Shown one piece after another: positions 1 to 64,000 of a stretch of DNA of 64,000 nucleotides. Below the pieces are notes generated by a model. It did not search any database and was not told where the DNA came from. It saw nothing but the letters and a program-made list of their open reading frames with translations. This DNA comes from Gillisia limnaea DSM 15749 (GTDB lineage Bacteria; Bacteroidota; Bacteroidia; Flavobacteriales; Flavobacteriaceae), in contig NZ_JH594606.1 of the NCBI RefSeq assembly GCF_000243235.1, positions 479,766-543,765 on the forward strand, read 5' to 3'. The position numbers were made by a program, and so were the translations under genes. Within the stretch, counting starts at the first letter, position 1. The number at the start of each line of letters is the position of its first letter.

Positions 1-870
1 TTTGCACTCTCAGCATAAGAGTAACTGGCATTGGCTGTTCCTGCATTGGTGTTGTTTGCATAAGTAGCATCTGGAGTCAGATCCAATCCGCCTGCACCTG
101 TTACACTTACCGTGGCTGGCGTCTGTGCCGAACCTGTATAAGTGAATGGTCCGCCGTTGATCGTTACAACAGTTGTTGAAGCTGCCTTGCCAATTCCAAA
201 GTCCTGGCTGTCTGATGAAGCCAAGTGGTTGGCACTTTCAGCATAAGAGTAACTGGCATTCGCTGTTCCTGCATTGGTGTTGTCTGCATAAGTAGCATCT
301 GGAGTTAAATCCAAGCCGCCTGCTCCTGTTACAGAAACTGTAGCCGGAGTGATCGCTGAGCCTGTATAAGTGAACGGATCACCTGTGATTGTTACTGTGG
401 TAACTGATGCTGCTTTGCCGATTGTAAAGTCTTCGCTGTCTGAAGAAGCCAAGTGGTTTGCGCTTTCAGCATAAGAATAACTTGCATTCGCTGTTCCTGC
501 ATTGGTATTGTTTGCATAAACCGGAGCTGGAGTCAAATCCAATCCGCCTGCTCCTGTTACGGTAACTGTAGCCGGAATAATCGCTGAGCCTGTATAAGTG
601 AACGGATCACCTGTGATTGTTACTGTGGTAACTGATGCTGCTTTGCCGATTGTAAAGTCTTCGCTGTCTGAAGAAGCCAAGTGGTTTGCGCTTTCAGCAT
701 AAGAATAACTTGCATTCGCTGTTCCTGCATTGGTGTTGTCTGCATAAGTAGCATCTGGAGTTAAATCCAAGCCGCCTGCTCCTATTACACTTACCGTGGC
801 CGGTGTTTGTGCAGAACCTGTATAAGTGAATGGTCCGCCGTTGATCGTTACAACAGTTGTAGTCGAGGCC
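1..870 (-). repeat. In-frame 228-bp tandem repeats inside the MBG protein gene
   Basis: The same sequence recurs with exact 228-bp spacing: the block beginning near base 1 reappears at 229, 457 and 685. The two middle copies are almost identical at DNA level, while the outer copies carry scattered substitutions. The period equals 76 codons, so copy number can change without breaking the frame. The array continues beyond base 1. Confidence 0.92.
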
Positions 871-1895
871 TTATTCACCGTCAATGTGCTAGTTGTACTA
901 TTAGCTTCACTAATAGATAAATAGGTATTTGTAACTCCGGCAAAAGAACTTGAAATTGTGTAATTCCCCGCATTTATAGTACCTAAAGTTGGTAGGTTGG
1001 TTAAATCAACTGTTCTTGTAGCTACACCACTAGCATTGGTTGTCCCTGAACCAACATTTACATCATTTATATAGAAAATAATTGTCTGTCCGGAAATACC
1101 TGTGGAAGTTTGGTAATTTGAATAGAGTCTTGATGTCAAGGTTGCAGAAGTACTCCCGTAGGTTGCTGTAACTGGCGAGGAGACAAGTGCACCGTAGTTT
1201 GCTGTAAATAGCGCAGCATTACCACCACCACCACCTCCAACATCGAAAGAATTACTAGTTTGTGGGTTTGTGGGTTGGCCACTGCTACCGATCCTTAGAC
1301 CATAATTTAGTATTACGTAATTAACTCCATTAGCTGGAGGATTTGGGTTAAACGTAGTTGTATAACTATTTAGAGTAATTGTTTTATTGTTGATCGAAGA
1401 GCCTGCAGTAGAAGGGGGAATGAAACTTGGAGTTGGAAATGTTCCATTTCCCCCTCCATTTCCTGAAATAGTGTAAGTTACAATTACAGACGTATTAGAA
1501 GGTAAACCCTCAGCAGCAAACAAAAATGCACCATCAGTAAAAATTCGAGTTGCAGTTATTCCAGTCTGCTTTCCTTCCGCCGTCAATGTAAAAGTGACCC
1601 CAAGGTGCCTATCAAAAATAGGGAACTCAACCCTAAAAGTACCATCTGCATTGACCGCGATATCATGATAGTCATGAATGTGATCGACAAATGGATCTTC
1701 CGCAAAGTGAAGATCAACAAATTGGTCCCCCGTCCAACCTTCACCTGTGATGATGGCCGTTTCGCCCGGAGCATAATCCAACTTATCCGTCGTAACTGTC
1801 TGCCCCCATCCCGTCGTGACGAGGAAAAAGGAGGCCATAAGTGTTAGGGCAAAATTCAGGAATCTCCCCTTTGTTAAATGTAAAAGTGTAGCCAT
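1..1895 (-). CDS. Large exported MBG-repeat surface protein, partial (C-terminus outside window)
   Basis: Reading the minus strand from ATG at 1895 gives an open frame that runs without a stop to base 1. Residues about 1-32 form a signal peptide (basic start, hydrophobic core, ending near TTGWGQ). A region of about 300 residues follows that looks like Ig-like/beta-sandwich sequence, including a VTTDKLDYAPGETA segment typical of bacterial Ig-like adhesin openings and a six-glycine run. From about residue 343 onward, 76-residue units repeat, each with TYTGSA and PATV motifs characteristic of MBG/YDG-type domains. Such proteins are secreted or cell-surface adhesins in Bacteroidota, often exported by the type IX system; the sorting domain would be at the unseen C-terminus. 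Binding target unknown. The start is supported by the signal peptide. Confidence 0.85.
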   Translation of the reverse strand, partial: MATLLHLTKGRFLNFALTLMASFFLVTTGWGQTVTTDKLDYAPGETAIITGEGWTGDQFVDLHFAEDPFVDHIHDYHDIAVNADGTFRVEFPIFDRHLGVTFTLTAEGKQTGITATRIFTDGAFLFAAEGLPSNTSVIVTYTISGNGGGNGTFPTPSFIPPSTAGSSINNKTITLNSYTTTFNPNPPANGVNYVILNYGLRIGSSGQPTNPQTSNSFDVGGGGGGNAALFTANYGALVSSPVTATYGSTSATLTSRLYSNYQTSTGISGQTIIFYINDVNVGSGTTNASGVATRTVDLTNLPTLGTINAGNYTISSSFAGVTNTYLSISEANSTTSTLTVNKASTTTVVTINGGPFTYTGSAQTPATVSVIGAGGLDLTPDATYADNTNAGTANASYSYAESANHLASSDSEDFTIGKAASVTTVTITGDPFTYTGSAIIPATVTVTGAGGLDLTPAPVYANNTNAGTANASYSYAESANHLASSDSEDFTIGKAASVTTVTITGDPFTYTGSAITPATVSVTGAGGLDLTPDATYADNTNAGTANASYSYAESANHLASSDSQDFGIGKAASTTVVTINGGPFTYTGSAQTPATVSVTGAGGLDLTPDATYANNTNAGTANASYSYAESA

Positions 1896-2354
1896 AAGAA
1901 CATAATTAAAAGGTTAAAATTATATTTGCGTTCAAGAAAATTCAGATGAATATGAGTGGGGAATAAACTTTTTGAAACTGAAAATATCTAAAGGAGCAAT
2001 GGGGAAAAGCTTTTTTAGATTGGGGCTATTTAACAGTACCTTATAAGTTTACACGAGCTAATTAACATCATTTTTCAATTGGTTTAAATAAAAAAAATTC
2101 TTTTTCGATATAATGCATGCATTTACCGACCAACGACTTACCCCTCTCAAAACCAGTAAATAAACTGTAATCTTAACTTGTAAGAAGGTTTGATTTTTAT
2201 TGTTTTGGATGTTTTTAAAGGCTTGTTGCGATCCCGACCAACTATAAACCTTTGTTAAAAAAATTAAAAACCTCGCAGAACAAGCCAAATTGGATCTTTC
2301 CGGTAATATCTTTATACCAGGGTATTTCAATTCTTTTTAAACATTTTCAGCTTT
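1896..2354. other. Intergenic region between two divergent genes
   Basis: About 460 bp that must contain promoters for the minus-strand surface protein and the plus-strand selO gene. I see no clear TAnnTTTG/TTTG pair on either strand and no convincing small gene; the short minus-strand frame inside has no recognisable features. Confidence 0.4.
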
Positions 2355-3905
2355 ATGCACATTACCGATAAAAAATTCACCAATCTATTCACCTCAGCAT
2401 TCCCGGGAGATAACAGCGGAGACCTTTCCCCGCGACAAACTCCCGGGGTTCTTTACAGTAAAGCAATTCCCACCAAAGTGAGCGATCCTAAACTTCTCGC
2501 TTTTACAGAGGAGCTCGCGGCCGAAATGGGTATGGACTCTCCAGGCGCGGAAGATTTAAAGATACTTGCAGGAAATAAAGTTACCGAGACTATGCAGCCT
2601 TATGCCGCTTGTTACGCCGGCCACCAGTTCGGGAATTGGGCGGGGCAGCTGGGAGATGGCCGGGCCATCACTCTGGGAGAATGGGAACATAACGGTGGTA
2701 GCTGGGAAATGCAACTCAAAGGAGCCGGGCCTACTGCCTATTCCAGAATGGCCGATGGCCGGGCGGTATTAAGATCCTCGGTTCGGGAATATCTTATGAG
2801 CGAGGCAATGTTTCACCTGGGAGTTCCCACTACCCGTGCACTTAGCCTGGTAACCACCGGAGATAAGATCTTACGGGATATGTTCTATAACGGCAACGCG
2901 GCCTATGAACCCGGCGCAATTGTGATGCGGGTTTCTGAAAGTTTTCTGCGCTTCGGGAATTTTGAAATCCTTGCCGCCAGGAAAGAAAAAGAAAATCTGC
3001 AACATCTTGTCGACTGGACCATTGAAAAACATTTTCCGCATCATAAAGGAGAGAACAGGATCATCAACTGGTTCAGGGAGGTTATAGACAAAACTGCCGC
3101 CTTAATGGTGGAATGGCACCGCGTAGGATTTGTGCATGGGGTTATGAACACAGATAATATGTCTATCCTGGGCCAGACCATTGATTACGGCCCGTTTTCT
3201 TTTCTCGATGATTATGACCCATCGTTTACACCCAATACCACCGACCTGCCCGGGCGGCGGTATGCCTTTGGGAATCAGCCTTCCATTGCGCTATGGAACC
3301 TTAGCCGACTCGCAACCGCTCTTACCCCGCTTTTTAAGGATACCGAATTGCTGGAAGAGGCCCTAAACTCCTATGAAGATAATTTCTGGAACAGGTATTA
3401 TGAAATGATGGGAAACAAACTGGGACTGGATAAGATCACTGCGGAAGATAAAAAAATGATCTCCCAACTGGAAGAGTTGCTTGCTAAGGTAAAACCCGAT
3501 ATGACTATCCTTTATCGGCTGCTTATTGATCTTCCATCAATTTCTGCGGAAGGTGATATGCTCTTTATATATCTCAAACCGGCTTTTTATACAGAACCTT
3601 CGGGAGAATTAAAAGTTGAATTTCTGAAGCTTATAATAAGCTATGCTGAAAGACGGAAAAAGAATAGCATTTCTACCGAAGCTTCCGCCGAAATAATGAA
3701 GAAAACCAATCCGCGATTTATACTTCGGAATTACCTGCTGCACCAGGCCATTGAAGAACTGGAAATGGGTGAAAGAAGCCTTTTTGATAAACTGCGTGCT
3801 GCGCTGAAGCAACCTTATACCGAAGATGATGAGGATTTGCTCAAAAAAAGGCCGGACTGGGCTACTCAAAAACCCGGCTGCTCTATGCTTTCCTGCAGTT
3901 CGTAA
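2355..3905 (+). CDS. selO: Protein adenylyltransferase SelO (YdiU family)
   Basis: A 516-residue protein with the SelO pseudokinase fold, which transfers AMP from ATP to hydroxyl side chains of target proteins and is tied to redox stress. Visible family blocks are the Gly-rich GDGRAITLGE stretch, LKGAGPTAYSRMADGRAVLRSS, and the metal-binding region HGVMNTDNMS followed by DYGPFSFLDDYDP. The C-terminus ends in GCSMLSCSS, the usual Cys-containing tail; in eukaryotic SelO a selenocysteine sits near this end. Length matches bacterial SelO. It stands alone with a long untranslated stretch on either side. Function is assigned from family knowledge; confidence in the family is very high. Confidence 0.96.
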   Translation: MHITDKKFTNLFTSAFPGDNSGDLSPRQTPGVLYSKAIPTKVSDPKLLAFTEELAAEMGMDSPGAEDLKILAGNKVTETMQPYAACYAGHQFGNWAGQLGDGRAITLGEWEHNGGSWEMQLKGAGPTAYSRMADGRAVLRSSVREYLMSEAMFHLGVPTTRALSLVTTGDKILRDMFYNGNAAYEPGAIVMRVSESFLRFGNFEILAARKEKENLQHLVDWTIEKHFPHHKGENRIINWFREVIDKTAALMVEWHRVGFVHGVMNTDNMSILGQTIDYGPFSFLDDYDPSFTPNTTDLPGRRYAFGNQPSIALWNLSRLATALTPLFKDTELLEEALNSYEDNFWNRYYEMMGNKLGLDKITAEDKKMISQLEELLAKVKPDMTILYRLLIDLPSISAEGDMLFIYLKPAFYTEPSGELKVEFLKLIISYAERRKKNSISTEASAEIMKKTNPRFILRNYLLHQAIEELEMGERSLFDKLRAALKQPYTEDDEDLLKKRPDWATQKPGCSMLSCSS

Positions 3906-4606
3906 AGTAGGACACTTTCTAAGCTTCGGTCAACTTGCAAGTGATTATAAGAGAATAAACTTCAGAAGAAATGTAAACGAAAGAAAATTTTCCGCAGAAA
4001 GGAAATCAAAAACCTCTGCACGCATTATTGATTGTGAGTGGTTATTCGGTGGTCAATAGTCAAAAGTTGTTTGGGTTTTGGGATTTTTCTTATTTGAGTC
4101 CTAATTATAATCGACCGTTTTCAGTAATCCAACATACATTATACAATATTCAATCATAACTCAATTCTCAACCCTCTATACTCCATTTCAAATCTGCGTG
4201 ATCTGCAGGAATCTTTTACGATTGCTATAACGCTAATTTGTGTTTTTCATACCTGGTTTACTTTCAGAAATAAACTCAATTTTAAATTCTAATCTCCATT
4301 TTTCCGGTTTTTCATGAACCCTTTTGGAGACCTTTCTAATCACACACATTTACAGACAGAAAGTCACATGATTCTTCCCGGAAATTTGAGGGTGTAAAAG
4401 TTGTGGATTTTTACCCCAATTTTTTTCTTCTAACCCGGTGTAATTCCCCATAAAGCCTACAACCACGCCTGAATTTCAATGAGATAAGTATGCGGTACAA
4501 TTATTGGTTTTCCCACCCGGAATTCGATTTCACTATTTATAGTATTTCAGGTAAAAAGGAAAGGCATAGATCGAAGTGAAATAGGAATAAAAGAATAATT
4601 TATAAG
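3906..4606. other. 700-bp intergenic region, no gene recognised
   Basis: No supported coding sequence. Around 4190 there is a phrase (TCTGCGTGATCTGCAG) closely resembling one at about 8035 (TCTGCGGGATCTGCGG). Both follow a run of CTCAA-type simple sequence, so this is probably a degenerate dispersed intergenic repeat. No terminator hairpin after selO was found. Confidence 0.45.
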
Positions 4607-6073
4607 ATGATAACAGAAGAACTCACATTAGCCTCTCCGGCTACGGCTAAAAAAATTAGTTTAAATGATACAGCACAACAAAAAGGCAATGCATCACGTG
4701 AAACCGAAAAAGAAAAGGTTTCAGATAATTATCGTAAAGCAATCTTTACAAAAAGACATCATTTCACATTAGCGATGACTTTCTTACTTCTTTTAGGCGG
4801 AGCATTTTCCGTTTACTTATTGCAGCCACAGTTCGAGGAAATGAACCTTAGCAGAATGGATACCCTGGGGGGAATGATCCTTTTATTTTTGGGAGTCTTT
4901 CTGTTGCTTTTCAGATTGAGCTTTCTGGCATATATTGCCCGATTATTTTTTCGCTACAAGCCTGTAACTTCAGTTAAAGATGAGGAATTGCCTACCAGTA
5001 CGGTTATTGTACCTGCGTATAACGAAGGCCAACTGGTTTATTCCACTTTGCTGAGTTTAGTGAATAGTGACTATCCAGCAGAAAAACTACAGTTACTTGC
5101 TATTGATGATGGTAGTAAAGATGACACCTGGGAGTGGATGAAAAAAGCCAAAGAACAATTGGGAGATCGTGTTTCAATATATCAGCAACCTGAAAACCAG
5201 GGAAAAAGACACGCGCTTTACCGCGGATTCAACCTTGCAACCGGTGAGGTCTTTGTCACAGTAGATAGTGATTCTATCGTAGAGAAAGACACTCTACGCA
5301 ACCTGGTTTCCCCGTTTGTAACCAATGAGAATTGTGGAGCTGTGGCCGGAAATGTTCGGGTTTTAAATAACGAAAAAGCCATCATTCCCCGAATGCTAAA
5401 TGTGAGCTTCGTATTTAGTTTTGAGTTTATAAGATCTGCACAAAGTGTATTGGGTTCAGTATTATGTACCCCCGGGGCGTTGGCCGCCTATCGCAGTAAG
5501 GCTGTGATGAATTGCCTACCGGAGTGGATAAATCAGACTTTTATGGGACAACCTACAGATATTGGGGAAGACCGGGCAATGACCAATATGATCCTGAAAC
5601 AGGGCTTTCATGTTTTATTCCAACGCAATGCTTATGTGCTTACCAATATTCCTGAAAAATTTAGCAGTTTGCACAAAATGTTTACGCGGTGGGAAAGAAG
5701 TAACGTTCGTGAAAACCTTATGATGTCTAAGTTTGCTTTTAAACCCTTTAGAAATGGACCGAAGTCCGGAACCCGCCTTCTATTGCTTAATCAATGGATG
5801 GGGATGGTAACAGCGTATCCGCTGATCCTTATTATGCTGGTTTTATTGATCTCACACCCTATAATGTTTATTAGTTCCACACTTTTAAGTATTCTCATAT
5901 TCTCGAGTCTTCCGGTATTTTTTTATGCAAAAAAATACAACATATCTGAAGCTTTCTGGGCTTACACCTACAGTATTTTTTACACCTTTGGCTTGTTTTG
6001 GATCACTCCTTATGCTATGGCTACCGCAAATAGAAGAGGTTGGTTAACGCGTGGTTTACCGGAGAAAAAATAA
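4607..6073 (+). CDS. Membrane glycosyltransferase family 2 (HAS/PgaC-like polysaccharide synthase)
   Basis: A 488-residue integral membrane GT2. An N-terminal cytoplasmic stretch of about 50 residues is followed by two membrane helices (about 52-72 and 88-115), the catalytic domain, and three or four more helices after about residue 390. Catalytic signatures are present: VPAYNEG, DDGSKDD, the DxD motif in VDSDS, GEDRAMTN, and the acceptor/translocation motif RWERS. This architecture fits processive synthases such as hyaluronan, poly-N-acetylglucosamine or chitooligosaccharide synthases; the sugar cannot be told from sequence alone. No polysaccharide deacetylase or export partner is adjacent, so the gene is a single-cistron unit with its own terminator. 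Confidence 0.9.
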   Translation: MITEELTLASPATAKKISLNDTAQQKGNASRETEKEKVSDNYRKAIFTKRHHFTLAMTFLLLLGGAFSVYLLQPQFEEMNLSRMDTLGGMILLFLGVFLLLFRLSFLAYIARLFFRYKPVTSVKDEELPTSTVIVPAYNEGQLVYSTLLSLVNSDYPAEKLQLLAIDDGSKDDTWEWMKKAKEQLGDRVSIYQQPENQGKRHALYRGFNLATGEVFVTVDSDSIVEKDTLRNLVSPFVTNENCGAVAGNVRVLNNEKAIIPRMLNVSFVFSFEFIRSAQSVLGSVLCTPGALAAYRSKAVMNCLPEWINQTFMGQPTDIGEDRAMTNMILKQGFHVLFQRNAYVLTNIPEKFSSLHKMFTRWERSNVRENLMMSKFAFKPFRNGPKSGTRLLLLNQWMGMVTAYPLILIMLVLLISHPIMFISSTLLSILIFSSLPVFFYAKKYNISEAFWAYTYSIFYTFGLFWITPYAMATANRRGWLTRGLPEKK

Positions 6074-6116
6074 ACTAGGATATATCACCCCCACTCCGGA
6101 TATTCTTCCGGATGTA

Positions 6117-6150
6117 GAAAAAGTTACTAAAGCAATTTGGTAACTTTTTC
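6117..6150 (+). terminator. Rho-independent terminator after the GT2 synthase
   Basis: A perfect 11-bp inverted repeat, GAAAAAGTTAC at 6117-6127 and GTAACTTTTTC at 6140-6150, separated by 12 bases. The second arm ends in a T run, so it would work for the plus-strand gene. Confidence 0.8.
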
Positions 6151-6465
6151 TGTTTGTATTAGCCGGGAGGGATTAAGAATAGGTTTTTGTTTAGTTCAGA
6201 GTTCAATGTTCGGTTGTAAATTGTGAAGTTCCCGATTTTCAGTTGGGAAATCGTGGTTTCGAAGTTCGTTCTCAATACCCAATTCCCAATACACTGGTTC
6301 AGTGAATAGAAAATAGTGGAGGATGAATCGGTATAACACAGGTTTTGATATGGGTTTTTCGGCTTGGCATCGCAGTAACTAATGACCAAAGGCTAAAGAG
6401 TATAGAGAATTCCTTAAAAATCAGTATTTTAGTAAGTCAGTTATCAATTTAAAATCTGCCTTACT
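6151..6465. other. Intergenic spacer, AT-rich simple sequence
   Basis: Contains repeated TTC/AATACCCAATTCCCAATAC-like low-complexity sequence around 6260-6290, similar to the tandem CAATACT sequence near 7980. No gene is supported here. Confidence 0.4.
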
Positions 6466-7842
6466 ATGCAATACTTTAAAAAATTCCTCTTTTTATTTTC
6501 GGCTTTTTTCATCAGTTATCCGCTAGTCGCACAGGAAAAGGCTGCTTCCAAAATTTATGCTATCACCCATGTAAATGTGATACCTATGGACACGGAGCAG
6601 ATCCTCGAAAACCATACAGTGATCGTGGAGAATGGCAGGATCACCCGCGTAGCCCCTTCCGCAGAGGTAAAATTACCGCAAGCTGCTGAAGAAATTGACG
6701 GGCGGGGACGTTACCTGATCCCCGGACTTACAGAAATGCACGGTCATATTCCCGGAGAAGACAGGCCTCAGTATGTGGAAGATGTGCTGTTCCTATATAT
6801 CGCCAATGGTGTGACCACGGTGCGCAATATGCTGGGGAACGCCTATCACTTAAAAGTAAAGAAAAAGGTGGAGCGCGATGAGCTTCCGGGGCCTAAAATT
6901 TTCGCTGCCGGACCTTTCTTCAACAAAAAACTGGCCCCCACCCCCGAAGCTGCCGACCGGGAGGTGCGCTTGCAAAAAGAAGCGGGATATGACCTGCTGA
7001 AAATGGGAAGCATCGACAAAGAAACCTACGAGCGTATGGCCATGACCGCAAATGAAGTGAGTATTCCCTTTGGCGGACACATCCCTGAGGAAGTGGGTCT
7101 TATTGGGGCGTTGGATGCAGGACAAAGATCTATTGATCACTACGACCGCTATGTGGAATTCCTGGTTCCGGATGATGCTACTACCGAAGGCGTTAGCGCC
7201 GGATTTTTCGGCAGCGGACTCATACAACTCATCGACCGCAGCAGGATTCCGGAGGCAGTAAAAAGAACAGTGGAAGCCGGCACCTGGAACGTCCCTACCC
7301 TGAGCCTGATAGAACACCTTGCCTCCCCTATAGCAGCAGAGAAAATGATAAATAGGACGGAGATGAAATATATGCCTGAAGATGTACTGGATGGCTGGTT
7401 AAAATTCAAGAATACTTACAGCAAAAGACAAGATTTTCAACCCGAAGCCACCAAAGCCCTGGTGGAGCTGCGGCGGGAACTCACCAAAGAACTTCATGAT
7501 AGCGGAGCAAAGATTGTATTGGGAAGTGATGCGCCGCAATTTTTTAACGTTCCCGGATTCTCCCTTCACCGTGAAATGGAAATGATGGTGAACGCCGGAC
7601 TCACCCCTTACGAAGTATTGGTAACAGGCACCAGAAATCCCTCCCTTTATTTTGAGACTCCCGAAGAATTTGGCACCATAGAACCCGGCAAACGCGCCGA
7701 TCTCATCCTGCTGAACGCCAATCCGCTCGAGGATATTAGCAATACACATAAGATACAGGCCGTGATAGTTAAAGGCAAATACTACAACCGGGAAGCGCTT
7801 GATAAAAGACTGGCGGAAATAGAACAGGCGGGGAAGGATTAA
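6466..7842 (+). CDS. Exported metal-dependent amidohydrolase (imidazolonepropionase-like)
   Basis: A 458-residue protein with a clear signal peptide (residues 1-22, ending at LVAQ). The amidohydrolase metal centre is complete: His92-x-His94 in the MHGH motif, Lys179, His205, His225 and Asp355 in GSDAPQF. The final 60 residues carry the usual GTIEPGKRADLILL closing motif. Family members hydrolyse cyclic amides, dipeptides or esters; the exported form in Bacteroidota is often annotated as an amidohydrolase or Xaa-Pro dipeptidase-like enzyme. The substrate is unknown. It probably acts in the periplasm, and a second exported peptidase lies convergently downstream. Confidence 0.92.
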   Translation: MQYFKKFLFLFSAFFISYPLVAQEKAASKIYAITHVNVIPMDTEQILENHTVIVENGRITRVAPSAEVKLPQAAEEIDGRGRYLIPGLTEMHGHIPGEDRPQYVEDVLFLYIANGVTTVRNMLGNAYHLKVKKKVERDELPGPKIFAAGPFFNKKLAPTPEAADREVRLQKEAGYDLLKMGSIDKETYERMAMTANEVSIPFGGHIPEEVGLIGALDAGQRSIDHYDRYVEFLVPDDATTEGVSAGFFGSGLIQLIDRSRIPEAVKRTVEAGTWNVPTLSLIEHLASPIAAEKMINRTEMKYMPEDVLDGWLKFKNTYSKRQDFQPEATKALVELRRELTKELHDSGAKIVLGSDAPQFFNVPGFSLHREMEMMVNAGLTPYEVLVTGTRNPSLYFETPEEFGTIEPGKRADLILLNANPLEDISNTHKIQAVIVKGKYYNREALDKRLAEIEQAGKD

Positions 7843-8136
7843 GCGGTCGTTGATTGTCATTAGTTGTATGAAACCTTCCTACCGGCAGGCAGGCTGGTAG
7901 TTTACAGCTTAGTTTTTTTTCCACAATCCTTTAGAGTGGAAACCGTAAAAAAGAACCCTTTTTGTGGTTTAAAGTTTATTCTCAATACTCAATACTCAAT
8001 ACTCACCACTCCTTTTGATCCGCTAGAAAATCTGCGGGATCTGCGGGAAACTTTTCAGTGGTCGGATGAAAATAAGTAGCGTCCTGAATAGGATTAAATG
8101 TTTTTTCTTAATATTCATAGCTCCTACCGCACCAAA
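7843..8136. repeat. Intergenic palindrome and tandem CAATACT repeat
   Basis: Between two convergent genes lies an interrupted palindrome with CTACC at 7879-7883 and GGTAG at 7896-7900 enclosing CAGGCAGG. At about 7981-8006 there are three to four tandem copies of CAATACT. Both look like non-coding dispersed elements. Short frames here are not supported as genes. Confidence 0.5.
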
Positions 8137-10731
8137 CTACTCCCTCACCTCTGGAACTTCGATTATTGGGCCAAAGAACAACGCATTAAAAAACAATTTA
8201 TTTGTGCCATACCAGGTTCCCCTGAAGTTTGGGTTGTCCACAAAAGAAATCACCCTGCCGGAACCGAGCTTGCTTACAAGCACAGAGGCGGTACCCGGTA
8301 GTTTCTGTAAATTATCTGATGAAATATAACCGCTTACCAGGGGATCGTTTTTATAAACAGCAACGGTGCTATAGGGATTTTTAACGGGATTCAACAAAAT
8401 ATTACTGTTCCTGTAAACCACCAGATCCCGGTTTGTATAACCAAAACCAAGAGGATGAGTGATATCGAGGTCTACCCTGTACATAGAGCCGCCTATTACT
8501 TTTGCCCCTTCTATAGCTTCAGCGCTTCCATAATCCAAACGCAGGCTTGGGGCATCTTCAGTTACTGTATCCTTTTTAACTTTTAGTTCTTCCGCAATTA
8601 ATTTGTTAGTGATCCCCCAGGTTACTGCCGATTTCTGAAGAATAAGCGTATTCCCCTGTTCCACCCAATTCTTTATCTTTTGCACATCTTTTTCTCTTAG
8701 CAACCCATAGTTTCCGTTCACCAAAATCAATTCATTATAATTTTCCAGTTTCACCCTATTAAAATCAAGAATATCCACTTTTGTTAAAGGCATCCCAAGT
8801 TTGCTGTCCATCAAATACCAGATCTCTCCTGCTTCGTATTGAGAAATACCTTCCCCAATTAACATAAGAGGTTTAGGAACTTCCAGGTTTTCAAAGGAAC
8901 TACTTCCCAGGTCAATACCTGTGGTGCTAAAGCCTCCCTTTACCGCCTCAATAGATATTTTGTGTGTCTTAGCCAGGTCGCTCATAAGACTGTGAAGTTC
9001 TTCTGCCGGCATCTTCTGTATCTCCACGGGTACCAGGATACTTCCATTGCTAAATTCCTTTATCCCTTCGAGGGTTTCTATGCTGAAAGGCTTAAACGCT
9101 GTCTTGGCAATAATGCCTTTTTTTTGTAATTCGTGTAAAACCCCGGGCGCATTATAATCCTGCCAGCTGAAGAGGTAAGCATAATCACTCCTTAATACGG
9201 GAAAGCTTTGAGAGTTAAGAAAGGTTGAATCAATCTGTTGCCCTAAAGAAACATTTCTCCATGCTCGTTTGTTAATTGCCGATGAAGGAAGACCATATGC
9301 ATGTACCATGGACCAGGCCGAAGTATCGTAAAACAGACTGTCATGGAATGTGGTCACTGTATCAAACATAGTTGCAACCATCCTGAATTGCGGCTGATTC
9401 CCGGGTACGATATATGAAGTGCCTGCACCAAAAGTTTTGTTATTAGACTCTATATCGCGACCTGTTTCATATACTTTTATCTTATGCTGAAGCAATAGAT
9501 CCATAAAGGCTTTTGTCCTGTTGCGGTCCCCGGCATCTCCAAAAACATACCCACTGGCGTAATGGCCATCTGCCTGCTTTACCGCCCCTCCAAAGAACTC
9601 CCTTTGGTGACGCAGAAATATTTCCTTGTTCTCCACCGTGCCTTTTATCGTAGCCAAACTGTTTACCAAATGATTTCTAATGGTAAAGGCAAAAGATACT
9701 TCGCCGTGAATACTTTCCTGTAAATGACCCCGCGAACTCGCCTGTTCAAAAACAAGCCCCAGCCCTCCCTGAATATCGGGATACGTAGAGCCATAACCGG
9801 GATAGGAATTATCAAAAACTTCCTTTGTGAAATAAAGAGAACCTATGTCGTCCATCGCATTTGCAAAATACGGGGCGAGTAAATTGTTGAGATCATCGTA
9901 ATTACTCCGGGGAATTATAGGGTTTTCAGATCCAAAAGGTTTTGTAGGCTCAAAGAAATAGGTACTGTTGGTACCCATCTCGTGAAAATCGGTAACCACA
10001 TTGGGATACCAGGTATGGTAAAATTTCAGTCTTGCCTGACTTTCCACATGTACAAGGGGTAACCAATCTCTGTTCAGGTCAAACCAATAGTGGTTTACCC
10101 TTCCGCTGGGCCAAACCTCGTTATGCTCGCGATCATTGGCATCTGCCACCGGTGGAAAACCTCTGTGCATATTGGCCCAATTGGTATGGCGGTCCCGCCC
10201 GTCTGGATTAAGAACAGGTTCTACAAAAATCACTGCATCTTCAAGGTATCGCAGCACCTCCGGGTCTTCTGAAGCTGTAAGATAATAAGCGGTTAACATA
10301 GCGGCTTCACTGCTGGACGGCTCGTTGCCATGAACATTGTACCCCAACTGAATAATCACCGGCATTTGGCCCATTGCCGGCAGGGATACCTGCGGGTCTA
10401 TAAGCTGCAAATGCTCCTGCCTAATATTTTCGAGATTGTTATAATTTTGCGGACTCGTAATAGTGGCAATTATCATTGGCCTTTGCTCATAGGTCATGCC
10501 AATTTCCTGAATATGGATCCTGTCTGAAATACGTGCTAATTCATAAAAATAAGCTACCAGCCTGTCATGACGGGTATGAAAATCACCTATTTCATAACCC
10601 AGAAATTCGCCCGGGGTGGGAACCCCTTCTTTAAAGAATGTTTTTTCGGGAAAAAAATAATCCTGCTGCGCTAAAAGCGGCATTGTCAAAAAAGGCAGAA
10701 AGAGCATAACGAATACTTGTAGAAATCTCAT
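8137..10731 (-). CDS. Exported M14-family zinc carboxypeptidase
   Basis: An 864-residue protein with a signal peptide (1-21, ending LLAQ). The M14 catalytic set is visible: zinc ligands His134 and Glu137 in NVHGNEPSS, the substrate-binding NPDGRDRH and DLNRDW motifs, the third zinc ligand His250 in DFHEMG, and the catalytic Glu329 in GLVFEQ. Residues after about 380 form a long C-terminal extension of roughly 450 residues with a class I glutamine amidotransferase-like look (EGISQYEAGEIWYL, LVNGNYG), as in other large Bacteroidota M14 enzymes. It probably trims peptides in the periplasm or outside the cell. It is convergent with the amidohydrolase and not in an operon. Confidence 0.93.
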   Translation of the reverse strand: MRFLQVFVMLFLPFLTMPLLAQQDYFFPEKTFFKEGVPTPGEFLGYEIGDFHTRHDRLVAYFYELARISDRIHIQEIGMTYEQRPMIIATITSPQNYNNLENIRQEHLQLIDPQVSLPAMGQMPVIIQLGYNVHGNEPSSSEAAMLTAYYLTASEDPEVLRYLEDAVIFVEPVLNPDGRDRHTNWANMHRGFPPVADANDREHNEVWPSGRVNHYWFDLNRDWLPLVHVESQARLKFYHTWYPNVVTDFHEMGTNSTYFFEPTKPFGSENPIIPRSNYDDLNNLLAPYFANAMDDIGSLYFTKEVFDNSYPGYGSTYPDIQGGLGLVFEQASSRGHLQESIHGEVSFAFTIRNHLVNSLATIKGTVENKEIFLRHQREFFGGAVKQADGHYASGYVFGDAGDRNRTKAFMDLLLQHKIKVYETGRDIESNNKTFGAGTSYIVPGNQPQFRMVATMFDTVTTFHDSLFYDTSAWSMVHAYGLPSSAINKRAWRNVSLGQQIDSTFLNSQSFPVLRSDYAYLFSWQDYNAPGVLHELQKKGIIAKTAFKPFSIETLEGIKEFSNGSILVPVEIQKMPAEELHSLMSDLAKTHKISIEAVKGGFSTTGIDLGSSSFENLEVPKPLMLIGEGISQYEAGEIWYLMDSKLGMPLTKVDILDFNRVKLENYNELILVNGNYGLLREKDVQKIKNWVEQGNTLILQKSAVTWGITNKLIAEELKVKKDTVTEDAPSLRLDYGSAEAIEGAKVIGGSMYRVDLDITHPLGFGYTNRDLVVYRNSNILLNPVKNPYSTVAVYKNDPLVSGYISSDNLQKLPGTASVLVSKLGSGRVISFVDNPNFRGTWYGTNKLFFNALFFGPIIEVPEVRE

Positions 10732-10882
10732 AAAAAATATAGTAAAAAGTAAATGAGGTTAAAGATAACAAGTACAAAAAAATACTCCTCTAAAAATGAA
10801 AGTTTTTTTGTGAGTGGATCGTCTGGCCTTTTTATAGACTATCGGCTCTCATCATAGGTATGTTTTACTTGCACGGGTAAAT

Positions 10883-11160
10883 CAATTTGGGTTTATTAGG
10901 GTCCTGCCAAGGGTGGAACGTAAAGAATTCCTGAATGTAGGAACCGTATTGTTCTGCAAAAAAGACAGGTTTCTAAACGTTTTATTCAGACTTGATATAT
11001 AAGGCTGAAATGCCTTGGAGAATTTGATCTGGAGCAGATAAAGAAAAACCTAGAATCATTTGAGAAAATATGTATTGGCACCAAAAGATGGTGGTCTCAT
11101 TGCTCAACTTGATACCGTCTCAAGATTCAGATGGCTCACCGCGGTAAGGAGTTTTGTAAA
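10883..11160 (+). pseudogene. DUF3037-like gene remnant, frameshifted and truncated by a repeat
   Basis: The plus strand from 10883 encodes IRVLPRVERKEFLNVGTVLFC, then stops at 11000-11002. Shifting frame gives RLKCLGEFDLEQIKKNLESF, and shifting back at an AAAA run near 11083-11086 gives DGGLIAQLDTVSRFRWLTAVRS. Joined, these match the order of motifs I know from DUF3037 proteins (VPRVEREEFLNVGV..., then GGPIGQL...RFRWLTA.RS). The two shifts compensate each other. No start codon in frame is visible. The homology ends at 11160 exactly where a dispersed repeat begins, so the 3' end is missing. Family match is from memory of the motif. Confidence 0.7.
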
Positions 11161-11262
11161 TCAAGAACCTCGGGGCAAGTCCCACCCGAACGGTAAGGGT
11201 CCCGCCTAAATGAAATTCATTTCGGGGACTGGGAATTAAGCCCTCAATAAGGCATTAAGACT
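11161..11262. repeat. Dispersed repeat B, copy 1
   Basis: Begins TCAAGAACCTCGGGGCAAG and contains CCACCCGAACGGTA, CCCGCCTAAATGAAATTCATT and CCCTCAATAAGGCATTA. The same blocks recur in order at 11590-11730. It abuts the broken end of the DUF3037 remnant on one side and the stop end of the DUF7218 gene on the other. Confidence 0.8.
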
Positions 11263-11269
11263 ATAGCTT

Positions 11270-11518
11270 TTAGGAGTTGCGGAGAGCCTTGATAAGCTCC
11301 TCCTTTCTCATGTTGCTTCTTCCTTCTATACCCACTTCTTTGGCTTTATTATAAAGATCTTTTTTGGTTCTTTCCTCATATTTTTCTGCCTTGCCTCCTT
11401 TTTTCCCCGCATCGGGGGTATTGGCAATACGGGCTGCTTTGGTTTTACTCATCCCTTTATCTACAAGAGCTTCATATTGCTTTTCGTTCTTAATCCCGGA
11501 TGTTTTTCCCTGTGGCAT
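11270..11518 (-). CDS. Small basic DUF7218 / Rho-N-like domain protein
   Basis: An 82-residue, strongly basic protein. The N-terminal half (KNEKQYEALVDKGMSKTKAARIANTP) is a short helical region followed by a Gly-Lys linker. The C-terminal part (TKKDLYNKAKEVGIEGRSNMRKEELIKALRN) is a SAP/Rho-N-type helix-extended loop-helix fold, usually nucleic-acid binding. Similar small proteins are common in Bacteroidota and often annotated as DUF7218 or Rho termination factor-like. Its role is not known. The gene sits alone between two copies of dispersed repeat B. Confidence 0.8.
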   Translation of the reverse strand: MPQGKTSGIKNEKQYEALVDKGMSKTKAARIANTPDAGKKGGKAEKYEERTKKDLYNKAKEVGIEGRSNMRKEELIKALRNS

Positions 11519-11589
11519 GATAGTATGGTTTTAAAGTTTTATTTATGGTTTAGTGTTTATTACCCTTGAAACTAAGTAAATTTTTCTGA

Positions 11590-11730
11590 TCAAGAACCTC
11601 GGGGCAAGCCCGCCCGAACGTTACGGGCAAGCCAGCCTGAATGAAATTCATTATGAGGCATCCTGGTATTCTATCGGGACGGTGAACCTACCCAACGGTC
11701 AGGCGGGTTAAACTCTCAATAATGGATTAA
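11590..11730. repeat. Dispersed repeat B, copy 2 (longest copy)
   Basis: TCAAGAACCTCGGGGCAAG again, then CCCGCCCGAACGTTACGGG, GCCTGAATGAAATTCATT, CTATCGGGACGGTGAACC and GGTCAGGCGGGTTAAACTCT. The last part is shared with 56421-56470. It contains inverted CCCGCCCGAACGTTACGGGC-type segments that could form hairpins. Confidence 0.8.
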
Positions 11731-12182
11731 ATTACCAATTATAAATCACTCCTGTATTTATATAGTTCAAAATTGTAACCAGTTTAATAAAATTTTAAAG
11801 CTTCTTTAAAAAATGATAGCGCCGAATTACAGAACCCCGGCAAAATAATTTACACCTCATCAATCGGAATCGGTAACCTAATTCCAGCATTTAACTTCAG
11901 GAGATATGGAAATCCTTAGAAAGTAAGGGACAGCCCATGAAAGAATAAACTAAGTTTTGCTCCTGCTGCAATTCCCGGGGAGCAGCTAACCGTCCCTACC
12001 AGGGAAGGCATTGAATCACCAGGTAAAAAATTTATTTTAGAAGTTCTATGTCGGTGCAGATTTTCAACCAGTAAACACAATGTGCAAAACCAAAAACACA
12101 TATGCATAAAACAGATAAAAAATAAAAGTTTACGGGTGATTTTTTTGGCTTTAGGGTATGAATAGATAAATACTTTAAACTT
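11731..12182. other. 450-bp AT-rich intergenic region
   Basis: No gene is supported. A minus-strand frame around 11916-12107 has no recognisable domain. The last 60 bp must hold the promoter of the YceI-like gene; TTTTTTTGG at about 12139-12147 could be a -33 element, but no matching -7 box is clear. Confidence 0.35.
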
Positions 12183-12785
12183 ATGAAACCAAAAATCACA
12201 ACCTTAGCTATTATTTTAGGCTTCCCATTTGGATTGGCCAACCTGGCAAAAGCTGAAAATGCCGATAAGTTTATTTTAGCTAAAGATCATACTTCGGTTA
12301 ATTTTGACATTTCGCACTTCTTCTCTGCCGTAATGGAAGTTTGAGTAATTTGATGGTACTTTTTATTTTTCTCCGAACAACCTGGATGGAAGTAAAATCA
12401 CTTTTAGCATTCCGGTTAGCATTGCTTACACCAACAATCAGAAAAGGGATAATCACTTAAAGTCAGATGATTTTTTTTAACGCCTCAAAATATCCTAAAA
12501 TCAATTTTGAATCTACTGGTTTTGAACAGAAATCAGGGAAAAATTATGTGGTAAATGGAAACCTTACCATAAAGGATATCGCAAAAATAGTAAGCGTTCC
12601 CTTTGAATATAAAGGAGAAATGAACCACCCAATGATGGAAGGAACAAAAATTCTGGGGGCTGCAATTCAATACCGAAATAAACCGAACCGATTTTAAAGT
12701 AGGGGTGGGCGAGTGGGCTTCAGATATGGTAGTTGGACATACTGCCGATGTGACCATTAGTATGGAGCTAAACCGAAAACAATAA
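12183..12785 (+). pseudogene. YceI-family protein gene with four single-base indels
   Basis: From ATG at 12183 the reading encodes a signal peptide and HTSVNFDISHFFSAV, the opening of a YceI lipid-binding lipocalin-like domain, then stops at 12342-12344. Restoring one A near 12333 and one T near 12350, and removing one T from the T8 run at 12471-12478 and one G from the G5 run near 12655-12659, gives one continuous frame of about 200 residues. That frame includes FDGTFYFSPNNLDGSKITF, SDDFFNASKYPKINFES, GEWASDMVVGHTADVTIS and the natural stop TAA at 12783-12785. All four lesions are in homopolymers and their net effect is zero. It is either a young pseudogene or a cluster of base-calling errors. 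Confidence 0.88.
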
Positions 12786-12865
12786 TTTCCTCCAAACTTT
12801 GCTACTCCTTCGTTAGATAAAGTGCAGCAAGAGGTTTTGCGTCTCTTTAGTGTTAAACATGAGCC

Positions 12866-12902
12866 AAAAACATTCAGTATAGAATGTTTTTATATAGCTT
12901 TG
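12866..12902 (+). promoter_or_regulatory. Candidate TetR operator and -7 promoter box
   Basis: A palindrome with 10-bp arms, AAAAACATTC at 12866-12875 and GAATGTTTTT at 12882-12891, lies directly upstream of the TetR gene. It is followed by TAGCTTTG at 12895-12902, a perfect TAnnTTTG box. The ATG is at 12907, so the transcript would be nearly leaderless and repressor binding would cover the promoter. Autoregulation is inferred. Confidence 0.7.
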
Positions 12903-12906
12903 CAGT

Positions 12907-13503
12907 ATGGAACAAGAATTAAAAACAGAAGCCACCCGGAAATTAATTCTGGAAAAGTCTTTTCAGCAGTTTTATACAAAGGGATTTAAACCTACCAGCG
13001 TTAATGAAATTATGAAGACTACCGGCCTTTCCAAAGGTGCTTTTTACCACAATTTCAAAAACAAGGAAGAATTAGGCGTCCAGGTGGTAAAGGCAGAATT
13101 ACATGACAGGATTTACAAAGCGATGATTTCGCCTTTATACACAGAAGGCGAAGCTAAAACGATTCTAAAAAACACTTTTCTGGACAAGTTTCTGGCCTTC
13201 ACGAGCGATGAAAAACTAATGGGTTGTCCGCTAAATAATTTAATCAATGAAATTGGTGGTTCGCCCAATTTGTTAAACGAAGCTTTAAAAGATCTTATTA
13301 ATACCTGGTTAAATGCAGTGGTTGAGACCATTGAAAGAGGACATAACGACGGTTCCATAAAACCGGAAACCAATGCCCAACAGGCTGCCATTTACCTTGT
13401 GAGTTCTTTTGAAGGGATGCGTGGAATCCGCAAACTCTATAACGATGATGCCAATTGGAATGCTTATAGGGGAGCTCTCGAAAATTATATTGATCAGCTT
13501 TAA
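12907..13503 (+). CDS. TetR/AcrR-family transcriptional regulator
   Basis: A 198-residue regulator. The N-terminal helix-turn-helix spans about residues 10-57, with the family pattern of GFKPTSVNEI, GLSKGAFYHNFKNKEEL. The C-terminal domain resembles the TetR_C subgroup that senses small electrophiles or quinones, with a Cys in LMGCPLNN that could be redox-active. A palindromic operator sits at its own promoter. It is the first gene of a four-gene unit with a HAD dehalogenase, a CMD protein and an OYE ene-reductase, which points to control of electrophile detoxification, by analogy with NemR. The ligand is not known. Confidence 0.92.
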   Translation: MEQELKTEATRKLILEKSFQQFYTKGFKPTSVNEIMKTTGLSKGAFYHNFKNKEELGVQVVKAELHDRIYKAMISPLYTEGEAKTILKNTFLDKFLAFTSDEKLMGCPLNNLINEIGGSPNLLNEALKDLINTWLNAVVETIERGHNDGSIKPETNAQQAAIYLVSSFEGMRGIRKLYNDDANWNAYRGALENYIDQL

Positions 13504-13511
13504 CCTGCAAT

Positions 13512-14309
13512 ATGGCAAATTCAAGAAGAAATTTTATAAAAAAATCCGGCCTGGCTGGAATGGCAGGACTGTCCTTTCCGGTAGCCGGAATGGCAAACTC
13601 AAAAATAAATCCTATGAAAAACTTTAAAAACAAACGACCAAAAATCTTATTCTTCGATGTAAACGAGACGCTTTTGGATCTCACAATAATGAAGGAAAGT
13701 GTTGGAAAAGCCTTGAATGGAAAGGAGGAACTGCTTCCTTTATGGTTTACCACAATGCTCCAGAATTCTTTGGTAGAAACTGTTGGAAACCATTATGAAG
13801 ATTTCGGGGAAATTGGCGCAGCAAGCTTAGTGATGGTAGCTGCGAATAATGATATTCAGATGAGTCTGGAAGAAGCGAAAGAGGCCATTTCACCAATCAA
13901 GTCCCTTCCACCCCACCCTGAGGTTAAAGAAGCTTTAGGCAAATTAAAAGAAGATGGTTACAGGCTGATTTCTCTTACAAATTCTTCTAACGCAGCTGTT
14001 GAAAAACAATTTACCAATGCCGGACTTCTGGATTTCTTTGAAGAACGTTTAAGTATTGAAGATGTAGGTAAATACAAACCCCATGTCGATACCTATAACT
14101 GGGCATCCAGGAAAATGGGTGTAAAACCGGAAGAAGCTATGCTTATTGCCGCCCACGGTTGGGATGTAGCCGGCGCGTTATGGGCAGGTTGGCGAGCCGC
14201 TTTTGTTAGCAGGCCAGGGCAACAACAGTATCCGCTTGCACCTGAGCCGGAAATTGCAGCTCCCGACTTAAAAATAATTTCAGAAAAACTAATCGCACTA
14301 GAGAAATAG
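13512..14309 (+). CDS. Haloacid dehalogenase type II with Tat-like leader
   Basis: A 265-residue HAD-superfamily enzyme. The nucleophile is Asp49 in FFDVNETLLDL; the motif II Ser/Thr lies in SLTNSS; a Lys follows in GKYKPHVDTY; and IAAHGWDVAGALWAGWRAAFV is the typical type II 2-haloacid dehalogenase block. The N-terminus contains SRRNFIKKSGLAG, a twin-arginine motif followed by a short hydrophobic run, so the protein may be exported folded. That is unusual for this normally cytoplasmic family; a second Met at residue 35 would give a cytoplasmic form. It starts 8 bp after the TetR gene and is surely co-transcribed with it. Substrate unknown. Confidence 0.9.
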   Translation: MANSRRNFIKKSGLAGMAGLSFPVAGMANSKINPMKNFKNKRPKILFFDVNETLLDLTIMKESVGKALNGKEELLPLWFTTMLQNSLVETVGNHYEDFGEIGAASLVMVAANNDIQMSLEEAKEAISPIKSLPPHPEVKEALGKLKEDGYRLISLTNSSNAAVEKQFTNAGLLDFFEERLSIEDVGKYKPHVDTYNWASRKMGVKPEEAMLIAAHGWDVAGALWAGWRAAFVSRPGQQQYPLAPEPEIAAPDLKIISEKLIALEK

Positions 14310-14342
14310 ATTCTCTATATTAATTCTATTAAAATAAAAATT

Positions 14343-14918
14343 ATGTCAAACCAAACGTACAAAATCGGTTTAAATTCGGTGGAATTAGAAGATGCCAATG
14401 AGCAACAAAAAGAGATCCTTGAAAATGCTAAAAAGGCCAACGGGATGATCCCTAACATGTATAAGAAAATGGTAAATTTACCGGCATTGCAAAATACGTA
14501 TGATACCGGCTATCATCAATTTAGAAAAGACAGCGGATTTACACCTGCAGAGCAAGAAGTGGTTTTGCTAACTATTAGTATCGAAAATTCCTGCGGGTAT
14601 TGCACCGCTGCCCATAGCTATTTAGCTGAAAATGTTTCAAAAACTCCAAAAGATGTTATTGAAGCCATTAGACAGGGAAAAGAAATAGAAGACGATAAAT
14701 TGAGCGCTTTGCACGAGTTCACTAAAGTAATGAATGAAAGTAGAGGGAACCCAACTCCAGACCAGGCCAAAAAATTCCTGAATGCCGGATATTCTGAAAA
14801 GCAGATCCTTGCCATTATCCTGGCGCAGGCAGTAAAAACCATAAGCAATTATTCCAATCATATTTTCCACACCGAAGTTGACGAGGCCTTTAGCAACAAC
14901 GTACTTCACAAGTCATAA
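14343..14918 (+). CDS. Carboxymuconolactone decarboxylase / AhpD-like protein
   Basis: A 191-residue helical protein with the alkylhydroperoxidase D-type active site: Cys84-x-x-Cys87-x-x-x-His91 in NSCGYCTAAHSYLA. This motif supports peroxidase or thiol-disulfide activity rather than true decarboxylase activity. In neighbouring Bacteroidota operons such proteins accompany ene-reductases and TetR regulators. It lies third in the operon, 33 bp after the dehalogenase, and probably helps remove peroxides or reactive electrophiles in the cytoplasm. The physiological reductant is not identifiable. Confidence 0.92.
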   Translation: MSNQTYKIGLNSVELEDANEQQKEILENAKKANGMIPNMYKKMVNLPALQNTYDTGYHQFRKDSGFTPAEQEVVLLTISIENSCGYCTAAHSYLAENVSKTPKDVIEAIRQGKEIEDDKLSALHEFTKVMNESRGNPTPDQAKKFLNAGYSEKQILAIILAQAVKTISNYSNHIFHTEVDEAFSNNVLHKS

Positions 14919-14995
14919 TTCCCAGTAAAAATCAGTTCGCAAATTCAATCAGCAAAGAACTAAAGGAAAAGAAATTAATATCGTAAAACAATTCT

Positions 14996-16093
14996 ATGAA
15001 ATTATTGAATTCATATAACCTCAAAGGCTTAAAATTAAACAACAGAGTTATAATGGCTCCTTTAACCCGGGCCAGGGCAACAGATAATGTTCCTAATGAC
15101 CTTATGGTAAAATATTACAGCCAGAGAGCACAAGCCGGACTTATTATTTCAGAAGGAACAGCACCTTCACCTAATGGACTTGGTTATGCCCGCATCCCGG
15201 GAATTTATACAGCGCAACAAATTGGAGGCTGGAAAAAGATCACTGCCGCAGTACACAAAGAAGGCGGTAAGATCTTTCTTCAGATAATGCATACAGGAAG
15301 AGTTTCCCATAAAGACAATATGGAAGAGAAGGCAGAGATTCTTGCACCTTCGGCCATAGCCCTTAAAGGAGAGATGTATACAGACCAGAACGGACCTCAG
15401 CCTTATCCGGTCCCCAGGGAAATGACCAGGGAGGAGATCAATCAGGCTCAGGACGAATTCGTTAAGGCCGCTTTGGATGCTATGGAAGCAGGATTTGACG
15501 GAGTCGAGATTCATTCTGCCAATGGATACCTGGCAGATCAGTTTCTTAATACCGCCACCAATCAACGAACCGATAAATATGGGGGTAACCAAGAAAACAG
15601 AAGCAGATTCACCCTGGAATTGGTAGAAAAAGTAACCAATGCCATAGGCAGCGAAAAAGTAGGTATACGATTATCGCCTTATAGCGCTTTTAATGGTACA
15701 GAAATTTTTGATGGTCTGGATGATCAGGTCTTATATCTCACGGAAAAGCTCAACAATTTTGAACTGGCCTACCTGCACCTTGTGGACAACTCAACCCTTG
15801 GATCTCCAGATGTTTCCAAATCTATATTTGCAAATATCCGGGAAAAATATGAAGGCACTCTTATTATGAATGGAGGATTTACAAAGGAAGAGGCGGAAGA
15901 AAGCATCTCTGCTGATAAGACGGATCTTGTTTCATTTGGCCGATCGTTTCTCGCAAATCCAGACCTTATCTACAGATTTGAAAATGATCTTGACTTGAAT
16001 GAACCCGATTATGATACTTTCTATACTCCCGGAGAAAAAGGCTATACAGATTATCCTTTCTTCGAAGAAAAAGAATTAGTGGCAGAAAAGTAA
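14996..16093 (+). CDS. Old-yellow-enzyme family ene-reductase (NemA-like)
   Basis: A 365-residue FMN-dependent TIM barrel. Active-site residues are His173, Asn176 and Tyr178 in EIHSANGYLADQFL, the His/Asn pair of OYE1 rather than the His/His pair. Other family blocks are MAPLTRARA, LQIMHTGRVS, NQRTDKYGG and FGRSFLANPDL. It reduces activated C=C bonds or nitro groups with NADPH. It is the last gene of the TetR operon, 77 bp after the AhpD-like gene, and is closed by a strong terminator. The operon suggests inducible defence against quinones, maleimides or nitro compounds. Confidence 0.95.
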   Translation: MKLLNSYNLKGLKLNNRVIMAPLTRARATDNVPNDLMVKYYSQRAQAGLIISEGTAPSPNGLGYARIPGIYTAQQIGGWKKITAAVHKEGGKIFLQIMHTGRVSHKDNMEEKAEILAPSAIALKGEMYTDQNGPQPYPVPREMTREEINQAQDEFVKAALDAMEAGFDGVEIHSANGYLADQFLNTATNQRTDKYGGNQENRSRFTLELVEKVTNAIGSEKVGIRLSPYSAFNGTEIFDGLDDQVLYLTEKLNNFELAYLHLVDNSTLGSPDVSKSIFANIREKYEGTLIMNGGFTKEEAEESISADKTDLVSFGRSFLANPDLIYRFENDLDLNEPDYDTFYTPGEKGYTDYPFFEEKELVAEK

Positions 16094-16112
16094 GCATAGA
16101 ATGATCAAATAG

Positions 16113-16143
16113 AAACCCTTGCAAATCGCAAGGGTTTTTTTTA
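16113..16143 (+). terminator. Rho-independent terminator of the TetR/OYE operon
   Basis: Stem AAACCCTTGC (16113-16122) with GCAAGGGTTT (16128-16137), five-base loop, then a run of eight or nine T. It lies 20 bp after the ene-reductase stop. Confidence 0.95.
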
Positions 16144-16876
16144 TGTTCTGAAGTAAACAGGCTTTAAAAGTAATTAATTATTATAACTGATATTTATACC
16201 ACTTTCAGCCTTTACCAACAGTGCAGAAATCACAATAGAGTTTTCCGATTTGCTCCATTGACGGAAATGTTCCGGATACAGAAATTCTAATTTTTCTTTA
16301 GGGCAGTAATAAGCTTAAATTTAATAGGAAAGTCAAAAAAAAATGACTTTCCTATTTCTCTACAAAGCTTACAATAATCAAGACCCTCAGATCAAGCCCA
16401 CCCGAGCGGTACGGGAAGGCCCGCCTGAATCCAGCTCTTAACCTTTATACCTCCATTACTACCTATTGCACTATTTGAGAATCACGAAGTCGGCGCGGAT
16501 TTCTAATCCGTGACGACCTCACGACTACTCCAGCCATTGACCTTTATACCTCCATTAATGCCTGTAGCACCAGACCTCATCCCGGGGTTTTAAAAGGGCT
16601 CGAAAATACAGTCCACCGGCTGTATGAAGAAATGGTTTTGTAATACTGAGTAGAAAAACCTTATGTAATGAGCCAACAAAAGAAGCTGCCGTTATTTTTC
16701 TAATATTTTCTTCTGAATTATTTTTTGGTTGATATCAAGTTTTATCAGCGATCAAAGGAATCCTGGTTCGGAAAGAAATAATATTGTCCATATGGTTTTT
16801 GAGATAGTCCTAAAATAAAGTTTGTATCTCTTCTTTAAAGCGCCTCCACCTTCTCTTTACAAATCACGGATATATT
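16144..16876. other. 730-bp intergenic region built largely of dispersed repeats
   Basis: No gene is supported. Repeat B copy 3 lies near 16378-16430 and a REP-like element at 16487-16565. The remaining 310 bp up to the SDR stop show no recognisable feature. Confidence 0.5.
16378..16565. repeat. Repeat B copy 3 fused to a REP-like element
   Basis: 16378-16430 holds a diverged repeat B (ATCAAGCCCACCCGAGCGG, GGCCCGCCTGAAT). From 16487 follows the REP core AAGTCGGCGCGGATTTC with TAATCCGTGACGACC, a palindrome GGATT/AATCC around a short loop. It is trailed by CCTTTATACCTCCATTAATGCC, which also follows the copy at 51339 and stands alone at about 16442. Confidence 0.85.
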
Positions 16877-17656
16877 TCATGCGCCCTGCCCCAAAAGCCT
16901 CATAAGGCCTCCGTCCACAACGTATGTTGACCCCGTAATATAATCTGAGTCTGAAGAAGCTAAGAAAACAGCCAGTTTTCCAACTTCTTCAGGAGTTCCA
17001 GCGCGTTTCATTGGTATATTTTGAATTTTTTTCTGTCTTTCCTCCTTATCATCTTTCGCCTCCTGGTTCATCGGCGTAAGAATCATTCCCGGTGCTATGT
17101 TGTTTACATTTATTCCATCCTCCGCCAGCTCTAATGCCAGGGTTCTCATCAACATTTTTACAGCGCCTTTAGAACTGCAATATTCAGCTGTTCCGGGAGC
17201 GGCAATTTCTTCATGAACAGAACTTATATTTATAATTTTTCCCTTTACCTCTTTTGAGTTTTTCCTTATCTGCACAAAACGGCGAATACAATAAAAATAC
17301 CCGTACAAATTAACTTTTATTGCCTGGTCCCACACTTCTGTAGGCATATCCTCTACTCTATATCCTTTTCCATTTACCGCAGCATTATTTAACAGGATAT
17401 CTACTGTTCCAAATTCTTCTATTGCTTTATCGAACATGTTTTCAACTTCCTTTTCTTCTGAAACATCTACTTGCAAAATAATCCCACTACTTCCTGCACT
17501 TTCTATTTCTTTTAAAGCTTCTTTTGCCCCTTCTTCATCTGAATTATAGGTAACAACGACTCTAGCACCTTCTATTGCAAATTCTACCGCAGTTGCCCGG
17601 CCTATTCCTGAGTCTGATCCTGTTATTAAAGCCACTTTACCTTCCAGCCTTCCCAT
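16877..17656 (-). CDS. SDR-family NAD(P)-dependent oxidoreductase
   Basis: A 259-residue classical short-chain dehydrogenase. The cofactor motif is TGSDSGIG (13-20), the structural NNAA is at 90-93, and the catalytic residues are Ser146, Tyr159 and Lys163 (YCSSK). The C-terminus GSTYVVDGGL is typical of glucose 1-dehydrogenase-like SDRs. An acidic or neutral residue pattern after beta-2 (VTYNSDEE) does not settle NAD versus NADP. It stands alone between two repeat-rich spacers, so its substrate cannot be guessed from context. Confidence 0.93.
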   Translation of the reverse strand: MGRLEGKVALITGSDSGIGRATAVEFAIEGARVVVTYNSDEEGAKEALKEIESAGSSGIILQVDVSEEKEVENMFDKAIEEFGTVDILLNNAAVNGKGYRVEDMPTEVWDQAIKVNLYGYFYCIRRFVQIRKNSKEVKGKIINISSVHEEIAAPGTAEYCSSKGAVKMLMRTLALELAEDGINVNNIAPGMILTPMNQEAKDDKEERQKKIQNIPMKRAGTPEEVGKLAVFLASSDSDYITGSTYVVDGGLMRLLGQGA

Positions 17657-17814
17657 ATTATTATAATTATAATTGAAAAAGAAGCTAATTAAAAGAACTT
17701 CATACTCCTGTTAATGAAAAGATAATAAAAGGAAAAAATTATTGATTATTGAAACTCTTAATTGAGTTTGATAATAAATGAAGTAGTTTTCCTTCAACTT
17801 GGTACTTTTATACT

Positions 17815-17960
17815 AAGTCGGCTCTACCATAAGTCGGCTCTACCATAAGTCGGAACGGATTTTCAATCCGTGAAGAAACACGAAGTCGGCGCGGATTTCT
17901 AATCCGTGACGACCTCAGGACTACTTCGGCGCGGATTTTCAATCCGTAACAACCTCACGG
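17815..17960. repeat. Cluster of REP-like palindromes
   Basis: Two direct copies of AAGTCGGCTCTACCAT lead into three palindromic units: CGGATTTTCAATCCGTG near 17855, CGGATTTCTAATCCGTG near 17891 and CGGATTTTCAATCCGTA near 17931, with GACGACCTCA or AACAACCTCA tails. All have the same orientation. The region is non-coding and lies between a divergent gene pair. Confidence 0.88.
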
Positions 17961-18068
17961 ATAATCATATAATAAACCCGAAGTCTCGGAAAAAAAGAAA
18001 ATTTTACGCTAAAAATAATGATTAGCACTTTTTTGCGACTAACGAAATTAAAAGCTAGTACAGGAGCT

Positions 18069-18100
18069 TTTGGAGAAACCAAAATATACTATTAACTTTT
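18069..18100 (+). promoter_or_regulatory. Possible promoter of the DsbA-like gene
   Basis: TTTG at 18069-18072, a 20-bp spacer and TAACTTTT at 18093-18100 approximate the Bacteroidota -33/-7 pair (last base of the -7 box differs). The ATG is at 18124. Confidence 0.4.
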
Positions 18101-18123
18101 AAGCGAGCCTAAAATATAAGAAT

Positions 18124-18768
18124 ATGAAAGTAGATATATGGTCTGATATAAGATGCCCTTTTTGTTATATTGGAAAACGCAAATTTGAGCAGGCACTGGA
18201 ACAGTTTGAAAATAGAGAAGATGTGGTAGTAACCTGGCATAGCTTTCAGTTGGATGCTAATTTAAAAACGCAACCTGAAGTTGATCTTATAGATTATTTC
18301 ACTAAAGCCAAAGGAATTTCCCGGGAACAGGCACATCAAATGTTCAGCCGGGCGAAGGAGATGGCCGCTGAAACAGGTTTGGAGTTCAATATGGATTCGC
18401 TGATTGTTGCCAATTCCTATAAATCCCATCAACTGCTGCAATTTGCAAAATCAAAAGGACTGGGAGATGAAATAAAAGAAGCTTTGTTTGAAGCTCATTT
18501 TACAGAAGGTAAAAATATAGATGACCGTGAAAGCCTTATTCAAATTGCAGCCGGCATAGGTTTAGATAAAAAAGAAACAGAAGAAGTTTTAGATTCAGAA
18601 AAATTTGCCTACCAGGTAAAACAGGATGAAATGGAAGCAAGAAACATAGGGGTCCAGGGAGTTCCATTCTTTGTGTTTAACAACAAATATGCTGTTTCGG
18701 GAGCACAAGCCCCGGAGAGCTTTCTGGAAGTACTGGAAAAATCCTGGAAAGAAGAAACTGCTTTATAA
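18124..18768 (+). CDS. DsbA-family thiol oxidoreductase (FrnE-like)
   Basis: A 214-residue DsbA-fold protein with the active-site pair Cys11-Pro-Phe-Cys14, the helical insertion domain typical of FrnE/2-hydroxychromene-2-carboxylate isomerase-type proteins, and the cis-Pro loop GVQGVPFFVFN. There is no signal peptide, so it acts in the cytoplasm, probably as a disulfide isomerase or glutathione/polyketide-linked reductase. The next gene overlaps its stop codon by one base, so the two are translated together. Confidence 0.93.
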   Translation: MKVDIWSDIRCPFCYIGKRKFEQALEQFENREDVVVTWHSFQLDANLKTQPEVDLIDYFTKAKGISREQAHQMFSRAKEMAAETGLEFNMDSLIVANSYKSHQLLQFAKSKGLGDEIKEALFEAHFTEGKNIDDRESLIQIAAGIGLDKKETEEVLDSEKFAYQVKQDEMEARNIGVQGVPFFVFNNKYAVSGAQAPESFLEVLEKSWKEETAL

Positions 18769-19139
18769 TGGAAAAACTACTTTTTATTTACAACGCCAGT
18801 TCCGGAAAAGTTAATTCCTCCCTTGATGTTTTACATAAGGTATTTAGTCCCTCAACCTATACCTGCAATTTGTGCCGTATTACGCACGGTATTTTGAAGG
18901 AAAATGAAACCTGGAAAGCCTTCAGGAAATCCGGTAAGCATCCTATGATGTTTCTTCATATTGATGAGTTTCAAAAACAGTACAAATCTAAATTTGGCCA
19001 TAAGTTCACCTTTCCCATTGTTCTTGCTGCCACTACGAATGGCCTTGAGGTCTTTATTTCTTCAGAAGAAATAAATGCTATAGAACAACCTGAAGAACTC
19101 ATTAGGCTGATAAAAGAACGCCAGGAACTTTTCCAATAA
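18768..19139 (+). CDS. Conserved hypothetical protein coupled to the DsbA-like gene
   Basis: A 123-residue soluble protein starting inside the stop of the DsbA-like gene (TAATG). It contains TCNLCRITHG, a CxxC pair that may be redox-active or bind metal, and a mixed alpha/beta pattern without membrane segments. I recognise it only as a small conserved Bacteroidota protein sometimes labelled GTPase without good reason; no GTP-binding motif is present. The translational coupling and CxxC suggest a partner of the thiol oxidoreductase. Confidence 0.78.
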   Translation: MEKLLFIYNASSGKVNSSLDVLHKVFSPSTYTCNLCRITHGILKENETWKAFRKSGKHPMMFLHIDEFQKQYKSKFGHKFTFPIVLAATTNGLEVFISSEEINAIEQPEELIRLIKERQELFQ

Positions 19140-19153
19140 CAGAAGAACCTATC

Positions 19154-19205
19154 ACCCGATTTTTCCATTTTATTTTCCTGAGAAATCGGGTAGATAAATT
19201 TTTTT
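19154..19205 (+). terminator. Candidate terminator after the DsbA-like operon
   Basis: ACCCGATTT at 19154-19162 pairs with AAATCGGGT at 19183-19191, with a 20-base loop, and a T7 run follows at about 19199-19205. The loop is longer than usual. Confidence 0.6.
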
Positions 19206-19394
19206 GAACAATACGGAAAGTTTTATTCTTCAATACACCCCTTATTTGACAAGGTGTATACGACAGGAAATTAGCCTGCAAACCACCGCTATTATTATAC
19301 GTGCAACCTTGACTGCAATTGCAGTAAAACCCACAGGCAACAAAAATAATCATCATCATAAAAAATAAAACCCACCATATTGTGATTTATTTGG

Positions 19395-19421
19395 AACTTC
19401 ATACACTAATAAGATGAAGTT
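19395..19421 (+). promoter_or_regulatory. Inverted repeat upstream of the sigma-factor gene
   Basis: AACTTCAT at 19395-19402 and ATGAAGTT at 19414-19421 form a perfect 8-bp inverted repeat with an 11-bp centre, ending 9 bp before the start codon. It could be an operator or a hairpin in the leader. No T run follows. Confidence 0.4.
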
Positions 19422-19430
19422 TAATTTTCC

Positions 19431-19922
19431 ATGGATACAAAAAGCCGGTTTACTAAAATTATTAAGGAGAATGAAGGGTTGATTTATAAAGTCACGACTT
19501 TATACACCAACAGTGTTCAAGACAGGAAAGACTTGTATCAGGAAATTGTCTATCAGCTTTGGAAATCGTTTGACTCTTTCAATGAGCAGGCAAAATTGAG
19601 CACCTGGATGTATCGGGTTGCACTTAACACAGCCATTTTTAATTTAAAGCAGACTAAAAGAAGAATTCAAACCACCTCTATCGACTTCAGGACAGAGCAA
19701 CCTTCTGAAGAAATAGATAAGACAGAAGAGGAGAGGATAAACCTGCTTTACGAACATATCCAAATGCTAAACCTATTGGAAAAGGGAATTATCCTTTTAT
19801 ATCTGGAAGGCAAAAGCCATGAGGAAATCGCTTCCATAGTTGGCATAAGCATTAGCAATGTGGGAACAAAGATTTCGAGGATAAGAGAAAAAATAAAATC
19901 ACAAATCATCAAAAAAAAATAA
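19431..19922 (+). CDS. ECF-type RNA polymerase sigma factor
   Basis: A 163-residue sigma-70 family protein. Region 2 spans about residues 12-75 (LYQEIVYQLWKSFDSFN, TWMYRVALNTAI) and region 4 about residues 100-155 (LLEKGIILLYLEGKSHEEIASIVGISISNVGTKISRIREKIK). The next gene starts 2 bp after its stop and encodes a membrane protein, as in sigma/anti-sigma pairs. The downstream exported hydrolase may belong to its regulon. Inducing signal unknown. Confidence 0.94.
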   Translation: MDTKSRFTKIIKENEGLIYKVTTLYTNSVQDRKDLYQEIVYQLWKSFDSFNEQAKLSTWMYRVALNTAIFNLKQTKRRIQTTSIDFRTEQPSEEIDKTEEERINLLYEHIQMLNLLEKGIILLYLEGKSHEEIASIVGISISNVGTKISRIREKIKSQIIKKK

Positions 19923-19924
19923 TT

Positions 19925-20518
19925 ATGGAACTGGAAGAAATGAAAAATACCTGGGGCGAACTAAGTAAGAGAGTAGAAAAGCAAGAAATACGTACCAACC
20001 AACTCATAGAAAAAATCACCCAGAAGAACTATAATTCTAAAATGAATATAATTGGCTATTCAGAATTTATAGGAACTATTATATGTTATCTGGGAGCTTC
20101 ATATATACTTATGAACTTCACAAAAATAGATGAAGTACTCATTCAGGTTTTCGCAGGGATTTCTGTTGCTTTGCTTTTTATATTGCCGGTTATTTCCCTT
20201 AAATCTGTACGTGCCATGAAAAATATATCTATTTCATCTAATACATATTTGGAGATTATCAACCTTTTTGGGAGGCAAAAAATCAGGTTCCAAAAACTTC
20301 AAAAACTAAATGTCGCATTAGGGTTATTTTTTATGCTGATAATCCTTCCTGTACTGGCAGCCATTCAAGGAAAAAGTCTGGATCAAATACCTAACTTTTG
20401 GACGCTTATTTTTCCAATCTTCGTTTTATTCTTTCTGGTATTCTCCTGGTGGGTGTTAAAGTCCTATAACAAGGTATTGAGCGCAACGAAAAAAATGCTT
20501 TCAGACATCAATAACTAA
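19925..20518 (+). CDS. Four-helix membrane protein, probable regulator of the ECF sigma factor
   Basis: A 197-residue protein: a hydrophilic helical N-terminus of about 40 residues (EEMKNTWGELSKRVEKQE), then four predicted membrane helices around 42-62, 70-90, 128-148 and 158-178. Families with this shape regularly follow ECF sigma genes in Bacteroidota and are presumed to be anti-sigma factors, but no ZAS motif is present. It begins 2 bp after the sigma stop, so co-expression is certain. The anti-sigma role is inferred from position only. Confidence 0.8.
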   Translation: MELEEMKNTWGELSKRVEKQEIRTNQLIEKITQKNYNSKMNIIGYSEFIGTIICYLGASYILMNFTKIDEVLIQVFAGISVALLFILPVISLKSVRAMKNISISSNTYLEIINLFGRQKIRFQKLQKLNVALGLFFMLIILPVLAAIQGKSLDQIPNFWTLIFPIFVLFFLVFSWWVLKSYNKVLSATKKMLSDINN

Positions 20519-20600
20519 AATTCAATCTACTTACTACAAGCTTTTAATTGGCTGAAACTATCAGTAATAGGATAACTATGCCCTAAAAAAAATCAAAATC

Positions 20601-21995
20601 ATGAAAAAATTATTAATTATCGCAACCTTTTTAATACTTCCATTTTTGGGTATTTCCCAGGATATTAGAGGTGCGTGGAACGGCAACCTTGAAGTACAGG
20701 CAGGGAGAAAAATATTGTTCATTTTTAAAATCTCAGGAAATGAAAACCAACTGACTACCGAAATAGCAATTCCAAGCCAGGGAGTAAAAGGGCTTCAATC
20801 ACAATCAACAAGTTTTGAAGATGGGGTTTTGTTAATTGATGCTTCCAACTTAGGATTCAAATTCAATGGAAAATGGAACGTAACTTCTAGTACAATAGAA
20901 GGTTCTTTTCAAGAGGGTGTGAATACTGTGCCATTGGTCCTAACAAAAGAAGCCATATTGGAAGTCAAACCAAACAGACCTCAGGAACCCATAAAACCAT
21001 ATCCTTATCACGTGGAAGAAGTTACTTTCACCAACCAAAAGGACAAGGTTACCCTGGCAGGAACATTGACAATCCCAAAACTGTCACAAAAAAAACCACC
21101 TGTTGTCATTTTGATATCAGGTAGTGGACCTCAAGATAGGGATGAATCATTTATGACACATAAGCCATTTTTTGTACTATCGGATTATTTAACAAGAAGA
21201 GGAATTGCTGTATTGCGCTATGATGACAGAGGATTTGGGGAATCGACTGGTAATTTTGCTGAAGGAACTACTGCTGATTTTGCCACAGATGTCCTTAGTG
21301 CGATTGAATTTTTGAAAAACCACCCTCAAATCGATAAAAGTAAAATTGGATTGATTGGCCACAGTGAAGGTGCCATAATTTCTCCCATGGTGGCCAACCA
21401 GTCAATAGATGTGGGGTTTATTGTAATGCTCGCAGGGACGGGAACCACAGGAAAATTTGTTTCATATTCACAATCAATTGACAGCAGGAATTTCCCAGTC
21501 CCGGATCAAAAACAATTTGAAGATTATGTAAAAGAAGCCATTGACATAGCTTCCTCCGAGATTGAAACAGATAGCGTTAAAGAAGACTTAACAACATTTT
21601 ACCAAAATTCGGAAATGTTAAAGTCATTGCTCCCAGTTGATGTGAATAAGGAGGAATTTATTCAAAACCTTGTAACTGCAAGAACAACCCCTTGGATTAG
21701 ATATTTTTATAATTATAATCCTGTAGATGAAATCAAAAAAATCAAAATACCAGCCTTGGCCCTCTACGGAAGCAAAGATACCCAGGTACCACCAAAATAT
21801 CATTTACAGCAAGTTAAGGAAGCGCTGGCAGCTAGCAAATCAAAGAATCAAGAAGTTGTTTTACTAGAAGGGCTTAATCACATATTCCAGGAAAGCAAAA
21901 CAGGACTGACTTCTGAGTATGCTCAGCTTGAACAAACATTTGCACCCGCTGCTTTGGAGACGATAGGTGATTGGATTATAAAACAAACTAAATAA
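20601..21995 (+). CDS. Exported alpha/beta hydrolase with N-terminal beta domain
   Basis: A 464-residue protein with a signal peptide (1-19, ending GISQ). Residues 20-120 form a beta-rich domain (DIRGAWNGNLEVQ), found before the hydrolase domain in many Bacteroidota esterase/peptidase-like proteins. The catalytic triad is visible: Ser255 in GHSEG, Asp393 in YGSKDTQVPP and His427 in GLNHIFQ; the oxyanion region is SGSGPQDRDE. It probably cleaves ester or peptide bonds in the periplasm. It follows the sigma-factor pair by 82 bp and could be read through from it. Confidence 0.92.
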   Translation: MKKLLIIATFLILPFLGISQDIRGAWNGNLEVQAGRKILFIFKISGNENQLTTEIAIPSQGVKGLQSQSTSFEDGVLLIDASNLGFKFNGKWNVTSSTIEGSFQEGVNTVPLVLTKEAILEVKPNRPQEPIKPYPYHVEEVTFTNQKDKVTLAGTLTIPKLSQKKPPVVILISGSGPQDRDESFMTHKPFFVLSDYLTRRGIAVLRYDDRGFGESTGNFAEGTTADFATDVLSAIEFLKNHPQIDKSKIGLIGHSEGAIISPMVANQSIDVGFIVMLAGTGTTGKFVSYSQSIDSRNFPVPDQKQFEDYVKEAIDIASSEIETDSVKEDLTTFYQNSEMLKSLLPVDVNKEEFIQNLVTARTTPWIRYFYNYNPVDEIKKIKIPALALYGSKDTQVPPKYHLQQVKEALAASKSKNQEVVLLEGLNHIFQESKTGLTSEYAQLEQTFAPAALETIGDWIIKQTK

Positions 21996-22467
21996 CTGGT
22001 GATTTATGAAAATAAATTTAAAAGAGAAATTTGCCAAAATCTAGAGCTGCATCTGTAGCATTGGATATGTCATTACGGACAGTTAGAAATTATCGGGTTC
22101 TTTGGTGTGCGCGAACCACCACCAGGCTGTAAGAATAAATTACAAAAACAGAATGAGTCCCCTGCAAACCGCCTTCACCGGGCGCAATAGATCTCTATGC
22201 TCAAAAAACACAGGGAAATACGTTAAAATCAACTTCTGGACTAACTAAGGAACAAAAAACAATGAAATAATAAGCACTAGAAAAGGAAGAAAGTATTGAG
22301 CAGAAAAGATAATCGCCTTCCAAATTACCGAATAGCAACTTCCCAAATTAAACCAATCCCCATAGATGGACAATGGGCAATCAACCGTTTCATTCAACTA
22401 AGCGTTCAAGTTGGGCTGTACCGGCCACACGGACGCTTAGTTATTAGCTGTTGTTTTCTAAGTTCTC
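21996..22467. repeat. Non-coding region with element related to 26338-26515
   Basis: From about 22255 to 22445 the sequence aligns, with divergence, to 26338-26515 (shared blocks include ATGAAATAA, CCATAGAT, CAACC and GCGTT...GCTTAGTTA). At its end, AACTAAGCGT (22396-22405) and ACGCTTAGTT (22433-22442) form a perfect 10-bp inverted repeat. Upstream, 22035-22100 reads SRAASVALDMSLRTVRNYR in one frame, like a helix-turn-helix, but with no start and stops soon after, so it is not annotated as a gene. Confidence 0.6.
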
Positions 22468-23346
22468 TTATGTTTTTAAATTCTGTTTTAATAGAAACTT
22501 AAACCACTGACCAAAATTTTTACTCAGTATATATAATTTTGATGGCATTAATTTGCGATAATTAAGATTGTTAGAAATTTCAGAAATAGATCCCCCTTCT
22601 ACGTAATTTAATTTTTTCCATTTTTCAGGTTCGAGGTAAAAAAGGTTTTCAAACTCATCATAATTTGATTGATCTATTTTTCGCCATTTATCTAAAAACT
22701 CATCAATATTTACTTGATGTGAATGTCCCCAGTTAGTAAACTTAGTCCGAATTTCTTCTTCACTGCGGGATAAACATTCATGTATAACTATATTTGGAAT
22801 ATAGATTACTTGTTCCTTTGTGTTTCTGCCAGTTATATAACCTGGATAGTTAGTGGCAAATTTTTGATTTCGTGGTTTCGATACATATAAAATTCCATCA
22901 TCTGTGTATTTATATAGGTTTACATAATATCCAGCGATCTGAATTTGTTTTTTCTCCGGATTATTCAAATAATTATTTCTAAGCTTAAGTTCTTCAGTGA
23001 ATTTTTTAAAGTTCACAAAATATTCATCACTATCTATTTGAATTATCCAATTCCCAATTCCCATTTGCGAGGCGAGCATTTTTCTTTCTTTCACCTCGTT
23101 TTCCATTGCATTTAAGTTGGAATCAAAAAAATCGTCTCTATATATTCTAATCTTTTTTTCTGTGTCGAAAGATTTAAGCCAGAGAAAAAAACTCTCGTCA
23201 ACTTCAAATTTTTCTCCGGACCATGTTCTTAAGTTCTCGTCAAGTGCAACGATGATAGAGTCGGCCTCATTGTACACTAATGGAATAGAATTCTTTAGTA
23301 ATTTATAATCATAGGACATTAAAAAACCAACTTGAATTTTTTTCAT
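22468..23346 (-). CDS. Glycosyltransferase family 2-like protein (soluble)
   Basis: A 292-residue protein without membrane segments. The opening VGFLMSYDYKLLKNSIPLVYNEADSIIVALD matches the N-terminal strand-helix-strand of GT-A folds, and IQIDSDEYF carries the metal-binding DxD. The middle part (VSKPRNQKFATN, HECLSRSEEEIRTKFTNWGHS) resembles the GT2-like family that processes a nucleotide sugar with a C-terminal His motif. Donor and acceptor are unknown. The gene is isolated: no other polysaccharide genes adjoin it and it is lower in GC than its neighbours, which with the flanking repeat pair suggests acquisition. Confidence 0.82.
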   Translation of the reverse strand: MKKIQVGFLMSYDYKLLKNSIPLVYNEADSIIVALDENLRTWSGEKFEVDESFFLWLKSFDTEKKIRIYRDDFFDSNLNAMENEVKERKMLASQMGIGNWIIQIDSDEYFVNFKKFTEELKLRNNYLNNPEKKQIQIAGYYVNLYKYTDDGILYVSKPRNQKFATNYPGYITGRNTKEQVIYIPNIVIHECLSRSEEEIRTKFTNWGHSHQVNIDEFLDKWRKIDQSNYDEFENLFYLEPEKWKKLNYVEGGSISEISNNLNYRKLMPSKLYILSKNFGQWFKFLLKQNLKT

Positions 23347-23966
23347 TTACCTGTTTTGATTGTTTTAAAATGTTATTTGACAATACAGCTAAGAAATATG
23401 AATAAACGCCCGTTTTAATGATGTCTATTTTTGTTGTGTATTTAGTCAACACTGCATTGATTTTGGGTCGTACCTAACACACGAAACCTTAGTTATTACC
23501 CAACGTTTTTATTTTTTCCTAATCAAATTTCGCCAATAATAAAACCAATTATCAGCAAATAAGAAAATATTTCACCAAATATAAAACCATTTTCATACGC
23601 ACAACGGCTCCTATATAATTATACTTTGGTTTGAACATTCGGAGAATTATTCGGAGTATTTTTACCTGGAAGGCCAATTTACCATAATTTCCATTAGTGC
23701 TGTTGAGAAAGTGATAAGAGGTTTTTTTTTAAAGCTCATACCGTTTTCCCTACTGCGGATATTGCGGGGCAATTAATTTTTGCGCTCAAAAAATTAGTTT
23801 TTTTCAGAAAAATATTTTAATTTAACGACACATTTTTTTCAAATCAATATACGGGATTTTCCCTATAAAATCTCCCCAAAAATTTATCCCTCCGCTTTAC
23901 CTCATAACTATTTTGCTTAAAGCTCCTATAGCTTATTTGAAATTAATAACCATAAAACCATCGATC
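23347..23966. other. 620-bp AT-rich intergenic region
   Basis: No gene supported. It is notably AT-rich with T and A runs near 23720 and 23800. A run CCTTAGTTATTACCCAACG near 23487 loosely resembles the GCTTAGTTATT end of the 22433 element. Confidence 0.4.
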
Positions 23967-24347
23967 ATGGCAAAAAGAATTATTTACGTAAGCCGGAATG
24001 GGCGGTCGCACCAGCTCAAATTAAGGGATAACCAGGGTCACAATCCCGGCAACAACAAGCTCTCCACAGATGTTGAACCCAGTGATGCCGTGCAGTGGCA
24101 GCTGGATACCAACAGCGGACTGGAAGCCATCACCGGTATAAAACCAAGCGATTCAAGCAAACCTGCTTATCGCGGATCGCAGGATCTCCTGGCAGCTCCC
24201 CCTAAAAACAACAATGGAATTTGGGAAGCCACGGTTGTTTCAACCTCTCCGGGACGCGGTAAATTTGAAAACTATATGATTGGTTTTAAAATTCCCAATG
24301 ACACAACCGAATATTGGGATGATCCCAAACTTCAAATGAAAACCTAG
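23967..24347 (+). CDS. Small conserved hypothetical protein preceding the cyclase
   Basis: A 126-residue protein starting MAKRIIYVSRNGRSHQ; an upstream ATG at 23913 would add 18 hydrophobic residues but this start gives the cleaner N-terminus. The sequence is beta-rich (DAVQWQLDTNSGLEAITGI, GIWEATVVSTSPGRGKFENYMIGFKI) with no signal peptide, and reads like a single compact beta-sandwich. It ends 7 bp before the TPR-adenylate cyclase gene, so they form an operon and it may modulate or be a target of the cyclase. I do not recognise the family. Confidence 0.8.
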   Translation: MAKRIIYVSRNGRSHQLKLRDNQGHNPGNNKLSTDVEPSDAVQWQLDTNSGLEAITGIKPSDSSKPAYRGSQDLLAAPPKNNNGIWEATVVSTSPGRGKFENYMIGFKIPNDTTEYWDDPKLQMKT

Positions 24348-24354
24348 CATACAC

Positions 24355-26214
24355 ATGAAGTTCAAAGCGAAAGCCTGGATCTTGGCGGCCCTATTATTTG
24401 TGGTTGCTCCCGGCCTTGCCGCACAGAATCCGGCAATGGCCGACAGTCTAATTGCGCTTTATAATTCCGGAGTACCCCAGGAGAACGAACTTGAGATTTT
24501 AAAGGCTATTGCCGGGAACCAAACCAATCCCGATAAAAAACTGAAATACGCTGAGATCCTCATCAGCAAAGCTTCAAAAGATTCAATGTATGACTTCCTT
24601 CACAGCGGATTTTTGCAAAAGGGAAATGCCATGCAGTTAAAGGGCAATTTTGCCACCGCCCTAGATTCCTATTTTAGAAGCCTTAATTATGCCAACCTTA
24701 TAAACAATCAAAAGGGAATTGGAGGTGTGCATATTTCAATTGCCGATACCTATTCCATGATAGGCAATTCGGCCACTTCAAAGAGGTACTACGACCGGGG
24801 GATCACTATTTTAAGAGAAGCCAATGATTCCATCGTATTAGGATCGGCACTGCTTAATGCGGGAGATGATTCTTTCCATAGCCAGAACTACGATGAGGCC
24901 CTGGAATACTATTCAGAATCGGGCCTAATCTTCAAAGCCATAGATTATCCTTTGGGCCGGGCCTATAATTTGGGTAATGTAGGCATGGTGTACGCTGCCC
25001 AGGGAAAATACGCCCTGGCGAAGAAAAATATCAATGAGGCTATTGTCATGCTCGAGGACCTAAAACATTACTACCCTATCGCGGTGTACCTGAGTTCAAT
25101 TGCTGATATTTATACATCACAAAACAATATCCCCTCCGCTTTTGACTATGCAAAACGCAGCAATGAACTCGCCACCCGTTACGGACTTAAAGATCAAATA
25201 GGGAATTCAAACCTGCAGTTGGCAAACCTTTATGAATCGGCGGGAAATTATAAGGAGGCACATAAATCCTATAAAAACTACATTGTCTACCGCGACAGTG
25301 TAACCAACCTGCAGACCATCCAGCAAATGGCAGAGCTGCGCACAGATTATGAGATCTCACAAAAGCAGATAGAAGTTGACCTCCTGGCTCAACAAAAAAA
25401 AAACCAGAACATCATAGTCATCTCTACCGGGATTGCCTTTGTTCTCCTTGGACTGCTTGCCTTTGGCTTGTACCGCCGTTATCTTTACATCAATAGAATG
25501 AGAAAAATACTGGGAAATGAGAAGGATCGCTCAGACAGGTTACTGCTCAACATTTTGCCCGAACAAACCGCCAGGGAATTAAAGGAATTTGGCAGGGTAA
25601 AATCCCAGCGTTTTGAATCGGTCTCGGTTTTGTTTGCAGATTTTAAGGATTTCACCTACCATTCAGAATATCTGGATCCCGAGGTGCTGGTGGAAAGCGT
25701 AGATTTTTACTTCTCAAAATTTGACAAGATCATGGAGAAATACGGGTTGGAAAAGATAAAAACCGTAGGCGACTGTTATTTGTGTGCCGGCGGCCTCCCC
25801 TTCCCGTCCCAAGATCACGCGCACTCTATTCTGCTGGCCGCCCTGGACATCGCACAATTTGTGAAAGAGTCAAAGGAGAATCAAAAGGAAGACGAGATAC
25901 GCTTTGAAATACGCATTGGGGTGAATACCGGCCCTGTGGTTGCAGGTGTGGTGGGCAGCAGGAAATTTGCCTATGATATTTGGGGTAACACGGTAAATAT
26001 CGCATCCAGGATGGAAACAAATTCAGAGGCCGGACGCATCAATATTTCTGAAAACACCTACCAGTTGGTCAAATTTAATTTTGATTGTGAATACCGCGGA
26101 GAGATAGAAGTAAAGAGCAAGGGAAATACGAAGATGTATTTCGTGAATGGCATTAAAGACCTATCCATAAAACACGATACCGGGGGATTTGTGCTTCCTG
26201 AAGTTCGGGTATAA
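24355..26214 (+). CDS. TPR-containing membrane adenylate cyclase (class III)
   Basis: A 619-residue protein: signal peptide (1-23), a periplasmic TPR array over about residues 30-340 (repeats such as GKYALAKKNINEAIVML), one membrane helix at about 353-372, and a cytoplasmic class III cyclase domain from about 415. Metal ligands are Asp429 (FADFKDF) and Asp473 (VGDCYL). Lys469 and Asp541 are the pair that selects adenine over guanine, and Asn548/Arg552 stabilise the transition state (GNTVNIASRM). All catalytic residues are present, so it should make cAMP in response to a periplasmic signal. Co-transcribed with the small protein 7 bp upstream. Confidence 0.95.
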   Translation: MKFKAKAWILAALLFVVAPGLAAQNPAMADSLIALYNSGVPQENELEILKAIAGNQTNPDKKLKYAEILISKASKDSMYDFLHSGFLQKGNAMQLKGNFATALDSYFRSLNYANLINNQKGIGGVHISIADTYSMIGNSATSKRYYDRGITILREANDSIVLGSALLNAGDDSFHSQNYDEALEYYSESGLIFKAIDYPLGRAYNLGNVGMVYAAQGKYALAKKNINEAIVMLEDLKHYYPIAVYLSSIADIYTSQNNIPSAFDYAKRSNELATRYGLKDQIGNSNLQLANLYESAGNYKEAHKSYKNYIVYRDSVTNLQTIQQMAELRTDYEISQKQIEVDLLAQQKKNQNIIVISTGIAFVLLGLLAFGLYRRYLYINRMRKILGNEKDRSDRLLLNILPEQTARELKEFGRVKSQRFESVSVLFADFKDFTYHSEYLDPEVLVESVDFYFSKFDKIMEKYGLEKIKTVGDCYLCAGGLPFPSQDHAHSILLAALDIAQFVKESKENQKEDEIRFEIRIGVNTGPVVAGVVGSRKFAYDIWGNTVNIASRMETNSEAGRINISENTYQLVKFNFDCEYRGEIEVKSKGNTKMYFVNGIKDLSIKHDTGGFVLPEVRV

Positions 26215-26337
26215 AAAATTGTTGTAGCCAAGAAGTGGTGAGACTTCTCGAAGCTAAAGCGGATCTATCGCTCAAAAGATACAGAAACTAACCAATTTCC
26301 GAACGGTTTATCTCCGAAAAACACATATAGTATTAAA

Positions 26338-26515
26338 AAACTGATGAAATAAAAAAATAGAGGAGTAAAAGGAATAAACCAATCTGAAAAGAGCTGAATA
26401 GTACACACCGAAATTACTTCAATCTCCATAGATAGAAAATCAGCAACCAAACGGTTCAGTTAACAGGGCGTTGAAGTCCGGACGTACAGGTCCCACGAAT
26501 GCTTAGTTAGCCACT
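26338..26515. repeat. Diverged copy of the 22255-22445 element
   Basis: Matches the earlier element over about 180 bp with many substitutions. At the end it reads AACAGGGCGTT ... GAATGCTTAGTT, an imperfect version of the 10-bp inverted repeat seen at 22396-22442. The two copies face the same way and bracket the glycosyltransferase, small protein and cyclase genes. Confidence 0.55.
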
Positions 26516-26622
26516 TTATAGTTCCAAAGGAACGCGCTTCACTGGCTTGACTTCGGCGATAGCGTACAGGATTTTGTTCCAGATTTTTTCGGTTTTGCCC
26601 AGAAACACGAGTTTATACATTC
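26516..26622 (-). pseudogene. Short coding remnant related to 28617-28710
   Basis: On the minus strand a frame from about 26622 reads FLGKTEKIWNKILYAIAEVK and ends at a stop by 26518. It matches, at DNA and protein level, the tail EKNQEILNKILNAITKGKPL at 28635-28710; both share CTTTATAGTTCCAAAG on the plus strand. It is probably the 3' end of a degraded mobile-element gene. Confidence 0.5.
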
Positions 26623-26850
26623 AAATAGAGAGAATTTACGGAAAAACTATCCAAAGATATCTTGCGAATTGAATAAAACTGGTTGAAAACTACGTTCAAA
26701 TAGCTGTCACATTAAGAGTAATGAAATTATTTGTGACTGTAACAATGCCTGTTTTTACATTGCTCACACAGCCACCACTACTCATTTCACGTTTCTAATA
26801 AGCCTTGCTAATTTAGTTCGGTTTTAATCTTTTTAAAACGGAAAACTCAG

Positions 26851-28215
26851 TTAGCTTACTCTAATCAGTTTTTTGTTTACAAACTCATGAATTCCTAGTT
26901 CAGATAATTCACGTCCGTAACCTGACCTTTTTGTTCCACCAAAAGGCAAGTCCGGTTGAGTTCCTGTAGGTTGATTGATAAAAATCATACCGCTATCGAT
27001 CTCATCGGCCAATCGTTTGGCTCGTTCTATATCCTTTGTAAAGATAGATCCCCCTAACCCAAAAGGCGAATCATTAGCCAGATCTATAGCTTCTTGTTCA
27101 TTTTCGACTTTGTAAAAAGAAGCTACGGGACCAAATAATTCTTCTTGAAAAGTAGGCACTCCACGTTTTAGATTGGTTAAAATTGTAGGTTGCATAAAGG
27201 CACCGGTATCAAACGCTCTTTTACCGCCAACTAAAATTTTGGCACCTGCTTTTTCAAATCTGTTCACCTGGTCCAATATGTTGACTAAAGCGTCTTCACT
27301 ACTAAGGGGTCCAACCTGTGTATCTGGATCCATTGGATCGCCTACTTTAAGGGAGGCTATTTTTTTGGCAAACTTTTCTAAAAACTCATCAGCTATGCCA
27401 GCTACTGCAATAAACCTTTTAGAGGCTATACAACTCTGTCCATTATTGTTAAATCTTCCTTCAATAGCCATTTCAACAGCGGTATCGATATCAGCATCTT
27501 CCAATACTATAAAGGCATCACTACCCCCTAATTCAAGTACTGATTTTTTTAAATTTTTACCTGCAGCTTCGGCGAAACTTGAACCTGCACCTTCGCTACC
27601 CGTTAATGAAACTCCTTTAATTCTCTCATCACTTACTAAAGCTGTACTTCGCTTTCCTGAAATCATTAAATTGATGTATAATCCTTCAGGAGCTTTTGCC
27701 TCTTTAAATAATTCCTCAATTGCAATACCACATTGTGGCACTATCGAGGCGTGTTTTAATAAAATGGTATTTCCTGCCATTATATTTGGCGCAGCAAATC
27801 GTACTATCTGATAAAAGGGAAAGTTCCAGGGCATAACACCAAATAGGACACCTTTAGGACTATTTCGAATAAATGCTTCACCCGATTCAGGGTTTAATTT
27901 TTTATCTGCAAGAAAGGCAGCGCCATTATCGGCGTAGTAATCCAATATATCGGCACTTAGGTCGACTTCCCATTCGGCTTGTGCTATAATTTTCCCCATT
28001 TCCAGGGTGACTAGCTTGGCTAACTCGCTTTTTCTTTTACGCATCAGCTCGGCTACTTTATGCAATACTTTTGCCCGTTCGTCATAAATAGTTTTCTTCC
28101 ATTCTTGAAAAAAGTGATTTGACTTTTCGATTGCGGCTTCAACTTGTTCATCTGTCATTTCATCGAATGACTTTACTACTTTGTTCGTGGCAGGGTTTGT
28201 TGTTTGAATAGACAT
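26851..28215 (-). CDS. Aldehyde dehydrogenase, succinate-semialdehyde dehydrogenase type
   Basis: A 454-residue NAD(P)-dependent aldehyde dehydrogenase. The catalytic Cys262 is in NNGQSCIASKRF and the general base Glu228 in LELGGSDAFIV; the cofactor fold shows SLTGSEGAGS. The length and MPWNFPFYQ motif match the short YneI/Sad group that oxidises succinate semialdehyde and related aldehydes. It stands alone with a long upstream region containing a large hairpin. Substrate assignment is from family resemblance. Confidence 0.93.
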   Translation of the reverse strand: MSIQTTNPATNKVVKSFDEMTDEQVEAAIEKSNHFFQEWKKTIYDERAKVLHKVAELMRKRKSELAKLVTLEMGKIIAQAEWEVDLSADILDYYADNGAAFLADKKLNPESGEAFIRNSPKGVLFGVMPWNFPFYQIVRFAAPNIMAGNTILLKHASIVPQCGIAIEELFKEAKAPEGLYINLMISGKRSTALVSDERIKGVSLTGSEGAGSSFAEAAGKNLKKSVLELGGSDAFIVLEDADIDTAVEMAIEGRFNNNGQSCIASKRFIAVAGIADEFLEKFAKKIASLKVGDPMDPDTQVGPLSSEDALVNILDQVNRFEKAGAKILVGGKRAFDTGAFMQPTILTNLKRGVPTFQEELFGPVASFYKVENEQEAIDLANDSPFGLGGSIFTKDIERAKRLADEIDSGMIFINQPTGTQPDLPFGGTKRSGYGRELSELGIHEFVNKKLIRVS

Positions 28216-28282
28216 AAATTTATTTTTGATTAATTAAAATAGATTTAATCTGGCTTTTTACTGTGCTAAAAAAAGTAGAAGC

Positions 28283-28321
28283 AGATACTGTGATTTGAGA
28301 TAATCACAAAAAACAGTATCT
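28283..28321 (-). promoter_or_regulatory. Nested inverted repeat upstream of the aldehyde dehydrogenase
   Basis: AGATACTGT (28283-28291) pairs with ACAGTATCT (28313-28321), and inside it GTGATT (28290-28295) pairs with AATCAC (28302-28307). The structure lies 68 bp upstream of the start, in the leader or promoter zone. It could bind a dimeric regulator or fold in RNA; there is no adjacent T run suited to termination on the minus strand. Confidence 0.5.
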
Positions 28322-28616
28322 ATTCCGACCTTTTTTAATCAGCTCTTTTAGAGATTAAATTTTGTTTTATAAAATTAACACGAAGTCCCCTCCCACTTTC
28401 GCAATTAACTGTTAAAAGAAAAAAGCGGCAATACTAATTAATTCACAAATTTTAACAAATAATTGTTTATTTTATCGTTTTGAATGTCTTCAAGGATTTA
28501 TAATGTCGTTTGTTGGATTTGTTTTGATATTGATTGTAGGCTATATAAATAAAGCCTGCATCGGCAGAAGCTCTTTGCTTTCCCTTTTGGTAAGGATGTA
28601 ATCACAACGCCATGGG

Positions 28617-29003
28617 CGCTTTATAGTTCCAAAGCTACAACGGCTTGCCTTTGGTGATAGCGTTCAGGATCTTGTTCAATATTTCTTGGTTTTTCTCATA
28701 AACCGGGGAGATTCCGGGCTTTATCGACCCCTTCGAAGTATAACATAAGCTCATTTTGGCGCTGGACATAAAGGTTGGTGTGCCAGGAAAATAATTCAGA
28801 TAAGGCTGCAATATCAATGAGCAGCAATTTTATAAAAGAATAATTGCTTGTTTGCTATATCCATCAAGATGAAGGATGATAATTTGTTTTAAGCGCATTG
28901 GATCAAGTGTATTGGCCAAATCGCTGTATTTGTAACAAGCGCATAAAAGAAAAGTAATTATGTTTTCATTTTTTGATAAGGAACTTGTTATTAGATGAAG
29001 AAA
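28617..29003 (-). mobile_element. IS21-family transposase (IstA) remnant
   Basis: On the minus strand, 28930-28840 reads ANTLDPMRLKQIIILHLDGYSK, the N-terminus of Bacteroidota IstA proteins. After a deletion and frame change, 28825-28700 reads LSELFSWHTNLYV and RQNELMLYFEGVDKARN, a block found about 50 residues further in IstA. A third piece near 28710-28635 (EKNQEILNKILNAITKGKPL) is shared with 26518-26622. No terminal inverted repeats or IstB were found, so this is old debris. Confidence 0.65.
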
Positions 29004-29167
29004 ATTTATATTAATTTTTAACACACCTACTTTTTTTACAATAGTAAATCCCGGAGAATTAAAGCTATTTGAAATTAAAAATATGAAGGAGAAAGCAGTG
29101 TTTCAGCTGTGCAATTGAAATATTAATAAACCTGAAAATGTTTTTCAAATTTAACATATTTAATATA

Positions 29168-29175
29168 TACATTTG
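29168..29175 (+). promoter_or_regulatory. -7 promoter box of the small secreted protein gene
   Basis: TACATTTG fits TAnnTTTG, 23 bp before the ATG at 29199. No clear -33 TTTG is present at the usual distance. Confidence 0.45.
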
Positions 29176-29198
29176 ATATATAATTCACTTAAAGTACA

Positions 29199-29528
29199 AT
29201 GCAAAATATAAGATTGCTAGCTGTTTTTTTAATGTTGCTTTCAGCCAGCAGTCCCGGACATGCCTTTTCAATAAATGCAATTCCTCAACCCTTAGATAAT
29301 GAGATCACAGCCCAGCTATCTGAAGATCTCGTTGATTTATCGGCCTCCTATCGTACAACTACTGTCGATAATTTTAATACCCGCATATCTTTTCCATCAA
29401 GCACTATTCTAACAGGAGAGGATTCAAGACTACTATCAAAGTCCAAGGCCTATTTTTTCAGCAGCCAATTTTTAAAACCCGGACTGAGTTTGCCGGACAT
29501 TATCTTTCCCTTTCACACTTTTCTGTAA
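29199..29528 (+). CDS. Small secreted hypothetical protein
   Basis: A 109-residue frame with a convincing signal peptide (1-22, LLAVFLMLLSASSPGHAF) and a low-complexity polar remainder. A good -7 promoter box lies upstream. No family recognised. The gene may be real, but the C-terminal half has no clear fold, and it could also be a truncated gene. It precedes a membrane-protein operon by 104 bp. Confidence 0.5.
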   Translation: MQNIRLLAVFLMLLSASSPGHAFSINAIPQPLDNEITAQLSEDLVDLSASYRTTTVDNFNTRISFPSSTILTGEDSRLLSKSKAYFFSSQFLKPGLSLPDIIFPFHTFL

Positions 29529-29632
29529 ATCCTTTGGCAGGCTATACCACCTGTGAACATTCGGCTAGCTTAATATTCCACTGTGATAATTGAGCTATTA
29601 ACTTAAAGGATTAATATATAAAATTCAGAAAA

Positions 29633-30139
29633 ATGAAAATAGATTTTATCATTGTTTCGGGTATCTTGGTGATTATTAGTTTTTTACCATTTACCCTGTT
29701 ACCATTTCTTACCAACACAAAGAAAAAAAACCTTCGAAGAAAATTTAAAGAAGAAGCACTAAGATTAAGCTTTAATATAACTTTTGAACTCATCTGGAAT
29801 TCCAATATTGCAGGAATAGATATTTTAAAAAAGCAATTTTTATTTGTCCAGGAACCTGATAGTGATTTTGTAATTCGTCACGTCGACCTAAATAAAATAT
29901 GTCAGGTTAAATTGGTATCTCATTATGCAGAATACAGTTTACATAACAAACCTGTTCAAACCCTTTCCAGGGTAGATATGGAATTTTACGAAGACAATAG
30001 TCCAGGACCATTAACGGTTAATTTATTTAACTACGATCTCAACTATACCGAAGATTTTGAAATCAAAAATGCTGAAAAACTGGTGGCAGAATTGCAAAAG
30101 TATTTGAATGCCCAACCAATTTTAAAACGCACTGCTTAA
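29633..30139 (+). CDS. Membrane-anchored hypothetical protein
   Basis: A 168-residue protein with one N-terminal membrane helix (about 4-26) followed by a basic stretch and a soluble domain of about 135 residues rich in beta strands (FLFVQEPDSDFVIRHVDLNKICQVKLV). The topology places the domain in the cytoplasm. No family recognised. Its stop overlaps the start of the next gene (TAATG), so it is translationally coupled to a cation antiporter and may regulate it. Confidence 0.82.
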   Translation: MKIDFIIVSGILVIISFLPFTLLPFLTNTKKKNLRRKFKEEALRLSFNITFELIWNSNIAGIDILKKQFLFVQEPDSDFVIRHVDLNKICQVKLVSHYAEYSLHNKPVQTLSRVDMEFYEDNSPGPLTVNLFNYDLNYTEDFEIKNAEKLVAELQKYLNAQPILKRTA

Positions 30140-31089
30140 TGTTTTTCAATATTATTTTATTAGTTGTTGGTCTGCTCCTGTTGATAAAGGGAGCAGACTG
30201 GCTGGTAAACGGAGCTTCAAGCATAGCACGAAAAAAACAGGTATCAGATCTTGCTATTGGCCTTACTATAGTCGCTTTTGGAACTTCAGCTCCCGAATTG
30301 GTTGTGAATATAGCGGCTTCTATAGATAACCATCAGGACATTGTATTTGGAAATATTATTGGTAGTAATAATTTCAATTTATTTTTTATTTTAGGAATTG
30401 CTGGATTAATTTCTCCTCTGGTGGTAAAGTCCAGCACCCTGTTTAAGGAGATTCCTGTTTCCTTAGTGGCGGGAATTACAGTTTTAGTGCTGGTAAACAA
30501 TTTTACTTTCCAGGGAGCATTGCTTAGTAGGATTGATGGAATAATACTTTTGATCTTTTTTCTAATGTTTCTTGCATACGTCTATTTCCAATTGAAGGAA
30601 GAGCCTGTTGTACACGAAGTGAAAGAAAGTTACCTGCCCACCTGGAAGCTCTGGGGTTTGATAATTATAGGATTGTTAGGCCTCGTAATCGGCGGGAGGA
30701 TGGTGGTGGCCAGTGCTGTATATATGGCTAGCACAATGGGAATAAGTGAAAAACTTGTAGGATTAACCATTATAGCTGCAGGAACTTCATTACCGGAACT
30801 GGCTACAAGCGTAATGGCAGCAATTAAAAATAAAAGTGATATTGCAATTGGAAATATTATTGGTTCCAACATTTTCAATATATTTTTCATCCTGGGTATT
30901 AGTGCGACTGTAAGACCACTGGTTTACGATATTGCTTTTAACCGGGATATATATCTGTTTTTAGGAGGTACAGCGCTCCTCTTTTTATTTCTATACTTAG
31001 GAAAGAAAAAGTTTAGCAGGCTAGCAGCAGGATTTATGATGCTTGCTTTTATAGCCTATACGACTTATTTAATAACCCTGGAAACTTAA
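30139..31089 (+). CDS. Calcium/sodium antiporter, CaCA family (YrbG-like)
   Basis: A 316-residue protein with about ten membrane helices and the duplicated alpha repeats that form the ion path: GTSAPELVVNIAAS with GNIIGSNNFN in the first half, and GTSLPELATSVMAA with GNIIGSNIFN in the second. The Glu residues in both PEL motifs are the cation ligands. It exchanges Ca2+ for Na+ or H+ across the inner membrane. It is followed 8 bp later by a small export protein gene. Confidence 0.95.
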   Translation: MFFNIILLVVGLLLLIKGADWLVNGASSIARKKQVSDLAIGLTIVAFGTSAPELVVNIAASIDNHQDIVFGNIIGSNNFNLFFILGIAGLISPLVVKSSTLFKEIPVSLVAGITVLVLVNNFTFQGALLSRIDGIILLIFFLMFLAYVYFQLKEEPVVHEVKESYLPTWKLWGLIIIGLLGLVIGGRMVVASAVYMASTMGISEKLVGLTIIAAGTSLPELATSVMAAIKNKSDIAIGNIIGSNIFNIFFILGISATVRPLVYDIAFNRDIYLFLGGTALLFLFLYLGKKKFSRLAAGFMMLAFIAYTTYLITLET

Positions 31090-31097
31090 AGTTTTTT

Positions 31098-31556
31098 ATG
31101 CTCAATGATATACTTACCTCAATGCTGTGGAGTATTTCTCCCTTTGGGGAGGCAAAAGTTGGAATACCCTATGCCATCTTTAATAATGTAAATTACTATC
31201 TGGCTTTTAGCGTCTGCTTTGCGGCTAATGTTATGGTGTTTCCCGTAATGCAGTTCTTTTTGAATAATATCAATAAATATTTGCTTAAATGGAGGTTCTA
31301 TAAAAAATCTGCCTTGTTTGTTGCAAGAAAGGCAAAATTTGGAGCTGGCAAAAATGTCCAGAAATATGGTTTTTGGGGATTATTATTATTTGTAATGGTT
31401 CCTATCCCGGGCACGGGAGTTTATGCCGGTACTATTGCAGCGTGGATGTTTGGTCTTGAGAAAAAAAGAGCATTTATGGCCACCACTATAGGAATTTACC
31501 TGTCATGCGTAATTGTATGGACTATAACAGTCCTTACTATGGAAGGAATGAGTTAG
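31098..31556 (+). CDS. Putative small multidrug export protein (COG2426)
   Basis: A 152-residue membrane protein with four or five helices. The family features EAKVGIPYAIF near the N-terminus and VPIPGTGVYAGTIAAWMFGLEKKRAF are clear. The family was named for a role in drug export, but its biochemical function is poorly established. It lies in a run with an antiporter and a symporter. Confidence 0.88.
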   Translation: MLNDILTSMLWSISPFGEAKVGIPYAIFNNVNYYLAFSVCFAANVMVFPVMQFFLNNINKYLLKWRFYKKSALFVARKAKFGAGKNVQKYGFWGLLLFVMVPIPGTGVYAGTIAAWMFGLEKKRAFMATTIGIYLSCVIVWTITVLTMEGMS

Positions 31557-31591
31557 TAAAAAAAGCAGAATGATCTTAAAATTTCAATAGA

Positions 31592-32881
31592 TTGAAAAAC
31601 AAAAAACTTGCTTTGCATTGGCAAATACTTCTAGGGATGGCCGCGGGGGTCTTGTTTGCCCTTTTACTTTCACAATTTTCATGGGGTTCCGCTTTAATAA
31701 CAGATTGGGTCAAACCATTCGGGACAATCTTTATAAATTCTCTAAAACTCATAGCAGTTCCGCTCATTTTAGCCTCATTGATAAAAGGAGTTTCAGACCT
31801 GGGAGATATTACTAAGCTGTCCCAGATGGGAACCCGCACGGTATTTACATTTATTCTCACCACCTTCATGGCCGTATCCATTGGGTTGGTTCTTGTAAAT
31901 TTTATTAAACCGGGTGATGCCATTTCTCAGAATACCCGTACTAATTTGTTAAGCAGTTATGCAAGTGAGGTTGAGGGCCGAATTGAAATTGCACAGGATC
32001 AAAAAGAAACCGGGCCACTTCAGGCGATGGAGGATATTGTTCCTTCCAATATATTTTTTGCAGCCAGTGACAACACCAAAATGCTCCAGGTGATATTCTT
32101 TGCAGTTTTCTTCGGAATAGGGCTCATATTAATCCCTGAAAAAGCGGCTCAACCGGTCAAGGATTTTTTCAATGGCTTCAATGATGTGATCCTGAAAATG
32201 ATAGATTTAATTATGCTGGCAGCACCCTATGGTGTTTTTGCACTGCTGGCAGCATTGGTAGTTGAATCTCCCAGTGCCGATCTTTTTTCTGCTCTGGCGC
32301 TGTATGCAATAACTGTTATTACCGGATTGATTTTAATGCTTGCATTGTATGCTGGCATTGTTTGGATATCTGCCCGTAAAACACCCAGGTTTTTTTATAA
32401 CGCCATTGCCCCTGCCCAATTGCTGGGTTTTTCTACCAGTTCCAGTGCGGCAACCCTGCCGGTTACTATGGATTGTGTAGAAAACAATCTAAAAGTTCCT
32501 AGAGAAGTAGCTAGTTTTGTTCTGCCCATAGGGGCCACCATTAATATGGATGGCACCAGCCTTTATCAGGCAGTGGCAGCAGTTTTTATTGCACAGGCCT
32601 TTGGAATTGACCTTAGTCTTGGCGCCCAATTAATGATCATTGTAACCGCAACCCTGGCCTCTATAGGCTCTGCAGCGGTTCCCGGTGCCGGTATGGTGAT
32701 GTTGGTTATAGTGCTTGCTCAGGCCGGAATTCCCGAGGCAGGTCTGGCATTAATATTTGCGGTTGACCGTCCTCTCGATATGTGCAGGACGGTGATCAAC
32801 GTTTCAGGAGATGCCGCCGTTTCGGTAATGATCGCTAAATCTGTGAGTAGGAAAGAAAAGGCAAATTTCAACGCGACTTAG
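31592..32881 (+). CDS. Dicarboxylate/amino acid:cation symporter (DAACS family)
   Basis: A 429-residue transporter related to GltP/GltPh. Key elements are the serine-rich re-entrant loop STSSSAATLPVT, the NMDGTSLYQ sodium site and the hairpin/TM8 region SAAVPGAGMVM, then DRPLDMCRTVINVSGD with substrate-binding Asp, Arg and Asn. It takes up glutamate, aspartate or C4-dicarboxylates with Na+ or H+. The start is TTG at 31592, chosen because the family-typical N-terminus KNKKLALHWQILLGM begins there and no ATG is suitably placed. Confidence 0.95.
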   Translation: MKNKKLALHWQILLGMAAGVLFALLLSQFSWGSALITDWVKPFGTIFINSLKLIAVPLILASLIKGVSDLGDITKLSQMGTRTVFTFILTTFMAVSIGLVLVNFIKPGDAISQNTRTNLLSSYASEVEGRIEIAQDQKETGPLQAMEDIVPSNIFFAASDNTKMLQVIFFAVFFGIGLILIPEKAAQPVKDFFNGFNDVILKMIDLIMLAAPYGVFALLAALVVESPSADLFSALALYAITVITGLILMLALYAGIVWISARKTPRFFYNAIAPAQLLGFSTSSSAATLPVTMDCVENNLKVPREVASFVLPIGATINMDGTSLYQAVAAVFIAQAFGIDLSLGAQLMIIVTATLASIGSAAVPGAGMVMLVIVLAQAGIPEAGLALIFAVDRPLDMCRTVINVSGDAAVSVMIAKSVSRKEKANFNAT

Positions 32882-33147
32882 TCATTGTTATCAGTACTTT
32901 CAAAGACATTCCGCTTCTTTAAAAAGGAACCAATAATCACTTTTGTCAGATCACAATTTACCATAATGCACGGGAGTGATAGTTGCCGCTACCAGTTCAA
33001 GAATATTGAAAAGAGATTTGCCAAATTGATGTTTTCTCCACTAAATGGCTAATTTTAGTGCATATTCAGATATTTGCTTAGAAGGTAAAACTTGCCAAAA
33101 GATTCCGTTCTACTCTACAATTAGCAATGCTGGATTTCTAAAACTTC

Positions 33148-34455
33148 CTATCTATTTGCAGGTTTGATATTCTCTGCACATGGATTGTTTTTCTGAATTG
33201 CTTCTTTACAGCGTTTTATTGCCTCCTCAAAGGTATATTTAGGATGTGGACTTGGGGTGGGGTCAAAAAACAGATCCATTTGTGCCAGGGCACAAATAGT
33301 TTGGGCATCATTTTCATTTGGGGGTTGCGGTGCTCCCTCACCGTATTTGTTTCCATACCAGCGCATACAGGCCTGTTCCTTAGCAGCATAAGGATCTAAA
33401 TTGGGGTTATTTGCATAGAGTTGTAAAAAGGTCGCAGCTACCAGGTCCTGGGCTTCATACTGTCTCATGTCGGGAATTTGTGAAGGATCGTTGGTGCACA
33501 ATCCCGTAACCCCGGCGGCAATCATATGGTTTCCTATTAAATAAGGAGTTTCCCGTTTAGAGTCGGGCTTAATTTTGAATTTTCCAACTTGCAATACACT
33601 TACCAGGGGAATTCCATTTTCATCTAAAGGAAGCATGTCTTTATAAGCAACCTTAAACCATCCCGGTGCCTGCGGATCATAGAGCGGGGAGCCACAAATT
33701 AATAATGGCAAGGTGTATTTGCTATCTTCAGGCAAATCTGGCGGATTGAGAAAAAGTTCCAGCATAGAACGGATATAATCCCGGTCTGCCGGGCCGTCAA
33801 AAAACCCCGAAGCCATCATGATGGGGAAGTAATCATTAGGATATTCACTTTCTCCCGACCCGGGAGCGGCAATGGGATTTATATCAATAAAGGTTTTATA
33901 CTTTCCAAGGTCTTTTTCTTCAACCCCGGCGTGATTCAAAATCCTGCCCCAGCGTTGCATGGTCATGGCATTTTCAAAAGTTCCAGCCTGTAAAACCGCC
34001 CAGGGCGGATAATGCATTAATAGCATCCCTTTTTGACCAATAATGTTTAAACCTAAGGGTGGGAATAAATTCCATTTAGATTCCGCATCGGCTGGATTCC
34101 GGTTAACGTGGTAACCTTCCATGGGGTTCCAGACTCCCATTTCTTTTAGAAGTTCCATTCCGCGAATCGCTTTTTGTGCGTAGCCTTCACTAAATACCAA
34201 AATATGTCTTTCAGAAAATTTTTGTAGCACCTCATTTTCAGCTTCCCCTTCTATATTAATTTTATATATGCCTTCTTTTAGTTCTACTTCAACTTTAGAT
34301 GCAGCAATCCCATCTGCTGCCAGGGAATTTTTAGTGTAATGCACAATAACATCTTCAAAATTTTTAAAATTTAAATTTGCATTCGCATATTTTGCCGGTG
34401 GGAATAATTGTTCTAAATATTTAGCACTACCTAAAGAATATTCAATTGAAGCCAT
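33148..34455 (-). CDS. Orphan 435-residue protein, last gene of the glutathione/DNase II operon
   Basis: A soluble 435-residue protein with no signal peptide, membrane segment or motif I can assign. Features seen: an N-terminal alpha/beta part of about 95 residues, then PMEGYHVNRNPADAESKWNLFPP, TMQRWGRILNHAGVEEKDLG, a Pro-rich central part and a Cys/Trp-containing C-terminus (QACMRWYGNKYGEG, CALAQMDLFFDP). Four Cys residues lie in the final 150 residues. It starts 2 bp after the HAD stop, so it belongs to the operon. Function unknown; it may be the substrate-specific component of the pathway. Confidence 0.85.
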   Translation of the reverse strand: MASIEYSLGSAKYLEQLFPPAKYANANLNFKNFEDVIVHYTKNSLAADGIAASKVEVELKEGIYKINIEGEAENEVLQKFSERHILVFSEGYAQKAIRGMELLKEMGVWNPMEGYHVNRNPADAESKWNLFPPLGLNIIGQKGMLLMHYPPWAVLQAGTFENAMTMQRWGRILNHAGVEEKDLGKYKTFIDINPIAAPGSGESEYPNDYFPIMMASGFFDGPADRDYIRSMLELFLNPPDLPEDSKYTLPLLICGSPLYDPQAPGWFKVAYKDMLPLDENGIPLVSVLQVGKFKIKPDSKRETPYLIGNHMIAAGVTGLCTNDPSQIPDMRQYEAQDLVAATFLQLYANNPNLDPYAAKEQACMRWYGNKYGEGAPQPPNENDAQTICALAQMDLFFDPTPSPHPKYTFEEAIKRCKEAIQKNNPCAENIKPANR

Positions 34456-34457
34456 TT

Positions 34458-35210
34458 TTATTGTTTTTGGTTTGCAGTTCGTGAAAAATCGGAAATTGTG
34501 TACAGATTATCGGTGGGCGATTTGTCCTGCGGGTTCCAGGTGGTTTTAACCCAAACGTTCAGAGCATCCGGAAAATGATTAAGGAACATAAATGAATTTG
34601 AAGGCTCATTATCAAAAGTGGCTACTACCTTTCCCTGCAATGATTTTATATCGGTTAAAGCCCGGGCTTTATATTCTGAATCCTGCTCTTTGGCGTTTAT
34701 TTTAAGGTGTAGTTCACAGCGACCACGCCAAAAAGGAAATCCGCGATTGGTCAATGCAAGCACTGTGCCCTGGCCCATACCATTATTTAAACCGCTATCT
34801 CCAATTGCCCTCCCGGTGAGGTAATATAGGAGCGCGCCGGCATCATGGCAGGCTTTTGCAAAATCTACTGCTCCCGGATTGGGAAGATCCAACGCGTCAT
34901 AATCGTTCGTGAAAAAGGTGGAACCCCAGTACTCTACAAATGGTTTTATGGATGGACTGGCAGGAGAAAGTCCGGCTTTTTCCAGTGCCGCGGTAACGCT
35001 CCAGTTCATATCCAAAAGGCTTAATTTGGAAGCAATCTCCACAAAATCTGGATAGGCATCTCCACTATCACTGGAAAAATTTTGGATAATGATTAGATTT
35101 CTTCGCGCGGTAGAAAATAAGGTGTCATCAAGGTCAAATACCACTATGGGCAATTTATTGGAAGATTTTATAGTATCTAAAACTTGTTGTAAAATTGAAT
35201 TTTGGTCCAT
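34458..35210 (-). CDS. HAD-superfamily hydrolase
   Basis: A 250-residue protein taken from Met at 35210; an upstream Met at 35249 would add 13 hydrophobic residues but is less likely. Motif I is VVFDLDDTLFSTARRN with the nucleophile and acid Asp pair, motif II is YYLTGR, and the C-terminal acidic region ATFDNEPSN fits motif IV. The cap looks small. HAD enzymes of this kind are phosphatases. Inside this operon it might act on a phosphorylated intermediate or a nucleotide end. The orphan gene follows at 2 bp. Confidence 0.85.
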   Translation of the reverse strand: MDQNSILQQVLDTIKSSNKLPIVVFDLDDTLFSTARRNLIIIQNFSSDSGDAYPDFVEIASKLSLLDMNWSVTAALEKAGLSPASPSIKPFVEYWGSTFFTNDYDALDLPNPGAVDFAKACHDAGALLYYLTGRAIGDSGLNNGMGQGTVLALTNRGFPFWRGRCELHLKINAKEQDSEYKARALTDIKSLQGKVVATFDNEPSNSFMFLNHFPDALNVWVKTTWNPQDKSPTDNLYTISDFSRTANQKQ

Positions 35211-35263
35211 TGTAAGTCTTAAAAAATTAAAAAGGAAGCATAAATACAATATAGTACTTTAAA

Positions 35264-36637
35264 TCAACACTTTATATAATTATTTTTATTGAAAAATTCA
35301 ATAGAATCGTCTGCGAAACATCTTCTTTTGGAGGTGTATTTCTCATAGAAGGAAACCATTGATTCAACCTGAGTTTTATCTTTAAATTTTGAAGGTAATC
35401 CTAAAAATCCTTCAATAGCCAGCTTCATTACTTCCCTGGAAAGATGGTATAGATCATCATTTATAAACCCGTTTACTGATTCCGTCAACATTTGTTTAAT
35501 ATTTTCTTGCTTTGGCATTAACAGCTTCAGCGTTTTATCCAAAACCAGATTACTGTACAATAGTCCGGTGTAAAAATATACCGGCAACATTTGCCATTCC
35601 TTTGGGGGTGCATCTACAGAGCGTATTTCCAGATACTTCCTTAACCGGACTTCCGGAAAAAGTAAAGACAAATGATTAATAAAATCGGTTATTTTGGGAG
35701 AATGATCATTAATTGGATGTTGCAGCCAGTGATCAAAAGTATATTCCGAAGCTAAAATATGCTCCGGATTTTCCCCGATATAAATAAGTGGCGCATTAAG
35801 AGCGAATTTTAAATATTCTCCTACTACATCTTCCTTTTTCCAGGATTTAATGATTTTTTCAAGCGGAAGGAGGCCGGTCCTTTTAGGGTCGAGTTGTTGC
35901 CAGATATTACTTCGATATGATTTAAAACCATTTATTTTTCCTGCTGCAACAGGTGAATTTGCAAAAATGGCAGTAGCAAAAGGACTTAGCAGGTTTGCTG
36001 CAACAATTCGTTTTATGCGTGTATCCTCATCCCTTCCTAAATCCAGATTAACCTGGAGCGAACCTGTTAAGCGCATCATTTTCCTGCCAAACGGACTTAT
36101 GGCATCAAGATAATTCTGCAAATTCAGGTAACGTTGTTTTGGAATTTGTAGGCCCAAATCTTCGGTTCCAAACCAGGGATTCGTACCGTATTGGGCAAAA
36201 TGGATCCCATATTCCGATGTTATTTTTGAAAGAAGGTTTTGTTTGGCTTTTATTCTGCCTTCGAGTTCTCTAAGGTTTTTACAGGGATTGATACAAATCT
36301 CAATCTGGCCTCCCGGTTCAAACTGAAAATTATCACCGTTGGGAAATTCAATCTTTTTCAGAAGATTTTTATTCTTTCCTTCCTCCTCATAAATTGCTTT
36401 GCCCGCGATTGTTGCTGAAGCATTTATTAAAATATCCAGTAATTTTATCGTTTCATCCTGAATCCGGATAGGTACAGGTAAACCTTCAGAAATCTTAAAT
36501 GGAAAAATTTCGAGCTCTATACCCAACAGCCCAATTTCTTTTTCCCAAACTTCAGGGTTGGGGAAACTGGTGGTACCAAAAATAGTTTCTTCCAAATATT
36601 CCCGGCAGCATTGGTGGGTTAAAGTTTTTTGGTTCAT
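35264..36637 (-). CDS. Glutamate-cysteine ligase-like enzyme (GCS2/plant-type family)
   Basis: A 457-residue ligase. It shows GIELEIFPF, FEPGGQIEICINP, YGTNPW, RLTGSLQVNLDLG and LEIRSVDAPP, which are the conserved blocks of the GCS2-type ligases that join the gamma-carboxylate of glutamate to cysteine (or, in EgtA-like members, feed ergothioneine). ATP-binding acidic residues sit in the first two blocks. Paired in the operon with a GshB-type ATP-grasp ligase, it is most simply the first step of glutathione synthesis. The amino acceptor could differ, since the locus is atypical. Confidence 0.85.
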   Translation of the reverse strand: MNQKTLTHQCCREYLEETIFGTTSFPNPEVWEKEIGLLGIELEIFPFKISEGLPVPIRIQDETIKLLDILINASATIAGKAIYEEEGKNKNLLKKIEFPNGDNFQFEPGGQIEICINPCKNLRELEGRIKAKQNLLSKITSEYGIHFAQYGTNPWFGTEDLGLQIPKQRYLNLQNYLDAISPFGRKMMRLTGSLQVNLDLGRDEDTRIKRIVAANLLSPFATAIFANSPVAAGKINGFKSYRSNIWQQLDPKRTGLLPLEKIIKSWKKEDVVGEYLKFALNAPLIYIGENPEHILASEYTFDHWLQHPINDHSPKITDFINHLSLLFPEVRLRKYLEIRSVDAPPKEWQMLPVYFYTGLLYSNLVLDKTLKLLMPKQENIKQMLTESVNGFINDDLYHLSREVMKLAIEGFLGLPSKFKDKTQVESMVSFYEKYTSKRRCFADDSIEFFNKNNYIKC

Positions 36638-36646
36638 AAATCCCGC

Positions 36647-37717
36647 TTAAGATTTATCGATATGTGGATCAATTTCCAGTTTCTTTTCGGTAATCTGGAT
36701 GGCATCTAAGGATTGCCATAAGCCGGAATGATTGAAAACAACCGCACCACCACCGCGTTTACATTGAGTGAGTTGTCGATTCAGGTCAGAAACAATTATA
36801 TGATCTTTTTCACTTTTTACGGATATTCCCCATTTAGCATGATCTTTTGTATATGGCCATTTGTAGCCCGGTAATCCAATTTTACTCAAATCTATATCCA
36901 CATCATCTTCCGTGGCTTCCTTTTTATCCGGATCTATATCTCCAAATACCAGTCCGCGTCTCCAGGTTTCAACATCCAGGTCACATTTTAAGTTTGGCCC
37001 CACCAGGTCTTTCCAAAAATCTTTTCCGATAGTAGCCGGTTTTACAGGTTCGCTCCAATGTTTGTTTTTGGCTATATGAATGAATTGAAAACCTTCTTGG
37101 GATTCCAATTTTAACACTGAAGGGGCTATTGGAATTTCATATTTTTGATTTTTCGCCAACTTAAAAATTGTTTCTTCTGCACCTATATCCGGTAGATGGC
37201 TTGCGTATACCTGAATTTCATTTTGTGTAAGCAATACCTCTGCAAGTTTATTAACTTCAGAATAATCTTTAAGGGATAAACATATATAGGTTTGACCAAA
37301 TCTTTTTTCGTCTTCCGGTAATTCTGTGATTCCTACCGCAGGAAATCTTGGTGTGGAGTGAAGCAGGTAAAATCCGCAGTTATTTTTCTTTGAAAACGCT
37401 AAAACCCCTTTGCTATGGCCTTTAGAAATGTTGTTCTTTGGCTTAACATTACCGGAAGTGGGAGGAATTTCATCGTTCCACAACACATAACCTACATCCT
37501 GTTCCCCTGCAAAAATCTGATTTAAAGTAGAGGCCAATGCAGATTGTTCCTGCTCTAAGGACAGGGTTGACAAAGAAAGCCCCTTATTAGAAGCGGCATC
37601 GCAATACAAAAATTCAAAACCGTTTGAATCTTTTCGGGGCCCAACATCCATTGGAAGTTTATATATAAACCACCAATCTACAGGCTTGCTTGTATTATTA
37701 CTTATAGGTGAGATCAT
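36647..37717 (-). CDS. DNase II-family nuclease, no signal peptide
   Basis: A 356-residue protein of the deoxyribonuclease II family, a metal-independent phospholipase D-like nuclease. Seen: VDWWFIYKLP at the N-terminus, first HxK motif His101-Ser-Lys103 in GHSKGVLAF followed by HSTPRFP, second HxK motif His293-Ala-Lys295 in DHAKWGIS, and KRGGGAVVF near 321-324. All three landmarks match the animal enzyme, which acts on DNA in lysosomes. Unlike those, it has no signal peptide or hydrophobic leader. Its start overlaps the gshB-like stop by 4 bp. Bacterial members are few; role here unknown. Confidence 0.9.
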   Translation of the reverse strand: MISPISNNTSKPVDWWFIYKLPMDVGPRKDSNGFEFLYCDAASNKGLSLSTLSLEQEQSALASTLNQIFAGEQDVGYVLWNDEIPPTSGNVKPKNNISKGHSKGVLAFSKKNNCGFYLLHSTPRFPAVGITELPEDEKRFGQTYICLSLKDYSEVNKLAEVLLTQNEIQVYASHLPDIGAEETIFKLAKNQKYEIPIAPSVLKLESQEGFQFIHIAKNKHWSEPVKPATIGKDFWKDLVGPNLKCDLDVETWRRGLVFGDIDPDKKEATEDDVDIDLSKIGLPGYKWPYTKDHAKWGISVKSEKDHIIVSDLNRQLTQCKRGGGAVVFNHSGLWQSLDAIQITEKKLEIDPHIDKS

Positions 37718-38676
37718 AATGATGAATTTAATTTTTTAATTACACAATCCAATAACCTTCCGGCGATGTTTATATTGAATTCCTTATTTATTTCCTGAAT
37801 ACAGGTGGGGCTGGTCACGTTAATTTCAGTTAAATAATCACCTATTACATCAATTCCCGCAAACAGGAGCCCTTTTTTAACAAGGCCTGGACCTATTTCT
37901 TTACAAATCCAACGATCTCTTTCAGATAATTTGAAACCCTTACCACTTCCTCCTGCGGCGAGGTTGCCGCGGTGATCACCTTTGGAAGGAAATCGTGCAA
38001 GCCCATATTCCACAGGCTTCCCGTCAATTAGTATAATTCTTTTATCTCCTGTTGTTGAAATTTCTGAAATATATTTTTGCACCTGAACATATTCCTCCCC
38101 ATTTTTAGTTACTTCTTCTATAATTACATTTACGTTGGGATCGCCTTTTATCAAAACGAAAATTGATTTACCACCCATTTTACAAGTTGGCTTGATTACA
38201 ATTTTTTGATGTTTTTCCAAAAAATCCAAAATAAAAGTTCCTGAGCGTGTTAAAAGGCTTTCAGGACAGCATTGGGGAAACCAGGAGGTGAAAACCTTTT
38301 CGTTGGCATCTCTTAACCCCTGCGGCTTGTTGATAACCATTGCACCCTGTGCTTCGGCTTTTTCCAAAATGTAGGTTGACATAATATATTCAATGTCAAA
38401 GGGCGGGTCCTTCCGCATGAATAAAAAATCAAGATCTCCCAGATTGCCGGTTTCACTTCCTTTTATTTCAAACCAATTTTTTGAATCATCTTTTACGTGG
38501 ACAGAATGCATCCTGGCTTTAGCTACTCCATTTTCCAGAAAAAGATCCTTCAGTTCCATATAAACGATGGACCATCCTCTGGATTGGGCCTCCAGCATGA
38601 TTGCCAGCGTAGTATCTTTTTTAGGGTTAATTGATGTAATGGGATCCATCACAAAACCTATTCTCACTGGATTCAT
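37714..38676 (-). CDS. gshB: Glutathione synthetase-type ATP-grasp ligase
   Basis: A 320-residue protein with the GshB layout: N-terminal VGFVMDPITSINPKKDTTLAIMLEA, then FMRKDPPFDIEYI, VINKPQGLRDANEKVFTSWFP, the ATP-grasp lysine segment IVIKPTCKMGGKSIFVL, RIILIDGKP, HRGNLAAGGSGKGFKL and the metal-binding NVTSPTCIQEIN. This adds glycine to gamma-glutamylcysteine to give glutathione. It sits 2 bp after the kinase fusion gene and overlaps the DNase II gene by 4 bp. Symbol follows family identity; the true acceptor in this operon is untested. Confidence 0.93.
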   Translation of the reverse strand: MNPVRIGFVMDPITSINPKKDTTLAIMLEAQSRGWSIVYMELKDLFLENGVAKARMHSVHVKDDSKNWFEIKGSETGNLGDLDFLFMRKDPPFDIEYIMSTYILEKAEAQGAMVINKPQGLRDANEKVFTSWFPQCCPESLLTRSGTFILDFLEKHQKIVIKPTCKMGGKSIFVLIKGDPNVNVIIEEVTKNGEEYVQVQKYISEISTTGDKRIILIDGKPVEYGLARFPSKGDHRGNLAAGGSGKGFKLSERDRWICKEIGPGLVKKGLLFAGIDVIGDYLTEINVTSPTCIQEINKEFNINIAGRLLDCVIKKLNSSL

Positions 38677-38678
38677 AT

Positions 38679-41600
38679 TTATTTACTTGTTAATTGTTCA
38701 AAACCCTGCCAATCTTTATCAGGTGGAATAATCATGTGTATTTTTGTACGTTTAGCAAAAATGGAAAAAACAGGATCATCAGGGTTTTTTTGAATCCCTG
38801 CATTAAAAATTTCATAAGCCTGCCTAAAATCACGGTTGTAATAAGCCTGCATTCCCTCTTCAAGTTCTCCGGAAGAAGCCTCTTTTTTTGCCCTCTTATT
38901 ATCACTTTCTGCATCTAAAACTTCGTATAAGCTTACTGCTTTTCCTTTTCCTTTTACAGCTACGCGGTCTATTTGCCTTAGAGAAAATGCCTGTTTCATG
39001 TCCAGGCCATTGTAGGTGTCTTCTCCTATTAAAAACTGCGCTTTGTAAAGCTTAGTAAGTTGTTCTATCCTGGAGGCCAGGTTCACGGTATCCCCCAATA
39101 CCGTGCACTGCATCCTGTCTGCCCCGCCCATAGTTCCCAAAACAAGGGGGCCAGTATTCATACCTATTCCCATTTTTAGATGCAGTCCTGAATTTTGATT
39201 GAATATTCTTAAGGCCTGGACCATTTTTATTCCTGCCATTACAGCCTGCTGCGGTGGCACAGCAAAAAGGGCCATTACTTCATCACCGGCATAAGAATCT
39301 ATAAAACCTCCGGATGCGGATATGGAAACCCCAATTGTAGAAAAATATTTATTCAATAATTCAATCACTTTCTGGGGGGACAATTGCTCTACCAATGGTG
39401 TAAAATCCCGAAGATCTGAGAACAAAACGCTCATTTCCATCAAAACAGATTCTCCAAGTTTTACCTTGGCTATATCATCATGGCCTAAATTCCTTAAAAA
39501 CTGAATTGGAACAAATCTTTGCTGTGCCTTTAGCAACTTTTTTTGAGATTCATAAATTTTAGCATTTTCAATAGATATTCCGGCCTGGCCGGTAAGCAGC
39601 TTGATAATTTGCACCCTTTCTTCAGTAAAAACACTGCGCGTGAGGTTATTTTCCAGATATACTGCTAATTTTTGTCCAGCGCGGGAAGGTAATGGCACGC
39701 ATAGTACAGATAAAGGTTTTGCTGAATTTATATAGGGATCTGAAGAATATGAATTTATTTCCGAAGCGTTATCCAAACCAATAGTTTGGTTGGTCCTAAA
39801 GGAAGTATTGATAAGAGTTAGCGGAAGATTCTGAATATGATCAAGGGGGGTATTGGTTATTTTTTGTGACTTTTTCTGTTGGTCCAGATCTATTTTAGCC
39901 AGCACCGCAATTTTACCCTCTTTTTGTTCGATTAAAAAGCCTTTTTGAGCTCCGGAATTTTCAATTAATATTTCCAGGGTGGCAGTCAGTAATTTTTCTA
40001 AAACCAGCTCCCCCGAAATGATCTGGGAGGCTTTAAAAACCGAATTCATATCTATTTGTTCCAGGCTGAAGCTGTTCGTTATTAGCGCAGGGATTCCTGG
40101 CCGGTTGAGTATATTCTTAACAGGTACAGAAATTGCGGGATTAAGTATTCCCAGATGATCTTCCAATAATTGGGACACTTTGCGGTGTGCACCCCAGCGG
40201 TAATATAAATAATGGGCAGATTGCAGATAACCTTCGGCAGCTTTCGGGATTCCAAGATCGATTAATAAAAGTGCGGTTCTTTCATTTGCCATAGCTTCAT
40301 CCCGAATAAACTGATGCTTTTTAGCCATAGTGATAGATGATTCATAGTATTTTAATGCTGTATTCAATTCCCCCGAAATTCCTGCCAATTCAGCTTCCAT
40401 CAATAAGCGGAGGTGTTCAAAATTTGCTTCACATTGCCTTGCCCACAAAGTAATTGCGGTTAAACTTTCCTTCATTTTCGTCATTAATAACTCCCGATTT
40501 TCTTCCGAAGTTATTTTGAATATAGAAGATCGTACCAGGAAAGACACTATTTGAAATCGAACCAGTTGCGGCAAGGCCATAACCGAAGCCAACATTTTAT
40601 CCTGATCCAGCACATATTTATAGGCGCCTTCGGGTTTGTTGTAAAGCAAATAAATTTCGGCTTTATAGATATTGAAATTGGAAATCCCCGTCATAAATTT
40701 TCGACTATTCATTCCTTCAAGGCAGTATATTTCATCAAAATCATCATTAGAAAGGCTGAACAAGCTATTTGTGAGGCCCTGAAAATTTAATTGCATTTGT
40801 AGAAATAGCGTACCAGAGTCGTAGGAATCCTGATAATCACATTCCTTTACAATCAAAAGCAATTTACGATGTTCCCGGGAAGCGGTTTCCAGGTCTAATG
40901 TTGGATCCCAAATAATGCAATCCTGTGCGCTATAAGCTAAATAAAGAAGATCCCCAGACTGGTATCCGGCTTCAATTCCTTTGCGAAACCAGGAGGTCAT
41001 TGAGGACCAGTGATTGCTCCAGTGATGAACAAACATGGTGTACACGTAAATAATGCGGGATTTTAGCGAAATATCGTGAAAACGGTCTATTAATTCCACC
41101 CCTAATTTACCATATTGAAAGCCTGTGGCAGGATCATTAAAATATCCACATAAAATCATCCCATAGCCCGCATAGGAAAATGCGGACTCCGGGCTGTTAC
41201 CGAATTCCAGTGCGATATTCACAGATTTTAGCACCAAATAGGGAAACATGACGCCGCTGCCCGATAAAAAGGCCGCCGGAAAGATCTCCATGATAAGCTG
41301 GGATGCGATTTTGGCTTTCTCATCGCTCATTAGAGGCAAATCTAAAAGGGAAGAAATTTCTCTTCCGTGAAGCTGTTCTTTTATAAAATTTACTTCTTCA
41401 GCAGTGTTTTCTTCATTAGGTGTGCTTAAAAAATTGAATCCTAAAACAGACAGACCTTCATAGGCTGCTACTATAGATTCTTTCATCCTGCCAATGGTAG
41501 CATATTGCCTTGTTCGTGCTGAATATACGGTCCCTTTCTGAAGGTCTGACCTGGCATTTTCCAATAACATATTTGTCCAATTATCGGCATTTTCCCAGTC

Positions 41601-44069
41601 TCCGGTAAGATAAAAGCAATGTTGAATTTCTTCACTTAATTTCCAACAGAGATCAAAATCTTTTTGCCAGCCGGTGTCATGAAGCAATTCATATCCAATT
41701 CTTAAATATTCAAGAGAAGCTTCATAGGCTGTAGATCTTTTTGCCTTTATACCCGCTTGAAGGTTTAATTCGGCAAGGCTGGTTTTTTCAACTGGATCCT
41801 TAAGTAGAATTCTTCCGGCGTTAAGGTGGCCAACTATTTCCATGAGCCTTTCATCCATCTCCTCTTTGCCCTGATGTTTAAGAATTAACCTACCTATGGA
41901 AAGATGGACTGCCTGTCTCTTATCTATCGAGATGAGGCTATAAGCGACCTGTTGCAACCGGTCATGTTGAAATTTATAAGTAGGATTTAGCCGTTCGGGA
42001 TCCAATTCTTTTTTAGAAATATCATCAGAAAGTGAATCTATTCCAATAAATTTATAAGAATCATCCAGCGGAATAATTATATTTAATTTTAGGGCCTCGT
42101 AAAGTTCTAAAGCAATAGTTTCCATAGACTGCTCCATGATAATGGAAAGCGTTTTCAAATCGAAATACGCACCTATACAGGCAGCCATTTCAAGCAAATG
42201 CTGAGTGGCAGGTGATAACTCTTTAAAGCTGGAAAGCAGGAAGTCAATCACATTGTTACTGTAGTCAACTGCTTTGACTTTGGTAATATCCCAGTCCCAA
42301 AAACCTTCATCAGAATTAAAGGAAATAATTTCGCGCTCGTTTAAGTTTTTAAGCAACTCAATAGTGAAGAAAGGATTACCTCTGGTCTTTTCAAATAATA
42401 CATACCCGAGCTCTTTTGCATTTTCCTTATTGCATAGCAGTGTGTCTTTAATAATTCGGGTTAAGGCTACTTTTTTGAGTGGCTCCAAATTAATGGTTTC
42501 CACATACCTGTACTTTTCGATTTCTCCTATTGTGAGGTGTAGGGGATGTTTAATATCTACTTCATTATCTCTGTAAGCACCTATGAGTAATAGGTGGTTA
42601 AGGTCCTGAGAGACAATGAATTTATTGATTAGATTAAGCGTTGGTACATCGCTCCATTGAAGGTCATCCAGAAAAATCACGAGGGGATGTTCTTCTTTAG
42701 CAAAAACCTTTAAGAAAGCAGTAAATATTAACAGAAACCTATTTTGGGCCTCGGCAGGAGGGAGATTGGGTAAAGGTTCCTGCTTGCCTATTATTAACTC
42801 CAGTTCCGGGACCAGATCTACCATCAACTGTCCGTTGTTACCCAAAGAGCTAAGTAGACCTTCTTTCCAGCGTTGTAATCTTTTACCAGATTCTCCAAGA
42901 ATTTGCTTTATTAAACTCCTAAATGCATTGGCCAATGCCATATAGGCATCGTTCTGTCGAAATTGCTCAAACTTACCCTGGATAAAATATCCTTTTTTTT
43001 GGGCGATCAACCTGCCTAATTCCTGAACCAATACAGATTTTCCCACTCCCGAATATCCTGTAACAAGACAAAATTCTACCGACCCCAAAACAACCTTTTC
43101 AAAATGGGAAATTAATTTTTCCAACTCTTTTTCCCTGCCGTACAGCTTTTGCGGAATTTGAAATTGCGGGGAAACATCATATTTTCCTAATTCTAAATCA
43201 AAATTGAATAAACCCCCGGAAAATTTTGCCTTACATATTTCTAAATCGGTAATAATTCCAAAACTACTTTGGTAACGATCTTCCGCATTTTTAGCCAAAA
43301 GTTTCATTACTATTTTTGAGAGCACAGCGGGAATATTCGGATTTAAGGCATTTGGAGGTTTGGGTTGTTTGCTTATATGATTATGAACCCATTCCAGCGC
43401 ATCTTCACCCTGAAAAGGGAGTGTTCCGGTTAAAAGTTCGTAGAACACGATTCCCAAAGAATAATAATCGGTTCTATAATCAATATTGCGATTTATCCTG
43501 CCGGTTTGTTCAGGAGACATATAGGCTAGCGAACCTTCAAATTTATCTGAAAGAATAGAGGTTTGAAATTCCCGTAATAATTCTGACGAAGAACCAAAAT
43601 CAATTATCCGGGTCTTCTGTGTATGCGGATCTATTAAAATATTCCCGGGAACTATTTCTTTATGAATAACTTTGAATTCGTGAATTTTGCCTAAGGTTTT
43701 AACCAGAGGAGCAGCTATAGATAGGAAAACACCCACCGGCATCACCCCTTTTATGAAAGATCTGGAATACTCGACCAACGAAATTCCAAAATCTTCCATG
43801 ACAATGGCCAGGTTTCCATTTTCAACGCGTTCCAGGGCATAGATGTGCAATGCCTCTTCAAAATTAAGTGATGAGGCTATCCTGTATTCTCTTTGAAGGC
43901 TGGCTAAATCTTCCCTCGAGGGAAACTTATGCTGAAGGGTTTTAATAATTACACCGCAACCATCTTCTTTTCTTTTAGCCTTATAAATAGTATGCGACGG
44001 AGATTCGATAATAAGTCCCTCCAGAACATATCCCGGAATAAATATGGATGTCCTTATAGCATTCTCCAT
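38679..44069 (-). CDS. Giant Ser/Thr kinase-like / NTPase / TPR / GAF / class III cyclase fusion
   Basis: A 1796-residue protein. Residues 12-285: protein kinase-like domain (Lys43, DFG at 157-159, YMSPEQ), but the catalytic loop reads HKEIVPGN, with Glu138 where Asp is expected. Residues 310-600: AAA/STAND-type NTPase with Walker A GYSGVGKS (338-345) and Walker B VIFLDDL (464-470). Residues about 690-1310: helical repeats (TPR-like). Residues 1347-1505: GAF. Residues 1546-1715: class III nucleotide cyclase with metal ligands Asp1552 and Asp1596 and Asn1663/Arg1667. A last TPR closes the protein. No membrane helix. This resembles large cyanobacterial and myxobacterial signalling proteins. It lies mid-operon between a metallo-hydrolase-like gene and gshB. 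Confidence 0.93.
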   Translation of the reverse strand: MENAIRTSIFIPGYVLEGLIIESPSHTIYKAKRKEDGCGVIIKTLQHKFPSREDLASLQREYRIASSLNFEEALHIYALERVENGNLAIVMEDFGISLVEYSRSFIKGVMPVGVFLSIAAPLVKTLGKIHEFKVIHKEIVPGNILIDPHTQKTRIIDFGSSSELLREFQTSILSDKFEGSLAYMSPEQTGRINRNIDYRTDYYSLGIVFYELLTGTLPFQGEDALEWVHNHISKQPKPPNALNPNIPAVLSKIVMKLLAKNAEDRYQSSFGIITDLEICKAKFSGGLFNFDLELGKYDVSPQFQIPQKLYGREKELEKLISHFEKVVLGSVEFCLVTGYSGVGKSVLVQELGRLIAQKKGYFIQGKFEQFRQNDAYMALANAFRSLIKQILGESGKRLQRWKEGLLSSLGNNGQLMVDLVPELELIIGKQEPLPNLPPAEAQNRFLLIFTAFLKVFAKEEHPLVIFLDDLQWSDVPTLNLINKFIVSQDLNHLLLIGAYRDNEVDIKHPLHLTIGEIEKYRYVETINLEPLKKVALTRIIKDTLLCNKENAKELGYVLFEKTRGNPFFTIELLKNLNEREIISFNSDEGFWDWDITKVKAVDYSNNVIDFLLSSFKELSPATQHLLEMAACIGAYFDLKTLSIIMEQSMETIALELYEALKLNIIIPLDDSYKFIGIDSLSDDISKKELDPERLNPTYKFQHDRLQQVAYSLISIDKRQAVHLSIGRLILKHQGKEEMDERLMEIVGHLNAGRILLKDPVEKTSLAELNLQAGIKAKRSTAYEASLEYLRIGYELLHDTGWQKDFDLCWKLSEEIQHCFYLTGDWENADNWTNMLLENARSDLQKGTVYSARTRQYATIGRMKESIVAAYEGLSVLGFNFLSTPNEENTAEEVNFIKEQLHGREISSLLDLPLMSDEKAKIASQLIMEIFPAAFLSGSGVMFPYLVLKSVNIALEFGNSPESAFSYAGYGMILCGYFNDPATGFQYGKLGVELIDRFHDISLKSRIIYVYTMFVHHWSNHWSSMTSWFRKGIEAGYQSGDLLYLAYSAQDCIIWDPTLDLETASREHRKLLLIVKECDYQDSYDSGTLFLQMQLNFQGLTNSLFSLSNDDFDEIYCLEGMNSRKFMTGISNFNIYKAEIYLLYNKPEGAYKYVLDQDKMLASVMALPQLVRFQIVSFLVRSSIFKITSEENRELLMTKMKESLTAITLWARQCEANFEHLRLLMEAELAGISGELNTALKYYESSITMAKKHQFIRDEAMANERTALLLIDLGIPKAAEGYLQSAHYLYYRWGAHRKVSQLLEDHLGILNPAISVPVKNILNRPGIPALITNSFSLEQIDMNSVFKASQIISGELVLEKLLTATLEILIENSGAQKGFLIEQKEGKIAVLAKIDLDQQKKSQKITNTPLDHIQNLPLTLINTSFRTNQTIGLDNASEINSYSSDPYINSAKPLSVLCVPLPSRAGQKLAVYLENNLTRSVFTEERVQIIKLLTGQAGISIENAKIYESQKKLLKAQQRFVPIQFLRNLGHDDIAKVKLGESVLMEMSVLFSDLRDFTPLVEQLSPQKVIELLNKYFSTIGVSISASGGFIDSYAGDEVMALFAVPPQQAVMAGIKMVQALRIFNQNSGLHLKMGIGMNTGPLVLGTMGGADRMQCTVLGDTVNLASRIEQLTKLYKAQFLIGEDTYNGLDMKQAFSLRQIDRVAVKGKGKAVSLYEVLDAESDNKRAKKEASSGELEEGMQAYYNRDFRQAYEIFNAGIQKNPDDPVFSIFAKRTKIHMIIPPDKDWQGFEQLTSK

Positions 44070-44078
44070 AAAGATTTA

Positions 44079-44795
44079 TTAAACGTTGAACATGCGTTTA
44101 AAGGTTTCGTGATATTGCTGTTGTGCATTATTTACAACAGGATATCCATGGCCACAAAGAGCGTGTTCAAACTGTAATTGTTTTAAATTTGAAAAATCAC
44201 TTGCCTGTGGTTCACATTCATGCAACCAGGCCAACCCTAAATTTGCAGGTACGAAAAAGCCCATTTTCGTCATGGTTTCTACAGTTTCTTTATCAAAAAA
44301 TTGATCGGGTTCCGTCCAGTTTTGAAGGGAATCACAGGCAATCATAATTCCATTTTCACGGTTCAATCTTATAATCCCTTCAGGCCTTTTAGAAGTTTTA
44401 AACTGAAAAAAAGAGGAATTCTCAAAAGGCATTTCCCCTCCTTCTTTTAATTCCTTATCCGGTTTTATACCCTCTGGAAATCGCATTCCGGGAATTGCCC
44501 AATAGGTTGCATTATACCTGTCCAGGTAAAATGGATCGTCAACCCCATGCATATCTCCCAATCGTACCACATTTGCAATTTTTCCCAGCTTTTCAAGTTC
44601 TTTTAATCCAGCTTCGTTTAGTCTTACTGAATTTATAATACTAAGATCACCTCGCTCCCTAATCACGACCATATTCCTACTGAATTGCCACATGGAACCA
44701 AAAAATTCATTTTTCATAGTTCCTGAAACAAAAAACACATCCTTAAATACTTCCTTAATTTCGCCATGTTCCATGGCTTCGTAATATTTTTTCAC
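44079..44795 (-). CDS. Metallo-beta-lactamase-fold-like protein (DUF4336-like), degenerate metal site
   Basis: A 238-residue soluble protein whose order of segments resembles the metallo-beta-lactamase fold: EVFKDVFFVSGTMK (N-terminal strand), RNMVVIRERGDLSIINSVRLNE, LGDMHGVDDPFYLDRY at the place of the HxHxDH motif, IMIACDSLQNW and HALCGHGYPV near the C-terminus. Only single His and Asp residues remain in the metal region, so classical dinuclear zinc binding looks lost. Its start overlaps the stop of the upstream gene by 4 bp. The family call is tentative. Confidence 0.6.
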   Translation of the reverse strand: MKKYYEAMEHGEIKEVFKDVFFVSGTMKNEFFGSMWQFSRNMVVIRERGDLSIINSVRLNEAGLKELEKLGKIANVVRLGDMHGVDDPFYLDRYNATYWAIPGMRFPEGIKPDKELKEGGEMPFENSSFFQFKTSKRPEGIIRLNRENGIMIACDSLQNWTEPDQFFDKETVETMTKMGFFVPANLGLAWLHECEPQASDFSNLKQLQFEHALCGHGYPVVNNAQQQYHETFKRMFNV

Positions 44796-45634
44796 GTTTC
44801 TATGGTTTTATAGGTTGATTCAATTTCCTCATAAAATTGAGTGGTATTTGGACTATACTGATACCTACCTACGTAAACAAATTCGTTTTGATATTCGTTT
44901 AAGTAGGCGTTTAAATAATTTTTAAGAGCTTCAGAAATATTCCCCTTTAGATAGTCCTCTATAGTTTCATTTCCAGTGCTCGTGTCATGGCGTTTAATGT
45001 GAAAAAGAGTCATATCTTTTCCACCGAATAAGTCAAATAGGCATTGTAAATTTTTTCGGGAGTTTTTCATATCGAAAACAGCTCCACATAAAGCAGTTAG
45101 ATATTTATTTTTTTTGAGGGATTCTTCTGTAAAAATGGTACCGTTCTTTGCGGGATGGTGAAAATTGGGATAATCTTTACTTACTTTCAGGGGATGAGAT
45201 TCCAGTTTTTGAAGATAAGAATCACTTAATCCTGCTTTTTTGCCCCCCTCAATAATAATATTCATATAACGCCGAGTGGGGAGGCAGGTATTATTGATAT
45301 AATTTGGAAGTCCTACATAGGCCATAGCAGATTTTAAACCGCTGTTGGTTTCTACCCCTATTTCAATTCGTGTATACCCTATCTCGTAGGCTTCCATTAA
45401 ATCTAAAGTTTTTAAATGTTCATCCCGGCATTGATGAAGCATCCCTTCCACCCAATCTTCAGGAGTTCCCGGTTCAATATTCCCTACACCTCCCTCATGG
45501 TGAAACCAGTGCGCTACATTAAACTTTAATTTCCAGCCTTTTAAAACAGCAATTTCTGAACTCAATGGTTCAACTCCCTTGGCTTTGAGGGAAATAATAT
45601 TAATATTAGAACCATATCCAAAATAATTGAACAT
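44792..45634 (-). CDS. Gamma-glutamylcyclotransferase-like protein
   Basis: A 280-residue protein beginning MFNYFGYGSN: Tyr7-Gly-Ser-Asn10 is the YGSN substrate loop of GGCT-fold enzymes. The candidate catalytic Glu lies in LDLMEAYEIGYTRIEIGVE, matching the LDxxE...GYxRxxV pattern. Members release 5-oxoproline from gamma-glutamyl amines or glutathione. The extra C-terminal part of about 130 residues (from about 150) is not part of the core fold. It is the first gene of an operon that also carries glutathione-synthesis-type ligases, so synthesis and turnover appear linked. Confidence 0.85.
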   Translation of the reverse strand: MFNYFGYGSNINIISLKAKGVEPLSSEIAVLKGWKLKFNVAHWFHHEGGVGNIEPGTPEDWVEGMLHQCRDEHLKTLDLMEAYEIGYTRIEIGVETNSGLKSAMAYVGLPNYINNTCLPTRRYMNIIIEGGKKAGLSDSYLQKLESHPLKVSKDYPNFHHPAKNGTIFTEESLKKNKYLTALCGAVFDMKNSRKNLQCLFDLFGGKDMTLFHIKRHDTSTGNETIEDYLKGNISEALKNYLNAYLNEYQNEFVYVGRYQYSPNTTQFYEEIESTYKTIET

Positions 45635-46006
45635 TCTATTAAAAAATTGATTGGTACCGGTTTACTTTTTTAAACAGAACAGTAGGTTTTCTGTTCAAAA
45701 TCCTATTATTTTTTTTTAAAAAAAAACTGGTTTTTAAAACCCTTAATTTTTATAAACAACAAAAAAATAATAAATAATATCTAAAGAATTGAGACGGATT
45801 TACCGGGATTCCAAACTTTATGACGATTGCAATAAGATTTCATAACCACCTTACTTTCAGTAAAATCAGTCTAAATATAAGCTTTTATATTAAGATTTCA
45901 GACAGTCCTTAAATAAAATATTTCCCCTATATTTAACAATCCCCATTTTTAAAGTTGAAAAACTTACTTAACCTGCCTTTTATTTTAATCTTCATTCTCA
46001 AATAGT
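45635..46006. promoter_or_regulatory. Divergent promoter region of the glutathione/DNase II operon and PLC-like gene
   Basis: 370 bp between divergent genes. An inverted repeat, AACAGAA (45673-45679) with TTCTGTT (45689-45695), lies 39 bp upstream of the minus-strand operon and could bind a regulator. A-rich and T-rich tracts follow at 45710-45770. No clear TAnnTTTG box was found on either strand. Confidence 0.45.
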
Positions 46007-48151
46007 ATGGCAACATTTCTTATCAACCGGTTCCAGTCTAATGATTTTTATGGCGTGTGGCAATTTACGCCCGAAAAAGACCAGATTTTCACCAGAATTT
46101 CTATTGCTGAAAATTCCAAAATAAGCACCTCTCTTAAGCTCGCAACTGTAGGAGGTTATTTAATGGAATGGGGGGCCTGTGAAGAGAAAAATGGCGAAAA
46201 ATCTTTTCCCTATCGGTTATACGAATTTGATTCCGCAAGCGAAAATCCGCTGGGGGGTGTGTCGGTGCAGGAAGGCTCCTGGCCTATTGCAAAATTCTGG
46301 GGTTACCGAGGTCACTATTCCAACTATCCAAACGAGCAAATGGAACTCAATCTCATCCCAATGGGAAATTTTGTACTTTTTTTTGTGGGTGGCGAAGGGC
46401 GTGGAACTTATGAACTTTACAATTTCGATCCAAACTTTCTTAACCCGAAAACTACAGATCCCATACCGGTTCCTTATACTTCTCAGGGTGCTTTTCCTTC
46501 CATTCAGGCCGGCCATGAACTAATTTCAATTGGGAATTATGTTCTGGATAGAATGCCCGACGGGAATTTCCGGGTTTGGAGTTTTGATCCTCAAAATCCA
46601 ACGCCCTTATCCATTCCGGAAGTTTGGAAAGGGAAATGGAAAGGAGTGACAAAAGACCATCAAATAGTGCCTGTGGAAGATAAAATAGTAACCTGGAATC
46701 CAATGGATCTTTCCTATATGCTTTGGGATTTTAAACCAACTTCAGAAGAACCATTGCAAAATTTGATAAAAGAAGGAAAACTTCCGGAAGCAATGGCAAA
46801 CAGTTCTTCTTTGGTGAGTATTTCAAAGAGAGAAAAAAACATAAAAGCTTCCGAAGAAAAAGGAACTATGAACTATATGCGCTCCAAAATAAAGCATATT
46901 GTCTATTATATGGTAGAAAGCCGATCCTTTGATAATGTTTGCGGCTGGCTGTATAAAAATGAAGATGCCAATATTCAATTTGTTGGTAACGATAAAGCCT
47001 TTCAGGGAGCCAGTACAGAAAACTACAACCTGGATGGCAGTGATAAAAAAATTCATCAGAGCAAGTTTAACGAAGGTAAACTGAGCGATAAAATTGTATT
47101 ATCTGACCAGCTTCAGGATCCTTTTCATGACAATTCAGATGGCTTGGAACAGATGTTTTATCAAAGAAATCCTGGTTATCCCGGCAAAGCCAAACCCGAT
47201 ATGGGAGGATTTGTTCGCAACAATGCAAATGGGGAGGTGATGCTTAGCTTTGGTCCCGAACAGTTGCCAATTTTAAACGGACTGGCAAAAAACTACGCGA
47301 TTAGTGATGAGTGGTTTAGCTCTGTTCCCGGTGGTACAGATATTAATCGTGCCTTTGCCGTAACAGGATCTGCCCTTAATCGTTTGGGCACCTGGGAAGG
47401 GGGAAATCCTTATGCCTACTGGCCCAAATTCCCGCACCGGCAGTCATTATGGAAACTTCTTTGGAACTATGGAATAAGTGACTGGAAAATTTATAATGCC
47501 ATTGAGTGGGGGGGGTATCCATTTACCTATCATTTATATCTGGAAGGACAGGTGCCGGCTATAGATAATAACTCTAAGAATTATATTGACACCCTGGATA
47601 ATTTCAAGGTACAGGCAAAAAACGGAAATCTTCCGGCTTTTAGCTTTTTGGAACCTGTATGGATTGCGCCAAACGGCACTACTTCTTATCATCCAGGTGC
47701 AGATATTATACCTGCCGAAATCGCCCTCAATGAAATATACGAGGCTATAAAATCCGGGCCACATTGGGAGGATACTTTATTTGTAATTACTTTTTCCAAA
47801 AACGGCGGAATCTATGATCATGTAAGTCCGCCTTACGCTCAAAAACCCTGGCCAAATGATGGATTAGATGGTTTTGAATATGATATAATGGGACCCCGGG
47901 TGCCTGCTATTCTGGTTTCTCCCTGGATTAAAAGAAATACGATTTTCAGGGCTGCCGGCGACATTCCGTTTGATTCTACTTCATTTGCGGCCACTCTGTT
48001 AAAATGGTACGGCATTCCCATATCCCAATGGATGCTGGGAGATCGCATTGCCAGTGCGCCCACTTTTGAAGGCGTATTTCTGGAATCGGAGCCAAGAAAA
48101 GATGCGCCTACATTAACCCAGGCATATGACAAGAATTTTCCAGGTAAGTAA
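46007..48151 (+). CDS. Phosphoesterase/phospholipase C-like protein with five-repeat N-terminal domain
   Basis: A 714-residue protein without a signal peptide. Residues 15-250 hold five related segments of the form aromatic-x-x-Trp/Tyr-x-Phe-x-Pro (YGVWQF at 15, YRLYEF at 69, YELYNF at 135, FRVWSF at 188, YMLWDF at 237), suggesting a small propeller or repeat domain. Residues 290-700 match the phosphoesterase family PF04185 (acid phosphatase/phospholipase C). But the metal motif ENRSFD is ESRSFD (304-309), and the D-E/D-HGG motif before YDHV is FSKNGG (596-601). Activity may be lost or altered. It is divergent from the DNase II operon. Confidence 0.85.
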   Translation: MATFLINRFQSNDFYGVWQFTPEKDQIFTRISIAENSKISTSLKLATVGGYLMEWGACEEKNGEKSFPYRLYEFDSASENPLGGVSVQEGSWPIAKFWGYRGHYSNYPNEQMELNLIPMGNFVLFFVGGEGRGTYELYNFDPNFLNPKTTDPIPVPYTSQGAFPSIQAGHELISIGNYVLDRMPDGNFRVWSFDPQNPTPLSIPEVWKGKWKGVTKDHQIVPVEDKIVTWNPMDLSYMLWDFKPTSEEPLQNLIKEGKLPEAMANSSSLVSISKREKNIKASEEKGTMNYMRSKIKHIVYYMVESRSFDNVCGWLYKNEDANIQFVGNDKAFQGASTENYNLDGSDKKIHQSKFNEGKLSDKIVLSDQLQDPFHDNSDGLEQMFYQRNPGYPGKAKPDMGGFVRNNANGEVMLSFGPEQLPILNGLAKNYAISDEWFSSVPGGTDINRAFAVTGSALNRLGTWEGGNPYAYWPKFPHRQSLWKLLWNYGISDWKIYNAIEWGGYPFTYHLYLEGQVPAIDNNSKNYIDTLDNFKVQAKNGNLPAFSFLEPVWIAPNGTTSYHPGADIIPAEIALNEIYEAIKSGPHWEDTLFVITFSKNGGIYDHVSPPYAQKPWPNDGLDGFEYDIMGPRVPAILVSPWIKRNTIFRAAGDIPFDSTSFAATLLKWYGIPISQWMLGDRIASAPTFEGVFLESEPRKDAPTLTQAYDKNFPGK

Positions 48152-48303
48152 GTAATTTTTTGAAACAAACTGAACCTTAATCAAGCCGGGGATCAACGAG
48201 GCCATCGATTGGAATCGGGCATGATAAATCTGTTACAGTCCAGGGATAAGGAGTCTGTACAGAATTCTGTTTTCTTCTGTCATTCTTGTGTTGGAGAAAC
48301 CGA

Positions 48304-49371
48304 TTATTTGGTAGGTGGATTACCTTCATCATCCAGCAATTTATATTTCTTCTGCCTGGATTTCCAGCGTTCCATGGCATACTGCTGCATGTCCTCCACC
48401 CTATCCTTTTCATCTACGATCTCGAATCCCAGAAGGGTTTCAATAATATCTTCGAGGGTTGCAATTCCGTCCATTCCGCCATATTCATCTACCACCAGGG
48501 ATATCTGTTCTTTTCTGGTGATCAATTCCTCCCAGGCGGTGAACAAGGTAGTATTGTCAGAGAAAGTAGTGATTTTTCTGCGTATATCTTTAAGAGTAAG
48601 GTCAAATTGATCTTCTGCTAGTTTTTCAAAGACAAGTTCCCTAAAAACATATCCGGTAATATTATCACGGTTGCCGCCATATATGGGAATCCTTGAGAAG
48701 TGAAGAAACTCCTTATTCTTAAGAAATTCCTGCAGGGTCATATCCTCATTGGCTATCACCACCACGATTCGCGGAGTCATGATCTCAGATATCGGGATAC
48801 TTTTTAACCTGATAAGATTTTGAATGATCTTATTTTCCTTATCTACAAAGATCCCTTCCTCGGTACCAATTGAGGCGAGTGCTGAAATTTCTTCCCGACT
48901 GGTAGTGAGTTCTTTTTCCTTCCGGGATAGCAGGCGGGTAAGGGTTAACGATAAAAGTACCAAAGGATAGGTAATAACGATCATAATTCTAATAAGAACA
49001 GTAGCGAAGCCCATCAATTCCCGACTGTAATTGGCTCCCAAGGTTTTAGGAATGATCTCGGTAAGTACGAGGATAAGAAGCGTTAATACCGCTGAAACAA
49101 TCCCAAAAGATGCCTCTCCAAATACAATAGTCGCCTGTGCTCCAACGCCCGCAGCTCCCACTGTATGGGCCACTGTATTTAAAGAAAGAATGGCAGAAAG
49201 CGGGCGATCTACATTTTCCTTAAGCTTTATAAAAGCACCGGCATTTTTATCGCCGAGTTCAAGTTTTGCTTTTAAATAAGATATTGGTGTAGAAAGCAGA
49301 ACAGCCTCTGCAATAGAACACAAAAATGAAACAAATAATGCTGTAAAAAGGTAAATTAATAATAGCGTCAT
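48304..49371 (-). CDS. CNNM/DUF21 family transporter with CBS pair (hemolysin-like)
   Basis: A 355-residue protein: DUF21 membrane domain with about four helices (1-150, containing IAEAVLLSTPISYL and LTEIIPKTLGANY) and a pair of CBS domains (about 190-315, IMTPRIVV and DEYGGMDGIATLEDIIETLLG). The C-terminal CorC_HlyC domain of longer members is missing, which is normal for one subgroup. Family members are Mg2+ or Co2+ transporters or their regulators. It is convergent with the PLC-like gene and stands alone. Confidence 0.93.
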   Translation of the reverse strand: MTLLLIYLFTALFVSFLCSIAEAVLLSTPISYLKAKLELGDKNAGAFIKLKENVDRPLSAILSLNTVAHTVGAAGVGAQATIVFGEASFGIVSAVLTLLILVLTEIIPKTLGANYSRELMGFATVLIRIMIVITYPLVLLSLTLTRLLSRKEKELTTSREEISALASIGTEEGIFVDKENKIIQNLIRLKSIPISEIMTPRIVVVIANEDMTLQEFLKNKEFLHFSRIPIYGGNRDNITGYVFRELVFEKLAEDQFDLTLKDIRRKITTFSDNTTLFTAWEELITRKEQISLVVDEYGGMDGIATLEDIIETLLGFEIVDEKDRVEDMQQYAMERWKSRQKKYKLLDDEGNPPTK

Positions 49372-49557
49372 AATGAATTACTGAAGCTCTATTTAAAAGC
49401 TCGTAGCGCACAAATATATGAAGTAATTGGATGTTGAAATTAAATTTTATTAAGCTTTTAGTGTCGATGACAGGCGAAACCATTTAAAATTGCGATAATT
49501 ACTTATAGAGGATAGATATTGAACTACGGTAAAAAAATGTACTAAAACAAAACTACT

Positions 49558-49587
49558 AAGCCGGCACGAATTTTCAATCCGTGACGT
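49558..49587. repeat. REP-like palindrome, isolated copy
   Basis: TAAGCCGGCACGAATTTTC followed by AATCCGTGACG, a diverged member of the family seen at 16487 and 17850. It directly precedes the transposase remnant. Confidence 0.75.
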
Positions 49588-49852
49588 GGAACCGGTACCT
49601 GGAACGCTAAAAGAATTCCTGGGTCTACGAAAAGTAAATACCATTGGTATAAGGAAGGCAAATAAATGTTTGCATCTAGCGGCCATCGCTTATAAGCTTA
49701 AGAAGTACCAGAAATTTACCATAAAAAGCACGGCAATACAGGTTTCTCTCCCTTTTTTGGCTGCAAAAACAGTTGAAAAAGCTTACCAGTTTGCCTTTAA
49801 AGCCCCCCTTTCATTAGCTCCTGCGCCCAACAGAAAAACAAAAGCCGCTTAA
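49586..49852 (+). pseudogene. Transposase C-terminal remnant (DDE, IS4/IS1182-like)
   Basis: An 88-codon frame that reads GTLKEFLGLRKVNTIGIRKANKCLHLAAIAYKLKKYQKF: the closing helix of Bacteroidota DDE transposases, which ends in a GIRxANKxM..AA.AYNLKKxLKF pattern. The catalytic core is absent. The fragment begins at a REP-like element and ends in a hairpin, so it is the 3' end of a lost insertion sequence. Confidence 0.7.
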
Positions 49853-49861
49853 AGCGGCTTT
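49841..49861 (+). terminator. Hairpin at the end of the transposase remnant
   Basis: AAAGCCGCTT (49841-49850) pairs with AAGCGGCTTT (49852-49861) around one A, forming a stable stem. The stop codon of the remnant lies within it. A second small hairpin, CGGTCA/TGACCG, is at 49907-49921. Confidence 0.6.
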
Positions 49862-49925
49862 AATAAGTCATTATTTTTATGATTTATAGGCTTGTGCAAA
49901 GGTTATCGGTCATATTGACCGTATT

Positions 49926-50780
49926 TTATTTATGTTTTGGTTCCCATATCAGTCTTAAAAAAGAGCTTAGTCTTTCGTTTTCTCTGCTCACAGGAATTCC
50001 TGCCACAATTCCAATCAATAGGTCGTCTGCAATTCCTAAACGCATTTGAGGTCTTAAGGTCATATCAAAGTCGCCTTTGTCAAAAGTTTTGTTAAATTCA
50101 ACACCAATAAAATTTCTCGTGCCTGGTATCATATAATGGAAACTTGTATTGATGTCATAAGTAGTGTGAAATTTGTTGGTGCTAAAATTTTGTTCAATCA
50201 TTGGACCTGTGTATATCAATGAATGAAAATTGTTTCCCCATCGCTTAGCTATTACAAAGAATGGATTATAGACATTTCCTTTAATGAAAGGCTTTCCAAA
50301 GTTACTAAAGTTGGACAGCTCAAACTCGTTGATGTATCCAATTGCCATTGAAGTTGCCATTGGCTCACTTACAAAGAATGACCATTGTGCGGCAATTTTA
50401 ATACCGTTTAATTGATTTGAAGGAATTGAATCATTCTCCGCACCGTTTACAGGAGAATAAAAAGTAAAAGGCAATTCCACTTCTAAACCCAATCTGTCTA
50501 TGGGTGCCCATTCGTACTCAATAAGGGCTTCATAAGAATCAAATTTTAAATTATCTGTTAGACCTAAACCTATATTCCACTCTTTTTCTCCTTTTCTGGC
50601 ACCCAAATCACGTATTAGATCAATGTAAAGTGGTTCGGCATGTAAAACCTTATCGGGCTCTTTTTGGTCTTCTACTTGTTGAATGTAAATACTGTCCTTT
50701 TCAAACTTGGTAATTTGGGCAATTGAATATGTTGAAGATGCCAATAGCATGATTAGCATCAATATTGTTTTTATGTTCAT
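49926..50780 (-). CDS. Outer-membrane beta-barrel protein (HAEPLYIDL type)
   Basis: A 284-residue protein with a signal peptide (1-21, ending SIAQ), a conserved N-terminal block HAEPLYIDLIRDLGARKGEKEWNIG and a C-terminal array of alternating strands ending in the aromatic-rich tail LRLIWEPKHK. This family is widespread in Bacteroidota; I know it mainly next to heavy-metal or copper-related genes, but no such gene is seen here. A small partner gene lies 79 bp upstream. Function unknown. Confidence 0.82.
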   Translation of the reverse strand: MNIKTILMLIMLLASSTYSIAQITKFEKDSIYIQQVEDQKEPDKVLHAEPLYIDLIRDLGARKGEKEWNIGLGLTDNLKFDSYEALIEYEWAPIDRLGLEVELPFTFYSPVNGAENDSIPSNQLNGIKIAAQWSFFVSEPMATSMAIGYINEFELSNFSNFGKPFIKGNVYNPFFVIAKRWGNNFHSLIYTGPMIEQNFSTNKFHTTYDINTSFHYMIPGTRNFIGVEFNKTFDKGDFDMTLRPQMRLGIADDLLIGIVAGIPVSRENERLSSFLRLIWEPKHK

Positions 50781-50858
50781 TTTTGATTTGTTTTTTGAGA
50801 ATTATAAAATTATCCACCACTTTTTTAGCGGTAGGAATTAATCTACTTATAAAACAAA

Positions 50859-51245
50859 TCAAATCTTGGGTGGAGGAGTATCAAGTTGATGAAAACCATT
50901 TGTCAAAAAAACATTGAAGTCAGGAAACTTCTGTATTGTAGTCTCAACAAGTGATTGCTTAATACGGTAATCAGCTGTGTAATTATTAATTAAGTCTATT
51001 TTTACATTTGTCTTCTTGTTGCTGTGTTCCAAGTCGTTATCATCATATTCTTTAATGGCGTCTTCGTAACCTAAAATTTTCTCGACTACTATTTCAATAA
51101 TACTTTCCTGGTCGTTAATTGATAAGTCTTCAGGAATTAGTTCAAGATTAGGGTCTACCGAGTCAACACTTATGTTGAGAAGATAAAGTCCCATAAATCC
51201 CCAAAGGAATTTGGTAAATACGCTATTTCTTATTTGACCAATCAC
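50859..51245 (-). CDS. Small membrane-associated protein preceding the barrel protein
   Basis: A 128-residue protein with one hydrophobic stretch near the N-terminus (TKFLWGFMGLYLLNISVD, about 11-28) and a polar remainder rich in Asp, Glu and Asn. The start MIGQIRNSVFTK and this shape recur upstream of outer-membrane proteins in flavobacteria. It precedes the barrel-protein gene by 79 bp in the same direction. Function unknown. Confidence 0.75.
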   Translation of the reverse strand: MIGQIRNSVFTKFLWGFMGLYLLNISVDSVDPNLELIPEDLSINDQESIIEIVVEKILGYEDAIKEYDDNDLEHSNKKTNVKIDLINNYTADYRIKQSLVETTIQKFPDFNVFLTNGFHQLDTPPPKI

Positions 51246-51338
51246 AGTTCAAAATTAAAGCTATTTTTTCGTTTTTTACGTGGCCACCAACGTATTTGTA
51301 TAAATACACTCTTACATAATATATTTTCAAAAGAGCAC

Positions 51339-51425
51339 TAAGTCCGCGCGGATTTTCAATCCGTGATGACCTCACGCCTACTCCTGCCCGCGACCATTAT
51401 ACCTCCATTAATGCCTTCGCTTTAT
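51339..51425. repeat. REP-like element with conserved tail
   Basis: TAAGTCCGCGCGGATTTTC and AATCCGTGATGACCTCACG followed by CTACTCC, then CATTATACCTCCATTAATGCC. The tail matches the copy at 16487-16565, so the element is about 80 bp long, not just the palindrome. Confidence 0.88.
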
Positions 51426-51517
51426 TTGAAGAATCTTGTTGTCCTCGTTATTTATTTACTGTTGAGTAAATTTTAAGCATCCTTCAAAAATTTTCCGATC
51501 AAAAAAATCCATTCCAC

Positions 51518-52294
51518 TTATTTTGTTGCAGGCTTTGCAATACAAACTTTCATTCCTGTTTCTTCAAGTTGTTTTCGATATCCCTCAGGAACACCATCAT
51601 CTGTAACAACAATGTCCACCATTTCAATATCACAAATTTTTCCAAAACCCTTTTTTCCAAACTTACTTGAATCGGTAAGAATAATGGTTTTTTGAGCCGA
51701 TTTGATCATCTTTGCATTTAAATGAGCTTCCAGCATATTTGAAGTAGTTAATCCATATTCCGGACTTATCCCATCTACTCCTAAAAACAATTTATTGCAG
51801 GCGAAGTCTCCAAGCATATCTTCACCATAATGGCCTACTACTGAATAACTGCTTTTCCTTACCACCCCGCCCAGTTGAATAACTTCAATATTTGGATAAT
51901 CCATCAGCACCATTGTAACATTCATAGCTCCTGTAATAACAGTGAGTTTTATACTTTTGGGAATGGCCCTGGCCAGGGCAAGCATAGTGGTACCTGAACC
52001 TATAATAATAGCATCTCCTTCTTTGATCATTCCTGCAGCCATTATAGCAATCTCAGTCTTTTCCTCTACCTGCATCAGGTTTTTTTCATTCACAGGAAGA
52101 TCTTTCACAAATGGGGTAACGGGGGTGGCACTCCCATGAGAACGAAAAAGCAATCCCCTTTCCTCCAGCATTTTTAGATCTTTCCTAACAGTCACTGTAG
52201 TAACTTCCATCTCTTTACTTAGGTTGGCAACGCTAACAAACCCTTCTTTTTTAAGCTTGTTTACAATAATTTGATGTCTTTCAGCAATTGTCAT
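51518..52294 (-). CDS. glpR: DeoR/GlpR-family transcriptional regulator of glycerol genes
   Basis: A 258-residue protein: DeoR-type winged helix at residues 1-57 (AERHQIIVNKLKKEGFVSVANLSKEMEVTTVTVRKDLKMLEERGLLFRSHG, broken here by family spacing) and a C-terminal sugar-phosphate sensor domain (MAAGMIKEGDAIIIGSGTTMLALARAIP, GGVVRKSSYSVVGH, DSSKFGKKGF). Divergent to glpD-glpK-glpF, so it most likely represses that operon and is released by glycerol 3-phosphate. The shared promoter region contains a palindrome. Symbol rests on context. Confidence 0.9.
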   Translation of the reverse strand: MTIAERHQIIVNKLKKEGFVSVANLSKEMEVTTVTVRKDLKMLEERGLLFRSHGSATPVTPFVKDLPVNEKNLMQVEEKTEIAIMAAGMIKEGDAIIIGSGTTMLALARAIPKSIKLTVITGAMNVTMVLMDYPNIEVIQLGGVVRKSSYSVVGHYGEDMLGDFACNKLFLGVDGISPEYGLTTSNMLEAHLNAKMIKSAQKTIILTDSSKFGKKGFGKICDIEMVDIVVTDDGVPEGYRKQLEETGMKVCIAKPATK

Positions 52295-52310
52295 ATCTTT
52301 TATTTTGTTT

Positions 52311-52348
52311 AAGAAAGTTACTTTCTTTTTCTTTCGTTTACAAACCTA
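52311..52348 (-). promoter_or_regulatory. glpR promoter box and palindromic operator candidate
   Basis: On the minus strand TAGGTTTG (52348-52341) fits the -7 box. Between it and the start codon lies AAGAAAGT-T-ACTTTCTT (52311-52327), a perfect 8+1+8 palindrome. CTTTCTT also recurs near 52404-52410 at the glpD promoter, consistent with one regulator acting on both sides. Confidence 0.6.
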
Positions 52349-52413
52349 AATGTACCGTAAATTTAAAAAAATAGTAAACAAAACATAAATAATAATAAAA
52401 AACCTTTCTTAAG

Positions 52414-52444
52414 TTTGCTTTTATTTCTTTTTTAATTAGTTTTG
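52414..52444 (+). promoter_or_regulatory. Promoter of glpD-glpK-glpF
   Basis: TTTG at 52414-52417, exactly 19 bp, then TAGTTTTG at 52437-52444: a full match to the Bacteroidota -33/-7 consensus. The start codon of glpD at 52484 leaves a leader of about 35 bases. Confidence 0.82.
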
Positions 52445-52483
52445 TTTCGAACTTATCGACTAATAAGGTTTAAAAAGAAATAA

Positions 52484-54049
52484 ATGAAAAGAAGTGAGTG
52501 CATAAAGAAAATTAGGACTGAAAAGGAGTGGGATCTGGCGGTAATAGGTGGAGGGGCATCCGGTTTAGGGGTGGCACTTGATGCTATTTCCAGAGGACTT
52601 TCAGTAGTATTAGTTGAAAAAGCCGATTTTGCAAAAGGAACTTCCAGCCGGAGTACAAAACTTCTTCACGGTGGGGTACGATATCTTGCCCAGGGAGATG
52701 TTGCCCTGGTTTATGAAGCTTTGAAAGAACGTGGGTTGATGATGAAAAATGCGCCTCACGTTACCGGAAAGCAGTCTTTCGTGATCCCAATCTATTCCTT
52801 TTGGGATAGGTTAAAATACGGTGTTGGTCTTAAGGTATACGACCTGATGGCGGGCCGCCTGCGAATAGGGAAATCTACCTGGATCTCCAAAAAAGAAGTC
52901 GCAGATAAAATTCCAACTATTAAACAAAAAGGGTTACTGGGAGGAGTTATGTATTACGATGGGCAATTTGATGATGCCCGCTTAGCTATTAATCTTGCTC
53001 AAACCTGCACCAACCTGGGAGGTTGTATTCTCAATTACATGGGGGTTGTAAACCTCAAAAAGGATGAAAAAGGATTCCTGAATGGCGTTCAGGTCCAGGA
53101 TCAACTCAACGGAAAGTTTTATGAGATTAACGCCAAAGCAGTGGTAAATGCAACCGGTGTTTTTGTTGATGAAATCTTAAGGATGGATAATCCGGCTGCC
53201 TCAAAGTCAATACGACCAAGCCAGGGTGCTCACCTGGTGCTTGATATTTCCTTTTTAGGCGGAAAAGATGCCCTAATGATCCCGGAAACTTCTGATGGGC
53301 GTGTATTATTCGGAATCCCCTGGCATAATAAGTTACTGCTTGGAACTACAGATACCCTTCGGAAGAATCCAAAAATAGAACCCCGGGCGCTATCACAGGA
53401 AATAGATTTCATTCTCGAAACCTGTGCGGGTTACCTAACAAAACCTCCCACCAGAGATGATGTTCTGTCTGTCTTTGCAGGTCTCCGGCCATTGGCAGTA
53501 CCTAAAGGAAAAGGTGCACCAACTAAAGAAATCTCGAGGAGCCATAAAGTTACAGTAGCTGATAGTCATTTAATCTCAATCATTGGTGGGAAATGGACAA
53601 CCTTCCGAAGAATGGGAGAAGATACTGTTGACGTTTTAGCAGATTTAAATCTGGTTAAGGTATTGAAAAGCACTTCAGAAAATATAAAAATGCACGGGTT
53701 TCCCAATGGCAGATCCATGGAGGGACATATGGCTATTTATGGTGATGATGCCCTTAGTATACAGGAATTAATTGATGATGATCCTTCTTTAGGCTTAAAG
53801 CTTCACCCCAATTTCCTAAATACCAAAGCTGAAGTTGTTTGGATGGTGCGTAATGAAATGGCAGTGAAGGTGGAAGATGTGCTGGCGAGAAGGATGAGAA
53901 TTCTTTTTCTGGACGCTAAAGCTACAATCCAGATGTGTCCGGAGGTTTCTAAAATAATGAGAACTGAGCTTGATACCGATGAAGAATGGGAAAATAATGA
54001 GAACAAAGAATTTCAGAAAATGGCTGAAAAATATTTAATAACATTTTAA
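52484..54049 (+). CDS. glpD: Aerobic glycerol-3-phosphate dehydrogenase
   Basis: A 521-residue FAD enzyme that oxidises glycerol 3-phosphate to dihydroxyacetone phosphate and passes electrons to quinones at the membrane. Seen: FAD-binding [16 protein letters not shown] near the N-terminus, [37 protein letters not shown] and [16 protein letters not shown]. The C-terminal DAO_C helical domain ([21 protein letters not shown]) is complete. It is the first gene after a strong promoter, and glpK begins 10 bp after it. Confidence 0.97.
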
Positions 54050-54059
54050 AATTAAAACC

Positions 54060-55562
54060 ATGGTAAAAGCAAAACAATTCATTCTGGCCCTGGACCAAGG
54101 AACAACAAGTTCAAGAGCTATTGTTTTTGATAAAAAGGGAAAAATAGTTTCTAACGCCCAGCGGGATTTTGAACAACATTTCCCAAAACCGGGATGGGTA
54201 GAACACGATCCAATGGAAATATGGACCACCCAGGCATCTGTGGCCACGGAAGCAATTACCAAGGCAAAGATCACTGCTGAACAAATTGCAGGGATTGGAA
54301 TTACAAATCAACGAGAAACCACCATTGTTTGGGACAGAGAAACAGGAGAACCCCTCTATAATGCCATTGTTTGGCAGGACAGAAGAACATCTGCCTACTG
54401 CAATGAATTAAAAGAAGCCGGGAAAGAGGATTTTGTAACCAAAAGAACTGGATTGATCATAGATTCCTATTTTTCAGCAACCAAAATTAAATGGATACTG
54501 GACAATGTGGACGGGGCAAGGAAACGTGCAGAAAACGGAGAACTTTGTTTTGGAACAGTGGACAGTTGGCTTATCTGGAAGCTGTCAAATTCTGCTGAGC
54601 ATTTAACAGATATTACCAATGCCAGCAGGACTATGCTCTTCAATATACACACTCAAAAATGGGATGAAGAACTGCTTGAATTATTTAATATACCTGCTTC
54701 CCTCCTGCCTGAAGTAAGATCCAGCAGTGAGATCTTTTGCAAAACTTCAGGAAAAATCTTCGCCACGAGAATCCCCATAGCTGGAATCGCCGGGGATCAA
54801 CAAGCAGCCCTTTTTGGCCAATTATGTACAGAAAAAGGAATGGCAAAAACCACGTATGGTACAGGTTGTTTTCTTGTGATGAATACCGGGGACAAACCTG
54901 TTAAATCAAATAACAGGTTGCTTACTACCATCGCATGGAAAGTAGATGGGAAAGTAAATTATGCCCTGGAAGGTGCGGTTTTTATTGGTGGTGCTGCCAT
55001 CCAATGGCTTCGGGACGGGATCAAGATGATTCATCATGCAGAGCTGAGTGAGGAACTGGCTAAAAAAATAGACGATAATGAAGGTGTCTATTTTGTTCCT
55101 GCACTTACAGGCCTGGGAGCTCCACATTGGGATCAGGATGCACGGGGAGCGTTCTTTGGAATAACCAGGGGTACTTCTTCAGCACATTTTTGCCGTGCTG
55201 CCCTTGAATCTATTGCTTACCAGGTGCATGATGTACTTAAAGCCATGGAAAAGGATTCCGGTGTAAAAACCAGTCATTTAAAAGTTGATGGTGGTGCCAC
55301 CGCAAACGATTTCTTAATGCAATTTCAAACAGACATACTTAATTGCAAGGTGCACAGGCCAAAAATGTTGGAGACCACGGCACTTGGAGCTGCTTACCTG
55401 GCAGGTCTTGCGGTAGGTTATTGGAAGGATATAAATGAACTGAAAAACCTTTGGGAAGAAGACCAGACATTTGAACCAGAAATGAAACCTGAATTAGTTG
55501 AAAAAAACCTGTATTATTGGGAAAAAGCTGTAGGTCGAACAAAAAACTGGATTGAATCTTAA
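54060..55562 (+). CDS. glpK: Glycerol kinase
   Basis: A 500-residue FGGY-family kinase that phosphorylates glycerol at C3 with ATP. Landmarks: the phosphate-binding [36 protein letters not shown], the [10 protein letters not shown] region, and [20 protein letters not shown]. The length is the usual one. It lies 10 bp after glpD and just before glpF, giving dehydrogenase, kinase and facilitator in one operon. Confidence 0.98.
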
Positions 55563-55572
55563 AAATGAAATT

Positions 55573-56307
55573 ATGAATCCATTAATAGCGGAATTTATTG
55601 GAACATTTATACTTATTCTTTTGGGTGTTGGCGTGGTAGCCAATGTCATTCTAAAGGGCACCAAGGGATATGGTAGCGGCTGGATTGTTATTACCACAGG
55701 CTGGGCACTTGCTGTTTTTATTGCAGTAGCTGTTGCAGGACCTTATAGCGGCGCACATATTAATCCTGCGGTTAGCGTAGGTTTGGCCATAGCGGGCCTA
55801 TTTGACTGGGCAATGGTTTTACCTTATTGTGCAATGCAGATTCTGGGTGGAATGGCGGGCGCTGCTGTTGTCTGGCTCATGCATAAGGATCACTTTGACC
55901 TTTCTGAAGACCAGCGAATAAAGTTGGGGGTTTTCGCAACAGCGCCGGCAATTCGAAATTATCCTGTAAACATAATCAGTGAAATTGTTGGAACGTTTAT
56001 CTTAATTTTTGTTATCCTGTTTTTTACTCCTGCGGTGTTGGAAGATCAAACCTCCACTCCCATAGGACTTGGAACACTTGGCGCTTTACCGGTAGCTTTC
56101 CTGGTTTGGGGAATTGGACTTTCGCTTGGAGGGACCACAGGTTACGCTATTAATCCTGCAAGAGATTTGGGCCCCAGATTGGCTCACTGGATCCTTCCTA
56201 TTAAAGGAAAAGGAGGAAGTGACTGGAGCTATAGCTGGGTTCCTGTAGTTGGCCCTTTACTCGGATCAGCGCTGGCAGCCTTTACTTTCCTGATGCTCCA
56301 GATATAG
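55573..56307 (+). CDS. glpF: Glycerol facilitator (aquaglyceroporin)
   Basis: A 244-residue MIP-family channel, starting from ATG at 55573; an ATG at 55552 lies within glpK and is less likely. Six membrane helices and both NPA boxes are present: Asn64-Pro-Ala in HINPAVS and Asn194-Pro-Ala-Arg-Asp in INPARDLGPR. Asp198 after NPAR marks the glycerol-conducting subgroup rather than a water-only aquaporin. It admits glycerol for GlpK. Last gene of the operon; a REP-like element follows 40 bp downstream. Confidence 0.96.
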   Translation: MNPLIAEFIGTFILILLGVGVVANVILKGTKGYGSGWIVITTGWALAVFIAVAVAGPYSGAHINPAVSVGLAIAGLFDWAMVLPYCAMQILGGMAGAAVVWLMHKDHFDLSEDQRIKLGVFATAPAIRNYPVNIISEIVGTFILIFVILFFTPAVLEDQTSTPIGLGTLGALPVAFLVWGIGLSLGGTTGYAINPARDLGPRLAHWILPIKGKGGSDWSYSWVPVVGPLLGSALAAFTFLMLQI

Positions 56308-56346
56308 CTGGAACTCGTCAAAGAAGAGTTTGTTTTGAAGAAAAAT

Positions 56347-56480
56347 TAAGTCGGCGCGGATTTTCAATCCGTGACGACCTCACTCCTATCCAAACCCACG
56401 ACCATTATACTCTATACCGGGCTATCGGGACGAGGAACCTGCCGGACGTTCAGGCGGGTTAAACCCTCAATGAGAGATTT
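56347..56480. repeat. REP-like element joined to repeat B tail
   Basis: AAGTCGGCGCGGATTTTC with AATCCGTGACGACCTCAC, then CCATTATACTCTATACCGGG, CTATCGGGACGAGGAACC and GTTCAGGCGGGTTAAACCCT. The first half is the REP family and the second half is the distal part of repeat B as in 11672-11725, so the families can occur joined. It lies between convergent glpF and the FKBP gene. Confidence 0.85.
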
Positions 56481-56501
56481 AAACTTTCTTTAAGTGAAAA
56501 A

Positions 56502-56966
56502 TTAATTCGCACCTCCATTGACTTCGATAAGATTAATCTCAAAAATTAAAACGGAGCCTCCGGGTATGCCTCTGTAATTTTGAGAACCATAACCAAGATG
56601 AGAGGGCACCAAAAGCATACCACTTCCACCTTCTTTAAAATAAGTAATTCCCTCTGTCCAGCCCCTTATTACTTGCTGTAAATTAAAAGAAATGCCTTCT
56701 GAAGTACTTTGATCGAAAACATTATTATTGGTGAAGTATCCTTTATACGCTACACGTACCTCATCTGTTGTTGTTGGTTGCACCCCTGCACCTTCACTTT
56801 CAATGATATAATACAATCCCGATGCACTTTTCTCTGCCTCAAGATTATTTTCTTCTAGATAATTCAGAATTTCTTTGTCGTTAAGACTTACATAATCTGC
56901 GGATTGATCATCATCGCTACAGGATATAAATAAAATCAAGAGCAGTGCCAGGAGGTTGGTTTTCAT
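56502..56966 (-). CDS. FKBP-type peptidyl-prolyl isomerase lipoprotein
   Basis: A 154-residue protein with a lipoprotein signal (LILFISCSDDD, lipid-anchored Cys16) and one FKBP domain from about residue 45 (DEVRVAYKGYFTNNNVFDQS, VIRGWTEGITYFKEGGSGMLLVPSHLGYGS, GGSVLIFEINLIEV). It speeds cis-trans proline isomerisation during folding in the periplasm. The active-site aromatics Tyr, Phe and Trp are present. Divergent to the truncated DUF885 gene. Confidence 0.95.
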   Translation of the reverse strand: MKTNLLALLLILFISCSDDDQSADYVSLNDKEILNYLEENNLEAEKSASGLYYIIESEGAGVQPTTTDEVRVAYKGYFTNNNVFDQSTSEGISFNLQQVIRGWTEGITYFKEGGSGMLLVPSHLGYGSQNYRGIPGGSVLIFEINLIEVNGGAN

Positions 56967-56977
56967 ATTTTTTTTCG

Positions 56978-56985
56978 CAAATATA
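56978..56985 (-). promoter_or_regulatory. -7 promoter box of the FKBP gene
   Basis: The minus strand reads TATATTTG, a full TAnnTTTG match, only 11 bp before the start codon. The transcript would have a very short leader. Confidence 0.6.
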
Positions 56986-57002
56986 CCTAACTTTTCATTT
57001 TA

Positions 57003-57446
57003 GTAAAGACTCTTTTTGTTTTTCTCGCTTCCCTGGTAGCAATGACTTTTATTTTCATTTCCTGTACGGAGAAGGAAAAAGGAGAAGAAAAAAAAAGTCC
57101 AAAGGCCGCTCTACTGGAATGGTTGGATACCAACTATGAAGAAATGCTCCAAAGAAGCCCTATCCAACGCACCATGCAGGGCAGAAAGGACCACTATAAC
57201 AAGGTCGATGATATGAGCGAGGAAGCCCAGGATGAATTGCTATTATGGCAAGAAGCCAGTGTCTATAAACTTAAGGAAAACTTTGATTATGAAGCGCTTT
57301 CTGAGGATGACAAAATCTCTAATAACCTTTGGGTATACCAATATGACGAAATGAAAGAAGGGAAAGAACACCGCAATATGGGGTATGTATTTCACCAAAT
57401 GGGCTGTGTGCACACCTTTTTTACCAGCTTTGTCATCAACTTTTAG
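57003..57446 (+). pseudogene. Truncated DUF885 lipoprotein gene
   Basis: The frame from about 57003 encodes a lipoprotein leader (VKTLFVFLASLVAMTFIFISC), but no start codon is at its beginning; the only in-frame ATG (57042) would leave just MTFIFISC. The rest (LLEWLDTNYEEMLQRSPI, YQYDEMKEGKEHRNMGYVFHQMG) matches the N-terminus of DUF885 proteins, which are normally near 600 residues. It stops at 57446 with most of the family missing and no further homology downstream. Both ends are damaged. Confidence 0.82.
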
Positions 57447-57603
57447 TACTGTTGCTTATATAATTTACTGTTATTAAACAAGTTAAGCTGTTCTTTCATT
57501 TTCAAAAGGTGAAGCTTTATTATAGAGGCACTTTAGCTATCTGTTAGATTAGTCCCAGGACTGGTGTTCTACTTTAGTTAGCTTTTATTCTTGTTTTCTC
57601 GTT

Positions 57604-58263
57604 TTAAAATGCGAATCCAATGCCAATATTGGCCATTAAGCCCTGAAAAAGTAGATCTGCCGGACCTTCTAATTCACTCCAATCATCAGTTCTTGTTTCC
57701 TGAGTCCCATCATTGTAGATGGTAAGAACATCATATTTTTTAGGAAGGGGATTAAATGAATATCCCACTTCAGGACGGAAATAAAAAAGTCCCCCTAGTT
57801 TGGCCCCCAGCTTTACATTAAAGGAATTATGTTTTTCTTCTATAAACTCAACACTGTCCATATATTCCAATGTAGATTCCGCTTTTATTGTACTATAACT
57901 TATTCCAGCATACAGTCCTTTGCCCGGTTTGAAGAAATAGTAATTAAAGCCAAGGTCGAGGTAGGTGTAATTGATCTGGTCCTCTGTATCTTCCTCCATG
58001 TCTTGACTTTTTAATAACCAATCCGATTTTAACATGGAATAATCGGCATTTAATGCGAGTTTTTTACCTAATAAAGGAGTTACATATTCAAGGTTTCCAC
58101 CAATAAGGTTTGGAAAACCGATTTTGACCCCAATCCTTACTGGCCTTAGCTTGAACGAATCTTCCTCATCTAAATCAATTCCAGTATTCTGAGCAAATCC
58201 GGTGGTTGGGAAAAAGAGTAGAATACCTATTAAAACTGCAAAAATCCAAAATTTATTTTTCAT
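57604..58263 (-). CDS. Outer-membrane beta-barrel protein
   Basis: A 219-residue protein with a signal peptide (1-24, ending GFAQ) and alternating hydrophobic strands such as NYTYLDLGFNYYFF, LYAGISYSTIKAES and FNVKLGAKLGGLFYFRPEVGYSF. The C-terminus ends in aromatic Phe (NIGIGFAF), as needed for barrel assembly. It looks like a small porin or OmpW/OmpA-like barrel with eight to ten strands. No specific function can be given. Confidence 0.85.
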   Translation of the reverse strand: MKNKFWIFAVLIGILLFFPTTGFAQNTGIDLDEEDSFKLRPVRIGVKIGFPNLIGGNLEYVTPLLGKKLALNADYSMLKSDWLLKSQDMEEDTEDQINYTYLDLGFNYYFFKPGKGLYAGISYSTIKAESTLEYMDSVEFIEEKHNSFNVKLGAKLGGLFYFRPEVGYSFNPLPKKYDVLTIYNDGTQETRTDDWSELEGPADLLFQGLMANIGIGFAF

Positions 58264-58770
58264 TTTTTAAAGCTTATACTGTTAATATTGTATTAAAACT
58301 ATTACTAAAAAAAATCAAGTACAATACCCATTTGTGGGTATTATTCGTTTTTAAGAGTGGAGAAGGTTTGAGCCGTCTCATTAAATAAAAAAACCCACGA
58401 CTTAAAAAGTTCTGAGTTGCTTCTTGCGGAGGAAGAGGATTACAGAACCTGTGATCCCAAAAGGGTGAAACTACAAACTTTGGATGTTTCAGGCTGCGCC
58501 TGTAAACGTTTTCTTTTTAATCTGCAGCTCTTAAACTAAGTTTTGGAATAATCATATTATACGGAACGGGTGCTGGAGATGAGAAAAGAAGCCTAATAAC
58601 ATTTATTCGATCAAGGCTGAAGAAAATGCCTGCATTATTTATATTATTTTAAGTTATCATAATATACACATCATATCCCGCACACCTCTAATATCTATAT
58701 TTACGGTATCTAAAATATAAGTTTGAAGAATGAAATTGACCAGAAGTCCCCTTCAAATACTAAATAAATA
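58264..58770. other. 500-bp intergenic region between divergent genes
   Basis: No coding sequence supported. TAAGTTTG at 58718-58725 is the likely -7 box of the next gene. Minus-strand TAGTTTTA near 58300 may serve the barrel gene. Confidence 0.4.
58718..58725 (+). promoter_or_regulatory. -7 promoter box of the 121-residue protein
   Basis: TAAGTTTG matches TAnnTTTG, 45 bp before the start. A -33 TTTG at the right spacing is not visible. Confidence 0.45.
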
Positions 58771-59136
58771 ATGATGAAAAAACTTTCTTTTTACGAAGCT
58801 CCTGCTTCTTTATATCCTAACAGAACTTCACAGGTGAATATTGATTTTTTACAAGCTAAAAATATTTTTCTTTCAGGTGAATTTCTTCCAATGGGTATAA
58901 ATTCTTTTAAAGAAAATTTAATAAAGCGGCAAGCTAATGTACAGCCGGAGATTACCCCGGAAACAGAGATCCTTATTTGTGGAAAATATCCGGATTGGAT
59001 ACTGGTTGAGGAGGCGACGCTCTATGGGATCAAGATAATTTTTGTTGACAAAGCGGGAGAATTATTCAACAGAATTGCTGCAAAGCTTATTAAAAACAAA
59101 ACTGATTCACCTGTTAAAGAGCTAATGGAGGCTTAA
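58771..59136 (+). CDS. Hypothetical protein, possibly BRCT-like
   Basis: A 121-residue soluble protein (start could also be the next codon, ATG at 58774). The segment ETEILICGKYPDWILVEEATLYGIKIIFVDKAGELF reads like the second half of a BRCT-type fold, where a Gly-Lys-x-Pro loop precedes a helix and strand. No signal peptide. I cannot assign a function; the resemblance is weak. Confidence 0.7.
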   Translation: MMKKLSFYEAPASLYPNRTSQVNIDFLQAKNIFLSGEFLPMGINSFKENLIKRQANVQPEITPETEILICGKYPDWILVEEATLYGIKIIFVDKAGELFNRIAAKLIKNKTDSPVKELMEA

Positions 59137-59293
59137 AATTTCATAATTTTAATTCCGCAAGGAGCAAAAAAACGTATCATAAAAATTTAAAAAAATAGAT
59201 TATTTAATTCTTATTGCCTGAGTCCTTAAAAAGTTACTATACCATATAACTAAAGCTTTTACAGTTCTTTTTTGCGTCTTTAAATCAACCTGT

Positions 59294-59533
59294 ACCTATC
59301 CTAATCGCGAACGAAATATAGCTAAAAAGTGTTTCCCTAAAGCCAAACAGGTGACTGAAAGGTTCCACGTTCAGAAACTGGCTACCGAAACTTTACAGGA
59401 TTTTAGTATCAAACACCGGTGTGAAGCAATAGACCTGGAAAAAGAGGAACTATGCAAAATTTCATTTTTTGAGTGTTTTCAGGGTCCCAAACACACCTCA
59501 AAATTAAGTGACACCGAATTCGCCCCTTTTTAA
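59294..59533 (+). mobile_element. ISL3-family (ISAon1-like) transposase fragment
   Basis: The frame reads AKKCFPKAKQVTERFHVQKL and IKHRCEAIDLEKEEL, which matches a central block of Bacteroidota ISL3/ISAon1 transposases (KKCFPxAxQVTDRFHVQKLA...IKHRWEAID.E). Neither end of the protein is present and the homology stops near 59460. No inverted repeats were found. Confidence 0.68.
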
Positions 59534-60023
59534 CATTAATTTGGGAGTTTTTATCTGTTTTTATTTATTTGTAGTCAAATGAGACTAAATCATTGCAAAT
59601 TATCTTGGACGCTGATATTAACTATTGCTTAGATAGATTTTTACCGTTTAGTAGGGTTTTTAACGAAAATATCAAATTGCGTATTGTCAAAAGCGTTTGT
59701 TTGTCATTAAGAAGGAACTATTGTTGCTTCAGAAAATTTAGAGTTAACTTTTGAACCTATTGGGCTTCTAGACAACCTAATTAGAGCTGATGATATACAT
59801 GCCTCTGATAAACGGTTTGATTAACTTCTCAATTTAAATTATTAATCATCATTTGAGTGCTATTAATTCCAAGTTATTGAAAAATGCAACATAAAAGTAA
59901 ACTCGAAAAAAATTAAACACCTTTTCAATTTAATTTCGTTGATATTCTACCAAATTTGAAATAAAAGGGATTGATCACAAAAACAAATCCAGTTTGACTT
60001 TTAATAAGACAGTTAATTTTTCC
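59534..60023. other. 490-bp AT-rich stretch after the transposase fragment
   Basis: No gene supported. One frame near 59610 reads LDADINYCLDRFLPFSRVFNEN before stopping, which might be further mobile-element debris, but I cannot assign it. Confidence 0.35.
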
Positions 60024-60352
60024 TCACAACCCGTTCACCCCATTCCCCTTCATTCCGCAGAAAAAGCTACATTTCGGGAAAAGAGCTTCACTTCAAAAAG
60101 TCTTGAACACGACTCCAAAGATTCCGATGTCCATTCCACTTGCCAGCCTCCCAAGAAAAGTCGGGAAGCGGCCAAACTCCATTATTATCTACATATTTGA
60201 AGTCAAGTCCGCCTTAGATTCTGCTTCAAGAGGATAATCCATTTTATCAAACCCATTCAGCACATTCCCCTGCATTCCACAGAAAAAGCGCCACTACGGA
60301 AAAAGCGCTTCACTACAAAAAATCTTGGACACAATCCAAAAATTACATGTTT
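60024..60352. repeat. Diverged direct repeat pair, 222-bp spacing
   Basis: Copy 1 at 60024-60123 and copy 2 at 60249-60352 share CATTCCCCT, CATTCC-CAGAAAAAGC, AAAAG-GCTTCACT and TCTTG-ACAC blocks. The translated copy 1 (PIPLHSAEKATFREKSFTSK) resembles copy 2 (IPLHSTEKAPLRKKRFTTK) in one frame, so the source may have been coding. There is no complete gene. Confidence 0.55.
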
Positions 60353-60677
60353 CCATTGCGCTACTCCCTAAGCGTCTTAATCACCCAAAACTCTCCCAAC
60401 GTCTCCCGACGTTGAAATCAATCGTGATTTAACCCGCAACCATTGCTAACCCAATTGTAACATGAAGTCAGGAAACTTCAAGACGTTCACAAGTTCCTTC
60501 GCGATTACTTAGGCGCGAGGTCATGATACCTCCCGCAGCGACAGAAGCCTTTGCCCAGCGGGTGCGACGAAGTCAGACCTCACAGCGGGAGAAGACTTTG
60601 CCTCAACTGGTGTTATGTGATCCAATAAAAAGAAATTCAGAGAGCTACATCAGCTCCGTTAATCCTTAGGTTAAGGT
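60353..60677. other. 325-bp intergenic region with short palindromes and repeats
   Basis: CAACGTCTCCCGACGTTG (60399-60416) is an interrupted palindrome, GAGGT/ACCTC flank CATGAT near 60520, and AGCGACAGAAGCCTTTGCC recurs as AGCGGGAGAAGACTTTGCC. It is locally GC-rich compared with the surroundings. No gene is supported. Confidence 0.45.
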
Positions 60678-61580
60678 TTAAAATCTCAGGATTTCAGTCA
60701 TTATTCCAAAACGAATAACACTTATTTGATGATGAAAATAGATGTTGTAATAATCCATTCCGTGATAAAATTGAACAAACAGGCCAATATCCTCGAGGAA
60801 TTTTGGATGATAATAAAATCTCAAACTTGCGTTAAGCCTGTTTAAATTAAAAGTTTCCCAGTTATTTACGTTGTCTATCATCCAACTGGTTTCAGCCTTT
60901 ACAGAGAAATTGGCTTTGTTGTTTCCATTAGAATTGACATTTATAGGTAGTTTATATGCTAAAAAAGTGTTATGCCAGCGCAATCCGCTGTATTTCCCCT
61001 GCATTTCATCGAGCATCCAGGATTTTGGATGGAACTCAATAGAACTTTTAAAAAACCTGAAAGCATTATGTTTGGTGTTATAATATGATTTGATAAAGCC
61101 CAGGTCAGCATAATTAGTGGCAAAATTCCCATATCTTAAATTCATGTCTCCACTTTCATCATAGAAATCTCCATCCTGCCCATTGGAGTGATGCGCTATT
61201 TTCCCAAATAGGCTTAGTTTATTTATGGATCGTTCGCTTCCTGTTAAAAAATAAAATGTGATATTTGGCATATAGCTGGGTGTTCTTACCGGGTAAGAGA
61301 ATTCATCATACATTCTCACGATGATTTGTGGGGTAAGTACTGCCATTAATCTTGAATCTTTCCGCTCGCGAATTTTAAAACCGGGGCTTACATTTGCTTC
61401 AAAAATAAGTGGTTCTATATTTCCAAGGTCTGTGGGAAAAGTAACATAACTATCACCCTGATTAACCAGTGCAATTTGATCTAGGCTAAGATTTGATTTA
61501 GTATCTGCAACTGTTTGTGCATAGGTAAGGCTTGAAGTAACACCTAAAAAAAACAATATGAAGCCAAACTTTTTCATCAC
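60678..61580 (-). CDS. Outer-membrane phospholipase A-like beta-barrel
   Basis: A 300-residue protein with a signal peptide (1-22, ending TYAQ). It carries IAHHSNGQDGD, where His130-x-Ser132-Asn-Gly matches the HxSNG active-site motif of OMPLA (PldA). The remainder is a series of aromatic-rich strands ending in GIMTEILRF, as in barrels. OMPLA cleaves acyl chains from phospholipids in a damaged outer membrane. The Asn of the triad further downstream could not be pinned. Overlaps the DUF2141 gene by 4 bp and is last in a three-gene operon. Confidence 0.82.
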   Translation of the reverse strand: MMKKFGFILFFLGVTSSLTYAQTVADTKSNLSLDQIALVNQGDSYVTFPTDLGNIEPLIFEANVSPGFKIRERKDSRLMAVLTPQIIVRMYDEFSYPVRTPSYMPNITFYFLTGSERSINKLSLFGKIAHHSNGQDGDFYDESGDMNLRYGNFATNYADLGFIKSYYNTKHNAFRFFKSSIEFHPKSWMLDEMQGKYSGLRWHNTFLAYKLPINVNSNGNNKANFSVKAETSWMIDNVNNWETFNLNRLNASLRFYYHPKFLEDIGLFVQFYHGMDYYNIYFHHQISVIRFGIMTEILRF

Positions 61581-62035
61581 AAATAAATAATATTGACCAG
61601 TTTTGTTAAACTGGAATCTACCCTAAAACTTGCTTTAGAAAAGTTAGGGCGATTAAATAACCCGATGGATTCATAATTTGAAATACCAACACCTTCACTG
61701 GGCATTGGAACAAGGAATTTCTTATCTATTTTTCCATTTTCATTTTCATCGTGCAAAATAGAAACAGCATACTTCCCGGCCGGCAAGTCATTAAAAGTTA
61801 GTGTTGATCTATTTTTGCTGATTTCCGCAATCCCTTTTCTAAAGTATTTTTCATATTTTTCATCGGGAATGGAACCGTCCTTGTTATATATGGCATATTG
61901 CACCACTCCCTTTGAATTTCTTAAATTCTCAACCTTAATGGTCAGGGAGTATTTTGCTTCCTGATTAGGATACGTAAACGAGAATAGCCCGATTAGCAGA
62001 GAAAGCATCATGAATTTTTTAATTATTTTTTTCAT
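61577..62035 (-). CDS. DUF2141 secreted protein
   Basis: A 152-residue protein with a signal peptide (about 1-24) and a DUF2141 domain: YSLTIKVENLRNSKGVVQYAIYN at the first strands, then LPAGKYAVSILHDENENGKIDKKFLVPMPSEGVGISN, a calcium-like DENENGKID loop that is standard for the family. Such proteins occur across Bacteroidota; their role is unknown. The start overlaps the upstream membrane-protein gene by 17 bp, and its stop overlaps the OMPLA-like gene. Confidence 0.93.
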   Translation of the reverse strand: MKKIIKKFMMLSLLIGLFSFTYPNQEAKYSLTIKVENLRNSKGVVQYAIYNKDGSIPDEKYEKYFRKGIAEISKNRSTLTFNDLPAGKYAVSILHDENENGKIDKKFLVPMPSEGVGISNYESIGLFNRPNFSKASFRVDSSLTKLVNIIYL

Positions 62036-62414
62036 TTTTAATGAATTTTAGATATGCAAGTAATACAAAAGCGAGCGTTACAATAATTCTGAAAATCATT
62101 GCACCAATAGTTTTTGTCTCATATAATCCTCCGGAATTAATATGAATAAACAAACCCACAAACGCCATAATTAAGATCAAAGCCGAAAGACTTAAAATAT
62201 TGAAGGTCATCCTCTTTTGTTTCAGAAAGCCATAAGCTGCAACCAAATAGAGTAAACTGCTTATAAAATTTGCCCACACCACAAATAAAACATAGTTACC
62301 TTCTTTCTCCCGAATCCCAAACCAGTCAAATATTATCGAGGTGCTCAAAAACAAGGTTAGTAACGCCAATGCTATTAACAGGACTACCGGAAAATATCTG
62401 AATATTTTTTTCAT
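62019..62414 (-). CDS. Four-helix membrane protein
   Basis: A 131-residue protein with four predicted membrane helices (about 7-29, 42-64, 70-92, 103-124) and a short basic C-terminus. It has no assigned family that I recognise. It starts the operon with the DUF2141 and OMPLA-like genes and overlaps the former by 17 bp, so its product may act with them at the envelope. Confidence 0.82.
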   Translation of the reverse strand: MKKIFRYFPVVLLIALALLTLFLSTSIIFDWFGIREKEGNYVLFVVWANFISSLLYLVAAYGFLKQKRMTFNILSLSALILIMAFVGLFIHINSGGLYETKTIGAMIFRIIVTLAFVLLAYLKFIKNEKNN

Positions 62415-62549
62415 ATTTTTTAGATGTTATAAAGTAGGATACATTTAGTTCACGTTTTTCTTATAAAAAGTGAAATCCTGAAAAAATAGCCACCAATGAA
62501 ATAAATATTTATTGGAGCCCTATAAGACATTTCTGCAAGTACCTTCACA

Positions 62550-63671
62550 TTAGTTTGTTTTCTTATAACTCCATACCGCCAGGCCATTCATTATTAAAGC
62601 ATACAGTAAGGTTTTTAAAAACTGGGGTAAAATATCCTGAAATGAAGAGCCTTTAAGCATCACCATTCTCATGACTTCAACGAAATATTTTATAGGATTG
62701 AATTCTGTGATGATCTGTGCCCAGCCCGGCATACTTTCTATAGGGGTAAACAGCCCGCTCATCAAAATAAAGATCACCACAAAAAACCAGGCTATAAACA
62801 TGGCTTGTTGTTGGGTATCTGTAAAATTTGAGATAAATAGCCCAATGCCAAGAATCACGAGTATATAAATAGAAGTATAGAGGTACATAAGGCCTAAACT
62901 GCCAAGCATCGGGACATCAAAAATCAGTTTTGCTATTAGTAGTCCTATGCTAAGCAAACCCATTCCAATAACCCAGAACGGAAATAATTTACCAATGATA
63001 AACTGGCTCTTTTTAATAGGTGTCACATTGATTTGTTCCAGGGTACCTATTTCTTTTTCACGCACAATGTTCATCCCCGAAAGGAACAAGGTGATCATGG
63101 TTACTAACAACACCAGGATGCCGGGTACCATAAATGTTTTGTAGTTTAAGGTCTCGTTATACCAAAATGAAGGAATACTGGTAATGTTTACGGGCGTTAT
63201 TAAGGCATCTTCAGGTTGCAATAATTCTACCTTCAGTTTTTTATTAAAACTTTGCACAATTTGATTGACATATACATTTTCTACCCCCGCTGCTGCACCA
63301 TCAATGGCATTTATAGTAACTCCTAAATCTGTGTATTTCTCTTTTTGCAAATCGCGCTCAAAGTATGGGGGGATTACCAATAGGACATCCACCTCTCCCT
63401 TTAACATCGCGGAACTGGCTTTAGCTTCCGAAGAAAAATCGGTTAACACGCTGAAATAAGTGGAAGCATTGAATTTTTCTATTAACTCACGAGAGTAGGA
63501 ACTATGATCGTTATCTATATAAGCGAATTTGATGTTTTTTACTTCATAGGTTGCCGCATTCGATAAAATAACCAATTGCAGTATTGGCAAAATAAATATA
63601 ATGGGAAGCATACCTTTATTTCTAAAGATTTGCCTGAACTCTTTTTGGATGATGTAACCTATAGTCTTCAT
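62550..63671 (-). CDS. ABC-2 type transporter permease
   Basis: A 373-residue permease like YhhJ/YbhR. One N-terminal helix (about 20-40), a periplasmic domain of about 130 residues (FAYIDNDHSSYSRELIEKFN), and five further helices from about 170. The EKEIGTLEQINVTPIKKSQFIIGK coupling segment and FTPIESMPGWAQIITEFNPIKYFVEVMR are standard for the family. Its start codon overlaps the stop of the next permease gene by one base, so the two permeases form a heterodimeric exporter with an ATPase outside the window. Confidence 0.94.
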   Translation of the reverse strand: MKTIGYIIQKEFRQIFRNKGMLPIIFILPILQLVILSNAATYEVKNIKFAYIDNDHSSYSRELIEKFNASTYFSVLTDFSSEAKASSAMLKGEVDVLLVIPPYFERDLQKEKYTDLGVTINAIDGAAAGVENVYVNQIVQSFNKKLKVELLQPEDALITPVNITSIPSFWYNETLNYKTFMVPGILVLLVTMITLFLSGMNIVREKEIGTLEQINVTPIKKSQFIIGKLFPFWVIGMGLLSIGLLIAKLIFDVPMLGSLGLMYLYTSIYILVILGIGLFISNFTDTQQQAMFIAWFFVVIFILMSGLFTPIESMPGWAQIITEFNPIKYFVEVMRMVMLKGSSFQDILPQFLKTLLYALIMNGLAVWSYKKTN

Positions 63672-64000
63672 TACTCTAACCTAATTTTATATTTCTTAAT
63701 ACTTAAGCCAATAAAAAAGAGTGTCATTGCCAATAAAATCAGGGTTTCCTTCCAGAGTAAAGAAATACCAACCCCTTTAAGCATGATGCCTTTTAAGATG
63801 ATGATAAACCATTTGGCAGGGATAAAATGACTTATTATTTGCAAAGGCGCTGGCATGCTTGAAATGGGAAAAATAAAGCCCGATAATAAGATTACAGGAA
63901 GCATTAATCCCATTAAAGAAATCATCATTGCGGTTTGTTGGGTAGCCGAAATGGTTGAAATTAAAATCCCCAATGTTAAAGAGGTAATTATAAATAACAC
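63671..64000 (-). CDS. ABC-2 type transporter permease, partial (N-terminus outside window)
   Basis: The C-terminal 109 residues of a second permease paralogous to the neighbour, including ISTISATQQTAMMISLMGLMLPVILLSGFIFPISSMPAPLQIISH in family order and a final helix. The frame is open to the window edge; GTG at 64000 is unlikely to be the true start because family members are near 370 residues. Overlaps the other permease gene by one base. Confidence 0.93.
   Translation of the reverse strand: MLFIITSLTLGILISTISATQQTAMMISLMGLMLPVILLSGFIFPISSMPAPLQIISHFIPAKWFIIILKGIMLKGVGISLLWKETLILLAMTLFFIGLSIKKYKIRLE

What the first reader, a model, noticed from the sequence alone, without database searches (positions are those of the whole stretch)
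33148..45634. Eight-gene operon linking glutathione-type metabolism, a DNase II and a giant signalling protein
Seen: eight minus-strand genes with gaps or overlaps of 2, 4 or 9 bp, except 53 bp before the HAD gene. In order of transcription: GGCT-like, metallo-hydrolase-like, kinase/NTPase/GAF/cyclase fusion, GshB-type ligase, DNase II, GCS2-type ligase, HAD phosphatase, orphan. Known: each named family separately. Inferred: the locus either makes and recycles glutathione or another gamma-glutamyl peptide under the control of the fusion protein, or it is a signalling-triggered nuclease system in which thiol chemistry controls the DNase. I do not know of a described system with this set.
Basis: partly seen in the sequence, partly recalled or inferred. 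Interest (0 to 1): 0.85.

Follow-up and report, generated by a model that had tools for sequence, protein, structure and literature searches.

The report
Nine-gene mobile unit with glutathione supply
A block of nine genes that stays together in distantly related bacteria joins a giant sensor protein to a DNA-cutting enzyme and a defunct-looking phospholipase, and, in bacteria that normally use another thiol, it carries its own genes for making glutathione; what it does is not yet known.

Summary
The eight genes and spacings are as described, but the unit has nine genes: the divergent phosphoesterase at 46007-48151 (+) belongs to it. In a congener the same nine genes have different flanks, and DNA similarity ends at the unit's edges. 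Four Algoriphagus genomes keep all eight in order beside that phosphoesterase.

The conserved core is not the glutathione pathway. It is a triad (GGCT, metallo-beta-lactamase-fold protein, giant sensor) with a phospholipase-C-like protein and usually DNase II, found also in Gammaproteobacteria without GshB/GCS2 beside it. All 20 carriers known here have gshB over the family cut-off; in the six Bacteroidota the only such copy lies inside the unit, and the five tested also have the bacillithiol gene bshC. So the unit probably needs glutathione and brings it along.

The sensor's output domain differs between lineages (class III cyclase, GGDEF, histidine kinase). The phospholipase-like proteins have lost canonical active-site residues. 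The "orphan" is fused to DNase II in some bacteria and to the phospholipase in others.

Best guess: a second-messenger-controlled intracellular effector module of conflict type. Function is inferred, not shown. I found no description of it in the literature searched.

The parts
44792..45634 (-). GGCT: gamma-glutamyl cyclotransferase-like protein, 280 aa; triad gene 1
   Evidence: Pfam AIG2_2/GGACT over cut-off; human GGCT 2pn7 by profile, E 4.5e-11; E81 and YFG[YF]GSN kept in 18 of 18
44079..44795 (-). MBL-fold protein without HxHxDH, 238 aa; triad gene 2
   Evidence: AlphaFold mean pLDDT 93.4; Foldseek 2p97 and VIM enzymes; HxHxD pattern absent in 18 of 18
38679..44069 (-). Giant sensor, 1796 aa: kinase-like domain 27-267, AAA_16 NTPase 308-496, GAF (below cut-off) 1357-1501, class III nucleotide cyclase 1545-1711; triad gene 3
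   Evidence: Pfam; motif alignment; output domain differs in relatives
37714..38676 (-). GshB glutathione synthase, 320 aa
   Evidence: NF003573 418.6 bits, cut-off 272
36647..37717 (-). DNase II, 356 aa, no hydrophobic N-terminus seen
   Evidence: PF03265 241.7 bits; family profile hits 5i3e/5unb with 412 bits; H101/K103, H120, H293/K295 invariant in 14 of 14 aligned
35264..36637 (-). GCS2-type glutamate-cysteine ligase related to the plant enzyme, 457 aa
   Evidence: PF04107 131.8 bits; plant GCL 6gmo E 7.8e-44; below the EgtA and plant equivalog cut-offs
34458..35210 (-). HAD-like phosphatase, 250 aa from the ATG
   Evidence: weak Acid_phosphat_B hit below cut-off; 84% identical in congener, aligned from this ATG
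33148..34455 (-). Orphan, 435 aa; relatives fused to DNase II or to the phospholipase-like protein in other bacteria; weak fold likeness to family-4 uracil-DNA glycosylases
   Evidence: fusions; Foldseek 4zbx E 7.5e-3, TMq 0.27; no Pfam support
45635..46006 (.). Divergent intergenic region between GGCT and the phospholipase-like gene, likely holding both promoters
   Evidence: read; 383 bp at the same place in the congener; promoter function inferred
46007..48151 (+). Phospholipase-C-like phosphoesterase, 714 aa, with an extra N-terminal part of about 290 aa and altered active-site residues; ninth member of the unit
   Evidence: PF04185 188 bits at 295-671; NPC4 8hav; ESRSFD/SKNGG instead of ENRSFD/DEHGG; DNA match to congener ends at 48141

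Best explanation
The stretch 33148-48151 is one self-contained nine-gene unit. SHOWN: it is kept together across families and orders and, in two congeners, has sharp edges and different flanks; its core is GGCT + MBL-fold protein + giant sensor + phospholipase-like protein, usually with DNase II; the Bacteroidota version adds GshB, GCS2, HAD and the orphan. SHOWN by sequence: the sensor couples a kinase-like domain and a STAND-type NTPase to an exchangeable signalling output. INFERRED: the sensor binds a cue, uses ATP as a threshold switch and makes a second messenger (probably a cyclic nucleotide here, c-di-GMP in most Gammaproteobacteria). INFERRED: that signal releases intracellular effectors, DNase II acting on DNA and the orphan and phospholipase-like proteins binding DNA or membrane, in a conflict or programmed-death response. 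INFERRED: the GGCT/MBL pair consumes glutathione or a gamma-glutamyl compound needed for the response, and GshB + GCS2 are carried along because Bacteroidota make bacillithiol, not glutathione.
For: Same eight genes in the same order in L005-L008 beside the divergent phosphoesterase. Nine genes in congener G624, with blastn similarity of the 64 kb window to the 30 kb examined only between 33148 and 48141, and dN/dS 0.05-0.17 in all nine. Triad next to DNase II in 11 of 50 DNase II loci and elsewhere in the genomes of four more. gshB over cut-off in 20 of 20 carriers; in the phylum sample of 395 genomes the only three hits above 400 bits are the three carriers. bshC in 5 of 5 Bacteroidota carriers tested and 0 of 3 gammaproteobacterial carriers tested; gshA-B not reported for Bacteroidetes in PMC6282198 (passages). 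Output swap. Fusions of the orphan family to DNase II and to the phospholipase-like protein, and of GGCT to the MBL protein. No hydrophobic N-terminus in DNase II, phospholipase-like protein or orphan (crude test). Cyclase/GGDEF exchange and inactive kinases are described in NTP-dependent conflict systems (PMC7159879, passages).
Against: No experiment links the genes. PADLOC matches are generic kinase and cyclase domains of the sensor plus one weak JetA hit of the HAD protein (16.6 bits), nothing else. DNase II was not found in phage records, nor relatives of the MBL-like protein and the orphan in viral contigs. The glutathione link in Bacteroidota may be a single acquisition spread by transfer, so 20 of 20 is not 20 independent cases, and all other carriers are Gammaproteobacteria, where gshB is usual (recalled). 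The window genome also has a PRK12458-type GshB-like gene elsewhere, and it and the four Algoriphagus genomes have a second GCS2-family gene. DNase II is absent from three triad carriers. DNase II is an acid nuclease (recalled; also in abstracts listed), so activity at neutral cytosolic pH is uncertain. Nine other sampled Bacteroidota have gshB hits of 278-294 bits over the cut-off without the unit.
Confidence: 0.42

Rival explanations
1. A thiol-stress module: the sensor detects oxidative or electrophile stress and the operon makes and turns over glutathione; DNase II and the phospholipase-like protein are house-cleaning enzymes, not weapons.
For: GshB is intact by family score and GCS2 aligns over the plant GCL core; GGCT keeps its presumed catalytic Glu in 18 of 18; GAF and MBL folds occur in redox sensing (recalled).
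Against: The conserved core lacks GshB/GCS2 in the gammaproteobacterial stretches read; the unit is rare (marker in 3 of 395 phylum genomes); no thioredoxin, glutaredoxin or peroxidase family among the nine proteins.
Confidence: 0.23
2. A scavenging or predatory exoenzyme set: DNase II and phospholipase degrade DNA and lipid of other cells.
For: Such enzymes are often secreted (recalled); DNase II-phospholipase neighbours with canonical active sites exist without the triad (L009, L036, L056); in gammaproteobacterial loci a repetitive GG-rich protein (c5) lies beside the genes.
Against: No hydrophobic N-terminus in DNase II (14 sequences), the window phospholipase-like protein, the orphan or one c5 protein (crude hydropathy test); the unit's phospholipase-like proteins lost canonical residues; no transporter family among the nine proteins.
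Confidence: 0.15
3. A gamma-glutamyl natural-product or signal pathway: GCS2 and GshB make a gamma-glutamyl peptide other than glutathione that GGCT trims.
For: GCS2 scores far below the plant GCL and EgtA equivalog cut-offs; GGCT substrates vary (recalled).
Against: GshB is well above the glutathione synthase cut-off; no export family among the nine proteins; Gammaproteobacteria lack GCS2/GshB in the stretches read and have gshB elsewhere.
Confidence: 0.12
4. Chance neighbourhood of unrelated genes kept by recent common descent.
For: Single genes (DNase II, phosphoesterases, MBL-like relatives) occur alone elsewhere.
Against: Order kept at 40-69% identity between families, block boundaries, fusions, purifying selection.
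Confidence: 0.03

Closest known systems
NTP-dependent conflict systems with STAND/kinase/cyclase components (Kaur et al. 2020, PMC7159879; passages seen)
   Same: ATPase switch with kinase-like (often inactive) domains, cNMP cyclase that is on rare occasions replaced by GGDEF
   Different: no vWA or MoxR family matched in the nine proteins; GGCT, DNase II, phosphoesterase and glutathione genes instead; 'cyclotransferase' and 'glutathione' occur 0 times in that paper's main text
Pycsar (PycC cyclase + effector)
   Same: class III cyclase domain with a PADLOC PycC match (70 bits)
   Different: cyclase is the tail of a 1796-aa sensor; replaced by GGDEF or histidine kinase in relatives; no Pycsar effector family matched
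TOMM kinase/cyclase fusion (TIGR03903)
   Same: kinase, NTPase and cyclase fused in one protein
   Different: 124 bits against a cut-off of 706; no TOMM biosynthesis family matched in the nine proteins
Bacterial DNase II (5i3e/5unb, Putative deoxyribonuclease-2; species recalled: B. thailandensis)
   Same: same family over the whole length, motifs kept, 412 bits with the family profile
   Different: here embedded in a regulated unit
Non-specific phospholipase C4 (8hav)
   Same: phosphoesterase domain by sequence
   Different: ENRSFD to ESRSFD and DEHGG to xK[NS][GN]G in the unit's proteins; extra N-terminal part
Brig1 and uracil-DNA glycosylases (PMC11078745; passages seen)
   Same: the orphan model's best PDB likeness is the S. 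tokodaii enzyme that was also nearest to Brig1
   Different: weak match (E 7.5e-3, TMq 0.27), no sequence support

Membership tests
Glutathione synthase (GshB) | score over NF003573 cut-off | tested here: met
   418.6 bits vs 272
Glutamate-cysteine ligase (GCS2) | PF04107 over cut-off and alignment to plant GCL core | tested here: met
   131.8 bits vs 21; residues 102-411 to 6gmo; activity not tested
EgtA (ergothioneine GCL) | score over TIGR03444 cut-off | tested here: not met
   171.8 vs 370.8 bits
DNase II | PF03265 and both HxK-type motifs | tested here: met
   241.7 bits; H101/K103, H293/K295 invariant in 14 of 14; catalytic role of these residues recalled
Phospholipase C of the phosphoesterase family | ENRSFD and DEHGG active-site motifs | tested here: not met
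   ESRSFD in 16 of 16 proteins that cover the site, xK[NS][GN]G in 15 of 15; canonical in L009, L036, L056 and 8hav; catalytic role recalled
Gamma-glutamyl cyclotransferase | YGSN-like loop and catalytic Glu | tested here: met
   18 of 18; role of Glu recalled; substrate not tested
Metallo-beta-lactamase-fold hydrolase | fold | tested here: met
Metallo-beta-lactamase-fold hydrolase | HxHxDH metal motif | tested here: not met
   pattern absent in 18 of 18 and in 11 of 11 solitary homologues examined
Active Hanks-type kinase | Lys, HRD Asp, DFG Asp | tested here: inconclusive
   15 triad rows: kept in 4 of 4 Algoriphagus rows and L053; window has Lys and DFG Asp but HKE; all three lost in the other 9 of 9 gammaproteobacterial rows
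Pycsar | dedicated cyclase plus Pycsar effector | tested here: not met
   no effector family matched in PADLOC
VMAP/vWA-MoxR ternary system | vWA and MoxR components | tested here: not met
   no such Pfam domains in the nine proteins
Uracil-DNA glycosylase superfamily (orphan) | fold and sequence of the superfamily | tested here: inconclusive
   fold weak; no such Pfam hit in 9 members scanned
Known anti-phage system | protection against phage | not testable with these tools
   needs plaque assays

The most novel reading that the evidence does not exclude
A new kind of mobile conflict system that depends on glutathione as its chemical currency: on entering bacillithiol-making bacteria it carries a whole foreign glutathione pathway, while the sensor passes its signal to whichever second messenger suits the host (cyclic nucleotide, c-di-GMP or phosphorelay) and deploys DNase II together with a glycosylase-like DNA-binding partner and a catalytically dead phospholipase that serves as binder or switch.
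Probability: 0.25. Interest if true: 0.88.

Novelty: categorically new. Interest (0 to 1): 0.72.

Why it matters
The families are known, but no paper in the listed rows of nine searches (listings capped) or in the passages read describes their coupling. If right, it is a gene system that imports its own low-molecular-weight thiol into hosts that use another one, so that a cofactor dependence can be tested by simple gene removal. It also gives a natural series of swapped signalling outputs on one sensor, puts animal-type DNase II in a regulated and apparently cytoplasmic setting, and provides two families without Pfam match (orphan, MBL-like) with fusion partners that suggest tests. 'Categorically new' refers to the gene set and its couplings, not to a proven biochemistry.

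Tried and rejected
Rejected: a glutathione operon with passengers (core lacks GshB/GCS2 in Gammaproteobacteria). Ergothioneine EgtA. A listed defence system (generic kinase/cyclase matches and one weak JetA hit). Phage origin: no DNase II in phage records; no relatives of the MBL-like protein or the orphan confirmed among pattern matches in viral contigs; PHROGs, six proteins scanned, matched only GGCT. Plasmid carriage: MBL-like relatives in three Vibrio records at 36%; one of the three was fetched and no other unit gene was found in its 24.7 kb; DNase II in one Burkholderia pyrrocinia plasmid; orphan none; the phosphoesterase has partial matches (about 30% identity in the rows listed, none covering 80%) in 142 plasmid records, which I read as ordinary phosphoesterases. 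RNA families and tRNAs in the window: none. Base composition shows no island. The promoter/terminator scan found fewer promoter-like sites than shuffles (32 vs 43.7) and terminators near expectation (20 vs 16.6). Uracil-glycosylase identity of the orphan has no sequence support. Weak MBL-like relatives (124-208 bits) in 12 of 194 genomes of the Motiliproteus order were not linked to triad genes in the 11 stretches read (two of them only about 10 kb long); the twelfth, G446, was not fetched beyond its short locus; in G554 the gene has an internal stop and was left as it is. L007's DNase II frame is interrupted; it was left as is and kept out of the DNase II alignment. Of the 50 loci, only 28 genomes were searched for the marker and gshB (29 asked, one not held).


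Full report
OBSERVATION. One search confirms the eight minus-strand ORFs and their 2, 4 and 9 bp gaps or overlaps; the 53 bp gap before HAD requires the ATG at 35210, and the congener's protein aligns from that residue. Family scans confirm GshB, GCS2, DNase II, GGCT and the kinase/AAA_16/cyclase fusion (GAF just below cut-off). HAD is only weakly matched. The orphan and the MBL-like protein have no family. No RNA family or tRNA was found in the window.

THE UNIT IS NINE GENES. In the phylum scan DNase II occurs in 4 of 395 genomes and the MBL-like marker in 3 of 395: the window genome and two genomes of one other genus whose DNase II loci match Algoriphagus records. A scan of GTDB species genomes with the DNase II protein gave 50 loci. 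In the four Algoriphagus loci (L005-L008) all eight genes keep their order at 40-69% identity, with the divergent phosphoesterase beside them. Of 16 genomes of the window's own genus (own included; five are under 83% complete) two carry the marker. In the second, G624, all nine genes are present at 65-86% protein identity, with GGCT and the MBL-like gene in one 517-aa frame. The blastn match between the 64 kb window and the 30 kb of G624 examined covers 33148-45652 and 46151-48141 and nothing outside. All nine genes show dN/dS of 0.05-0.17 between window and G624 (dS is high, 0.8-2.3, so these are rough), and the nine genes compared between L005 and L006 (the eight plus the second orphan copy; the phosphoesterase was not compared there) show 0.01-0.13.

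THE CORE IS NOT GLUTATHIONE. The triad GGCT, MBL-like, sensor stands next to DNase II in 11 of the 50 loci: four Algoriphagus, six Gammaproteobacteria and L053, a Lysobacterales contig that ends inside DNase II. One search covered 30 genomes for the marker (the window's, G202, and those of 28 of the 50 loci; a 29th, L018, was not held): 16 have it, including those of L014, L015, L020 and L022, where the triad lies away from DNase II. In the order of Motiliproteus 16 of 194 genomes match the marker: four strongly (378 bits or more) and 12 weakly (124-208 bits). The three new strong ones (L081-L083) have the triad and a phospholipase-like protein fused behind an orphan domain, and no DNase II match in the genome. 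The 20 carriers known here are thus G000, G624, four Algoriphagus, 13 gammaproteobacterial genomes and L053. A unit-type phospholipase-like gene was seen in 19 of the 20 (L053's genome was not searched for it), and DNase II in 17 of 20 (L053's is truncated by the contig end, L007's frame is interrupted). Sixteen of the 20 were found through DNase II, so that share is biased upward; in the order scan, which did not start from DNase II, only one of four strong carriers has it, and that one, G400, was the centre of the scan and known beforehand.

GLUTATHIONE SUPPLY. gshB over the NF003573 cut-off is present in 20 of 20 carriers: 16 of 16 and 4 of 4. In the six Bacteroidota carriers the only over-cut-off copy is inside the unit. 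Among the 14 non-carrier genomes, 4 have one, all Proteobacteria by record title. Among 14 genomes of the genus without the marker none has one (some are incomplete). In the phylum sample 12 of 395 genomes exceed the cut-off; three of these score 415-428 bits and are exactly the three carriers, nine score 278-294 bits. BshC of the bacillithiol pathway is present in all five Bacteroidota carriers tested and in none of three gammaproteobacterial carriers tested. The thiol survey PMC6282198 (passages) reports gshA-B in Cyanobacteria, Proteobacteria, Eukarya and one actinobacterium, and bacillithiol genes in Bacteroidetes. The simplest reading is that the unit needs glutathione and brings it along. 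Limits: the Bacteroidota cases may go back to one acquisition; the window genome also has a PRK12458-type GshB-like gene (412.8 bits, cut-off 408 for that subfamily), and most genomes of the genus have a hit of similar strength; the window genome has another GCS2-family gene on contig C1 (91 bits) and each Algoriphagus genome a second one (187-193 bits). gshA of the proteobacterial type was not searched.

SENSOR. The kinase-like, AAA_16 and GAF parts are shared, the output is not: class III cyclase in Bacteroidota (Pfam for the window, motifs for L005-L008 and G624), GGDEF in Gammaproteobacteria (Pfam for L010 and L060; GGEEF motif in six further rows and in L081), HisKA/HATPase in L053, whose next gene is a response regulator with a class III cyclase. 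The Walker A lysine and the Walker B motif are kept in the 15 triad rows. The kinase residues are kept in Algoriphagus and L053, and the HKD motif in G624; the window has HKE; the Lys, the catalytic Asp and the DFG Asp are lost in the other nine of nine gammaproteobacterial rows (eight with a visible GGDEF tail; L026 is cut before it). Catalysis by the kinase domain is therefore probably dispensable.

EFFECTOR-LIKE PROTEINS. DNase II keeps its HxK-type motifs in 14 of 14 aligned proteins and matches a solved bacterial enzyme. A crude hydropathy test finds no hydrophobic N-terminus in those 14, in the window phospholipase-like protein, in the orphan or in one c5 protein; no signal-peptide program was available. 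The unit's phospholipase-like proteins read ESRSFD in 16 of 16 and xK[NS][GN]G in 15 of 15 covering the sites, whereas L009, L036, L056 and plant NPC4 keep ENRSFD and DEHGG. G624 also has ESRSFD. The orphan (AlphaFold mean pLDDT 79.8) weakly resembles family-4 uracil-DNA glycosylases, the fold nearest to the anti-phage glycosylase Brig1 (PMC11078745, passages), without sequence support. Orphan homologues are fused to DNase II in L051 and L052, and to part of a DNase II in L054 near a contig end, and to the phospholipase-like protein in L081-L083. A GG-rich repetitive protein, c5, stands by the sensor or by DNase II in ten loci (L010, L011, L012, L014-L018, L022, L059).

MECHANISM. Most likely (0.42): a second-messenger-controlled intracellular effector module of conflict or programmed-death type that depends on glutathione. 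The regulatory parallel (cyclase, rarely GGDEF; inactive kinases) is from passages of PMC7159879. Not shown: the cue, the messenger, the target, co-transcription, or any phenotype. Rivals: thiol-stress module, exoenzyme set, other gamma-glutamyl product.

NOVELTY. PADLOC, NCBIfam and Pfam and PHROGs (six proteins) give no system or family that covers the set, and the listed rows of nine literature searches show no paper on it. The listings were capped and most subscription papers are not in that library, so this is absence from what was listed only.

Noticed in passing
L051:8663-11266, L052:8597-11599, L054:9380-10315: Planctomycete and verrucomicrobial loci with orphan::DNase II fusions (L054 incomplete); in L051 and L052 beside kinase- or cyclase/AAA_16-type proteins and GMC oxidoreductases, in L052 also an aldehyde dehydrogenase: a possible wider family of DNase II systems with oxidoreductases.
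   Followed up: partly
L024:6369-14476: Gammaproteobacterial MAG with GMC oxidoreductase, orphan, DNase II, aldehyde dehydrogenase and a kinase/AAA_16 protein near each other.
   Followed up: partly
L096:4764-16936: Burkholderia pyrrocinia plasmid stretch with tyrosinase, DNase II, a protein with a nucleoside-phosphorylase domain, a metallophosphoesterase and a ferritin-like protein.
   Followed up: partly
L010:1359-3251 and relatives (c5): GG-rich repetitive protein of 574-630 aa; the L010 copy has no Pfam, NCBIfam, PADLOC or PHROGs match; it resembles autotransporter passengers (recalled) but shows no hydrophobic N-terminus.
   Followed up: partly
L005:880-1905, L006:880-1905, L007:753-1778: A second, shorter orphan paralogue directly upstream of GGCT in three Algoriphagus genomes.
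   Followed up: partly
L007:10001-11071: The DNase II frame of Algoriphagus boritolerans is interrupted by a stop.
   Followed up: no
L055:7214-11055: PRK12458-type GshB-like gene of the window genome lies between a 303-aa and a 620-aa gene; its role beside the unit's GshB is open.
   Followed up: partly
window 24355-26214 (+): A second class III cyclase (TPR + Guanylate_cyc, 619 aa) about 7 kb from the unit.
   Followed up: no
L056:6419-9037: DNase II-phospholipase pair 42 bp apart on one strand in a same-family genome (G202) without the marker; the phospholipase keeps its canonical active site.
   Followed up: partly
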